From: an uncultured Elusimicrobia bacterium
GTDB taxonomy: Bacteria; Elusimicrobiota; Elusimicrobia; Elusimicrobiales; UBA9959
Length of the DNA: 38,895 bases
NCBI GenBank assembly: GCA_903873295.1
Contig: CAIQNV010000055.1
Coordinates: 1-38,895 of the forward strand
Direction of reading: 5' to 3'
Part shown: positions 1 to 38,895 of the stretch, one piece after another
Layout: each line of letters starts with the position of its first letter
Numbering within the stretch: the stretch's first letter is position 1
Program-made: the position numbers and the translations under genes
Notes under the pieces: model-generated
What the model was told of the DNA's origin: nothing
What the model saw: the letters and a program-made list of their open reading frames with translations, nothing else
Databases searched by the model: none

Positions 1-69
1 ATGACGGAGGAGATGTTCTCCTACGTCGAGGACTGCGTCGCGGAATTCATTGACCGGTTTAAAAAATGA
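1..69 (+). CDS. 3' end of a DegT/RfbH-like aminotransferase-fold protein (partial)
   Basis: An open frame enters from outside the window and stops at TGA 67-69, leaving 22 residues (from MTEEMFSYVED to DRFKK). The ATG at 1 is probably an internal Met. The acidic-aromatic helix resembles the C-termini of DegT/DnrJ/EryC1-fold sugar dehydratases such as RfbH (E1), which often end in an L/MTEEM..YV..S/C...FI pattern. The next gene is an FNR-type reductase overlapping by ATGA, the usual partner of RfbH, which supports this reading. Only the tail is visible, so identity is inferred mostly from context. Confidence 0.45.
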   Translation: MTEEMFSYVEDCVAEFIDRFKK

Positions 70-752
70 TCGTTAAAAAATACAGATCCGAGGTGGTTTC
101 CGTAGAGAATCCTGTCGCCGACATCAGGACCGTCACCCTGCGCCCTCTTGAGAAAGCCTATAAGTATAACCCCGGGCAGTTCCTCCACCTTGCGCTCGAC
201 GAATACGACCCCGCCGGACCCTGGCCCGAATCGCGCTGCTTCTCCATGCAGAGCTCCCCGGACCAGGAGACGATCAGAATAACTTTCGCCGCGAAAGGGA
301 AATTTACCGCGCGCATGGCGCTCGAGCTTGTGCCGGGAAAGATCATCCATGTGAAACTGCCGTACGGCGATCTTTTCCAGCCCGAACAGGTCGCGCGAAG
401 CTCCGTCTTTGTCGCCGGGGGGACCGGGATTACGCCCTTTCTTTCGCTGTTCACTTCAAAAGTATTCGCGGCTTACCGGGAGCCCAGACTTTATTTCGGC
501 GTGCGCGATCCCTCCCATCACCTTTACCCGGCTGACCTCGAAAAAGCCCGGGGCGTTAATCCCTCTTTCCGCCTCACGCTCCTGAACGAGGAGAAAGACG
601 GCCGGCTGGATATTCAGAAGATCTTTGCGGAAAACGGGCCGGCGGCGGTTTATTTTATCTCCGGGCCGCCGGTCATGATCAAAAATTTTAAAACCAGGCT
701 GGCAGAGAGCGGCGTCGCCGCGGAGAATATCAGGACGGACGACTGGGAATAA
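66..752 (+). CDS. FNR-family FAD/NAD(P) oxidoreductase, E3-like, no 2Fe-2S domain
   Basis: 228 residues with an FAD-binding beta-barrel followed by an NAD(P) domain. The flavin motif is RCFS near residue 58, the nucleotide motif GGTGITPF is near residue 119, and ISGPPVMI near the C-terminus is the typical FNR closing motif. Known CDP-6-deoxy-delta-3,4-glucoseen reductases (AscD/DdhD/RfbI) are about 330 residues because they carry an N-terminal plant-type ferredoxin domain; that domain and its cysteines are absent here. The start overlaps the stop of the upstream gene, so they are translationally coupled. I infer that it passes electrons to the upstream dehydratase or another partner, possibly through a separate ferredoxin. 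A generic flavodoxin/ferredoxin reductase is the alternative. Confidence 0.75.
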   Translation: MIVKKYRSEVVSVENPVADIRTVTLRPLEKAYKYNPGQFLHLALDEYDPAGPWPESRCFSMQSSPDQETIRITFAAKGKFTARMALELVPGKIIHVKLPYGDLFQPEQVARSSVFVAGGTGITPFLSLFTSKVFAAYREPRLYFGVRDPSHHLYPADLEKARGVNPSFRLTLLNEEKDGRLDIQKIFAENGPAAVYFISGPPVMIKNFKTRLAESGVAAENIRTDDWE

Positions 753-769
753 AAAGGAGAAACGTGAAT

Positions 770-1753
770 ATGGCTGATAAAAATAAAAAGCTGCCGCTGA
801 TCGAGCAGGTGCCGGTTAAAAAGCCCGTCAAAAAGGGACTTCTGGATTTTGTGAAGATGAAGAGGAACGGTGTGCCCGCAGCCTGGATAACGGCCTACGA
901 CCTGCCTTTCGCCTACGCCGCCGAGAAGGCCGGAGTGGATATGATCCTGGTGGGGGATTCCGGAGGCATGGTGCAGCTGGGTTACGCCACCACCAACCCG
1001 GTGACCATGGACGAAATGATCATCCTGGCCAAATCCGCCAGGCGGGGCGCCCCGAATACTTTCCTCATCGGCGATATGCCGCAGGGTTCGTACGAACCCT
1101 CTGAAAGGGACGCCGTCCTCAGCGCTTTAAGGTTCATCAAGGAAGCCGGCTGCGACGCCATTAAATGCGAAGGCGGGCAGCGCATAATCCCCAAAGTTAA
1201 AGCCATGGTAGACGCCGGGATCCTCGTTATGGGGCATCTGGGCCTCACCCCGCAGAGCACAGCCTCGTTCGGCGGCTATAAAGTGCAGGGGAAGTCCGTG
1301 AAGAGTTTTGATAAGACCATGGAGGACGCGCTGGCGCTGCAGAAAGCCGGGGCGTACGCCCTGCTGCTCGAGGCCATGCCGTCCGAGCCGGCGGAGCAGA
1401 TAGCGAAGGAGCTGTCCATACCGGTTTACGGCATCGGGGCCGGGACCGGGATAGACGGCCAGCTGGTGATAATGCACGACCTGATGGGCTTTTACCAGGC
1501 CTTCAGGCCCTGGTTCGCCAAGTGCTATATTCCCGAAGTGGTGCAGGAGTTCGCCGACTATCTGAAGAACCTGCCCGACGTGAGGCGCATCGGCCGTGAT
1601 GAGCGCAAGGACGGCCTGCTGGTGCTGGCCGAAATGGCCATAGCGAAGTATGTGGCGGATGTCCGCGCCAAGCAGTTTCCCGGCGCTGAATATTCCTACC
1701 CGATAAAGAAAGAGGAACTGGCGGCTCTTGCCGCCTCGAAATACTGGAAATAG
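770..1753 (+). CDS. panB: PanB-like ketopantoate hydroxymethyltransferase
   Basis: 327 residues from ATG 770; GTG 764 also fits, but the AGGAGA at 755-760 is better spaced from 770. Family knowledge: PanB transfers a hydroxymethyl group from 5,10-methylene-THF to 2-oxoisovalerate. The active site looks complete: metal ligands D63 (VGDSGGM) and D102 (GDMPQ), K132/E134 in KCEGG, GHLGLTPQS, the catalytic E201 (LLLEAMP), and GIGAGTGIDGQ. It is about 50 residues longer than typical PanB, with a Lys-rich N-terminal leader and a C-terminal extension. No panC, panD or panE lies nearby. It sits between a sugar-type reductase and a ThDP enzyme in a polysaccharide operon, so a role in hydroxymethylating a branched sugar or its keto-acid donor is possible but inferred. 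Confidence 0.85.
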   Translation: MADKNKKLPLIEQVPVKKPVKKGLLDFVKMKRNGVPAAWITAYDLPFAYAAEKAGVDMILVGDSGGMVQLGYATTNPVTMDEMIILAKSARRGAPNTFLIGDMPQGSYEPSERDAVLSALRFIKEAGCDAIKCEGGQRIIPKVKAMVDAGILVMGHLGLTPQSTASFGGYKVQGKSVKSFDKTMEDALALQKAGAYALLLEAMPSEPAEQIAKELSIPVYGIGAGTGIDGQLVIMHDLMGFYQAFRPWFAKCYIPEVVQEFADYLKNLPDVRRIGRDERKDGLLVLAEMAIAKYVADVRAKQFPGAEYSYPIKKEELAALAASKYWK

Positions 1754-1801
1754 CTCCGCTGCCGGGACAGCTCATGAAACTGTTCAACTAAGGAGTGCCA
1801 T

Positions 1802-3610
1802 ATGCGCGTAGCCGATTATCTTGCCGAACAGGTTTATAAGGCCGGGGTTAAAGAGGTGTTCCTCGTCTCAGGCGGGGGGATGATGTTCCTTTCAGACGGC
1901 ATAGTCTGCCATCCCCGCCTTAAATATATATGCAACCACCATGAGCAGGCCTGCGCGATGGCGGCCGTGGGTTACGCCAAATATACGGGCGGCCTGGGGG
2001 TAGCCTATCTGACCACCGGCTGCGGCGGCACGAACGCCATTACCGGGCTGCTGGACGCGTGGCAGGACAGCGTGCCCTGTGTTTTTATTTCAGGGCAGGT
2101 GAAGAAAAAAGAAACTGTGCGTAATTCGGGCCTTGCGCTCAGGCAGAAAGGCGTGCAGGAAGCGGACATTATTTCCATCGTGCGGCCTTTGACTAAATAC
2201 GCGGAGATGGTGAACGATCCTCAAAGTGTGCGCTACCATTTTGAAAAAGCCGTGAGCCTGGCGAGGAGCGGGCGCCCCGGGCCGGTATGGCTTGATATCC
2301 CCATGGATGTGCAGGCCGCCGAGATAAACCCGGCGCAGCTAAAAGGGTTCACGCCGCCGGCTAAGGAAGCCGCCGCCGTGCGCGCGACGGCTGCCGACAT
2401 GAAATATTTACGGAGCGCGCTTAATAAGGCGCAGCGCCCCGTAATAGTGATGGGCCAGGGTGTGCGGATCTCAGGGAAAATGAGGGAATTCCGCGCCTTT
2501 ATAGAAAAATTTTCAATTCCTGTCGTAGCCAGCCGCCTGGGCATTGATTCCCTGCCGAGCGGGCATCCGCTTTATATCGGACGGGTAGGCAATAAGGGCG
2601 ACAGGGCCGGGAATTTCGCGGTGCAGAACTCCGATCTCGTTATTTCCATGGGCTGCAGGTTAAGCGTAAGCTCTACCGGGCACGAGTATGATAAATTCGC
2701 CAGGGGAGCCAGGCTGGTCGTTGTGGATATAGATCCTGTCGAGCACTCAAAGAACACGGTAAAGATCGACAGATTCATTCACGCGGACCTTAAAGGATTT
2801 CTGCCGGAAATAAGCGCCGAAAAAGGTATAAGCCGCGACAGGAAAGCCGTATTCTCGCCTTGGGCCGGGAAATGCGGTGAGTGGCGTAAAATGTGGCCGG
2901 TCTGCCTTCCCGGCTACGCAAAAGAGCGCGGCGGGATAAACATGTATCACTTCGTGGAAACGCTTTCCCGCATGCTGAAAAAAGATTCCGTGGTCGTTTC
3001 CGACGCAGGTTCGGCCGTGTATGTGGTTTCGCAGGGGGTGCGCGTAAACGGGGAGCAGCGCTATATAACCTCCGGCGGGCAGGCTGATATGGGCTTTACT
3101 TTGCCGGCGGCTATAGGCGTAAGCTCGGCCCGCGGGCATGGGGAGGTGCTGGGCATTACCGGAGACGGGTCTTTCCAGATGAACATCCAGGAGTTGCAGA
3201 CTTTGGCGCATTACCGCCTGCCGGTTAAGCTTTTTGTCTGGAACAACGACGGCTACCTGTCAATACGGGCGAGCCAGGCTAAATTCTTCAATGAAAGATA
3301 CATAGGAACGGACAGCGGCTCCGGTGTCTCCTTCCCCTCGGTGAAAAAGATCGCCGGCGCCTACGGCATAAAATATTTCAAGGCGGCCTCCCCCTCGGAC
3401 CTTCCTTCAGCCATCTCGAAAACCCTGGCTTACAGCGGGCCGGTCCTGTGCGAGGTTCTGTGCCAGCGGGACCAGGAAGTTGTCCCCTGCTCCGCCTCCG
3501 CCCGGCTTCCCGACGGAAGAATGGTCTCGCGGCCGCTTGAAGACATGTATCCCTTCCTGGACAGGGCCGAATTCAGGAAGCAGATGATAGTTAAACCGGT
3601 GGAGGACTGA
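1802..3610 (+). CDS. ThDP-dependent acetolactate synthase-like enzyme, YerE-like candidate
   Basis: 602 residues with three ThDP-enzyme domains. The N-terminal Pyr domain has the conserved Glu (E48, in NHHEQ). The central domain ends in an ALS-like VVDIDPVEHSKN segment. The C-terminal PP domain carries the ThDP motif, GDG at 454-456 and NN at 481-482. AAGGAG-type ribosome binding (AAGGAG near 1790) precedes ATG 1802. Housekeeping acetolactate synthase would be expected with ilvN or ilvC, which are absent. The surrounding deoxysugar genes point to YerE-type chemistry, in which the enzyme decarboxylates pyruvate and adds a two-carbon acyl unit to a 4-keto-3,6-dideoxysugar nucleotide. The substrate is inferred from context. 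Other ThDP enzymes such as phosphonopyruvate decarboxylase are less likely because no PEP mutase is present. Confidence 0.8.
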   Translation: MRVADYLAEQVYKAGVKEVFLVSGGGMMFLSDGIVCHPRLKYICNHHEQACAMAAVGYAKYTGGLGVAYLTTGCGGTNAITGLLDAWQDSVPCVFISGQVKKKETVRNSGLALRQKGVQEADIISIVRPLTKYAEMVNDPQSVRYHFEKAVSLARSGRPGPVWLDIPMDVQAAEINPAQLKGFTPPAKEAAAVRATAADMKYLRSALNKAQRPVIVMGQGVRISGKMREFRAFIEKFSIPVVASRLGIDSLPSGHPLYIGRVGNKGDRAGNFAVQNSDLVISMGCRLSVSSTGHEYDKFARGARLVVVDIDPVEHSKNTVKIDRFIHADLKGFLPEISAEKGISRDRKAVFSPWAGKCGEWRKMWPVCLPGYAKERGGINMYHFVETLSRMLKKDSVVVSDAGSAVYVVSQGVRVNGEQRYITSGGQADMGFTLPAAIGVSSARGHGEVLGITGDGSFQMNIQELQTLAHYRLPVKLFVWNNDGYLSIRASQAKFFNERYIGTDSGSGVSFPSVKKIAGAYGIKYFKAASPSDLPSAISKTLAYSGPVLCEVLCQRDQEVVPCSASARLPDGRMVSRPLEDMYPFLDRAEFRKQMIVKPVED

Positions 3611-3611
3611 C

Positions 3612-4547
3612 GTGAAAAAAGTGCTGGTTACCGGGGCGTCGGGTTTCGTGGGGCGCAACCTTTCCGAATACCTGCCGGGCCGGGGTTGCGAGGTGCACTC
3701 GTTCACACACCGCACCCTGGACCTGCTGGACGAGGCCGCCGTGGCCGAGAAGCTGGCTCGTATCGCTCCTGACGCGGTTATACACTGTGCTGCCGCCGGG
3801 GGAAGCCGCAAGACCGGCTACGACGCCGGCCGGACCGACGTTGTGACAAAAAATCTGCGGATGTTCTTTAACATCGCCCGCGCCCTTACGCCCGGGACGC
3901 GTATGATAACCATGGGCAGCGGGGGGGAGTACGACAAGCGGTACAGCCTCCTCAAAACTCCGGAGGATCACTTCGACCGCCATGTTCCGGCCGACGATTA
4001 TGGCTACGCCAAGTACGTGATCTCGAAGTATGCGGAAAAGGCCGGGAATATCACCTGCCTGCGCATCTTCGGCCTTTACGGCAAATATGAGGATTATACC
4101 TTCAAGTTCATTTCCAATGCCATCGTAAAGAACCTTCTTGGCCTGCCCATAACCATAAATCAGAACGTGAGGTTCGATTATCTGTGGATAGAGGATTTCT
4201 GCGGGATGGTGGAGAGGTTCCTGGAGATAAAGCCGGCACACACGCATTACAATATTACCCCGTCCGACTCCATTGACCTGGTCTCGCTCGCTAAGATCGT
4301 TAATGCCGCGGCGAAGGCGAAGAGCGAAATAAAAGTGCTGAACCCCGGTATGAATACCGAGTATACAGGAAGAAATTCGCGTATTCTTAAGGAGCTGGGC
4401 GGTTTTACTTTTACCTCCTATGAAAGCGGCGTTAAAAAACTTTATGAGTATTACGCCGCGCAGCTTAACGGGCTTGACCTTGAAACCGTTAAAAAAGACC
4501 CTTTCCTGAAGGTATGTAAAACCTCCGGCAACATGGACAAACAATGA
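3612..4547 (+). CDS. NAD(P)-dependent epimerase/reductase (extended SDR), YerF-like candidate
   Basis: 311 residues from GTG 3612, one base after the ThDP enzyme stop and coupled to it. The Rossmann motif GASGFVG is at residues 8-14, and the catalytic YxxxK is Y130/K134 (YGYAK), preceded by MGSGGEYD. The fold is extended SDR, like sugar-nucleotide 4-reductases, epimerases and dehydratases. If the preceding ThDP enzyme adds an acyl branch, this enzyme is a natural candidate for reducing the side-chain ketone, as YerF does in yersiniose A synthesis; that assignment is inferred from order alone. It overlaps the next gene by ATGA. Confidence 0.7.
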   Translation: MKKVLVTGASGFVGRNLSEYLPGRGCEVHSFTHRTLDLLDEAAVAEKLARIAPDAVIHCAAAGGSRKTGYDAGRTDVVTKNLRMFFNIARALTPGTRMITMGSGGEYDKRYSLLKTPEDHFDRHVPADDYGYAKYVISKYAEKAGNITCLRIFGLYGKYEDYTFKFISNAIVKNLLGLPITINQNVRFDYLWIEDFCGMVERFLEIKPAHTHYNITPSDSIDLVSLAKIVNAAAKAKSEIKVLNPGMNTEYTGRNSRILKELGGFTFTSYESGVKKLYEYYAAQLNGLDLETVKKDPFLKVCKTSGNMDKQ

Positions 4548-5488
4548 AAAAGATAAGCGTCGTAACGCCTTGTTTTAACGAAGAGGCCAATGTTGAGGTT
4601 CTCTACGGCCGGGTTAAAGCGGTATTCCTGAAGCTGGGCGCCTATGAATATGAGCATATTTTTATCGACAACGCCTCCACGGACGCGACCCAGGCGATAC
4701 TTAGAAAATTGGCCGCCGCAGACAATAATGTTAAAGTTATCATCAATACCAGAAATTTCGGCCATATCCGCTCGCCGTATTACGCTCTTACCCGCTGTGC
4801 GGAGGGAGACGCCGTAGTCCATCTGCTGGCCGATCTGCAGGACCCTCCAGAGCTCATCATCGATTTCGTGCGGAAATGGGAAGCCGGCTACAAAGTGGTG
4901 CTGGGGATAAAGACAAACAGCGGTGAATCGGCGCTGATGTTCGCCATCCGGAAACTTTATTACGATATCGTGGATAACCTGGCCGACGTCAGGATCAATA
5001 AGAATAATAACGGCTTCGGCCTTTACGACAAAGAAGTCATTGTCCAGTTAAGCCGGTTGGACGAGCCCTATCCGTTTTTTCGCGGCCTGGTTTCCGAACT
5101 TGGGTACGAGGCCGCTAAAGTAGAATATCTGCAACAGGCCCGCTTGCGCGGAATAACCAAGAATAATTTTTACACGCTCTACGACATAGGCATGCTGGGG
5201 ATAATAAACCATTCCAAGGTCCCGCTCCGCCTGGCTATTTTCGCCGGGGCCATCCTGGCCGGCATCAACTTGGCTGTGGCTTTCGGCTACCTGGTGTATA
5301 AACTGATCTATTGGGGCAGTTTCTCGGTAGGCATAGCCCCGGCGGTGATAGGCTTATTTTTCTTCGCCTCCGTCCAGCTTATCTTCCTGGGAGTCATCGG
5401 CGAGTATATCGGGGCCATCTATACCCAGATGCTTAAACGGCCGCTGGTGATAGAGAAAGAGCGGATAAACTTTCAGGACGATCTATGA
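4544..5488 (+). CDS. GT2 glycosyltransferase, GtrB/ArnC-like, polyprenyl-phosphate type
   Basis: 314 residues. The N-terminal GT-A domain begins VVTPCFNEEANVEVLY and carries the DLQDPPE metal/nucleotide motif around residues 97-103. The C-terminus has two strong membrane helices (about residues 228-255 and 265-290) followed by a short basic tail, the layout of GtrB, ArnC and DPM1-like enzymes that put a sugar onto undecaprenyl phosphate at the inner membrane. I infer transfer of one locally made sugar to the lipid carrier. The start overlaps the SDR stop by ATGA. Confidence 0.82.
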   Translation: MKKISVVTPCFNEEANVEVLYGRVKAVFLKLGAYEYEHIFIDNASTDATQAILRKLAAADNNVKVIINTRNFGHIRSPYYALTRCAEGDAVVHLLADLQDPPELIIDFVRKWEAGYKVVLGIKTNSGESALMFAIRKLYYDIVDNLADVRINKNNNGFGLYDKEVIVQLSRLDEPYPFFRGLVSELGYEAAKVEYLQQARLRGITKNNFYTLYDIGMLGIINHSKVPLRLAIFAGAILAGINLAVAFGYLVYKLIYWGSFSVGIAPAVIGLFFFASVQLIFLGVIGEYIGAIYTQMLKRPLVIEKERINFQDDL

Positions 5489-5499
5489 CCGGGGGGAAA

Positions 5500-6429
5500 A
5501 TGCGTATATTATTGACCGGCGGCTCGGGCATGGTGGGAAAGAACATCCTTGAACATCCCTCCGCCGGGAAGCACGAGTTCTTCGCCCCCGACATCCCGGA
5601 GCTGGACCTTTTTAATTTCGAGGCCGTAAAGGCGTACGTCGAAAAAGTGCAGCCCGACTTAGTGATACACGCGGCCGGCCGCGTGGGCGGGATACAGGCC
5701 AACATGGCCCATCCCGTGGCTTTCCTGCTGGAGAACTTGGACATGGGCCGCAACCTGGTCTGGGCGGCCCGGGGCTGCGGCGTTAAAAAGCTCATAAACC
5801 TGGGCAGCTCCTGCATGTACCCGCGCAATGCTCCGAACCCGCTTAAGGAAGAAATGGTGCTGCAGGGCGAGCTGGAGCCCACCAACGAGGGCTACGCTCT
5901 GGCCAAGACAGTGGTGTCCCGGCTGTGCTCCTATATCTCCAGGGAAAATCCGGAGTTCCGCTATAAAACCCTCGTCCCCTGCAACCTGTACGGGCGGTGG
6001 GACAAGTTCGGCCCGGAAAATTCGCATATGATCCCGGCCGTGATACGCAAGGTCCATTTCGCCAAGCTCAGCGGAGCTAAAACCGTGGAGATCTGGGGCG
6101 ACGGCACCGCCCGGCGTGAGTTCATGTACGCGGGCGATGTGGCTGACTGCATCCACCGGGCCGCGGCCGAGTTCGACTCCCTGCCCGAGCTTATGAACGT
6201 CGGGCTGGGCGAAGATGATTCCGTTAACGATTATTACCGGGTTGTGGCGGAAGTGGCCGGCTACGAGGGCTCTTTCACCCACGACCGCACAAAGCCGGCC
6301 GGCATGGCCCGCAAGCTTGTGGATACCGCGCGCCTTAACGCCTGGGGCTGGAAACCGGCCACTTCTCTCAGGGACGGCATAGCCGCCGCCTACGAGTACT
6401 TTAAGACCAACTACGGAGACAACATATGA
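5500..6429 (+). CDS. colC: ColC-like GDP-L-colitose synthase / GDP-L-fucose synthase family
   Basis: 309 residues from ATG 5500, preceded by a GGGGGGAAA ribosome site; ATG 5485 would add five residues and overlap the GT2 stop. The start MRILLTGGSGMVG matches the GDP-fucose synthase N-terminus. The catalytic triad is S103, Y132 and K136, with C105 and the PCNLYG...SHMIPA segment also conserved. Family members epimerise at C3/C5 and reduce C4 of GDP-4-keto-6-deoxymannose (Fcl) or C5 and C4 of the 3-deoxy substrate (ColC). The immediate ColD-like neighbour, overlapping by ATGA, favours GDP-L-colitose. GMD, which makes the common precursor, is not in the window. If ColD were not its partner, Fcl (GDP-L-fucose) would be the reading. 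Confidence 0.78.
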   Translation: MRILLTGGSGMVGKNILEHPSAGKHEFFAPDIPELDLFNFEAVKAYVEKVQPDLVIHAAGRVGGIQANMAHPVAFLLENLDMGRNLVWAARGCGVKKLINLGSSCMYPRNAPNPLKEEMVLQGELEPTNEGYALAKTVVSRLCSYISRENPEFRYKTLVPCNLYGRWDKFGPENSHMIPAVIRKVHFAKLSGAKTVEIWGDGTARREFMYAGDVADCIHRAAAEFDSLPELMNVGLGEDDSVNDYYRVVAEVAGYEGSFTHDRTKPAGMARKLVDTARLNAWGWKPATSLRDGIAAAYEYFKTNYGDNI

Positions 6430-7601
6430 TCCCACTGATGAAGAACACTTTTCTGAACGAGTACGAGACCAAGAAAGAGCTGGTCGATTTCATACTTAAG
6501 GCAAAGATCCTGAGCATGGGAGAAAAATGCTTAGAGTTCGAAAAAGCTTTTGCCAAGATCCAGGGGCGCAGGCACTGCATACTTTTCAACAGCGGCGGCA
6601 GCGCCAACCTGGCCCTGCTGCAGGCGCTTAAGAACCTGGGCCGCCTGAAGGACGGGGACACCGTGGGCTTTTCGGCCCTCACCTGGTCCACTAACGTCAT
6701 GCCCATCCTGCAACTGGGCATGAAAGCCGTGCCGGTGGACTGCGAGGCGCAGACGCTCAACTGCATGGCGGCCAACCTTTCCGAGACCCTCAGGACGGTG
6801 AAGCTGGACGCTTTCTTCATCACCAACGCGCTGGGCTTCGCCGGCGACCTGGGCGAGATCCGCGAGGTCTGCAAAAAGCACGGCGTGCTGCTGATAGAGG
6901 ACAATTGTGAGTCGCTCGGGACCGCTCTGCCCGAAGGGAAGACCGGCAATTTCGGCGAGGCCTCCACCTTCTCTTTCTTCGTGGCGCACCACATGTCCAC
7001 CATCGAGGGCGGCTGCGCCTGCACCGACGACGACGAACTGGACGAGATGCTGCGCATCACCCGCGCCAACGGCTGGGACCGCAATCTTAATTTCTCCGCG
7101 CAGCGCCGCCTGCGCGGGAAGCACGGAGTTAAAAGCGAATTTGACGCCAAGTACACTTTTTACGATCTCGGCTTCAACCTGCGCCCCACGGAGATAACGG
7201 GCTTCCTCGGCCTTACGCAGCTGAAATACCTGGCCGACAACTGCGAAGTGCGGCAGAAGAATTACCTGGCACTGGAGGAGGAGGTCAACAACAACCCCGA
7301 GCTGCTGCCCCTCAGGCGCGGGCATCTTTCCTTCCTTTCCAACTTCGCTTTCCCGGTGCTCTGCAAGACCAAGGAGCTGCGCGGGAAATACATCGAGCAG
7401 TTCTCGGGCGACGGCGTGGAGATACGCCCGATAATAGCGGGCAACATGCAGCGCCAGCCGTTCTTCGCTAAATACGTGGCGGCTACCTTCGACCTGAAAG
7501 GCGCCGAGTTCCTGCACGAATGCGGCTTTTATTTCGGCAATTACCCGGAACTTACGGGCTCCGACCTTGACATGCTCAAGAGCTGCCTGCGGAAATACTG
7601 A
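6426..7601 (+). CDS. colD: ColD-like GDP-4-keto-6-deoxy-D-mannose 3-dehydratase
   Basis: 391 residues, close to the usual ~388. It has the DegT aminotransferase fold, but the PLP-binding lysine is replaced: the sequence around residues 184-195 reads FFVAHHMSTIEGG, with His188 and His189 where aminotransferases have Lys-Asn. His at this site is the hallmark of PMP-dependent sugar 3-dehydratases (ColD, RfbH); in ColD the His acts as acid/base. IEDNCESLG, NGWDRNL and EIRPIIAGN also match ColD. It removes O3 from GDP-4-keto-6-deoxymannose, using glutamate to regenerate PMP, and passes the product to the ColC-like enzyme upstream. RfbH acts on CDP sugars and is the other His-type relative, but the neighbour supports ColD. 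Confidence 0.85.
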   Translation: MIPLMKNTFLNEYETKKELVDFILKAKILSMGEKCLEFEKAFAKIQGRRHCILFNSGGSANLALLQALKNLGRLKDGDTVGFSALTWSTNVMPILQLGMKAVPVDCEAQTLNCMAANLSETLRTVKLDAFFITNALGFAGDLGEIREVCKKHGVLLIEDNCESLGTALPEGKTGNFGEASTFSFFVAHHMSTIEGGCACTDDDELDEMLRITRANGWDRNLNFSAQRRLRGKHGVKSEFDAKYTFYDLGFNLRPTEITGFLGLTQLKYLADNCEVRQKNYLALEEEVNNNPELLPLRRGHLSFLSNFAFPVLCKTKELRGKYIEQFSGDGVEIRPIIAGNMQRQPFFAKYVAATFDLKGAEFLHECGFYFGNYPELTGSDLDMLKSCLRKY

Positions 7602-7605
7602 CCGA

Positions 7606-8658
7606 ATGCCTAATAAACAGCTGGCTTTGTGGGTGGATAAGGTTTTCTGCAACGACGAAATCCTCGATCCCGCTAGCCCATACAACCTTGACGACAGGCT
7701 TTCCACTACGCGCCTTTTGCGGGAGCGGCTGGCCGAGCGCGGCTGGGACTGCCATACGGCCGATATTTACCAGAAGAAGCAGACTGTCCCTGATGCGGTC
7801 CTCTTTCTTGATATCCCCGCGCAGCCTCTCTCCGCCCTTATAAAGGAGTGGGGAACTGCGCGCAAGCTGGCCGTGCTGTTCGAATGCGCCGTGATAAAGC
7901 CCCAGAACTGGGAACTCTCCAGGCACCGCGATTTTGAAGCTGTCTTTACCTGGGCCGAAGAGCTGGTAGACAATAAGAAGTATTTCAAGATAAATTTCTC
8001 CCAGAAGTTCCCGGCCGTCTCTGAAGAAAAGGCGGATGGCAGAGAAAAGCTGTGCGTTCTGATCGCAGGGAATAAAAAGACGCAACGGCCGCTGGAACTT
8101 TACTCCGAAAGGGTAAGGGCCATCCGCTGGTTCGAAAAACATCATCCCGGCGAGTTAGACCTGTACGGCATAGGCTGGGACAGGCGTCTTTTTACCGGCC
8201 CGCTGCTTTTAAGGGCGTTGAACCGCGTCCCGGGCATAGCCCGAATGCTGGCCGAGCGATTTCCGTCCTATCGGGGAAAGGCGCCCGATAAGCGGAAATT
8301 GCTGAGAGAATATAAGTTCTCAATCTGTTATGAGAACGCGAAGGACACTCCCGGTTATATCACCGAGAAGATCTTCGACTGCTTGATTACGGGCTGCATC
8401 CCTGTTTACTGGGGGGCCCCGGATATCGCGAGGTATGTGCCCTTCGACTGTTTCATAGACAGGCGGGATTTCAAGACATATGAGGAGCTTTACGATTTCA
8501 TGAAGGGAATGAGCGACGGGGAGCGGGCGCGGCGGCTGGCCGCCGGGCACGCTTATCTGGCCGGCGGGGGAAATTACCAGTTCAGCGACGAATATTTCGT
8601 CAGGACTATAATCGGAGTGCTGACGGGCTCGGGCGGCGGGGCGGGGCTCCCGCGATGA
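7606..8658 (+). CDS. GT10 family fucosyl/colitosyltransferase
   Basis: 350 residues from ATG 7606, five bases after the ColD-like stop; a longer start at 7567 overlaps that gene and is less likely. The C-terminal half has the GT10 alpha-1,3/4-fucosyltransferase signature: FSICYENAKDTPGYITEKIF, then GCIPVYWGAP. The family moves L-fucose from GDP-Fuc, and related enzymes can use GDP-L-colitose. Next to ColC and ColD, the best inference is transfer of L-colitose or L-fucose to a growing repeat unit. It lacks an obvious membrane anchor. The stop overlaps the flippase start by ATGA. Confidence 0.85.
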   Translation: MPNKQLALWVDKVFCNDEILDPASPYNLDDRLSTTRLLRERLAERGWDCHTADIYQKKQTVPDAVLFLDIPAQPLSALIKEWGTARKLAVLFECAVIKPQNWELSRHRDFEAVFTWAEELVDNKKYFKINFSQKFPAVSEEKADGREKLCVLIAGNKKTQRPLELYSERVRAIRWFEKHHPGELDLYGIGWDRRLFTGPLLLRALNRVPGIARMLAERFPSYRGKAPDKRKLLREYKFSICYENAKDTPGYITEKIFDCLITGCIPVYWGAPDIARYVPFDCFIDRRDFKTYEELYDFMKGMSDGERARRLAAGHAYLAGGGNYQFSDEYFVRTIIGVLTGSGGGAGLPR

Positions 8659-11120
8659 ATAAAGATTTTCTGCTAATAACGTCCGGCAGGGTCATACAAG
8701 GCCTGATCGGCGTGGTTTCGGTGCGCGTTCTTACTTCGCTTCTTTCACCGGCCGAGGTCGGCAACTATTTCCTGATACTTTCCATAGTGGGGCTGTGCGT
8801 GCTTACGCTGGTGAGCCCTTTCGGCATGTATGTCAACCGCAGGCTCCATAAGTGGGACGCCGAGGGCAATCTGCTGGGGCGCCTGGCCGCCGGCAACCTC
8901 TACCTTGCGGCGATCGCCATTTTTTCCATGCTCGCGGTCCTCGTGCTCAATCGCAGTTTCGGAGTGGGAAATTCAATACCTCTCGCGGGGTTCATGTGCG
9001 TTGCCGGGCTCTATGCCTATGTTTCCACCGGCAACCAGACAGTGGTGCCGGCGCTTAACATGCTGGGCAACCGGAAGGCTTTCGTCTTCTACACGGCTGC
9101 CACGCTGATACTCGGCCTGACTTTTTCGACCGCGTTCTCCCTGGTCTTCTCGCGCACGGCGCTGGCCTGGTTGTCCGGCCAGGCCTTGTCCATGGGCGCG
9201 GTAGGAGTGGCCGCTCTGTTCTATCTGCGGCGCAAGGTTACACCCGGAACCGGGGGGGGGGTGTTGCCGGGCCGTCTTTCCAAGGCGGAACTCAGTCCTG
9301 TGCTCGCGTTCGCCTGGCCGCTCTCCATAACCTATTTCTTCATGTGGTCGCAGAACATGTCCCACCGCCTGATAATCGAGCGCACCATAGGCCCGGAATT
9401 CCTGGGGCTGATCGGGGTGAGCCTCGGGATAGCCGCCGGCATGTCGGCGGTGGTGGAGTCTGTGGCCCAGCAGTTCTACCTTCCGCTCTTCTACAAGCAG
9501 ATAAGCGGCGGCGGACAGGAGGTGAGGGCAGAGGCCTGGAACAGGATGGCCGGGATAACGCTGCCGCTGTATCTTTCTTTCGCCATCCTAGTTTCCTGCA
9601 CGGCGCCCTTTATCCTGAAGCTGCTTGCGGGCGCCAGGTTCAACCATACATTTTTGTTCCTTGTCTGCGGCGCGTGGTTCGAATTTTTCCGGATGACCAC
9701 GAATATACTTGCCAGCGTGGCCCATTCCGAAATGCGCACAAGCCACCTGATAAAGTCATATTTTACGGGCGCCGTGATCGTAGTGGCGGGGACTTTTTAT
9801 TCGGCCGGCCGCCCTGCCTACGCGGTCCTGATCCCGGCGGTGCTGGTCTTTAGCGGACTTGCCATGTGCTGCGTAATGTATTTCGACATGAAGAAGCTGA
9901 TGCGGCTCAGGATATTCACCCGCGAGCTGGGCGTTTCTTTCTTCTTGTCGCTGCCATTCGCTGCTGCGGCGTTTTTTTACCGGTTTAACGGGAACCTTTG
10001 GGTTTCCGCGGCCGTATGCGCGGTTTGCGGGCTGTATTTCCTCGGAGTGCAGTACGCGCTCAACCGCGGCCGGGATTCTTCCGGCAGCGCCGCCCGGGCG
10101 GCCGGGAGCGGCGCTCAGCCCGGGCAGGGCCCCGGCGCCGCGCCTGTCAGGGGAGAGTATCCGCTGACGGTGGCTATCCCTACGTATAACGGGGCCGCGA
10201 CCATCGCCCGTACACTTGAGAGCGTTCTGTCGCAGGCCGTTCCCGGGGTAGAGGTGCTTGTCTGCGATAACTGTTCGACGGATGCCACGGGGACGGTAGT
10301 CGGCGAGCTGAGAACCAAGTACCCTTCCCTTAAGTATTTCCGCAGCGAGGCGAACGTCGGCTTCGACCGCAACGTCGACCTGGCTATGCGGCGGGCCGGC
10401 GGAGACTTCGTCTGGCTCATCGGCGATGACGACCTTATCCTTCCGGAAGGGATCAACGCGGTCCTGGCCGCTGTTGCGGCCGCCCCCGGCAGCGGCGTTA
10501 TCTACGCCGATCGTCCTCATCAGATAAAGCTCTCTCCCGACGCCGGCGGCGTGTGCCTGAGCGGCGACGACTTTTTTGCGAGGACTCGTTTCAAGAACGG
10601 GTCCATCGCCACGAATGTTTTCAGCCGCAAGCTCTGGCAGAAAGTGAACGTGGCCCGGTATTTCGATACCGGATGGGTGCACGCGGGGTTCCTGATAGAA
10701 GCCCTGCCCCTCGCCCCGTCCTATATCGTGAACAGCTTCTGCTCCGACTATACAAGGGACTTTTCCGGCGGCATGCGATGGGGCGGTGACGGTTCATTCA
10801 TCTATACCGGGCTGCGCCTGGTCCGCCTTTACAGGCGCATGACCGTGCTGCCTTACAGCCGCCGGACCCGGCGGCGCGCTTATTGGTCCATCAAAGGCGC
10901 TTATCTGCGCAACATCTGTATCGCCAAGGCGAAAGGCTTCAGGGTGGATTGGGCGGTACTGAAGGAATCCATCTACCTGTATAAGGGCTTTGTGTCGTTC
11001 TGGCTGCTGGACCTGCCGCTTTTCCTGTTCCCCGGTGTTTTCTTCCGGCTGTTGTTCAAGGTCTGGAAAGCCTCTTCGCTCCCGGTCATTCTGAAGACCG
11101 GGAATAAAAATCATGAGTGA
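8655..11120 (+). CDS. Fusion protein: Wzx/MATE-type polysaccharide flippase plus C-terminal GT2
   Basis: 821 residues. Residues 1 to about 470 form a multi-helix membrane domain typical of polysaccharide flippases (MATE/MOP superfamily; start LITSGRVIQGLIGVVSVRVL). A low-complexity Gly/Ala/Pro linker follows at about 474-498. Residues about 501-800 form a GT2 domain opening with VAIPTYNGAATIARTLESVL; GDDD at about 590-593 is the DXD-like site, in the style of abequosyltransferase-like enzymes. The last 30 residues are hydrophobic. Flippases are normally separate proteins of about 400-500 residues, so the joining is unusual. Ten Gs in a row sit at 9252-9261, about residue 200, and code for a Gly run. 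The reading frame is intact across both domains. Confidence 0.85.
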   Translation: MNKDFLLITSGRVIQGLIGVVSVRVLTSLLSPAEVGNYFLILSIVGLCVLTLVSPFGMYVNRRLHKWDAEGNLLGRLAAGNLYLAAIAIFSMLAVLVLNRSFGVGNSIPLAGFMCVAGLYAYVSTGNQTVVPALNMLGNRKAFVFYTAATLILGLTFSTAFSLVFSRTALAWLSGQALSMGAVGVAALFYLRRKVTPGTGGGVLPGRLSKAELSPVLAFAWPLSITYFFMWSQNMSHRLIIERTIGPEFLGLIGVSLGIAAGMSAVVESVAQQFYLPLFYKQISGGGQEVRAEAWNRMAGITLPLYLSFAILVSCTAPFILKLLAGARFNHTFLFLVCGAWFEFFRMTTNILASVAHSEMRTSHLIKSYFTGAVIVVAGTFYSAGRPAYAVLIPAVLVFSGLAMCCVMYFDMKKLMRLRIFTRELGVSFFLSLPFAAAAFFYRFNGNLWVSAAVCAVCGLYFLGVQYALNRGRDSSGSAARAAGSGAQPGQGPGAAPVRGEYPLTVAIPTYNGAATIARTLESVLSQAVPGVEVLVCDNCSTDATGTVVGELRTKYPSLKYFRSEANVGFDRNVDLAMRRAGGDFVWLIGDDDLILPEGINAVLAAVAAAPGSGVIYADRPHQIKLSPDAGGVCLSGDDFFARTRFKNGSIATNVFSRKLWQKVNVARYFDTGWVHAGFLIEALPLAPSYIVNSFCSDYTRDFSGGMRWGGDGSFIYTGLRLVRLYRRMTVLPYSRRTRRRAYWSIKGAYLRNICIAKAKGFRVDWAVLKESIYLYKGFVSFWLLDLPLFLFPGVFFRLLFKVWKASSLPVILKTGNKNHE
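9252..9261 (+). repeat. G10 homopolymer inside flippase gene
   Basis: Ten consecutive Gs encode part of a Gly-Gly-Gly-Val stretch in the flippase-GT2 fusion. A second, shorter run, G8, lies at 11683-11690 in the next glycosyltransferase. G tracts of this length in surface-glycan genes are the classic substrate for slipped-strand phase variation in other bacteria. A one-base change would cut off both the rest of the flippase and the fused GT2. Function is inferred; only the tract is seen. Confidence 0.6.
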
Positions 11121-12156
11121 AATTTCCCGCGCCGCTCCCCTGGTCTGCATATGTGTACCGACCTTCAACGCGGAAAGAACGCTGGCTGAAACGCTGGAGT
11201 CCATACTCGGCCAGACTTACCGAGAGTTGACCGTGCTTGTTGTGGACAACGCTTCCACCGACAAAACCCTGGAGATAGCTGACAGCTACGCCGCCGCGGA
11301 CAGGCGGGTGCGCGTGCACCGCAATTCCGCGAACGTGGGCGGCGAGGGCAACTTTACGCGGTGTCTGGCCCTGGCCTGCGGCGACTACACGGGGATCTTT
11401 CATTCCGACGACATCTATACCGCGGAAATGGTGGCGCGGCAGGTAGCTTTACTGGAAAGCCGCCCGGAGGCGGGCGCGGTGTTCTCCATGGCGCAGCTCA
11501 TAGACGAGCGCGGCGTACCCGGGCGCATCTACAAACTGCCGCCGGAATTGCGCAGGGACAAAGAGAGCGTTTACGATTTCAAGGAGATCTTCCGCGCGCT
11601 GCTGAAATACGGCAATTTCTTTTTCTGCCCCGGCGTGCTGGCCCGTACCGCTGTTTACAGGGATTATATCCGCAAATGGGACGGGGGGGGCTTTCTCAGT
11701 TCGGCCGACCTGGATGTCTGGCTGCGGATACTGCTGCGGCACAAAATAGGAATAATAGATGAGCCGCTATTGCGCTACCGCGGGGGCGCAGCCAGCAGTT
11801 TTAGCTACACTGCCGCCAGGAAGAAGACCGCTCCCCACGATATGCTGCCCGTCTTTGATGCGTATATACAAGGGGCCGCCGCGGGCCTGATGGGGCGTCG
11901 GGAGCGCGCCGATTATTCCCTGCTGGTCCTTAAAGACAAAACAAACAGGGCTTTTAATTATTTCACCGTCGGGGACGGTCGGACCGGTCGCGGATTGTTG
12001 GGCGGGCTGTTCAGTCCCGGGAGCCTGCTGCATTCATTGCGAAGTGCCTTCCACTTGAAGGTCATGCTCTACGGCTACGCCGTATACTTCCTTTCCTGGC
12101 TGCCGCTAAGCGGGAAAGCGAGGGCTTTTATCGCCAGCTCCAGATTTAAGGGTTGA
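11113..12156 (+). CDS. GT2 family glycosyltransferase
   Basis: 347 residues with an N-terminal GT-A domain (CVPTFNAERTLAETLESIL near residues 14-30, VVDNASTD, and a DD metal site in FHSDDIY near residue 97). SADLDVWLRIL around 196-206 matches the acceptor-side region of many GT2s. The C-terminus has one hydrophobic segment (about residues 313-335). It starts inside the stop of the flippase fusion. The donor is unknown. A G8 tract lies at 11683-11690, coding for DGGGF, and is a weaker candidate slippage site. Confidence 0.85.
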   Translation: MSEISRAAPLVCICVPTFNAERTLAETLESILGQTYRELTVLVVDNASTDKTLEIADSYAAADRRVRVHRNSANVGGEGNFTRCLALACGDYTGIFHSDDIYTAEMVARQVALLESRPEAGAVFSMAQLIDERGVPGRIYKLPPELRRDKESVYDFKEIFRALLKYGNFFFCPGVLARTAVYRDYIRKWDGGGFLSSADLDVWLRILLRHKIGIIDEPLLRYRGGAASSFSYTAARKKTAPHDMLPVFDAYIQGAAAGLMGRRERADYSLLVLKDKTNRAFNYFTVGDGRTGRGLLGGLFSPGSLLHSLRSAFHLKVMLYGYAVYFLSWLPLSGKARAFIASSRFKG

Positions 12157-12193
12157 GCGTTAGCCGGGGCAGGGAGGGGGGGCGGTGGTACGC

Positions 12194-14803
12194 CTATAAA
12201 GCGCAGCAGAATAGCGCGATAAGCCCGAACAGGTGCGCCAGGGTGGAGGTCAGCAGGGCTAATTTTAGCGGCAGATCGTGGAATCTGAATTTAATTTCGT
12301 GTTTCCCTTTCTGGACGACAATGCCCTTGAATTGGCCGTTAGTCCTATAGATCCTGGTCGGCTTCCCGTCGATAGTTGCCTCCCAGCGCGCATGGAATCT
12401 GTCCATATACACTAAAAGACCTTTACTGTCCCTTGTTACGGTGAAATCGGCGAAATTGTACCCGAATCCCGCCACGCTTATTCCAAGGCCGCCCAGCCGG
12501 TCTTTCCACCTCAGCGTAAGTCCTGTGGCGGGCGGCCGGCCGGAGACGATAAGTTCGTTTTGCTCTCTGAAGTTCGCCTGGAACAGCTTCTCGCTGTCGA
12601 AAACATCAAAATAGGCGGCCGCGTATGCCAGCCCGTTTTCACCGGTCAGTTCAATGTCCTTATAGTCCTTGTTAAGGAAATTGGAAGTAAGATAAGGCGG
12701 GAAGCCGGCTGGAAGTTCCGCCCTGAATAGTTTAACGGAAGGATGCTTCCCGTCGCTGCCGCACCGCGTGAAACTGCTCCCGGGAATGAAGGCCGACCTG
12801 CGCGCCGGTTCCGGGCTTAGCGGACCGGCAGAGGTCCGCGGACCGGCGGGGACTTTTGAGAGATCGAGTACCTGGAGGCCGGCATCCTCTTGTGAAGTCT
12901 CGACGACGGCGGCTGAGCGGTGGAGACCTTTTCTGTACGCCGAGGCGGTCAGCTCCAGATTTTTAGCCTGGCTTTTTGCGGGGATTATCCTGTCCACGAA
13001 AAAGAGTCGTTCGTTATTCCCGCGCAGATAGGGCGCGTCTTCAAGAAACGATCCCGGCAGGTTGAATAATTCCGGCCTTGAGCCGGAGACAAATTTAAAG
13101 GCGGCGTTGTTCTGAGCCGGGTAATTGTTCGCCGTGGTGATAAGCCCGCTATCGTCGAACCAGTATGGAAAAGAATGCCTGAAAGGGGAAGGAAAACCGC
13201 GCAGTTTTGGTCCGGGCAGATTGGGCCCGAACCGGTCCTCTTGCACGAGTTCCGCGCCGAACGGCTCGAAAAAGGTTTTAGTGTAATTTCTGAACGGGAT
13301 AAAGAGTTCAGCGGCAATAAGCAGCAAAGCGAGCGCGCCGGGAACCAGTCTGAGTTTCGGGAAACGCCTGGCGGGAAAATAAATGACCAGTAAAGAAATG
13401 GGAAGAATGAATGCGCAGTAGCGTGGAAAACGGCTGCCGGCAGCAAGGCGGGCGGCGGCCAGGACCATCAAGAGCCCTGCCGCTATAAGGTGAAAGCGCG
13501 GGGGGAGCTTTCCCTCGTTCTCTTCGGGTCCCGGCTTGAGCAGAGCGTCGAGCGCAAGGCCGAAGGCCAGGATAAGGAAAGGCGCGGCGAAGATGACCGG
13601 GAAGTTAAGATGCCGCGTGCTTATTGAAAGCAGCGGGTTGATGAAGACCATCAGCGGCAGAACGAAGTTGTACCCGTCCCGCGGGTTGGTGGAGGCGAGG
13701 AAAAGCGCAAGGGTGAGCGCTATTAACAGCGGCAGGACAGGGCTCTTGATTCTGCGCCAGAAGAAAAAGAACACGACCAGCGGGAATAACCCGTAATACA
13801 GGCGGGGAAGCGCGCTGTATTCCTGCAGCGCGGCGGTGCTCCCCTGGTTGTTCGCCAGGTTCTCGAACAGGGCGAAGATATTGTTCGTAAAAAATTTAAC
13901 CGAGACGCTGCTGAGATAGGAAAGGTTGTTCTGTATATAGGAGGCGTTAGCGGCGATTTCCCTATGGGCGCTCGTGAATTCGGGCAAGCGGAAGATCAAA
14001 ATCCCCTTTAACGCGAGCATTCCCGCGGCCAGCGCCGCAGAAGCCGCTATCATGGAAATCGGGCCGCATGAGGCCCGCGGTGTCTTCGGGAAGGTCTCAA
14101 CTCCGGTCCGCTGTCCGGGCCGGAGCAGGGCCGCGGCCCCGAAAAGGAGGATGAGCATGGTTAAGGCTTGCCCGAAATATGAAGTGTTCGAGGACAGGAA
14201 AAGGCCGAGGGCGAGGATAAGGCCCGAGAAATTAAGCGCCGGCTTTTCACCGGACGTCAGCCTGAAAAGAAAAAGGAGTATGAACGGCAGATAGAAAACG
14301 CCGGTGCCAAGCGAGTATACCGTGAAAAAGATATGGGTCCCGAACAGGGCCATCGCGAAAACGCACAGGCGCGCGAACCTGTCCGCGAGAAGGTCTTTGG
14401 CGAGCAGGTAGCAGCCGAAAGCGAAAGTGGCGCAGTAGCCGAGCAGGAAAGCGAAAAAAGTTATGCAAAAAAAAGAATAGCCGCTTCCCGGCAAAGCGGA
14501 CGCGGCGGCCTGCGCCATGGCGGCAATCGTAGTTATAAGCGGGTGGTAGGCAAGGTACGCTACGATGTCAACGCCGCCCAATCCCAGGTAAGGCTGCCAC
14601 AGGGGGATGTCGAAGTCCTGGAAAACACCGTTCAGTATATAGCTTGTGGCAAAATGTATCCCGGTGAAATCGCCATGAGGACGATAATAGGAATTGAAGA
14701 AAACATTATAGTGGAGCAAGAAAAATAGCGCGGTCAGAAGAAATATCAGTACCGGTGAGAGCCATTCTTTCTTGCCGGAAAACGCGCTTAAGAATCTTTT
14801 CAC
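12194..14803 (-). CDS. YfhO-like large membrane protein
   Basis: 869 residues if started at GTG 14803, which gives VKRFLSAFSGKKEW followed directly by the first membrane helix, the normal N-terminus for the family; ATG 14905 is an upstream alternative through AT-rich sequence. About a dozen membrane helices fill the first 480 residues, followed by a soluble region. The C-terminus (DRFHARWEATIDGKPTRIYR... then GKHEIKFRF and a last helix) is the YfhO family signature. Family members are linked to glycolipid or lipoteichoic acid glycosylation in Firmicutes and are widespread in glycan loci; the precise role here is unknown. It runs against its neighbours and ends 37 bases from the GT2 stop, with no clear terminator between them. 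Confidence 0.75.
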   Translation of the reverse strand: MKRFLSAFSGKKEWLSPVLIFLLTALFFLLHYNVFFNSYYRPHGDFTGIHFATSYILNGVFQDFDIPLWQPYLGLGGVDIVAYLAYHPLITTIAAMAQAAASALPGSGYSFFCITFFAFLLGYCATFAFGCYLLAKDLLADRFARLCVFAMALFGTHIFFTVYSLGTGVFYLPFILLFLFRLTSGEKPALNFSGLILALGLFLSSNTSYFGQALTMLILLFGAAALLRPGQRTGVETFPKTPRASCGPISMIAASAALAAGMLALKGILIFRLPEFTSAHREIAANASYIQNNLSYLSSVSVKFFTNNIFALFENLANNQGSTAALQEYSALPRLYYGLFPLVVFFFFWRRIKSPVLPLLIALTLALFLASTNPRDGYNFVLPLMVFINPLLSISTRHLNFPVIFAAPFLILAFGLALDALLKPGPEENEGKLPPRFHLIAAGLLMVLAAARLAAGSRFPRYCAFILPISLLVIYFPARRFPKLRLVPGALALLLIAAELFIPFRNYTKTFFEPFGAELVQEDRFGPNLPGPKLRGFPSPFRHSFPYWFDDSGLITTANNYPAQNNAAFKFVSGSRPELFNLPGSFLEDAPYLRGNNERLFFVDRIIPAKSQAKNLELTASAYRKGLHRSAAVVETSQEDAGLQVLDLSKVPAGPRTSAGPLSPEPARRSAFIPGSSFTRCGSDGKHPSVKLFRAELPAGFPPYLTSNFLNKDYKDIELTGENGLAYAAAYFDVFDSEKLFQANFREQNELIVSGRPPATGLTLRWKDRLGGLGISVAGFGYNFADFTVTRDSKGLLVYMDRFHARWEATIDGKPTRIYRTNGQFKGIVVQKGKHEIKFRFHDLPLKLALLTSTLAHLFGLIALFCCAL

Positions 14804-14875
14804 CGGATAATAATACAAAATATTAAAAGCATGCGCGGGTATTAAGCGGATGTGTTTATCTTCCGGAATCCTTAA

Positions 14876-14884
14876 TGATATAAT
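14876..14884 (+). promoter_or_regulatory. Predicted extended -10 promoter
   Basis: TGATATAAT is an extended -10 box (TG, one base, TATAAT) in an AT-rich patch, 59 bases before the radical SAM start. No convincing -35 is visible, which is usual for extended -10 promoters. The patch also lies upstream of the divergent YfhO-like gene and contains TATATT on the other strand, so a divergent promoter pair is plausible. Confidence 0.5.
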
Positions 14885-14943
14885 TAATATAGAAAGGACA
14901 CGCATTCCAGGGGCGGCTTCTGACAGTGGGCGAGACCGGTATA

Positions 14944-15771
14944 ATGGCAAAAAATCTTTCTTCCGCGCCGCCTTGCTTTAACGGCCTTACCACGGTCAAC
15001 CTGGAACTGACCAACCGCTGCAATAAGAAGTGCTGGATGTGCGGCCGGCGCAAAATGGAGGCCGAGAACCCCGGCATGACTATGTTCGACAGCGATATGG
15101 ATATTTCGCTCGTCGGGCGCATCGCAAAGCAACTTCCACCCGACATCGTTGTGCAGTTCCATAATAACGGCGACCCTCTCCTTTACCCTGAGCTGCCCCG
15201 CGCGCTTGATCTCTTCAGGCGCCAGGTGCGCTGTTTTGATACTAACGGCAAACTGTTTGTTAAAAGGGCCGCGGACGTGATCGGCCGGGTTGATACGGTT
15301 ACCGTTTCCACTTTCGAGCGGGATGAGGAGTGGGAAGAACAATTTGAAATTATTAGGGAATTCCTGAAACTGAAGGGTGCCGCTTCACCGCGCGTCATTA
15401 TCCGCTGCCTGGGAGAGCTGGGTGAAAAACGCCGGGAGCTTTACACGGCCACCGGCTGCCTGCTGGTGCCGCGCGTTCTGCACTCTCCCGACGGCAGTTT
15501 TAAATACGAAAAGCGGCCCACCGTCCCAGAAGTCGGATTCTGCATAGAAATAATGAACCACATGGCTATAAACACGGAGGGCGAGGTGTCCTTCTGCGTC
15601 AGGTTCGACCCGGAACGGCACGGCGTTATCGGCGACGCTTCAAAGGACGAGCTGTTGTCCATCTGGAACTCTCCCAAGAGGCGCGATTACGTCCGGGCCC
15701 ACATAGAGGGCAGACGGGGAGCATTGAATTTGTGCGGCAAGTGTCACTACTGGGGCGTGCCGCGGGGTTAA
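14944..15771 (+). CDS. Radical SAM/SPASM-domain protein
   Basis: 275 residues from ATG 14944; GTG 14926 is possible. The radical SAM cluster motif is C26-x3-C30-x2-C33 in NRCNKKCWMC. A C-terminal SPASM-like region with FC, SFCVRF and LCGKCHYW cysteines would hold an auxiliary cluster; the segment DELLSIWNSPKRRDYVRA is the common SPASM linker. Such proteins act on peptides or sugars, but no precursor peptide is visible beside it. It starts the nonulosonate-like block and lies 29 bases upstream of the NeuB-like gene, so modification of a sugar intermediate is a reasonable guess. The substrate is unknown. Confidence 0.82.
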   Translation: MAKNLSSAPPCFNGLTTVNLELTNRCNKKCWMCGRRKMEAENPGMTMFDSDMDISLVGRIAKQLPPDIVVQFHNNGDPLLYPELPRALDLFRRQVRCFDTNGKLFVKRAADVIGRVDTVTVSTFERDEEWEEQFEIIREFLKLKGAASPRVIIRCLGELGEKRRELYTATGCLLVPRVLHSPDGSFKYEKRPTVPEVGFCIEIMNHMAINTEGEVSFCVRFDPERHGVIGDASKDELLSIWNSPKRRDYVRAHIEGRRGALNLCGKCHYWGVPRG

Positions 15772-15800
15772 GCAGGCAAATAAATCCGAGGAAACGGAAC

Positions 15801-16643
15801 ATGTCCATATTCATCATAGCGGAAGTCGGCATAAACCACAACGGTGATATAAACATCGCCAAAGAGCTGATCAAGGTGGCGAAGCTGGCCGGCTGCGATG
15901 CGGTCAAATTCCAGAAGCGCAGCATAGATAAGGTCTATGCCAAAGAGCTGCTGGATACGCCGCGCGAATCTCCCTGGGGGGAAACCCAGAGAGCGCAGAA
16001 GGAAGGGCTAGAATTCGGATTGGAAGCGTACAGGGAGCTGGACAGTTACTGCAAAGATCTGGGGATAGAGTGGTTCGCTTCGGCGTGGGACGTAGACAGC
16101 CAGAAATTCCTGCGCCAGTTTAATTGCAAACACAATAAGGTCGCTTCCGCGATGATAATCGATGTCGCCCTGCTCAGGGAGATAGCTTCAGAGAAGAAGC
16201 ATACCTTCATCTCCACCGGGATGAGCACCCTGGCGCAGATAGACGCCGCCGTTGAGATCTTTAAAAAGGTCAGCTGCCCGTTCGAGCTCATGCATACCAA
16301 ATCCACCTACCCGATGGAGGACGAGGATGCCAACCTGAACTGCATAAAGACGCTTCGCGACCGCTACAAGTGCGATGTCGGCTATAGCGGGCACGAAACC
16401 GGCCTGGCCGTTTCGTACGCGGCAGCCGCCCTCGGGATAACCTCGCTCGAGCGGCACATAACTCTTGATCGCGCCATGTACGGCTCCGATCAGTCGGCCT
16501 CGCTGGAACCGGGCGGCCTGAACGCCCTGGTGGGCGCGGTGCGCAAGATAGAAAAAGCGCTAGGGGACGGGGATGTGAACATTCACCCCAAGGAAGTCCC
16601 CATCAGTAAGAAACTTCGCGGACACATTTTTCAGAACGATTGA
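15801..16643 (+). CDS. NeuB-family 3-deoxyulosonate synthase lacking the SAF domain
   Basis: 280 residues from ATG 15801, preceded by GAGGAAAC. The TIM-barrel motifs of sialic acid synthases are present: EVGINHNG, AVKFQKR, STGMSTLAQID, TYPMEDEDANLN and YSGHE. The variant motif MYGSDQSASLEPGGL stands where classic NeuB has GPDH. NeuB is usually about 345 residues with a C-terminal antifreeze-like SAF domain that caps the active site; here the protein ends at KKLRGHIFQND, so that domain is missing. It condenses a sugar with PEP in the family. The NeuA-like enzyme next door shows the product is CMP-activated. The acceptor sugar is unknown, and NeuC is absent. Confidence 0.82.
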   Translation: MSIFIIAEVGINHNGDINIAKELIKVAKLAGCDAVKFQKRSIDKVYAKELLDTPRESPWGETQRAQKEGLEFGLEAYRELDSYCKDLGIEWFASAWDVDSQKFLRQFNCKHNKVASAMIIDVALLREIASEKKHTFISTGMSTLAQIDAAVEIFKKVSCPFELMHTKSTYPMEDEDANLNCIKTLRDRYKCDVGYSGHETGLAVSYAAAALGITSLERHITLDRAMYGSDQSASLEPGGLNALVGAVRKIEKALGDGDVNIHPKEVPISKKLRGHIFQND

Positions 16644-16679
16644 CCGAGAGCGCTGTTTCTTCCTGAAGAGCCAGAAAAA

Positions 16680-17417
16680 ATGAGCATATACGCTATTATC
16701 CCAGCACGCGGAGGTTCGAAGGGTGTCCCGGGCAAGAACCTGCGCGCGCTGGCCGGGTATCCTCTTCTTGCTTATTCCATAGCGGCGGCAAAGCTTTCCG
16801 GCCGCATAAGCCGGGTAGTTGTCTCTACCGACTCCGCGGAGATAGCCGAGACAGGCAGGCGCTTCTCCGCAGAAACCCCTTTCCTGCGGCCGGCTGCCCT
16901 GGCGGGAGACAATTCTGGCGACGCTGAGTTTATGTCTCATGCGCTTGGCTGGTTCAAAGAGAACGAGGCCGCAGTCCCGGAATACCTGGTGCATCTCCGT
17001 CCTACTACCCCGCTGCGCGACCCTAAACTCATCGACGCCGCTATAGAGTTGATAGGTTCAAAGCCGGAGGCCACTTCTCTACGTTCGGCGCATCCTGCCC
17101 CGGAGTCGCCCTTTAAGTGGTTCCTGCGCTCGCCGGATGGCTTCTTCTCCGGCATAGCGCCGCAGTACTCCAACGACGAGTTGAACAAACAGCGCCAGTC
17201 GTTTCCGGAGGTTTATGTTCCCGACGGCTATGTAGATATAATAGACGCCGGAGCCTTTCTTTCCAGCGGGCTGCTGCACGGTCCGAAGATGCTGGCCTTT
17301 GTTTCTCCACAATGCCACGAAGTAGACGTTCCTGAAGATTTCGACTACCTGGAGTTCCAAATTAAACAGGAGGGCAGCGTCCTGCTTGATTATCTGAAGG
17401 CCGGATTTCCGAGATGA
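16680..17417 (+). CDS. neuA: NeuA-like CMP-nonulosonate cytidylyltransferase
   Basis: 245 residues. The N-terminus carries the CTP-binding signature IPARGGSKGVPGKNL, with RPTTPLRDP (about residues 103-111) and a C-terminal EVDVPEDFDYLEFQ. These are family marks of CMP-sialate, CMP-Kdo and related synthases; it activates an ulosonic acid with CTP in the cytoplasm. It lies 36 bases after the NeuB-like gene and overlaps the VOC gene by ATGA, so the three are probably one unit. The exact sugar (Neu5Ac, Kdn-like or a new one) cannot be read from sequence. Confidence 0.85.
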   Translation: MSIYAIIPARGGSKGVPGKNLRALAGYPLLAYSIAAAKLSGRISRVVVSTDSAEIAETGRRFSAETPFLRPAALAGDNSGDAEFMSHALGWFKENEAAVPEYLVHLRPTTPLRDPKLIDAAIELIGSKPEATSLRSAHPAPESPFKWFLRSPDGFFSGIAPQYSNDELNKQRQSFPEVYVPDGYVDIIDAGAFLSSGLLHGPKMLAFVSPQCHEVDVPEDFDYLEFQIKQEGSVLLDYLKAGFPR

Positions 17418-17860
17418 AAACCATCTTATCCGCACGGCACACAGGCCTGGTAGTTAAGGACCTTGAAAGGTCCATAGCTTTCTACCGCGATCTGCTTGGG
17501 CTGGAACTGGCCGGCCGCGCTAAAGAGGAGGGGGACTATATAGAGAAGTTGGTAGGCATCCCCGTAGCGGCGGTGGAGTGGGCCAAACTTAAGGTTCCGG
17601 GCGGCCATATCGTGGAACTCCTTCAGTATCATTCCCCACCGCTTGACTCCTCCGCTGAGGAAATCGGCCGGTCCAACCGTCCCGGCTGCTCCCATCTGGC
17701 TTTTACAGTAACCGATCTGGACGGCTTGTTCGAGGCTTTACTGGGCGCGGGCTATAAATGCAACAGCGCCCCTCTGCTTTCTCCCGACGGGAAGGTTAAG
17801 GTGCTGTACGCGCATGATCCCGACGGCATTATCTTAGAACTTGTTCAGGAACTGAAATAA
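17414..17860 (+). CDS. VOC superfamily (glyoxalase-fold) metalloprotein
   Basis: 148 residues with the paired beta-alpha-beta-beta-beta VOC modules. Four metal ligands of the family can be matched: His in ARHTGLVV, Glu in HIVELLQYH, His in CSHLAFTV and Glu in DPDGIILELV. The likely relatives are methylmalonyl-CoA epimerase and lactoylglutathione lyase-type proteins, which deprotonate carbons next to a carbonyl. It is coupled to the NeuA-like gene by ATGA and sits five bases before the aminotransferase, so an epimerase or isomerase step in the sugar pathway is inferred. A stand-alone detoxification role cannot be excluded. Confidence 0.75.
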   Translation: MKTILSARHTGLVVKDLERSIAFYRDLLGLELAGRAKEEGDYIEKLVGIPVAAVEWAKLKVPGGHIVELLQYHSPPLDSSAEEIGRSNRPGCSHLAFTVTDLDGLFEALLGAGYKCNSAPLLSPDGKVKVLYAHDPDGIILELVQELK

Positions 17861-17864
17861 CGCT

Positions 17865-19139
17865 ATGGCGATAAAAACAAAGAATCGTTTAATGACGAAA
17901 AGGCCCGATATCTCGGGCAACCGCCTTTTCTCCGCTACCGCGGCCATGGAGCCGCGCGCCACGCTGCAGACCATACAACTGCCATGGAAGAAAGCCTCCG
18001 GGTTCTCCGTTTACGACTTCAGCGGGAACAAGTATATAGACATGACGTCAGGAATTTTCGTGGCTAATGCCGGCCACGCCAATAAGGCTATAAAAACGGC
18101 TATAAAGAAAACGCTGGATTCGGACCTGCTCTTTTCCTACAACTACCCCACCGAAGTGAAAAGGGATTTCCTGAAGAAGCTGTTGGCCGTTTCTCCCCGG
18201 CACTTCAACTGCGCCATGCTGCTGATGTCGGGCTCTGAAACCGTTGACGCGGCCTACAAGCTGATGAAGAACTGGGGCAACAAGCACGGCCGTAAATACA
18301 TAATAACTTTCAAGGGCAGCTACCATGGGCGGGGCTTGAGCAACGACCTGATCAGCGGAAGCAGCGCCAAGGCGGGCTGGTCCGGAGTTAAGGATAAGAA
18401 CGTGGTTTTTCTGGATTTTCCTTACTCCCCGGACGCGCGATTTGATCCTGAAAAACTTCCTCCGCCCGAACAGATAGCCGGTTTCATGCTGGAAACTTTT
18501 CAGGGCTGGGGCGCGTGGTTCTACCCGAAAAAGTACCTTGGTGACCTTTGTGCCTTCGCCAGGAAAGCCGGCGCCTTGGTCTGCTTCGATGAAATGCAGT
18601 CCGGGTTCTACCGCCTTGGCGCTATTTACGGTTACCTGACTTATTCCCCTTCGATAAAACCCGATATTCTCTGCCTCGGTAAAGGAATTTCTTCCTCTCT
18701 GCCGCTGGCCGCCGTGCTTACGAGGAAAGTAATAGCTGATGTCGACCCTAAAGCCGACCTGCACGGGACGCAATCCGGCAATCCGCTGTGCTGTGCCGCC
18801 TCGCTGGCCAACCTTAAGTTCCTGAGCAGCCCCCGAATACAGGCACACCTTCGGAAGGTGATCCCTGTTTGGGAAAAAGAAACAGCGGCGCTGGCCGGGC
18901 TTCCGGGGGTTAAACTGGTTAACACCAGGGGCCTGATAGCCGGTATAATCTTCGAAGACGCCAAGACCGCCACAGCGGCAGTGAAACGCTGCATTTACGA
19001 CGGCGTCCTGCCCGTCTGCACGAACCGCAATTCTATCAAGCTCGCGCCGCCGCTTTGCATAACCGCTGATGCGATCAAAGAAGCGATAGAGGTGCTGCGC
19101 GCCGCGATATGCGGTGCGGCCGGTAATTCAAGTAAATGA
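17865..19139 (+). CDS. Class III PLP-dependent aminotransferase (GSA-aminotransferase-like)
   Basis: 424 residues. The PLP lysine is K273 in LCLGKGISSSLP, and FDEMQSGFYRLG upstream holds the class III Asp that contacts the cofactor. GSETVDAAYKL and GSYHGRG are the other class III motifs. The start at ATG 17865 follows the VOC stop closely. Most sugar aminotransferases in such loci are DegT-type, so a class III enzyme is unusual; it may transaminate or isomerise a keto-sugar acid or add an amine to a side chain. Glutamate-1-semialdehyde aminomutase itself is less likely given the neighbours. Confidence 0.82.
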   Translation: MAIKTKNRLMTKRPDISGNRLFSATAAMEPRATLQTIQLPWKKASGFSVYDFSGNKYIDMTSGIFVANAGHANKAIKTAIKKTLDSDLLFSYNYPTEVKRDFLKKLLAVSPRHFNCAMLLMSGSETVDAAYKLMKNWGNKHGRKYIITFKGSYHGRGLSNDLISGSSAKAGWSGVKDKNVVFLDFPYSPDARFDPEKLPPPEQIAGFMLETFQGWGAWFYPKKYLGDLCAFARKAGALVCFDEMQSGFYRLGAIYGYLTYSPSIKPDILCLGKGISSSLPLAAVLTRKVIADVDPKADLHGTQSGNPLCCAASLANLKFLSSPRIQAHLRKVIPVWEKETAALAGLPGVKLVNTRGLIAGIIFEDAKTATAAVKRCIYDGVLPVCTNRNSIKLAPPLCITADAIKEAIEVLRAAICGAAGNSSK

Positions 19140-20524
19140 AAATACTTTTGATCTCCTACGATAATGACATGTATGTCAATGTGTTCCCGGTCGGCTTGGG
19201 ATACATAGCCGCCGTACTCCGCAAAGCCGGATTTGAGGTCGTGATCTATAACCAGGATATGCATCATTACCCCGAGGAACACCTGACCCGCTACCTTGAC
19301 GAGAACCGTTTCGATATGGTCGGGATGGGTATCATAGGCGGGTATTACCAATACGGTAAGCTCCTGAAGATTTCCGCTGCGATCAATAAAAGTAAGCGCA
19401 GGCCTTTTTATGTGCTGGGCGGGCACGGACCTTCCCCCGAGCCAGGTTATTTCCTGCGAAAAACAGGGGCGGACGCGATAGTTATAGGCGAGGGAGAGGA
19501 AACCATTCTGGAGTTGGCGCGGGCAGTGGCCGCTAAAAAGCCTGTTAGTACGATCCGCGGGCTGGCGTATATGGACGGCCACAAGGCTGTTGTTAACGAA
19601 CGCAGACCGCTTATCAAGGACCTTGATTCTATCCCTTTTCCCTCATACGACCTTTTTCCGATGGAGTTTTACAGGATGTACCGATCTCCCCACTGCGTGC
19701 CGCGCGACTTCGTCGCCACCATGATCTCGGGCCGCGGCTGCCCGTTCCGCTGCGCCTTCTGTTACCGGATGGACGATGGTTTCAGGCCGCGCAGCACCGA
19801 GGGGATAGTCGAGGAGATTAAGCTGCTTAAATCTAAATACGGCATAACGTATATTTCTTTCACCGATGAGCTCCTTATTTCCTCGGTAAAGCGCACGACC
19901 GAGCTATGCGAGGCTTTTATCCGGGAGGGCCTCAATATAAAATGGGAATGCAACGGCAGGCTCAACTATGTAAACCCTAAAATGTTGCAGTTGATGAAGC
20001 GCGGGGGCTGCGTCTTTATAAATTACGGCATCGAGGCTCTGGATAACGATGTGCTCAGGAAGATGAACAAATGCCTGACCGTGGACCAGATCGTTAAGGG
20101 CATAGAGGCGACGCTTAAAGAGGGGATAAGTCCGGGCTTTAATATTATTTTCGGCAACGTAGGAGATACAAAGCAGACCTTGGGGAAAGCCGTGAACTTC
20201 CTGTTGAAATACGACGACGGTTCACAATTGCGCACCATAAGGCCGGTTACCCCGTACCCCGGATCGCCGCTGTATTATCATTCCCTTAAGACGGGGCTGA
20301 TAAAGGATTGCGCGGATTTTTATGAAAACAAGCACGTTAATTCAGACTTGCTGTCGGTCAACTTCACAAAGCTGTCCGACAAGGAATTCCACCAGGCGCT
20401 GTGCGACGCGAACAGCAGGCTTATCCGGAATTATTTCAAGAATAAAACAAAGATATCTCTCGAAGAAGCGAAGCGTCTTTATCAGGATCTCAATGTGAAT
20501 TTCAGGGGATTCCGCCAAAGTTAG
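19136..20524 (+). CDS. B12-binding-domain radical SAM protein
   Basis: 462 residues. The N-terminal ~150 residues form a cobalamin-binding-type Rossmann domain (ILLISYDNDMYVNVFPVGLGYIAAVLRKAG, GGHGPSPEPG, IGEGEETI). The radical SAM motif is C202-x3-C206-x2-C209 in GRGCPFRCAFC, followed by the SAM region and ERxTEL-like segments. A DxHxxG lower-ligand motif is not obvious. B12-radical SAM enzymes methylate or rearrange unactivated carbons, so it may add a methyl group to the CMP-linked sugar or its carrier. It overlaps the aminotransferase stop by ATGA. Confidence 0.83.
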   Translation: MKILLISYDNDMYVNVFPVGLGYIAAVLRKAGFEVVIYNQDMHHYPEEHLTRYLDENRFDMVGMGIIGGYYQYGKLLKISAAINKSKRRPFYVLGGHGPSPEPGYFLRKTGADAIVIGEGEETILELARAVAAKKPVSTIRGLAYMDGHKAVVNERRPLIKDLDSIPFPSYDLFPMEFYRMYRSPHCVPRDFVATMISGRGCPFRCAFCYRMDDGFRPRSTEGIVEEIKLLKSKYGITYISFTDELLISSVKRTTELCEAFIREGLNIKWECNGRLNYVNPKMLQLMKRGGCVFINYGIEALDNDVLRKMNKCLTVDQIVKGIEATLKEGISPGFNIIFGNVGDTKQTLGKAVNFLLKYDDGSQLRTIRPVTPYPGSPLYYHSLKTGLIKDCADFYENKHVNSDLLSVNFTKLSDKEFHQALCDANSRLIRNYFKNKTKISLEEAKRLYQDLNVNFRGFRQS

Positions 20525-20536
20525 GCACAGTGATCA

Positions 20537-21436
20537 ATGCAAATTACTTCATACGAATGGTTCGTAGGCCGCGAAAATAATAAACCGTGCCTGGTTACCG
20601 GGACCGCTCCGAGCGCCGAGAATTTTCCCTATGCCAGGTTTAAAGGCATTTATGTAACCTGCGGGGATGGACCGGTAAGGCTTAAAAGCCTTTTTACCCC
20701 GCATTACTGGGTCAACGCGAACAGCTATTTCCCGATACCGGAACAGCACCTGGGGATAATCAACGGTTTTGCCGATACGGTTTTTGTTTTCGCGGATTCA
20801 GTTGCTTACTCCACCCGGCCGATCAGCCTTGATTTCCTTCGCGATAAGCTTAAGGTGAATTGGTTTGCTTATGACCAGAGGCACTTCGGAGGGAAGCCCT
20901 GCACGCCCAAGCCGCGCCAATGCTGCGATCTGCTGGATATTTACCCCGGAAGGCTGACTATCCAGGAATTCATCCAGCAAAAGTATGGTCGGAACCGTCA
21001 TTACTCCTCCGGGTCTTCCGGGGCGATACATGCTTTCGCCTTAGCCGTTCTATTGGGCTGCTCGCCTATCTATATCCAGGGGATAGAATTCCCGCGTTAT
21101 GCGGGCGATTACGCGTACAGGTCCTGTCCGGAAGCGGACCTTTTGAACCGGCCGGATTATGCCGCTAAAGCGGCGCGTATACTATCCCATCCCGGCACCT
21201 GGCTGAATACAGGCAAGAGGGTTATATCAAAGCTGCGCGCTACATTCTCGCCCGGCGGGCAGGCGGTTAAGAAGTCCCTTTTCTTTGATGATATCCCGCA
21301 GATCCTGGCGGATTTCGAGTACCTGGCCGGGCTTGCGGCGGAGAACGGCATCGAGGTTTATAATCTCAGCAGGACTTCCACACTGAACGAAGTAAGAAGT
21401 CTTAAATATAAGGATCCCGCTCTTTTGAGTATTTAG
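20537..21436 (+). CDS. GT42/DUF115-like protein, candidate sialyl-type transferase
   Basis: 299 residues. Early residues NKPCLVTGTAPSAENFPYARFKGIYVTCGDGP fit the nucleotide-binding start of GT42 sialyltransferases and of DUF115 proteins. The later segment SSGSSGAIHAFALAVLLGCSPIYIQGIEF with YAYRS after it closely resembles the Cst-II-type stretch in which a Gly-rich turn and helix precede LSGIDF. Placed after NeuB, NeuA and modification genes, it is a good candidate for the transferase that uses the CMP-sugar. No identity is proven; it could also be a DUF115 family protein of other function. Confidence 0.5.
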   Translation: MQITSYEWFVGRENNKPCLVTGTAPSAENFPYARFKGIYVTCGDGPVRLKSLFTPHYWVNANSYFPIPEQHLGIINGFADTVFVFADSVAYSTRPISLDFLRDKLKVNWFAYDQRHFGGKPCTPKPRQCCDLLDIYPGRLTIQEFIQQKYGRNRHYSSGSSGAIHAFALAVLLGCSPIYIQGIEFPRYAGDYAYRSCPEADLLNRPDYAAKAARILSHPGTWLNTGKRVISKLRATFSPGGQAVKKSLFFDDIPQILADFEYLAGLAAENGIEVYNLSRTSTLNEVRSLKYKDPALLSI

Positions 21437-21481
21437 GTTGCCTGCGGCGGCGGAAGAACAGGCCGCGGAGGAGTTGTCCGG

Positions 21482-22690
21482 ATGAGAGATACGATGGACT
21501 ATGTGATCAATTTTGATTTCGAGGAAGTTAATTCAGCGGTTTTCCGCAATGCGCAGCTATACCTCAGGAAGAAGGTAAAGAGCGACAAGGTGTGCGTGAT
21601 TGTTCCTGCACAGTTCGCTTTTTTGTTTAAGAACGCGGACGCAGTGGCGGTGCTCGGGCGTAAGTTATTAAAGGAATTCGGGATAGGCGAATACCGCGAG
21701 GTCTTGAATTACGGCTGTTCCTCGGATACTGCCCCGGCGGGCAGGGTCAGACGAAAGATCCAATATACCCTGCGCCGTATCCAAAATGCCATAATTGACA
21801 AGTCAAAGCTGTTCGGCGACAAGGTTTCCATTTTCGTTTACGGCAAGCTCTACTATAGCGGGCGCCAGAGAAAGTTCTTTATAGATAACGGTCTGGAGAA
21901 ATACTGCCTCAAGTCGCTTGCCCGCCGCTATGGGCAGTTCAAGTATGTCCGCGTGGCGGATTATTTCGATTTCACCAGGATGAAGATAGCGGACCTGGAC
22001 TTGTATAAGCATTTCTCCCTTAATTTCTCCTACTTGGAAACAATGATAAAAGAGGGAGATCTGTACAGCAACCGAATGAATAAACAAAAACTGTCCGACG
22101 CTGCCGTGGCCCAGCTCCCTTTACTTAGCGAGGCACAGAAACGCTTTCTTTCCGATTTTGTCTCCGCCGGAACCGAAAAGGTTATTCTCCGCACCAGGAA
22201 TTTCCCGAATAAGGCGACGGCCCATAATTCCAGCCCGGAAGTATTTTGCGGCCTGGCGAAAGCCCTGGTTTTCCGGAAGGTAAGGGTGCTGAACCTGGGG
22301 TGTCCGCTCCTGGAGCTGGATATCCAGAGCGAGTTGTACTGCGAGATAGACCACAATCTTCCGTTCGAACTGGAATTGGCCCTCTGCCAGTGCGCCGACG
22401 CTGCGGCGATGACCGGGGGGGCCGGTCTGTTCACCGCGTTCGCGGCGAGCCGGATAAGAATAATACAGGTGGACGACGAATGGTCCGAACTGCTGTCCCC
22501 GCCCATAAGACTGCTGACGGCCAGGGCGGCGGCGGGTCAAAAAGATATGGATATCCGCAAATACGCGGCCGCGGAGGATTTTGAAGGGGCGGCGGACCAG
22601 GTGCTGGGCTGTATAAAGACTTTTTCCTCAGCGTCAGGCTTCGCCCCGGAGAGGGCTGGCGCGCCGGTGCAGGCGGCTATAGAACTTTAA
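21482..22690 (+). CDS. Unrecognised 402-residue protein, possible GT-B-like enzyme
   Basis: 402 residues from ATG 21482 with GGAGGAG just upstream; ATG 21494 is an alternative. I do not recognise a family with confidence. It is basic in the first half, with no signal peptide or membrane helix. The C-terminal half has VILRTRNFPNKATAHNS and later LPFELELALCQCADAAAMTGGAGLFTAFAASRIRIIQV, which looks like the donor-side Rossmann region of GT-B glycosyltransferases (R-x-R plus a Gly-rich turn). It overlaps the ABC transporter start by one base, so it belongs to the same operon. Confidence 0.55.
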   Translation: MRDTMDYVINFDFEEVNSAVFRNAQLYLRKKVKSDKVCVIVPAQFAFLFKNADAVAVLGRKLLKEFGIGEYREVLNYGCSSDTAPAGRVRRKIQYTLRRIQNAIIDKSKLFGDKVSIFVYGKLYYSGRQRKFFIDNGLEKYCLKSLARRYGQFKYVRVADYFDFTRMKIADLDLYKHFSLNFSYLETMIKEGDLYSNRMNKQKLSDAAVAQLPLLSEAQKRFLSDFVSAGTEKVILRTRNFPNKATAHNSSPEVFCGLAKALVFRKVRVLNLGCPLLELDIQSELYCEIDHNLPFELELALCQCADAAAMTGGAGLFTAFAASRIRIIQVDDEWSELLSPPIRLLTARAAAGQKDMDIRKYAAAEDFEGAADQVLGCIKTFSSASGFAPERAGAPVQAAIEL

Positions 22691-24429
22691 TGCTTATGAA
22701 TTCGCCGGCTAAACTCCTGAACTACTGCTCCACTATTTTTACCAAGCGCGAGAACCTGCGGCTCGTATTCCTTTCACTGCTGTCTTTTTTTTCGGCGCTG
22801 ATGGAAATACTTACTATAGGCGGGCTCGTGCCGTTCATAAACATATTCGTGCAGGGAGAAGCGGGGCTGAACGGCAGGTTCCTGAAAGTCCTTTATTCCC
22901 TCAGCGCTTTTTTCGGTTCGATGAATATAGTGATGTTTATAGGCTTTTTCCTGATCGTGATTTCGCTGCTGAAGATCGCCCTTAACCTATTCCTGGTCTA
23001 TTCCCAGGCGCATCTGGCCACCAGCATACAATCCAGGCTTTCCGCCGTGCTTCTCCGTAACTACGCTCTCAATAATTATCTGTTCCATGTGAACACGAAT
23101 TCCTCCGTCCTCGTTAAGAACATTACCGTAGAAACTACCAATATCTATTTTTTTGTCGGTTCGCTCATTAAGCTCATTATGAACGTGGTAATGGCCTTTG
23201 CCATGCTGGTTTTCCTCCTGTATATAAATTACAAGATCACGCTTGGTATCGCAGTTTTCTTTACGGTGGTCATGATCTTCAGCGTGAAAGTAGTGAGCGG
23301 GCGCGCTAAGCGGCTAGGCTATGAAAGGGAGGAGATCGTAAAGTCGACCCATAAACTCGCCTACCAGGTGCTGCGCGGCATAAAAGAGATAAAGATCTCC
23401 AAGGTGGAGGATTATTTTATCGAGCGTTTTTCAGTAGTGGTTAACCGGTTAGTTCCGGTAGGAGCTTCGTTCGTCACCCTTTCTTCATCACCGAAGTTCC
23501 TTTTGGAAATAGTGGTCTATGCTGGCGGCATCGGTATGCTTATGCTGGTCTCTCATTTCTGGGGGGCGGACAAGGCCTTCCTGGGGCTTTTTGTGGCTTT
23601 CCTGGCCGCTATATATAAGCTCGCTCCGGCGTTCTCCGCCATTTCCACGGCCGCCATAGAAATACGCTACGCTATCCCTTCTCTCGAGATCATGTCTTCG
23701 GCGATAAGGGAAGCTTTGAAAAGGCCTGAAGCCTCGACGTTGAAAAAGATCGCAGGCGCGGAATCTGTCAGGCTGGTCGGGACCGGCCTGAGCTACGGCG
23801 GCAGCGAGATATTGAAAGATGTAAATCTTGATATACTCAAGGGCGAAAAAATAGCGGTGATAGGAAAGACCGGCAGCGGCAAGTCTACGCTTAACAACCT
23901 CCTTACGGGCCTGCTAACCCCTACCGCTGGTAAAGTCCTGCTGAACGGGATAGATCTTGCGGAAGCGGACCCGTATTCCCTGGCCAGGATCATTGGTTAT
24001 CTCCCCCAGGACGTTACAATACTGGATGACACCATCATCGCGAATATCACTTTCGGCCTGCCCGTTGCGCCGGAGGACCGGGCCAGGATCCCGGAGATAC
24101 TTAAGATAGTGCATCTTGAACGCTTCGTCGACACGCTGGACCATAGGACGGGGGAGGACGGTGCGATGCTTTCAGGCGGGGAGCGCCAGCGTTTGGCGAT
24201 AGCCAGACTGCTTTATAAAAACCCCGAAATAGTCGTTCTTGATGAGATAACCAGCGCCCTGGATTTTAAAACGGAAAAGGCGATAGTCGACGATATTCTG
24301 AGGATCTTCGCCGATAAGACCGTGGTAATGGTGACCCACAGTATGCGCCTTATTGAGAAGTTTGACAGGGTTTACTCCATAGAAAACAAAACGCTTCATC
24401 TAGTTGATAAGAAGGACCATGCAGGCTGA
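22690..24429 (+). CDS. ABC-type lipid-linked oligosaccharide flippase, PglK/MsbA-like
   Basis: 579 residues in one chain, half-transporter layout. Six membrane helices fill about residues 20-330. The ATPase domain has Walker A GKTGSGKST (about 391-400), Q-loop YLPQDV, signature LSGGERQ (about 495), Walker B IVVLDEITSALD (about 515-525) and an H-loop VTHS. It needs to dimerise. The close homologue class is PglK/WlaB, which flips undecaprenyl-linked glycans in Campylobacter. It lies between the putative transferase and a Wzy-like polymerase, so export of the local glycan is inferred. It provides a second route beside the flippase fusion at 8655. Confidence 0.88.
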   Translation: MLMNSPAKLLNYCSTIFTKRENLRLVFLSLLSFFSALMEILTIGGLVPFINIFVQGEAGLNGRFLKVLYSLSAFFGSMNIVMFIGFFLIVISLLKIALNLFLVYSQAHLATSIQSRLSAVLLRNYALNNYLFHVNTNSSVLVKNITVETTNIYFFVGSLIKLIMNVVMAFAMLVFLLYINYKITLGIAVFFTVVMIFSVKVVSGRAKRLGYEREEIVKSTHKLAYQVLRGIKEIKISKVEDYFIERFSVVVNRLVPVGASFVTLSSSPKFLLEIVVYAGGIGMLMLVSHFWGADKAFLGLFVAFLAAIYKLAPAFSAISTAAIEIRYAIPSLEIMSSAIREALKRPEASTLKKIAGAESVRLVGTGLSYGGSEILKDVNLDILKGEKIAVIGKTGSGKSTLNNLLTGLLTPTAGKVLLNGIDLAEADPYSLARIIGYLPQDVTILDDTIIANITFGLPVAPEDRARIPEILKIVHLERFVDTLDHRTGEDGAMLSGGERQRLAIARLLYKNPEIVVLDEITSALDFKTEKAIVDDILRIFADKTVVMVTHSMRLIEKFDRVYSIENKTLHLVDKKDHAG

Positions 24430-25951
24430 AACTGCCGCGCCTTCCTTTTTATCACCGGCGGCAGAAGCGCCGCGCGCTCCGATATTATTTCTCTTCTCCG
24501 TTTGGGCGCTGCTTTTTGCCGCGGGGACCTGGTTTTACCCCGGGGCTAAATACTCGTTCATTCTTTTTTCCTTTTCCTTCCTTGCTTTGCTGGTTTCCGG
24601 ATTCTACCGGGCGAAGTCCTATGGCTATCTTTTTCTTGCGGTCTTTTTATGGCTGGGCTTCTGGCTTAAGGCCACCGTGCATTTTCTTTTTACCTACGCT
24701 TATCTCGAGCCGACCGGTTCGTTCACGTTCACTCCGGGAGGCTGGGACCTTGTAATGAATTTGTCCTCCGCCGGGGCGCTGGCCCTGCTCGCTTCAAGAG
24801 CCGTTTACGGCTTTTTAAACGGTCCCCGGATGATAAGTTGCTCCGGCAGCGGGGATGCTCCTCCCATTTGGTATGGCGCGGCAAGGTCCTGGCTCTGGTT
24901 CGGGCTTATCAGTTTATTGATAGGCGTTCCCGTTATAAACGCCGTTTATGACGTGCACCAGATAGGCCTTCCCCCTAAAACGATATTCCTTTGGCCCGGC
25001 AACGCGCTTATCGCGTGGATATTGAACATAGGCGGGGCGATGGGGTTGGCGGCGCTGGCTTACCGGGATATTGCCTCAAAGCGCGGGCTTTCTCCGGCCG
25101 TCGGCGCGACATATCTTGAATCTCTTTGCACCTCCGTTTCCATGGTTAGCCGCGGCGTTTTCGTTTATCATGCCGTGCCACTTGTGTTCGCCTTGTCCAA
25201 GAACAGTGCCCTGCACGGAACTGCTTCTAAAGTCTGGCGTTTCGCGGCGGTGTTGTTCTTCTTTGCCACATTCGCCGCCTCCATCTTTTTTGTAAACGTT
25301 TATCGCGGCCGGCTATACGCGGATCCCGAGCCGGCGCTGTCCACTGCCCAGGCGCGATCCACACCGCCAAGGACCGGACCCGTAGCGGCGGCGCCCGTGC
25401 CGCCTCGTTCATCTTCGATATTTGAAGTTTTGCGCATGAATACCCATCTCCGGCAGGCCAGCGGGCTTTTCCTGGACCGCTGGTTAGGTCTTGAGGGAGT
25501 TATGGCCGTTACCGCCTGCCCCGAAAAGAATATTTCCCTGCTTGCCGCCGGCCTTACTGTAAAGCGTACTCTTTCACAGGCTTCGATGTACGAGCGGATC
25601 TGCGGCTCGGATTATCAGGGTATGGATACGAATAAGCACCAGTTCGGGCGTATCCCCGGGCCGATCGCATTTTTTTATTTCTCGGGAAGGATCTGGACCG
25701 TGATCGCCGGAGTGTTCGCGCTTGGTTTGCTGGTCCTTTTTCTGGAAAGCGCCGTCTGGGGTCTTACGCGTAATCCGCTCATGTGTTCCCTGCTCGGCAT
25801 GATGTTCGCCAATAACGCTGCCCAGTTCGGGCCCTCGCCGGTGCAGATGCTGCCGACTTACGCGATAACTTTTATAGCGCTCGTTCTCCTTTGGCTTCTT
25901 GAGAACAGGGCAGGCTGGATATTCTCCTCTTTTGGACGTGCCAAACAATGA
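24419..25951 (+). CDS. Multi-pass membrane protein, Wzy-like polymerase candidate
   Basis: 510 residues from ATG 24419, overlapping the transporter end; TTG 24404 is less likely. About ten hydrophobic helices are visible, with a large extracytoplasmic-looking loop rich in Pro and Ser at about residues 300-335. The segment CTSVSMVSRGVFVYHAVP around residue 240 resembles a conserved stretch in O-antigen polymerase-like proteins. Low sequence conservation is usual for Wzy. Placement after the flippase and before a glycosyltransferase fits the role. It overlaps the GT4 start by ATGA. Confidence 0.6.
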   Translation: MQAETAAPSFLSPAAEAPRAPILFLFSVWALLFAAGTWFYPGAKYSFILFSFSFLALLVSGFYRAKSYGYLFLAVFLWLGFWLKATVHFLFTYAYLEPTGSFTFTPGGWDLVMNLSSAGALALLASRAVYGFLNGPRMISCSGSGDAPPIWYGAARSWLWFGLISLLIGVPVINAVYDVHQIGLPPKTIFLWPGNALIAWILNIGGAMGLAALAYRDIASKRGLSPAVGATYLESLCTSVSMVSRGVFVYHAVPLVFALSKNSALHGTASKVWRFAAVLFFFATFAASIFFVNVYRGRLYADPEPALSTAQARSTPPRTGPVAAAPVPPRSSSIFEVLRMNTHLRQASGLFLDRWLGLEGVMAVTACPEKNISLLAAGLTVKRTLSQASMYERICGSDYQGMDTNKHQFGRIPGPIAFFYFSGRIWTVIAGVFALGLLVLFLESAVWGLTRNPLMCSLLGMMFANNAAQFGPSPVQMLPTYAITFIALVLLWLLENRAGWIFSSFGRAKQ

Positions 25952-27078
25952 GACTGGCGATCTTAAACCTGACCGGCGGCGGGGCGAGCGGGGGGCATAA
26001 GAAGTACCTCCTGAACATGCTGCCGCGCCTTGCCGCTTCCTCCGGGATAGAGGCCGTTATTTGCGCCGCGCCGGTGTCGATTACTGCTGGCGACTGGCTG
26101 CCGCAGATTCCCAAGGTCTCCTATGTCCCGTGCGGGCCATTCCGGCCTTTCCGGCATTCCCCCGACGCGGGGCTCTCGGTCACGCTCGAAAATTTCAAGC
26201 CTGACGTGATATTTATCCCTATCGAAAGGTACGTAAACTATAAAGACCTGCCTGTGGTGGTAATGCTGCAGAACATGGCGCCCCTTACGGGGACGAAAAC
26301 GGGCTCCGGGCTGAAGGAGCGGTTTGTTTCCGTGGCGAGGAAGTACGAAACCGAAGTCGCTTTGAAGAATGCCGCCGCCATTATTGTCCCTACGCAATAC
26401 GTGAAAAACTTTATTGCGGAAAGTTCCGCGGCCCCGGCGGACAGGATAGCCGTGATACATTATGGCCGCAACGCGGCCGCGGTTGAGCCCCGCCCTCCGG
26501 CGTATTTCCCTTTCGCAGGTCGCCGTTTTATCTTTACTGCGGGCTCCCTGGAGGCCTACCGGGGGATAGAGGACCTTCTGCGGGCCCTGCCTTTGCTGAA
26601 AGAAAGATTCCCGGGGATAAAACTGGCGGTGGCGGGTGGCGCCAGGCCGGCTACAAGGGGGTACTTTGAAGGGCTTAAGAAATTAGCTTCGGGGCTGGGA
26701 ATCTCGGAGGATATCGCCTGGCTCGGTAATTTGCCCGAACGAGAACTTTCGTGGTGCTATGCGAATTGCTCGGCCTTCGCAATTACGAGCCGGGTTGAAT
26801 CTTTTTGTTTCGTGGCGCTGGAGGCTCTTGCGCATGGCTGCAATCTAGTATCGACGGACAGCACCTGCCTTCCGGAGATATCCGGTGACGCAGCGCTTTA
26901 CTACAAGGCGGGGGATGAAAAGACCCTTTCAGCCGCGCTTTCCGTCATCCTTTCCAGGACCGCGGCGGAACACCGGCTCTTCAGCACAGCGGCGGCTTCC
27001 AGGGCCGCATATTTTTCATGGGATAAAGCCGCGGCCGCCACTATAGAAGTCTTTAAAAAGGCCGTTTCTGAGGCCTGA
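25948..27078 (+). CDS. GT4 family glycosyltransferase
   Basis: 376 residues of GT-B fold. The N-terminal Gly-rich region GGGASGGHKKYLL opens the acceptor domain; the donor domain begins near residue 190 (FIFTAGSLEAYRGIEDLL) and ends with the EX7E-type segment ESFCFVALEALAHGCNLVSTD, then LPEISGDAALYY. These are the usual GT4 marks. It is the last gene of this operon; a 94-base gap with a predicted promoter follows. The donor sugar is unknown. Confidence 0.85.
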   Translation: MRLAILNLTGGGASGGHKKYLLNMLPRLAASSGIEAVICAAPVSITAGDWLPQIPKVSYVPCGPFRPFRHSPDAGLSVTLENFKPDVIFIPIERYVNYKDLPVVVMLQNMAPLTGTKTGSGLKERFVSVARKYETEVALKNAAAIIVPTQYVKNFIAESSAAPADRIAVIHYGRNAAAVEPRPPAYFPFAGRRFIFTAGSLEAYRGIEDLLRALPLLKERFPGIKLAVAGGARPATRGYFEGLKKLASGLGISEDIAWLGNLPERELSWCYANCSAFAITSRVESFCFVALEALAHGCNLVSTDSTCLPEISGDAALYYKAGDEKTLSAALSVILSRTAAEHRLFSTAAASRAAYFSWDKAAAATIEVFKKAVSEA

Positions 27079-27113
27079 CCTGCTTCCGTAAATACCCCCC
27101 CTATATATAAATT

Positions 27114-27122
27114 TGTTATTAT
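27114..27122 (+). promoter_or_regulatory. Predicted extended -10 promoter of the L-QuiNAc/L-FucNAc operon
   Basis: TGTTATTAT lies in an AT-rich patch 50 bases before the reductase start and is the only AT-rich gap on this strand for several kb. It resembles the TGTTATAAT boxes at 34313-34321 and 34367-34375, sharing TTTGTTAT with the latter. No clear -35 is seen. Confidence 0.45.
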
Positions 27123-27172
27123 TTAGTATCGGGGCGGGATTCCCGCCGTAAGCTTCTATTAAAGGGCGAATA

Positions 27173-28072
27173 ATGGCCGGGGCTGCAATACCAAAAATAC
27201 TGATACTGGGCGGAGGCGGAACGCTGGGCCATAAGCTTTGGCAGCATCTGTCTTTGAAATTTACTGACACTTTCGTCTCTATACGTAAAAACCGGAGTTT
27301 CTATGCGAAATGCGGACTGTTTACCGGGCCGAATGTTATTGATGGGCTGGACCTGCGGGACTTCATGCGCCTTAACGAAGTCCTGAATGACATTAAGCCC
27401 TCCGTCATAGTGAACTGCGCCGGTGTTACGCTGCGCAGCAAAGAAGCGCTGGATAAGAACTCGACCATTTCCTTAAACGCCCTTCTGCCGCACCGGCTGG
27501 CTGAATGGTGCTCCCATAGCGGCGCGCGGCTTATCCATTTCAGCACCGTCTGCGTTTTTGACGGGAAGACAGGCGGTTACACCGAGGACAGCTTGCCCGA
27601 CGCCCGGGATCTTTACGGGATGACGAAGGCTTTAGGTGACGTTTCCGCTCCTTTCGCCCTGACGCTCCGCTCCTCGTTCATAGGCCGCGAGATATTCGGC
27701 GGCAATGAACTGCTGGAATGGTTCCTGGCGCAGAAGGGGAAAAAGATAAAAGGCTTTACCAAGGCGCTGTTCACCGGCCTGACCACCAACCGCCTGGCGG
27801 AGCTCGTGGGGGATTTGATAGGAAAGCATCCCGCGCTTAACGGGCTTTATCATGTTTCAAGCGAAACCCTTTCTAAATATGAGCTGCTGAAACTGATGAA
27901 AGAGGCTTACAAGCTGGATGTTGCAATAGAGTCCGACGATAGTTTTGAGTGCCGGCGCGACCTAAAGGGCGCCAGGTTTGAAAAAGCGGCGGGGTTCATC
28001 TGCCCGCCGTGGAAGCAACTGATGGCCGAGATGGCCGCGGACAAAACTTCCTACAGCGACTGGCGCAAGTAA
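27173..28072 (+). CDS. RmlD-like sugar-nucleotide reductase (WbvR-like, no cupin domain)
   Basis: 299 residues, SDR fold. Residues 9-20 ILILGGGGTLGH form the NAD(P) site; the catalytic YxxxK lies in DLYGMTKALGD, and STVCVFDGKTGGYTED is the RmlD-like segment that precedes it. FnlB/CapF-type enzymes in the L-FucNAc route are about 370 residues with a C-terminal cupin epimerase domain; this one stops without it. That matches WbvR, which reduces the 4-keto intermediate to UDP-L-RhaNAc. It heads the operon with FnlA/WbvB and WecB-like genes. Confidence 0.78.
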   Translation: MAGAAIPKILILGGGGTLGHKLWQHLSLKFTDTFVSIRKNRSFYAKCGLFTGPNVIDGLDLRDFMRLNEVLNDIKPSVIVNCAGVTLRSKEALDKNSTISLNALLPHRLAEWCSHSGARLIHFSTVCVFDGKTGGYTEDSLPDARDLYGMTKALGDVSAPFALTLRSSFIGREIFGGNELLEWFLAQKGKKIKGFTKALFTGLTTNRLAELVGDLIGKHPALNGLYHVSSETLSKYELLKLMKEAYKLDVAIESDDSFECRRDLKGARFEKAAGFICPPWKQLMAEMAADKTSYSDWRK

Positions 28073-28086
28073 GGGAATTGATAATT

Positions 28087-29100
28087 ATGCCGAATCTTAA
28101 AAATAAGACCATTCTGATAACCGGCGGGACCGGTTCTTTCGGGCACGAGCTGCTCGATACCATAAGGCTCAAGGATTTTAAAGAGGTCAGGATATTCAGC
28201 CGGGACGAGCTTAAGCAGGAGCACATGCGCATCCAGCTTAATAACCCCAAGGTAAAATTTTACATCGGCGATGTGCGGGACCGGGACAGCGTGGACCAGG
28301 CGATGAAAGGCGTGGATATGGTTTTCCACGCGGCCGCCCTGAAACAGGTCCCTTCCTGCGAATTCTTCCCCATCCAGGCAGTGCTGACTAATATCCTGGG
28401 CAGCCATAACGTGGTCGAGTCCGCCGTACAGCATAAGATCGAGAGCGTGGTCTGCCTGGGCACGGATAAGGCCGTTTACCCGGTGAACGCCATGGGCATG
28501 ACCAAAGCGCTTATGGAGAAGGTCAGCCAGGCCGCCTGCCGCGGCCTGACAGAAAAAGACACCAAGATCTCCTGCGTCAGGTACGGCAACGTGATGTGCT
28601 CGCGCGGCTCCGTCATCCCTTTGTTCATAAAACAGATCAAAGAGAAGAAACCCATAACCGTCACCGACGCCGGGATGACCAGGTTCCTGCTGCCGCTGCC
28701 CGAGGCGATAAAGCTTGTGTTGTTCGCTTTTAAGAACGCGAAGCAGGGAGATATTTTTATTAAAAAAGCCCCGGCCTGTACGGTAGGCGACCTGGCCACG
28801 GCCTTGAAGGAACTCTTCAAGTCCGCCGTCCCGGTCAAAAGCATCGGCATCCGCCACGGCGAGAAGGTCTACGAAACGCTCCTGACTACGGAAGAATTGC
28901 GCCGGGCGGAGGATATGGGGGATTATTTCAGGGTAAGCATGGACGGCCGTGACCTGAATTACAATAAGTACTTTACCGAAGGTGACAAAAAAGAGGCGCG
29001 GCTGTCCGATTATACCTCCCATAGCACCGAGCGCATGAGCGTAAAAGAGATCAAGGAAATGCTTTTAAAACTGCCGGAAGTAGTTTCAGAGCTGAAATAG
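28087..29100 (+). CDS. fnlA: FnlA/WbvB/CapE-like UDP-GlcNAc 4,6-dehydratase/epimerase
   Basis: 337 residues from ATG 28087; an upstream start overlaps the reductase. The NAD(P) motif is GGTGSFG. The catalytic YxxxK is replaced by M136-x-x-x-K140 (MGMTK in DKAVYPVNAMGMTKA), the mark of the CapE/FnlA/WbjB branch rather than the PglF or FlaA1 branch. These enzymes convert UDP-D-GlcNAc to UDP-2-acetamido-2,6-dideoxy-4-keto-L-hexoses by dehydration and epimerisation at C5 and C3. The product goes to the reductase upstream, then to the 2-epimerase downstream. Confidence 0.88.
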   Translation: MPNLKNKTILITGGTGSFGHELLDTIRLKDFKEVRIFSRDELKQEHMRIQLNNPKVKFYIGDVRDRDSVDQAMKGVDMVFHAAALKQVPSCEFFPIQAVLTNILGSHNVVESAVQHKIESVVCLGTDKAVYPVNAMGMTKALMEKVSQAACRGLTEKDTKISCVRYGNVMCSRGSVIPLFIKQIKEKKPITVTDAGMTRFLLPLPEAIKLVLFAFKNAKQGDIFIKKAPACTVGDLATALKELFKSAVPVKSIGIRHGEKVYETLLTTEELRRAEDMGDYFRVSMDGRDLNYNKYFTEGDKKEARLSDYTSHSTERMSVKEIKEMLLKLPEVVSELK

Positions 29101-29110
29101 ACGGGGGGGA

Positions 29111-29233
29111 GGGACAGGCCAGGGGTTGCCCGTTCCGCCGCGCAGGAACCGTTGCGCGGTTCCCCCCAGCCGGGATAATAAGGCTGGGGCCCCCTTCCCC
29201 AAAGCGGCTTCAGGGCAACCCCTGGCCTGTCCC
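29111..29233. repeat. 123-bp palindromic element with 21-bp terminal inverted repeats
   Basis: Bases 29111-29131 and 29213-29233 are perfect inverted copies of 21 bp. Inside are two more perfect stems: CCGCGCA (29138-29144) with TGCGCGG (29153-29159), and CCCCAGCC (29164-29171) with GGCTGGGG (29182-29189). It sits between the dehydratase and the 2-epimerase within one operon. Its left part recurs near 38766. It looks like a small non-autonomous repeat (MITE/REP-like) rather than a terminator, since no T-run follows. Confidence 0.75.
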
Positions 29234-29282
29234 GGAGAATATGGGGATGAGAAAAGAAGATAAAAAAGAGATTGGAGATCTT

Positions 29283-30416
29283 ATGCCTTTAAAAGTAATG
29301 ACTATCGTCGGGACCAGGCCGGAGATAATTAAACTCAGCCGCGTGATGGCGGAGCTGGAGGAGCACGTTACCCACGTTATAGTGCATACCGGCCAGAATT
29401 ACGACTATGAGCTGAACGAGATCTTCTTCAAAGAACTGGGCATACGCAAGCCGGACTACTTTCTGGACTCGGTGGGTAAAACCCTGGCGGCCACTATCGG
29501 AAACATTATAGCCAAGGCCGACGAGGTTATGGAGAAAGAGAAGCCGGACTGTATTCTGCTTTACGGAGATACCAATAGCTGCCTCTCGGTAATGCCGGCC
29601 AAGCGCCGCAAGATACCGGTGTTCCATATGGAGGCCGGCAACCGCTCTTTCGACCAGCGCGTCCCCGAGGAGCTCAATCGCAAAGTCGTCGATCATTTGA
29701 GCGACATTAATATGACGCTGACCGAACACGCGCGCCGCTACCTGATCTCCGAAGGCATCAGGCCCGAGACCGTCATCAAGACCGGCTCCCCCATGAAGGA
29801 GGTCCTGGCGTATTATATGCCGAAGATCCTCAAGTCCGAAGTGCTGAAGAGGCTGAAGCTCAAAGAGAGCGCGTATTTTGTGGTCAGCACGCACCGTGAG
29901 GAGAACATCGACAGTCCTGAAAATTTCAAGAACCTGCTGGGCTCGCTGAACGCGCTGGCCAAGAAGTACGGCATGCCGATAATAGTTTCTACGCACCCCC
30001 GGACCCGCAAGAAACTGGAAGAGCTCGGTTTAAAAGGACTGGATAAGCGCATAAGCTTTCTGAAGCCGCTCGGTTTCTACGACTACGTTAAACTGCAGCT
30101 AAGCGCCTTCTGCGTAGTTTCCGACAGCGGCACTATTACCGAGGAATCCACTATTCTGAACGTCCCGGCCGTAACTATAAGACAGGCCCACGAAAGGCCG
30201 GAGGGGATGGATGAGGGGACGCTGATAATGTGCGGTCTCCAGGCCGAGCGCGTCCTTGAATCAGTGGCCGTGGTCGTAAAGCAGCATTCCGCCGCTAAGC
30301 GCCAGTTCCGCCTGGTGCAGGATTATGACACAGACAACGTTTCTAAAAAGGTCCTGCGCATAATACTCAGCTACACGGACTATATCAACCGCACCGTCTG
30401 GCGTAAGACCGTTTAG
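29283..30416 (+). CDS. WecB-family UDP-N-acetyl sugar 2-epimerase (FnlC/WbvD-like)
   Basis: 377 residues from ATG 29283, with GGAG nine bases before; 29241 is an upstream alternative. The family marks are GTRPEIIKLSRV at the start, HTGQNYDYELNE, GDTNSCL, HMEAGNR, VSTHREEN, VSDSGTITEE and RPEGMDEG. Non-hydrolysing epimerases of this group convert UDP-L-PneNAc to UDP-L-FucNAc (FnlC) or UDP-L-RhaNAc to UDP-L-QuiNAc (WbvD). The cupin-less reductase points to the second product. The 123-bp element lies just upstream of the start. Confidence 0.85.
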   Translation: MPLKVMTIVGTRPEIIKLSRVMAELEEHVTHVIVHTGQNYDYELNEIFFKELGIRKPDYFLDSVGKTLAATIGNIIAKADEVMEKEKPDCILLYGDTNSCLSVMPAKRRKIPVFHMEAGNRSFDQRVPEELNRKVVDHLSDINMTLTEHARRYLISEGIRPETVIKTGSPMKEVLAYYMPKILKSEVLKRLKLKESAYFVVSTHREENIDSPENFKNLLGSLNALAKKYGMPIIVSTHPRTRKKLEELGLKGLDKRISFLKPLGFYDYVKLQLSAFCVVSDSGTITEESTILNVPAVTIRQAHERPEGMDEGTLIMCGLQAERVLESVAVVVKQHSAAKRQFRLVQDYDTDNVSKKVLRIILSYTDYINRTVWRKTV

Positions 30417-30427
30417 GACACTGTGTC

Positions 30428-31639
30428 ATGCCGGGAAAACTGAAGGTTTTAATAATAACCGAGCGGTTTTATCCTGAGGAATTTATAATTAACGACCTGG
30501 CCGCCGGGTGGGCGGCCGGGGAGATGCGGGTGGACGTGCTTACGCAGGCGCCCAGCTATCCTTCCGGGAAGATCTTCCCGGGCTACGCCAACACTTTCCT
30601 TGCGCGGGAAACCTGGAAGAATATTAATATCATCCGGTTCTTTACCGTGACCGGTTATCGGGATTCTCTTTTCTTCAAACTTCTGAACTACCTCAGTTTC
30701 GCCGTGACCGGCTGTCTTGTCGCTTTGTTCAAGGCGCGGGGCTACGACAGGATCTTCGTCTACCAGACCGGTCCGCTTACGCTGGCCCTGCCCGCCGTGC
30801 TGGCTCGCAGGCTGTACGGCACTCCCGTCACTATCTGGACACAGGATCTCTGGCCGGATATGGTCTATGCTTACGGTTTTAAAAAGACGAGGCTGCTGGA
30901 GTGGTTCCTGGGCGGTATCATAAAATTTATCTACCGGGGCTGCGACAATATCCTGGTTTCCTGCGGAGGTTTTTCAAGCCGTATAGCCGAATATATGCCT
31001 GGCAGGGTAATAAAGCATTTTCCGAATTGGCCCACGGTGGTCCCCGACGGAGGGGAGGAGAAAATTAATTTGCCGGAGGGCCTCAATTTTACCTTCGCCG
31101 GGAATATCGGGAAACTGCAGAATTTGGAGAATGTGCTGCGCGGCTTCGGCCTCGCCTCGAAGATCCAGCCCCGGCTGCGGCTGAACATCGTGGGCGACGG
31201 CTCGCACCTGGAAGCGCTGAAGGAGCTGGCGCGGCGGGAGAATATCTCCGGGGTAGTTTTTTTTGGCCGCCGCAAAAGCGCGGAGATGCCCGCTTTCTTC
31301 AGGGCCAGCGACGTTATGGTGATCTCGCTGAACAACGAGCCCGGCCTGAACCTGACGGTGCCCGCCAAGTTCCAGGCCTACCTGGCTTTCCATAAACCTG
31401 TTTTCTGCGTGATGAACGGCGAGGTGCGCGCGCTGGTCGAGAAACACAGGACGGGCCTTTGCGCCGACCCGGACAGTCCTGAGGCGATACGGGACGGCTT
31501 TTTGCGGTTTTACCCAATGAGGGGGAACGGGCTGACCATCTTTGCGGGCAATTCCCGGCGCCTGCTTGAAACCGGGTATGACCGCGAAAAGATAATGGCG
31601 GGGCTGAGGACCATTGTCTCCGGCGGCGGTGGAAAATGA
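30428..31639 (+). CDS. wbuB: WbuB-like GT4 glycosyltransferase
   Basis: 403 residues of GT-B fold. LKVLIITERFYPEEFIINDLA starts the acceptor domain; the donor domain (about residue 218 onward) has FTFAGNIGKLQNLENVL and VVFFGRRKSAEMPAFF, and NLTVPAKFQAYLA is the GT4 helix region. WbuB genes sit after fnlC-type genes in E. coli O26-like clusters and transfer L-FucNAc. The arrangement here is the same, so transfer of L-FucNAc or L-QuiNAc as the second sugar on the lipid is inferred. Confidence 0.82.
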   Translation: MPGKLKVLIITERFYPEEFIINDLAAGWAAGEMRVDVLTQAPSYPSGKIFPGYANTFLARETWKNINIIRFFTVTGYRDSLFFKLLNYLSFAVTGCLVALFKARGYDRIFVYQTGPLTLALPAVLARRLYGTPVTIWTQDLWPDMVYAYGFKKTRLLEWFLGGIIKFIYRGCDNILVSCGGFSSRIAEYMPGRVIKHFPNWPTVVPDGGEEKINLPEGLNFTFAGNIGKLQNLENVLRGFGLASKIQPRLRLNIVGDGSHLEALKELARRENISGVVFFGRRKSAEMPAFFRASDVMVISLNNEPGLNLTVPAKFQAYLAFHKPVFCVMNGEVRALVEKHRTGLCADPDSPEAIRDGFLRFYPMRGNGLTIFAGNSRRLLETGYDREKIMAGLRTIVSGGGGK

Positions 31640-31667
31640 TTTATAATAAGGTTATGGCGGGCAACTA

Positions 31668-33074
31668 ATGCTTTTATTCAGATGGCGCAGGTTTTTCCTT
31701 TTTCTCGGCGACGCGGCGCTGTTCTATCTTGCGCTGGCGCTGGCGCTTATGGCGCGCCGGTTCAGCCTGGTGCCGCTGGATTTCTTTTTACAGCACGTTA
31801 AAGTGTTCTCCGTCTTTCTGCCGGTCTGGACCGGGATCTTTTATGTGGTAGGTTTTTACGACCTGCGGCGCATAAACAAGCTTGTAAATCTAATTAACGC
31901 CAGCCTTATTTCCTTCGTGCTGAACCTGGCCGCGGCCAGCGCGCTGTTCTACGCTTTTTATCTGCAGCTGGGGCTTACCCCTAAAACGCACCTGCTGCTG
32001 ACGATAGTTTTCCTGCATATACTGGCTACGCTGTGGCGCCGCATCTGGACGCGGGCGGTGCTTTCAAAACTGCTTGTGCAGAAGGTCGCCTTCCTTGGAG
32101 GCAACCCGCTGGTGGAGGAGATAAAGAAGGACCTGCGCGGCAGCCCGCACCTGGGCTTTTCAGTAGTGGAACTGCCCGATCCCGGCAAAGGGGAGGCCCG
32201 CGTGGAGGGCTACTGGCGGCCCGACGGCAGGCGCGGCGGTGAGCTGGCGGCGAAGATAGACCTGCTGGTGGTGGACGCTGACGACGCCGAGAAGAACCCG
32301 GCGCTGGAAAGCCTGCTGCTGTCCACGGCCGTGATGGAAGAGATAGCGATAATCACCCACCTGGATTTTTACGAGGACCTTTACGGCAAGATCCCGCCGG
32401 AATACGCCGCGCGCTCGAGCTGGCTGCTCAGCAACGTGCTGCACAAGAGCAATCAGCTTTACGCGGGGCTTAAGCGCCTGCTGGATATTGCCGCGGCCGC
32501 CGCCGGTCTTGTCGTTACGCTGCCGGTTATACTGGCGGTTTATTCCGTGATCAAGCTGGCCGATGGTTTCAGCGCGCCGGCTTTTTTCTTTCAGAAGCGC
32601 GTCGGGCATCTCGGGCGCCGGTTCATTATCTGGAAATTCCGCACCATGGTGGCGGGCGCGGATAAGGCCGGGCCGCTCTTCAAGGCCGGGGCGGAGGATC
32701 CCCGCATTACGAAACTGGGCAGGTTCCTGCGCGGGGCGCGCCTGGACGAGATCCCGCAGTTGTGGAACGTGTTTACCGGCGATATGTCGCTGGTGGGGCC
32801 CAGGCCGGAGTGGACGCGCGAGGTGGAAATACTTGAGCGCAATGTGCCGCATTATCATCTGCGCCACCTGATAAAGCCCGGCGTTACCGGCTGGGCGCAG
32901 ATAAATTTCCACGCCACTTCCAGCGAGGCGGAATCGGTAGAGAAGCTGCACTACGACCTGTACTACGTGAAGAATATGTCGCTGGCGCTCGATCTTGGTA
33001 TTATTTTAAGGACTTTCCGCCGGGTGTTCCAGAAAGACGCCGCAATGGCGAAGAAAGCGTCCCCTTCCGTTTAG
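31668..33074 (+). CDS. Polyprenyl glycosylphosphotransferase (initiating sugar-phosphate transferase)
   Basis: 468 residues. Four or five membrane helices fill the first ~140 residues, followed by a CoA-binding-like Rossmann domain and the catalytic bacterial sugar transferase domain from about residue 272. That domain starts KRLLDIAAAAAGLVVTLPV and has FQKRVG, WKFRTM, LDEIPQLWNVFTGDMSLVGPRPE and GVTGWAQI. It puts a sugar-1-phosphate onto undecaprenyl phosphate, beginning a glycan. The end overlaps the oppositely oriented ligase gene by four bases. Confidence 0.9.
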   Translation: MLLFRWRRFFLFLGDAALFYLALALALMARRFSLVPLDFFLQHVKVFSVFLPVWTGIFYVVGFYDLRRINKLVNLINASLISFVLNLAAASALFYAFYLQLGLTPKTHLLLTIVFLHILATLWRRIWTRAVLSKLLVQKVAFLGGNPLVEEIKKDLRGSPHLGFSVVELPDPGKGEARVEGYWRPDGRRGGELAAKIDLLVVDADDAEKNPALESLLLSTAVMEEIAIITHLDFYEDLYGKIPPEYAARSSWLLSNVLHKSNQLYAGLKRLLDIAAAAAGLVVTLPVILAVYSVIKLADGFSAPAFFFQKRVGHLGRRFIIWKFRTMVAGADKAGPLFKAGAEDPRITKLGRFLRGARLDEIPQLWNVFTGDMSLVGPRPEWTREVEILERNVPHYHLRHLIKPGVTGWAQINFHATSSEAESVEKLHYDLYYVKNMSLALDLGIILRTFRRVFQKDAAMAKKASPSV

Positions 33075-34291
33075 CCCTTCTCTTCTTCGGCCGCGGCCGC
33101 GAAAGCCAGCGCCAGGAAAATGGCGAAGGCCGTGTGCACGTGCTGGAAAGAGATCTCGGTAATATTCACTACATAAAAAGCGGGGAGAGCGCACAGCGCC
33201 CAGAGCGCGTAAGGGCTGTTTGAAGCCTTAAACCGCTTTAAGGCGAACAGGAACATTGAGACGAATAACAGAAGCAGGGCCGCCACGCCTAATATGCCGC
33301 GCTCGGCCGCCTGGTGTACATAGAGATTGTTCAAAGTGCCGTATACCTCTTCTTCCGGGAATGGCTCAGGGTGGTATTTCTTAAAAACCCTTTTGATATT
33401 GTCGGGGCCTACGCCCAGCACGGGGTGGGCCTTGAACATTTTATACCCCACCTTCCATAGTTCTATGCGGACATTGATGCCGATGTTTTGGGGGTTCTCT
33501 GAAAAGTCACCCTGCCTGATAGTCAGCATGGCGGAGAGGCGGTTCTTAAAGACAGGGGCGGCTGTCCCTAAAACGACGGCTGCGGCGAGCATGAGCGCCA
33601 TATAAACTGTCAGCCTTCTCCTGGCCTGCGGCGCGAAAAAAAATATCGCGAGTATGCCGGCTATGGCGCCAAGGTATGCGCCTCTGGTCTGGCTGAATAC
33701 TATAGCCGCGAAGACGGGCGCCGCGGCCAGGGCGTAGAGCAGTCGCTCCCGCTTGAAGCTTTCTTTGGAGGGGAGGAGCAGGCGGCTCAGGATGAGCAGA
33801 AAGGCGATAGTCATCGCCTCGCCGTAGCGCACCGCGTTCATGAAGACGCCGGCGCGCGCGAGGATGCCGTCTCCGGAGAGGACCGGGCGCACCGCCTCGA
33901 AGACGCCGAACAGCGCGGATACCGCCGCCGCCGCCGCGTAAACTGCGGAAAGCCCTGGCAGGTGTTCTTTCTTTACGGCGAGCAGAAGTGTGAAAAGGCA
34001 GACATACTTAAGGAAGTCCGAGTTGAGCTGGCCCAGGCCTTTTAGCGGGTAATACGCCGTGGCCGAGGTTAACAGGCAGACGGCCAGATATAGCATCCAG
34101 GGGGCAAAAAGGGGGTGGCCGGTCAGCGCCGGCCGGAGCCCGGAGAGGGAGCCTTCCCGGTATTTCCAGGCCAGCAGCAGGGCCAGCGTCAGCAGAAGCG
34201 CGGTCTCGACGGCGGTTACCGAGAAGATGACGGAGAAAGCGAAAAGGCCGAGCGTGGCAAGCAGCAGAGCGTTCAAGGAAGGTTTTTTCAT
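33071..34291 (-). CDS. O-antigen ligase/Wzy family membrane protein
   Basis: 406 residues with about twelve helices and a large loop around residues 255-325. FSQTRGAYLGAIAGIL at about 204-219 and the loop motif AHPVLGVGPDNIKRVF plus NLYVHQAAERGILG are the marks of the WaaL/O-antigen ligase family. Members join polymerised glycan to lipid A-core or proteins, or act as polymerases. It is read convergently to the priming transferase and divergently from gap, with its own predicted promoter (34313-34321). Confidence 0.83.
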   Translation of the reverse strand: MKKPSLNALLLATLGLFAFSVIFSVTAVETALLLTLALLLAWKYREGSLSGLRPALTGHPLFAPWMLYLAVCLLTSATAYYPLKGLGQLNSDFLKYVCLFTLLLAVKKEHLPGLSAVYAAAAAVSALFGVFEAVRPVLSGDGILARAGVFMNAVRYGEAMTIAFLLILSRLLLPSKESFKRERLLYALAAAPVFAAIVFSQTRGAYLGAIAGILAIFFFAPQARRRLTVYMALMLAAAVVLGTAAPVFKNRLSAMLTIRQGDFSENPQNIGINVRIELWKVGYKMFKAHPVLGVGPDNIKRVFKKYHPEPFPEEEVYGTLNNLYVHQAAERGILGVAALLLLFVSMFLFALKRFKASNSPYALWALCALPAFYVVNITEISFQHVHTAFAIFLALAFAAAAEEEKG

Positions 34292-34312
34292 ATAAGGGAA
34301 CAGGTTAAAGAT

Positions 34313-34321
34313 ATTATAACA
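34313..34321 (-). promoter_or_regulatory. Predicted extended -10 promoter for the ligase gene
   Basis: On the minus strand the bases read TGTTATAAT, an exact extended -10 box, 22 bases before the ligase start codon. It is a mirror copy of the gap promoter at 34367-34375, 46 bases away, so transcription probably diverges from this gap. No good -35 is visible. Confidence 0.6.
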
Positions 34322-34366
34322 AAAGCGGCCGGAGGGGATGGCCTGACGGGCTTGGGCCTCCGAATT

Positions 34367-34375
34367 TGTTATAAT
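34367..34375 (+). promoter_or_regulatory. Predicted extended -10 promoter for gap
   Basis: TGTTATAAT is an exact extended -10 box followed by the AT-rich TTATAC, 58 bases before gap. No -35 at the standard 17-base spacing is visible. AAGGAG at 34419-34424, eight bases before the ATG, is the gap ribosome site. Confidence 0.65.
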
Positions 34376-34432
34376 TTATACGCGGTGGCTGCATCGATTT
34401 GTTAGTTAATTGACATTCAAGGAGAACCCAAA

Positions 34433-35485
34433 ATGGCTACTAAAATAGGTATTAACGGTTTCGGCAGGATAGGCAGGCTGGTGGCGCGCGCCATCCTCGC
34501 CCGTACGGACGGCCAGCTTGAACTGGTCGCTATCAACGATCTTACGGACGCCAAGACCAACGCGCACCTTTTGAAGTACGACTCGGTGCATGGCCGACTG
34601 GCAGGCGAAGTGAAAGCCACCGCCGACGACGAAATTTCAGTGGACGGCAAAAAGATAAAAGTTTTCAAAGAAAAGGATCCCTCGGCCATCCCGTGGAAGA
34701 GCCTGGGCATAGAGATCGTTGTTGAATCCACCGGCCTGTTCACCATAAAGAAAGACGGCGTGAACAAGAAGGGCAAGGAAGTTAAGGGCGCCGAGAACCA
34801 TATCACTAAGGGCGGCGCCAAGAAAGTCATCATCTCGTCCCCGGCCGAGGGCGAAGACCTCACCGTAGTTATGGGCGTTAACGACGACAAATACGATCCG
34901 AAGACCCACCACGTGGTCTCGAACGCTTCCTGCACCACCAACTGCCTGGCCCCCTTCTGCAAAGTTATAAGCGACAAGTGGGGCATTGAGAAAGGCCTGA
35001 TGACCACTATCCACGCCTACACCAACGACCAGAAGGTCCACGATATGGCTCATTCCGACCTGCGCCGGGCCCGCGCGGCCGCGCTGTCCATGATCCCCAC
35101 CTCCACCGGAGCGGCCAAGGCCATCGCCCTGGTGATGCCCGAGCTGAAGGGGAAAATGGACGGCTTCGCCATCCGCGTGCCCACCCCTAACGTGTCGGCC
35201 GTCGACCTCACCGTGCTGCTGTCGAAGCCCGCTACCGCCGACGAGATCAACGCCGCGCTGAAGGCCGCCGCCGAGGGCCCGATGAAAGGCATTATGGAAT
35301 ATGTCGATGAGCCGCTCGTCTCCATAGACTTCAACCATTCCCCGCTCAGCTCCAGCGTGGACGGCAAGAGCACCAAGGTGATCGGCGGTAATTTCGCCAA
35401 GATACTCGCCTGGTACGACAACGAATGGGGCTATTCCAACCGGGTGGTAGACCTCGCCCTGCTGATGATAAAGAAAGGCCTGTGA
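34433..35485 (+). CDS. gap: Type I glyceraldehyde-3-phosphate dehydrogenase
   Basis: 350 residues, about 15 more than usual. The NAD motif is [10 protein letters not shown]; the catalytic cysteine is C167 in [11 protein letters not shown] and the His is in [11 protein letters not shown] lysine-rich insertion of about ten residues lies before [11 protein letters not shown] (residues about 106-125). It converts glyceraldehyde-3-phosphate, NAD and phosphate to 1,3-bisphosphoglycerate in glycolysis. It has a strong ribosome site and a good promoter. The next gene is a cyclic-2,3-diphosphoglycerate synthetase homologue. Confidence 0.95.
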
Positions 35486-35566
35486 TTTAGCCTGGGGGTC
35501 GTGTCCGCGCCCAGTCGCTGACCCTAAGACGCCCGGCGTGTTTGTGTTCGTTAGAGGAGAGCTACA

Positions 35567-36883
35567 ATGGCTAAGAAAAGAGTGCTGATAATGGGAGCCG
35601 CCGGCCGCGACTTCCATAACTTCAATGTTTACTACCGCGATAATAAAGATGTGGAAGTGGTGGCGTTCACCGCCTACCAGATCCCCAACATAGCGGGCCG
35701 CAAGTATCCTAAAGAGCTTTCCGGCAAGCTGTACCCGAACGGCATAAATATCTATGAAGAGAAAGAAATGCCCGCGCTTATCAAGAAGCTTAAAGTGGAT
35801 GAAGTCGTGTTCGCCTACTCCGACGTGGCGTTCAATACCGTGATGGCCAAGGGCTCGCTCGCCCTCGCCTGCGGCGCGGACTTCAAGCTGCTCTCCGGCG
35901 ACCATACCTACATTAAATCAAGCAAACCCGTGATCTCCGTCTGCGCCGTGCGCACCGGCTGCGGCAAGAGCCAGACTACGCGCTACATAGCGGACATCCT
36001 CAAAGCCATGGGCAAGAAAGTGGTGGCCATACGCCACCCGATGCCCTACGGCGACCTGGTCAAGCAGACCTGGCAGCGTTACGAGACCCTTGCGGACCTG
36101 AAGACGCATAAGTGCACCATCGAAGAGATGGAAGAGTACGAGCCGCACATAGCCGCCGGGCACATCATCTATTCCGGCGTGGACTACGGCGAGATCCTCA
36201 AGCGCGCCGAGAAAGAAGCCGACGTCATCCTGTGGGACGGCGGCAACAACGACCTGTCCTTCTACAAGCCTGACCTCCATATCGTAGTGACCGACCCCCT
36301 CAGGGCCGGCAATGAAGCCACCTTCCACCCCGGCGCGGTCAATCTGCGCATGGCGGACGTGGTGGTCATCAATAAAGTCAACAACGCCACCAAAGAGCAG
36401 ATGGCCACGGTGAAGGCGAACATAAAGCTGATGAGCCCGAAGGCCATCATTATAGAGGCGGACAGCCTTGTGGGCATAGAGGGCGGCAATGTGGTGAAGG
36501 GGAAGAAAGTGCTGGTCGTAGAAGACGGCCCCACCCTTACCCACGGCGACATGTCCTACGGCGCGGCCTACGTGGCGGCCAAGAAGTACGGAGCCAAGTC
36601 CATTGTGGACCCCCGCCCCTACGCCATCGGCACCATAAAGAAAGTATTCGAGAACTTCAAGCAGCTGAAAGAGATACTGCCCGCGATGGGCTACGGCGAC
36701 GCCCAGATGACGGAACTGAACAAGACCATAAACGCGATCCCCGCGGACCTGGTCCTGGTCGGAACCCCCATCGACCTCGCCAAGCACCTGAAGTTCAATA
36801 AGCCGTCCGTGCGCGTTAACTACTCCCTCAGGGAGCGCAAGCCCGCCCTGAAAGCTATAGTGCAGAAGCTGCTCAGGAAATAA
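35567..36883 (+). CDS. Cyclic 2,3-diphosphoglycerate synthetase-like P-loop protein
   Basis: 438 residues. The N-terminal Rossmann segment VLIMGAAGRDFHNFNVYYR is typical of bacterial cpgS homologues. The P-loop-like GCGKS is at residues 131-135 (CAVRTGCGKSQTTR), followed by IRHPMPYGDL, LWDGGNNDLSFY and VVINKVNNAT, the last like a GTPase base motif. In methanogens cDPG synthetase makes cyclic 2,3-DPG; in bacteria the role is unproven. It lies between gap and pgk, whose shared metabolite is 1,3-bisphosphoglycerate, so a link to phosphoglycerate metabolism is a reasonable inference. GGAGAG precedes ATG 35567. Confidence 0.8.
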   Translation: MAKKRVLIMGAAGRDFHNFNVYYRDNKDVEVVAFTAYQIPNIAGRKYPKELSGKLYPNGINIYEEKEMPALIKKLKVDEVVFAYSDVAFNTVMAKGSLALACGADFKLLSGDHTYIKSSKPVISVCAVRTGCGKSQTTRYIADILKAMGKKVVAIRHPMPYGDLVKQTWQRYETLADLKTHKCTIEEMEEYEPHIAAGHIIYSGVDYGEILKRAEKEADVILWDGGNNDLSFYKPDLHIVVTDPLRAGNEATFHPGAVNLRMADVVVINKVNNATKEQMATVKANIKLMSPKAIIIEADSLVGIEGGNVVKGKKVLVVEDGPTLTHGDMSYGAAYVAAKKYGAKSIVDPRPYAIGTIKKVFENFKQLKEILPAMGYGDAQMTELNKTINAIPADLVLVGTPIDLAKHLKFNKPSVRVNYSLRERKPALKAIVQKLLRK

Positions 36884-36886
36884 GCC

Positions 36887-36957
36887 GGGAGTCTGAGGGC
36901 GAGAGTCAGGGGACAGAAAATGTTCCCGACTCTTGACCCTCGACTCCTGACTCTTAG
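36887..36957. repeat. Imperfect inverted repeat rich in GAGTC/GACTC
   Basis: Between the cpgS-like gene and pgk the left half (GGAGTCTGAGGGCGAGAGTC, on to ACA) pairs imperfectly with the right half (TGTTCCCGACTCTTGACCCT, on to GACTC). The same short GAGTC words recur after secG at about 38649-38670. It could form an mRNA hairpin between the two cistrons; no T-run follows, so it is not a standard terminator. Confidence 0.5.
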
Positions 36958-36979
36958 ACTAAAATTTCGGAGAAATATC

Positions 36980-38197
36980 ATGACCACGGAAAATAAGACT
37001 GTTCTGAAACTGGCAAAAGTGCAGGATGCGCATCTTAAGGATAAGAGCGTGCTGGTCCGCGTGGATTATAATGTTCCCCTGAAGGACGGCGTAATCAAGG
37101 ACGACACCCGCATTCGCGAGACGCTGAAGACCGTAAAACTGCTGCTGGAGGGCAACTGCAAAGTGGTGCTGATGGCCCACCTGGGCAGGCCCAAGGGAAA
37201 GCCCGATCCCAAATACACTCTGAAGCCGGTGGCTGAACACCTGCAAAAACTCGCGGGGGTAAAAGTTCACTTCGCCTCCGACTGTGTCGGCCCCGAGGCC
37301 GACAAGGTAGTGGCCGCCGCGAAAAAAGGCGAGATCGTACTGCTTGAAAATCTGAGATACCACGCCGAGGAAGAGAAGAACGACGAGTCTTTCGCGAAGC
37401 TGCTGGCGAAGCACGGCGAATTCTTCGTGCAGGAGGCCTTCGGGGCGCTGCACCGCGCCCACGCCTCCACCGCCGCCATAGCCAAATTCCTGCCCGGGGC
37501 CATCGGCTTCCTCGTGCAGAAGGAGCTGGAATATCTGGATAAGACCATGGTGAGCCCGGTGCGGCCTTTCCTCGCCATCATAGGCGGGGCCAAAGTTTCC
37601 GACAAGATCAGCGTGCTTTATAGCCTTATCGAAAAGGTGGACACGCTTATAATCGGCGGCGGCATGGCCTACACTTTCCTGGCCGCGCAGAACACCAATA
37701 TCGGCAACTCTCTTCTTGAGGCTGACAAGGTGGAAGAGGCGAAGAACATTATTCTGAAGGCGCACCGCAATAACGTGGAGATGCTGCTGCCCGCTGACCA
37801 CCGCGTCGTGACCGAGATAAAGCCGGACGCCAAAGTGGAGATCACCCAGGCTATGGCGGTGCCGGACGGCTGGACGGGCGTCGACATCGGCCCCCGCACG
37901 GAACTGCTGTTCACGGATAAGATAAAAGCGGCTAAGACCATCTTCTGGAACGGCCCCGTAGGCATTTTCGAGACCCCCGCTTTCGCGAGTGGCAGCATAA
38001 CAGTGGCCAACGCGATGGCGCAGGCCACCAGAAGCGGCGCCACCACCATTCTGGGCGGCGGCGATACGCTTTCGGTGCTTAAGACGGCAAAAGTGAAGCC
38101 CGAGAATATTTCGCACTGCTCGACCGGCGGCGGCGCCAGTCTGGAGTTCATAGAAGGCAAGCAGTTGCCCGGCTTGGTGGCGCTTTCACAGAAATAA
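36980..38197 (+). CDS. pgk: Phosphoglycerate kinase
   Basis: 405 residues from ATG 36980, with CGGAGA upstream; an in-frame start at 36920 runs through the inverted repeat and is unlikely. Substrate residues lie in VRVDYNVPL, MAHLGRPKG and the HRAHAS segment; the nucleotide site has GGAKVSDKI, NGPVGIFE and the Gly-rich GGGDTLS. The usual NDAFG before HRAHAS is QEAFG here, an Asp-to-Glu change, and FG[TA]AHRA is FGALHRA. It makes ATP from 1,3-bisphosphoglycerate. Confidence 0.95.
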   Translation: MTTENKTVLKLAKVQDAHLKDKSVLVRVDYNVPLKDGVIKDDTRIRETLKTVKLLLEGNCKVVLMAHLGRPKGKPDPKYTLKPVAEHLQKLAGVKVHFASDCVGPEADKVVAAAKKGEIVLLENLRYHAEEEKNDESFAKLLAKHGEFFVQEAFGALHRAHASTAAIAKFLPGAIGFLVQKELEYLDKTMVSPVRPFLAIIGGAKVSDKISVLYSLIEKVDTLIIGGGMAYTFLAAQNTNIGNSLLEADKVEEAKNIILKAHRNNVEMLLPADHRVVTEIKPDAKVEITQAMAVPDGWTGVDIGPRTELLFTDKIKAAKTIFWNGPVGIFETPAFASGSITVANAMAQATRSGATTILGGGDTLSVLKTAKVKPENISHCSTGGGASLEFIEGKQLPGLVALSQK

Positions 38198-38261
38198 ACG
38201 CTTGCGCTCGTTTCGCGGTGCGGCGGTCAGTTTTTAAATAAGTAGTTAAGGAGAATAATTA

Positions 38262-38642
38262 ATGTATACCTTTATAGTTACAATGCACATTATCCTGGCG
38301 TTCGTGATAATAATTTCTATCGTGATCTTCCAGACCAGCAAGGGCTCCGCCCTGTCGATGTTCGGCGGCGGGGGGGACTCCCTTTTTAACGCCGCCAGCG
38401 GCACTTCTTTCATAAAGAAATTCACCGCGGGCTGCGCGGCGCTGTTCGCCGTCACCTCGCTGCTGCTTACCATCTTCGGCGCGAACAACCGCTTCCGCTC
38501 GGTGGTGCAGGAATATCCGCTGCAGCAGCAGGCGGCCCCGGCCCAGCCCGGCGCCCAGGCTCCCGCCGCCGCTCCCGCTAAAGCGGCCCCCGCCCCGGCA
38601 AAAGCCGCGCCGGTCCCCGCGCCCGCGCCGGTTAAGAAATAG
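38262..38642 (+). CDS. secG: SecG preprotein translocase subunit with Ala/Pro tail
   Basis: 126 residues. Two membrane helices (about residues 3-23 and 55-73) flank the conserved loop QTSKGSALSMFGGGGDSLF. Residues 87-126 are a disordered tail of Ala, Pro, Gln and Lys with AKAAPAPAKAAP repeats, beyond the typical short end. AAGGAG precedes the ATG with good spacing. SecG is part of the SecYEG channel in the inner membrane; secG after pgk (often with tpiA, absent here) is a common order. Confidence 0.92.
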   Translation: MYTFIVTMHIILAFVIIISIVIFQTSKGSALSMFGGGGDSLFNAASGTSFIKKFTAGCAALFAVTSLLLTIFGANNRFRSVVQEYPLQQQAAPAQPGAQAPAAAPAKAAPAPAKAAPVPAPAPVKK

Positions 38643-38703
38643 TCTTAGAGTCTCAAAGTAGTTGAGTCAGAGCGTCACGAAATTGCCGGACGCAAAAAAA
38701 GAG

Positions 38704-38731
38704 CCCCGCGCTGTTGCGTGGGGTTTTTTTT
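38704..38731 (+). terminator. Rho-independent terminator after secG
   Basis: CCCCGCGC (38704-38711), loop TGTT, GCGTGGGG (38716-38723) with one G-T pair, then eight Ts. Seven As precede the stem at 38694-38700, so it may work on both strands. Confidence 0.9.
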
Positions 38732-38752
38732 GCCTGCAGGTTCAGCCTGGAT

Positions 38753-38798
38753 ACAGGCCGGGCATGGGGTTGCCCATTCCGCCGCGCAGGAACCGTTG
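38753..38798. repeat. Partial second copy of the 29111 palindromic element
   Basis: Bases 38766-38798 match 29122-29154 at 32 of 33 positions, with ACAGGCC shared upstream in both. The right half of the element is missing or has diverged. It lies just past the secG terminator. Confidence 0.7.
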
Positions 38799-38839
38799 GC
38801 CGTCTGATGGTAATATGAAAAGGGTGGCTTCCTTCCGAG

Positions 38840-38873
38840 AGGCTTAGTGGCGCTCTAAGCGCAAAGCCTTTTT
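38840..38873 (+). terminator. Possible second terminator hairpin
   Basis: AGGCTT (38840-38845) pairs with AAGCCT (38864-38869); nested inside, GCGCT (38850-38854) pairs with AGCGC (38858-38862). Five Ts end it. A short palindrome GGATATC-A-GATATCC follows at 38874-38888. The rest of 38732-38895 holds only the partial repeat above; no gene is supported. Confidence 0.45.
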
Positions 38874-38895
38874 GGATATCAGATATCCTACGATA

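Follow-up and report, generated by a model that had tools for sequence, protein, structure and literature searches.

Six adjacent genes of an uncultured Elusimicrobia bacterium, together with the glycosyltransferase gene that follows them (Table 1), have in our estimate an even chance of forming a module that makes an unusual CMP-activated 3-deoxy-2-ulosonate and puts it on a surface glycan, with two radical steps on the way. The acid would be of the nonulosonate type, or perhaps longer. The window, that is, the whole stretch of DNA analysed, has a length of 38,895 nucleotides. All six genes lie on its forward strand and are separated in the ORF list by 29, 36, -4, 4 and -4 bases, in this order (14944-20524). 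As the preliminary description stated, there are 4-base overlaps of the ATGA type, found at two of the five junctions, and the remaining junctions are tight. Three terminator-like sites were observed on the forward strand between 14500 and 21600, every one of them within a gene; both strands together contain seven, against 8.7 in shuffled sequences, which is no excess. A promoter scan of the locus gave no lead. Genes read by eye as DegT (at 6426) and WecB-like (at 29241) lie elsewhere in the window, outside the six-gene set.

Table 1. Genes of the candidate ulosonate module, with the profile or other evidence for each.
Gene product	Positions	Strand	Evidence
Twitch-type radical SAM enzyme, BtrN-like (proposed alcohol dehydrogenase)	14944..15771	+	Pfam SPASM 40.7 bits; Radical_SAM 24.7 bits, below its cut-off of 29.5
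SAF-less NeuB-family ulosonate synthase	15801..16643	+	Pfam NeuB 234.9 bits; nearest solved relative 6ncs
NeuA/PseF-like cytidylyltransferase	16680..17417	+	CTP_transf_3 71.4 bits; PseF (TIGR03584) 117 bits, below the cut-off of 205.7
VOC-fold protein, four metal-ligand positions kept (proposed epimerase/isomerase)	17414..17860	+	Glyoxalase 57.8 bits
Class III PLP aminotransferase	17865..19139	+	Aminotran_3 204.8 bits
B12-binding-domain radical SAM enzyme (putative tailoring step)	19136..20524	+	B12-binding (PF02310) 64.2 bits; Radical_SAM (PF04055) 79 bits
GT42/MAF-like glycosyltransferase (proposed CMP-ulosonate transferase)	20537..21436	+	Starts 12 bases after the B12 gene

The six gene kinds are complete in five further loci (L053, L059, L147, L157, L175). 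The B12 enzymes of L059, L147 and L157, one of which comes from a Desulfobacteraceae genome, are 52-61% identical to that of the window; the B12 genes of L053 and L175 are not close relatives of it. The first radical SAM enzyme has a strong relative in 39 loci, and 31 of these contain a NeuB-family gene; the 39 leave out ten loci below 250 bits (L101, L133 and eight viral-collection loci, five of those with NeuB). With the same seed, NeuB genes were found in 26 of 37 loci of the viral collection; these 37 (L140-L176) were used out of 68 relatives, L177 being dropped and L178-L207, short or weak, standing outside the count. The loci L160 and L161 are identical, and L161 was excluded only from the VOC/class III, VOC-residue and NeuB-seeded TIM-barrel counts. 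When the B12 enzyme served as the seed, NeuB or NeuA was observed nearby in seven of eight close relatives, one of the eight being the window; the gene of the eighth begins 115 bases from the end of its contig. Among the 294 genomes searched, with at most five candidates scored in each, seven besides that of the window encode a relative of this enzyme at 60-70% identity. The best eight NeuB-seeded hits are 72-78% identical and named for several phyla, and the NeuB of L045, whose genome belongs to a different family within the phylum, is 78% identical. Recurrence with three seeds (the B12 enzyme, NeuB and the first radical SAM enzyme) in unrelated lineages rules out a chance neighbourhood, and the linkage on which the preliminary description relied holds in relatives.

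The NeuB-like protein has the catalytic domain with the conserved lysine, histidine and acidic positions, presumably the catalytic residues: K36, K113, H198, E217 and H219 are kept in all 111 rows, D230 in 110 and E8 in 109 (window counted twice). It is 280 amino acids long and has no Pfam SAF match, as described before. However, a missing SAF domain as the mark of a special enzyme is ruled out: all 109 rows with the stop codon in view end 230-299 residues past the aligned start and are too short for SAF, absence being judged here by length in rows gathered with SAF-less queries. The protein scores 246.1 bits against the Neu5Ac synthase model TIGR03569 (equivalog cut-off 399.65), a score that argues against the grouping with known Neu5Ac synthases by which the preliminary description would have been refuted, although part of the shortfall is due to the missing SAF domain; against the pseudaminic acid synthase model TIGR03586 it scores 183.6 bits (cut-off 340.25). 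Its closest solved relative, 6ncs (145.6 bits, a chain of 290 residues), we take to be a Leptospira protein.

KdsC/KDN-9-phosphatase-like HAD domains were found in 40 of the 122 loci of the association tests and a phosphoheptose-isomerase domain in 38, in the loci of related NeuBs. As candidate housekeeping enzymes elsewhere in the genome of the window, a single KdsC-like gene (phosphatase) was located on contig 22 and a single GmhA-like gene (isomerase) on contig 108, with a further weak partial match on contig 120. A split transketolase, a possible source of the aldose, was not seen in the window; one is present in L016 and, by the gene map, in L093, L102 and L122. The literature searched gave no match on KDN-9-phosphate synthase or on SAF.

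The first enzyme, introduced in the preliminary description as a SPASM protein, is indeed a radical SAM enzyme with a SPASM profile match, but its cysteines fit a one-cluster twitch and not the full two-cluster SPASM domain. Besides CX3CX2C there are only four more conserved cysteines (C200-x12-G-x4-C218, C264-x2-C267), the motif of a BtrN-type twitch dehydrogenase with one auxiliary cluster, and all seven cysteines are invariant across the 48 aligned rows (window counted twice). BtrN ranks first by sequence profile, by Foldseek and by VIA-align, with 19-22% identity in structural alignments, and the protein looks like an alcohol dehydrogenase. According to one paper, the auxiliary cluster of BtrN has four cysteine ligands and the enzyme yields an amino-ketone in butirosin synthesis (PMC9012708). 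The plasmid collection contains no match to the first radical SAM enzyme.

In the VOC protein, H9 and H94 are kept in 19 of 19 rows and E68 and E142 in 18 of 19; we take these four to be metal ligands. All 28 rows of the aminotransferase keep the lysine K273 (window counted twice). VOC genes track the class III aminotransferase, being present in 15 of 26 loci with it and 4 of 95 without, where genes past a contig end are scored absent and L161 is dropped. What stands of the proposed novel CMP-ulosonate pathway is a linked module of the CMP-ulosonate type with two radical SAM enzymes; a class III aminotransferase beside NeuB, on the other hand, is not rare. It was found in 17 of 89 loci, 14 of these without the first radical SAM enzyme (the count starts from 94 loci, L040, L042, L043, L044 and L046 being out as they were fetched via their B12 gene). 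Among the 39 radical SAM loci, 24 contain a class III or a class IV aminotransferase, never both, and only 11 contain VOC. Neither aminotransferase class occurs in the stretch examined of the remaining 15, including the close relatives L039 and L045 with several kilobases on either side; hence amination of this kind cannot be the only purpose of the oxidation.

The CX3CX2C motif of the B12-type enzyme is intact in all 51 rows (window counted twice). Both of its Pfam matches exceed the cut-offs, which is the domain composition of cobalamin-dependent radical SAM C-methyltransferases; PMC13142503 describes cobalamin-dependent radical SAM members without methylation activity. Its best solved relative is AprD4 (77.3 bits). 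Against the AprD4 diol-dehydratase model NF033070 it scores 91.1 bits (equivalog cut-off 500), and the best NCBIfam models are BchE (136.8 bits) and rSAM_ladder_B12 (133.9 bits). The C-methylation or rearrangement suggested earlier is still a guess, and for this enzyme only. Close relatives also lie in other NulO-type loci, L042-L044 (contig ends truncate two of the three), in which no copy of the first radical SAM enzyme was seen; thus the two radical enzymes may belong to separate pathways. Nine records of the plasmid collection match the B12 enzyme, the best among the matches listed at 31.3% identity.

The transferase was found only in the genome of the window among the 294 genomes searched. 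Its fold class is likely GT42/MAF-like, as judged from a model. It had no match in the plasmid collection, and neither viral scans nor a PDB profile of two transferases gave a lead.

We infer the following substrates, order of steps and product. NeuB would condense phosphoenolpyruvate with an aldose, which is probably phosphorylated, into a 3-deoxy-2-ulosonate. The twitch enzyme would take a hydrogen atom beside a hydroxyl and pass an electron to the auxiliary Fe-S cluster, so that, as with BtrN, a ketone or aldehyde forms. The VOC metalloenzyme may enolise that carbonyl, epimerising the sugar or moving the carbonyl, and the aminotransferase would convert the carbonyl to an amine. NeuA would form the CMP-sugar. 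The B12-type enzyme would modify the sugar once more, most probably by C-methylation or perhaps by epimerisation, deoxygenation or a change in the ring, and the GT42/MAF-like enzyme would transfer the sugar. A bolder reading is possible, if rather doubtful: a class of radical-SAM-built ulosonates, in which the BtrN-like enzyme stands in for the TIM-barrel/SDR steps of related clusters and the B12 enzyme C-methylates or otherwise alters the acid after its amination, either free or as the CMP derivative. Such novel acidic sugars might possibly have ten carbons, since the phosphoheptose-isomerase domain accompanies many related NeuBs.

One possibility is that the first radical SAM enzyme is a redox-neutral epimerase, which would invert a single C-H centre in the ulosonate directly and so take the place of the oxidation, isomerisation and reduction that a TIM-barrel isomerase and SDRs carry out in other clusters. 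Indeed, none of the 39 radical SAM loci contains the TIM-barrel gene, against 32 of the 73 loci that lack the enzyme, one TIM-barrel protein used as query found no match in the genome of the window (89.9% complete, no positive control), and the radical SAM epimerase EpeE is second in Foldseek. However, the top match in sequence and structure is the dehydrogenase BtrN, and SpeY, third in Foldseek, is also a dehydrogenase. If only the 80 NeuB-seeded loci are counted, the exclusion is weak (0 of 5 vs 32 of 75, p 0.08); within the 89-locus set p is 0.012. Plain Fisher tests, which mix NeuB-seeded, radical-SAM-seeded and phylum loci, gave 1.7e-6 for the radical SAM enzyme against the TIM barrel, 3.0e-5 against B12 and 0.029 against VOC, and 1.8e-8 for class III against VOC. 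In tree-corrected sign tests on a quick FastTree tree none was significant (median p 0.25, then 0.25, 0.5 and 0.0625), a result that counts against the proposed module as well; there a gene not found was scored unknown if the flank was shorter than 4 kb, and in the other locus counts it was scored absent. Of the 122 loci, 37 come from the viral collection, with the viral assignment as given, many are cut by contig ends, and in the gene map, made by greedy ORF picking, some NeuB genes sit under other labels. We consider the epimerase unlikely. Oxygen as a simple rule for radical versus NAD chemistry was not supported, as loci titled Clostridium, Roseburia and Syntrophorhabdus have the TIM-barrel gene.

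It is also improbable that the first radical SAM enzyme, VOC and the aminotransferase act elsewhere than on the ulosonate, supplying an acyl or amino-acid group or an aminated aldose precursor that is joined to it later. Class IV aminotransferases usually act on alpha-keto acids, and enzymes of this class (branched-chain type) occupy the aminotransferase slot in other loci. Yet the aminotransferases sit among NeuB and NeuA genes, and the absence of an acyl- or aminoacyl-transferase from the ten annotated recurrent neighbour families argues weakly in the same direction. That the cluster encodes an ordinary legionaminic, pseudaminic or Neu5Ac pathway and the radical SAM genes are bystanders is very unlikely. 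NeuB and NeuA do fall within the broad families of such pathways, but both are below the equivalog cut-offs, the radical SAM link recurs in distant lineages, and no LegB/LegC, PseB/PseC or NeuC type is found among the six genes. As noted earlier, Pfam and NCBIfam profiles place a class III enzyme where DegT would stand. In the literature searched, which leaves out most subscription journals, none of the papers listed, as judged by titles and the start of abstracts, appears to describe a radical SAM step in a nonulosonate or sialic-acid pathway, in agreement with the earlier statement on the known routes.

If the module we propose is real, it joins aminoglycoside-type radical chemistry to sugars of the sialic-acid type and implies that the surface of little-known bacteria bears an acidic sugar not described so far. 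It would be a defined, recurring seven-gene set whose enzymes can be tested singly, and it suggests what a family of twitch radical SAM enzymes that scores below every NCBIfam cut-off might do.

The candidate module shares with the legionaminic and pseudaminic pathways the NeuB and NeuA families and, as predicted, a CMP-activated product and the surface-glycan setting. Unlike them, it has a class III and not a DegT aminotransferase, two radical SAM enzymes, and neither a dehydratase nor a hydrolase of the NeuC/LegG/PseG type among the six genes of the window. The Leptospira NulO synthase is fused to a phosphatase, and a phosphorylated aldose has been proposed as its substrate, according to PMC3438082, whose main text lacks the word 'radical'; in contrast, no phosphatase is fused or adjacent in the cluster of the window. 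The transferase differs from MAF and the GT42 sialyltransferases in having no Pfam match and 12-15% identity in alignments, with a low-confidence model (pLDDT 64.4). The B12 enzyme has the domain plan of AprD4, BchE, HpnJ, OxsB and the methylases, but it matches 23 NCBIfam models and reaches the cut-off of none. Finally, the first radical SAM enzyme shares with BtrN, the 2-deoxy-scyllo-inosamine dehydrogenase of butirosin synthesis, a twitch domain with one four-cysteine cluster, and aminotransferases accompany both; BtrN, however, belongs to an aminocyclitol cluster, whereas the enzyme of the window lies in a cluster of the CMP-ulosonate type.

The window is the entire contig G000:C55 (38,895 bases) from a genome of 3.49 Mb that is 89.9% complete. 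The six genes of the module are separated by 29, 36, -4, 4 and -4 bases, in this order. The flanking sugar genes are arranged as in one large surface-glycan locus. The orphan protein had no relative in 37 viral-collection loci. A tRNA-Gly (ccc) called by ARAGORN at 21250-21333, within the transferase gene (20537-21436), is probably a false positive.

Genes of the module and its surroundings
Feature	Position	Strand	Basis or remark
GDP-fucose-synthase-like gene and GT10-like fucosyltransferase	5485-8658		flanks module; read by eye
Longest ORF upstream of module	12194-14950	opposite	
Radical SAM enzyme	first of six, 14944-20524	+	Pfam/NCBIfam
NeuB without SAF	second of six, 14944-20524	+	Pfam/NCBIfam
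NeuA/PseF-like cytidylyltransferase	third of six, 14944-20524	+	Pfam/NCBIfam
VOC protein	fourth of six, 14944-20524	+	Pfam/NCBIfam
Class III aminotransferase	fifth of six, 14944-20524	+	Pfam/NCBIfam
B12-binding radical SAM enzyme	sixth of six, 14944-20524	+	Pfam/NCBIfam
Transferase	start 20537, 12 bases past module	+	no Pfam/NCBIfam match
Orphan protein, 402 aa	21482-22690, between transferase and ABC transporter	+	no Pfam/NCBIfam match
ABC transporter	22690	+	read by eye
UDP-FucNAc-type trio (RmlD-, CapD-, WecB-like)	27173-30416		flanks module; read by eye

The departure from known sialic-type routes proposed in the preliminary description was partly supported: NeuB and NeuA of the window score below every equivalog cut-off, and none of the six genes is of the DegT, LegB or NeuC type (Pfam, NCBIfam). 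The SAF domain is indeed absent from NeuB, but this is not a distinctive mark, since it is a trait of the NeuB subfamily. C-methylation of the product is possible. No radical SAM step in nonulosonic, sialic, legionaminic or ulosonic acid synthesis was found in the titles and abstract beginnings of the papers listed by a literature search, mostly outside subscription journals.

The suggested linkage of the six genes was borne out in relatives, as sets recur with the B12 enzyme, first radical SAM enzyme and NeuB as seeds. In 294 genomes of the phylum the B12 enzyme had 13 matches at E 1e-60 or better, of which eight, the window counted, are at least 60% identical to it (next best 38%). NeuB or NeuA is present in the fetched stretch of seven of these eight loci, and a contig end lies 115 bases from the start of the remaining one. 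The first radical SAM enzyme had five matches in the same genomes, all with NeuB at most 3 kb away. Locus L039 (genome G244) retains the first radical SAM enzyme (78% identity), NeuB (86%), NeuA (54%), VOC (61%) and the B12 enzyme (70%), with two genes reading as methyltransferases in the position of the aminotransferase. L045 (G112) has five of the six kinds plus genes reading as SDR and methyltransferase; L053 (G115) has five at 65-89% identity, adjoined by a less related B12-type gene. Close relatives of the B12 enzyme (60-68%) also occur in other NulO-type loci, L040, L042, L043 and L044. Its substrate may be one that several ulosonates share. L042 and L043 contain PseA-like amidotransferase genes, and L043 also HisH/HisF-like genes (read by eye).

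Over one genome per species, the NeuB seed had at least 585 relatives, of which the best 80 were kept. Among these 80, L059 (titled Desulfobacteraceae) contains all six kinds (NeuB 77%, B12 enzyme 61%, radical SAM enzyme 54%). The first radical SAM gene is missing, but NeuB is found together with NeuA, a class III aminotransferase and VOC, in L057 (Syntrophorhabdus), L058 (Planctomycetota, 6 kb contig), L063 and L064 (Magnetococcales), L087 (Spirochaetes), L096 (Anaerolineae), L100 (Pelagibacteraceae), L104 (Riflebacteria) and L108 (Alphaproteobacteria).

In the viral collection the first radical SAM enzyme had 68 relatives, of which 37 (L140-L176; L160 and L161 are identical) matched over a long stretch and were taken into the counts; NeuB lies within about 8 kb in 26 of them. 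Three IMG/VR contigs (L147, L157, L175) contain all six kinds. The 37 contigs with the first radical SAM gene (L140-L176, L208-L216), mostly also with NeuB and some longer than 100 kb, may be of viral origin or may be bacterial islands wrongly assigned. A NeuB relative (46.5%) is also encoded by LR756508.1, an uncultured phage record of 484 kb.

Among all 122 loci, 39 contain a strong relative of the first radical SAM enzyme (250 bits or more). In 36/39 it is accompanied by one gene or more from the NeuB, NeuA/SpsF, aminotransferase, VOC or B12 families: NeuB in 31, NeuA or SpsF in 29, the B12 family in 24, VOC in 11, and class III and class IV aminotransferases in 12 each, never together. All six kinds are found in the window, L053, L059, L147, L157 and L175, the B12 enzyme being at least 52% identical to that of the window in L059, L147 and L157. 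In a FastTree phylogeny built from 110 NeuB rows, the presence of the radical SAM gene changes at least 15 times and that of the class III aminotransferase at least 16 times among rows with known state, so the linkage is not that of a single inherited clade.

SAF-less NeuB genes are often near KdsC/KDN-9-phosphatase-like HAD domains (40/122 loci) or GmhA-type phosphoheptose isomerase domains (38/122), the two being fused in L084 (10827-11888). For some such enzymes the substrate may be a heptose phosphate and the product a ten-carbon ulosonate. An acetolactate-synthase-like TPP enzyme is encoded in 20/89 NeuB loci (the window, at 1802-3610, and 19 others). It seldom accompanies NeuA (2/20 loci, the window being one exception, against 52/69 without it), suggesting that NeuB products have a second use.

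The TIM-barrel isomerase of related NeuB clusters occurs, often with SDR genes, in 32/73 loci without the first radical SAM gene, whereas neither it nor SDR10 was found in the 39 loci with this gene. One TIM-barrel isomerase protein, searched in the genome of the window (89.9% complete) without a positive control, gave no match. Together these observations suggest that the first radical SAM gene replaces the isomerase, but in the NeuB-seeded loci only (best 80 of at least 585) the contrast is 0/5 against 32/75 (p 0.08), and it is not significant in a tree-corrected test.

VOC is present in 15/26 loci with a class III aminotransferase and in 4/95 without, as expected if it acts on a carbonyl ahead of amination. 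We infer the order of steps and the carbon positions of the proposed pathway. In 2-deoxystreptamine synthesis amination comes after radical oxidation, and the gene logic of the module resembles this succession, here probably on an ulosonate.
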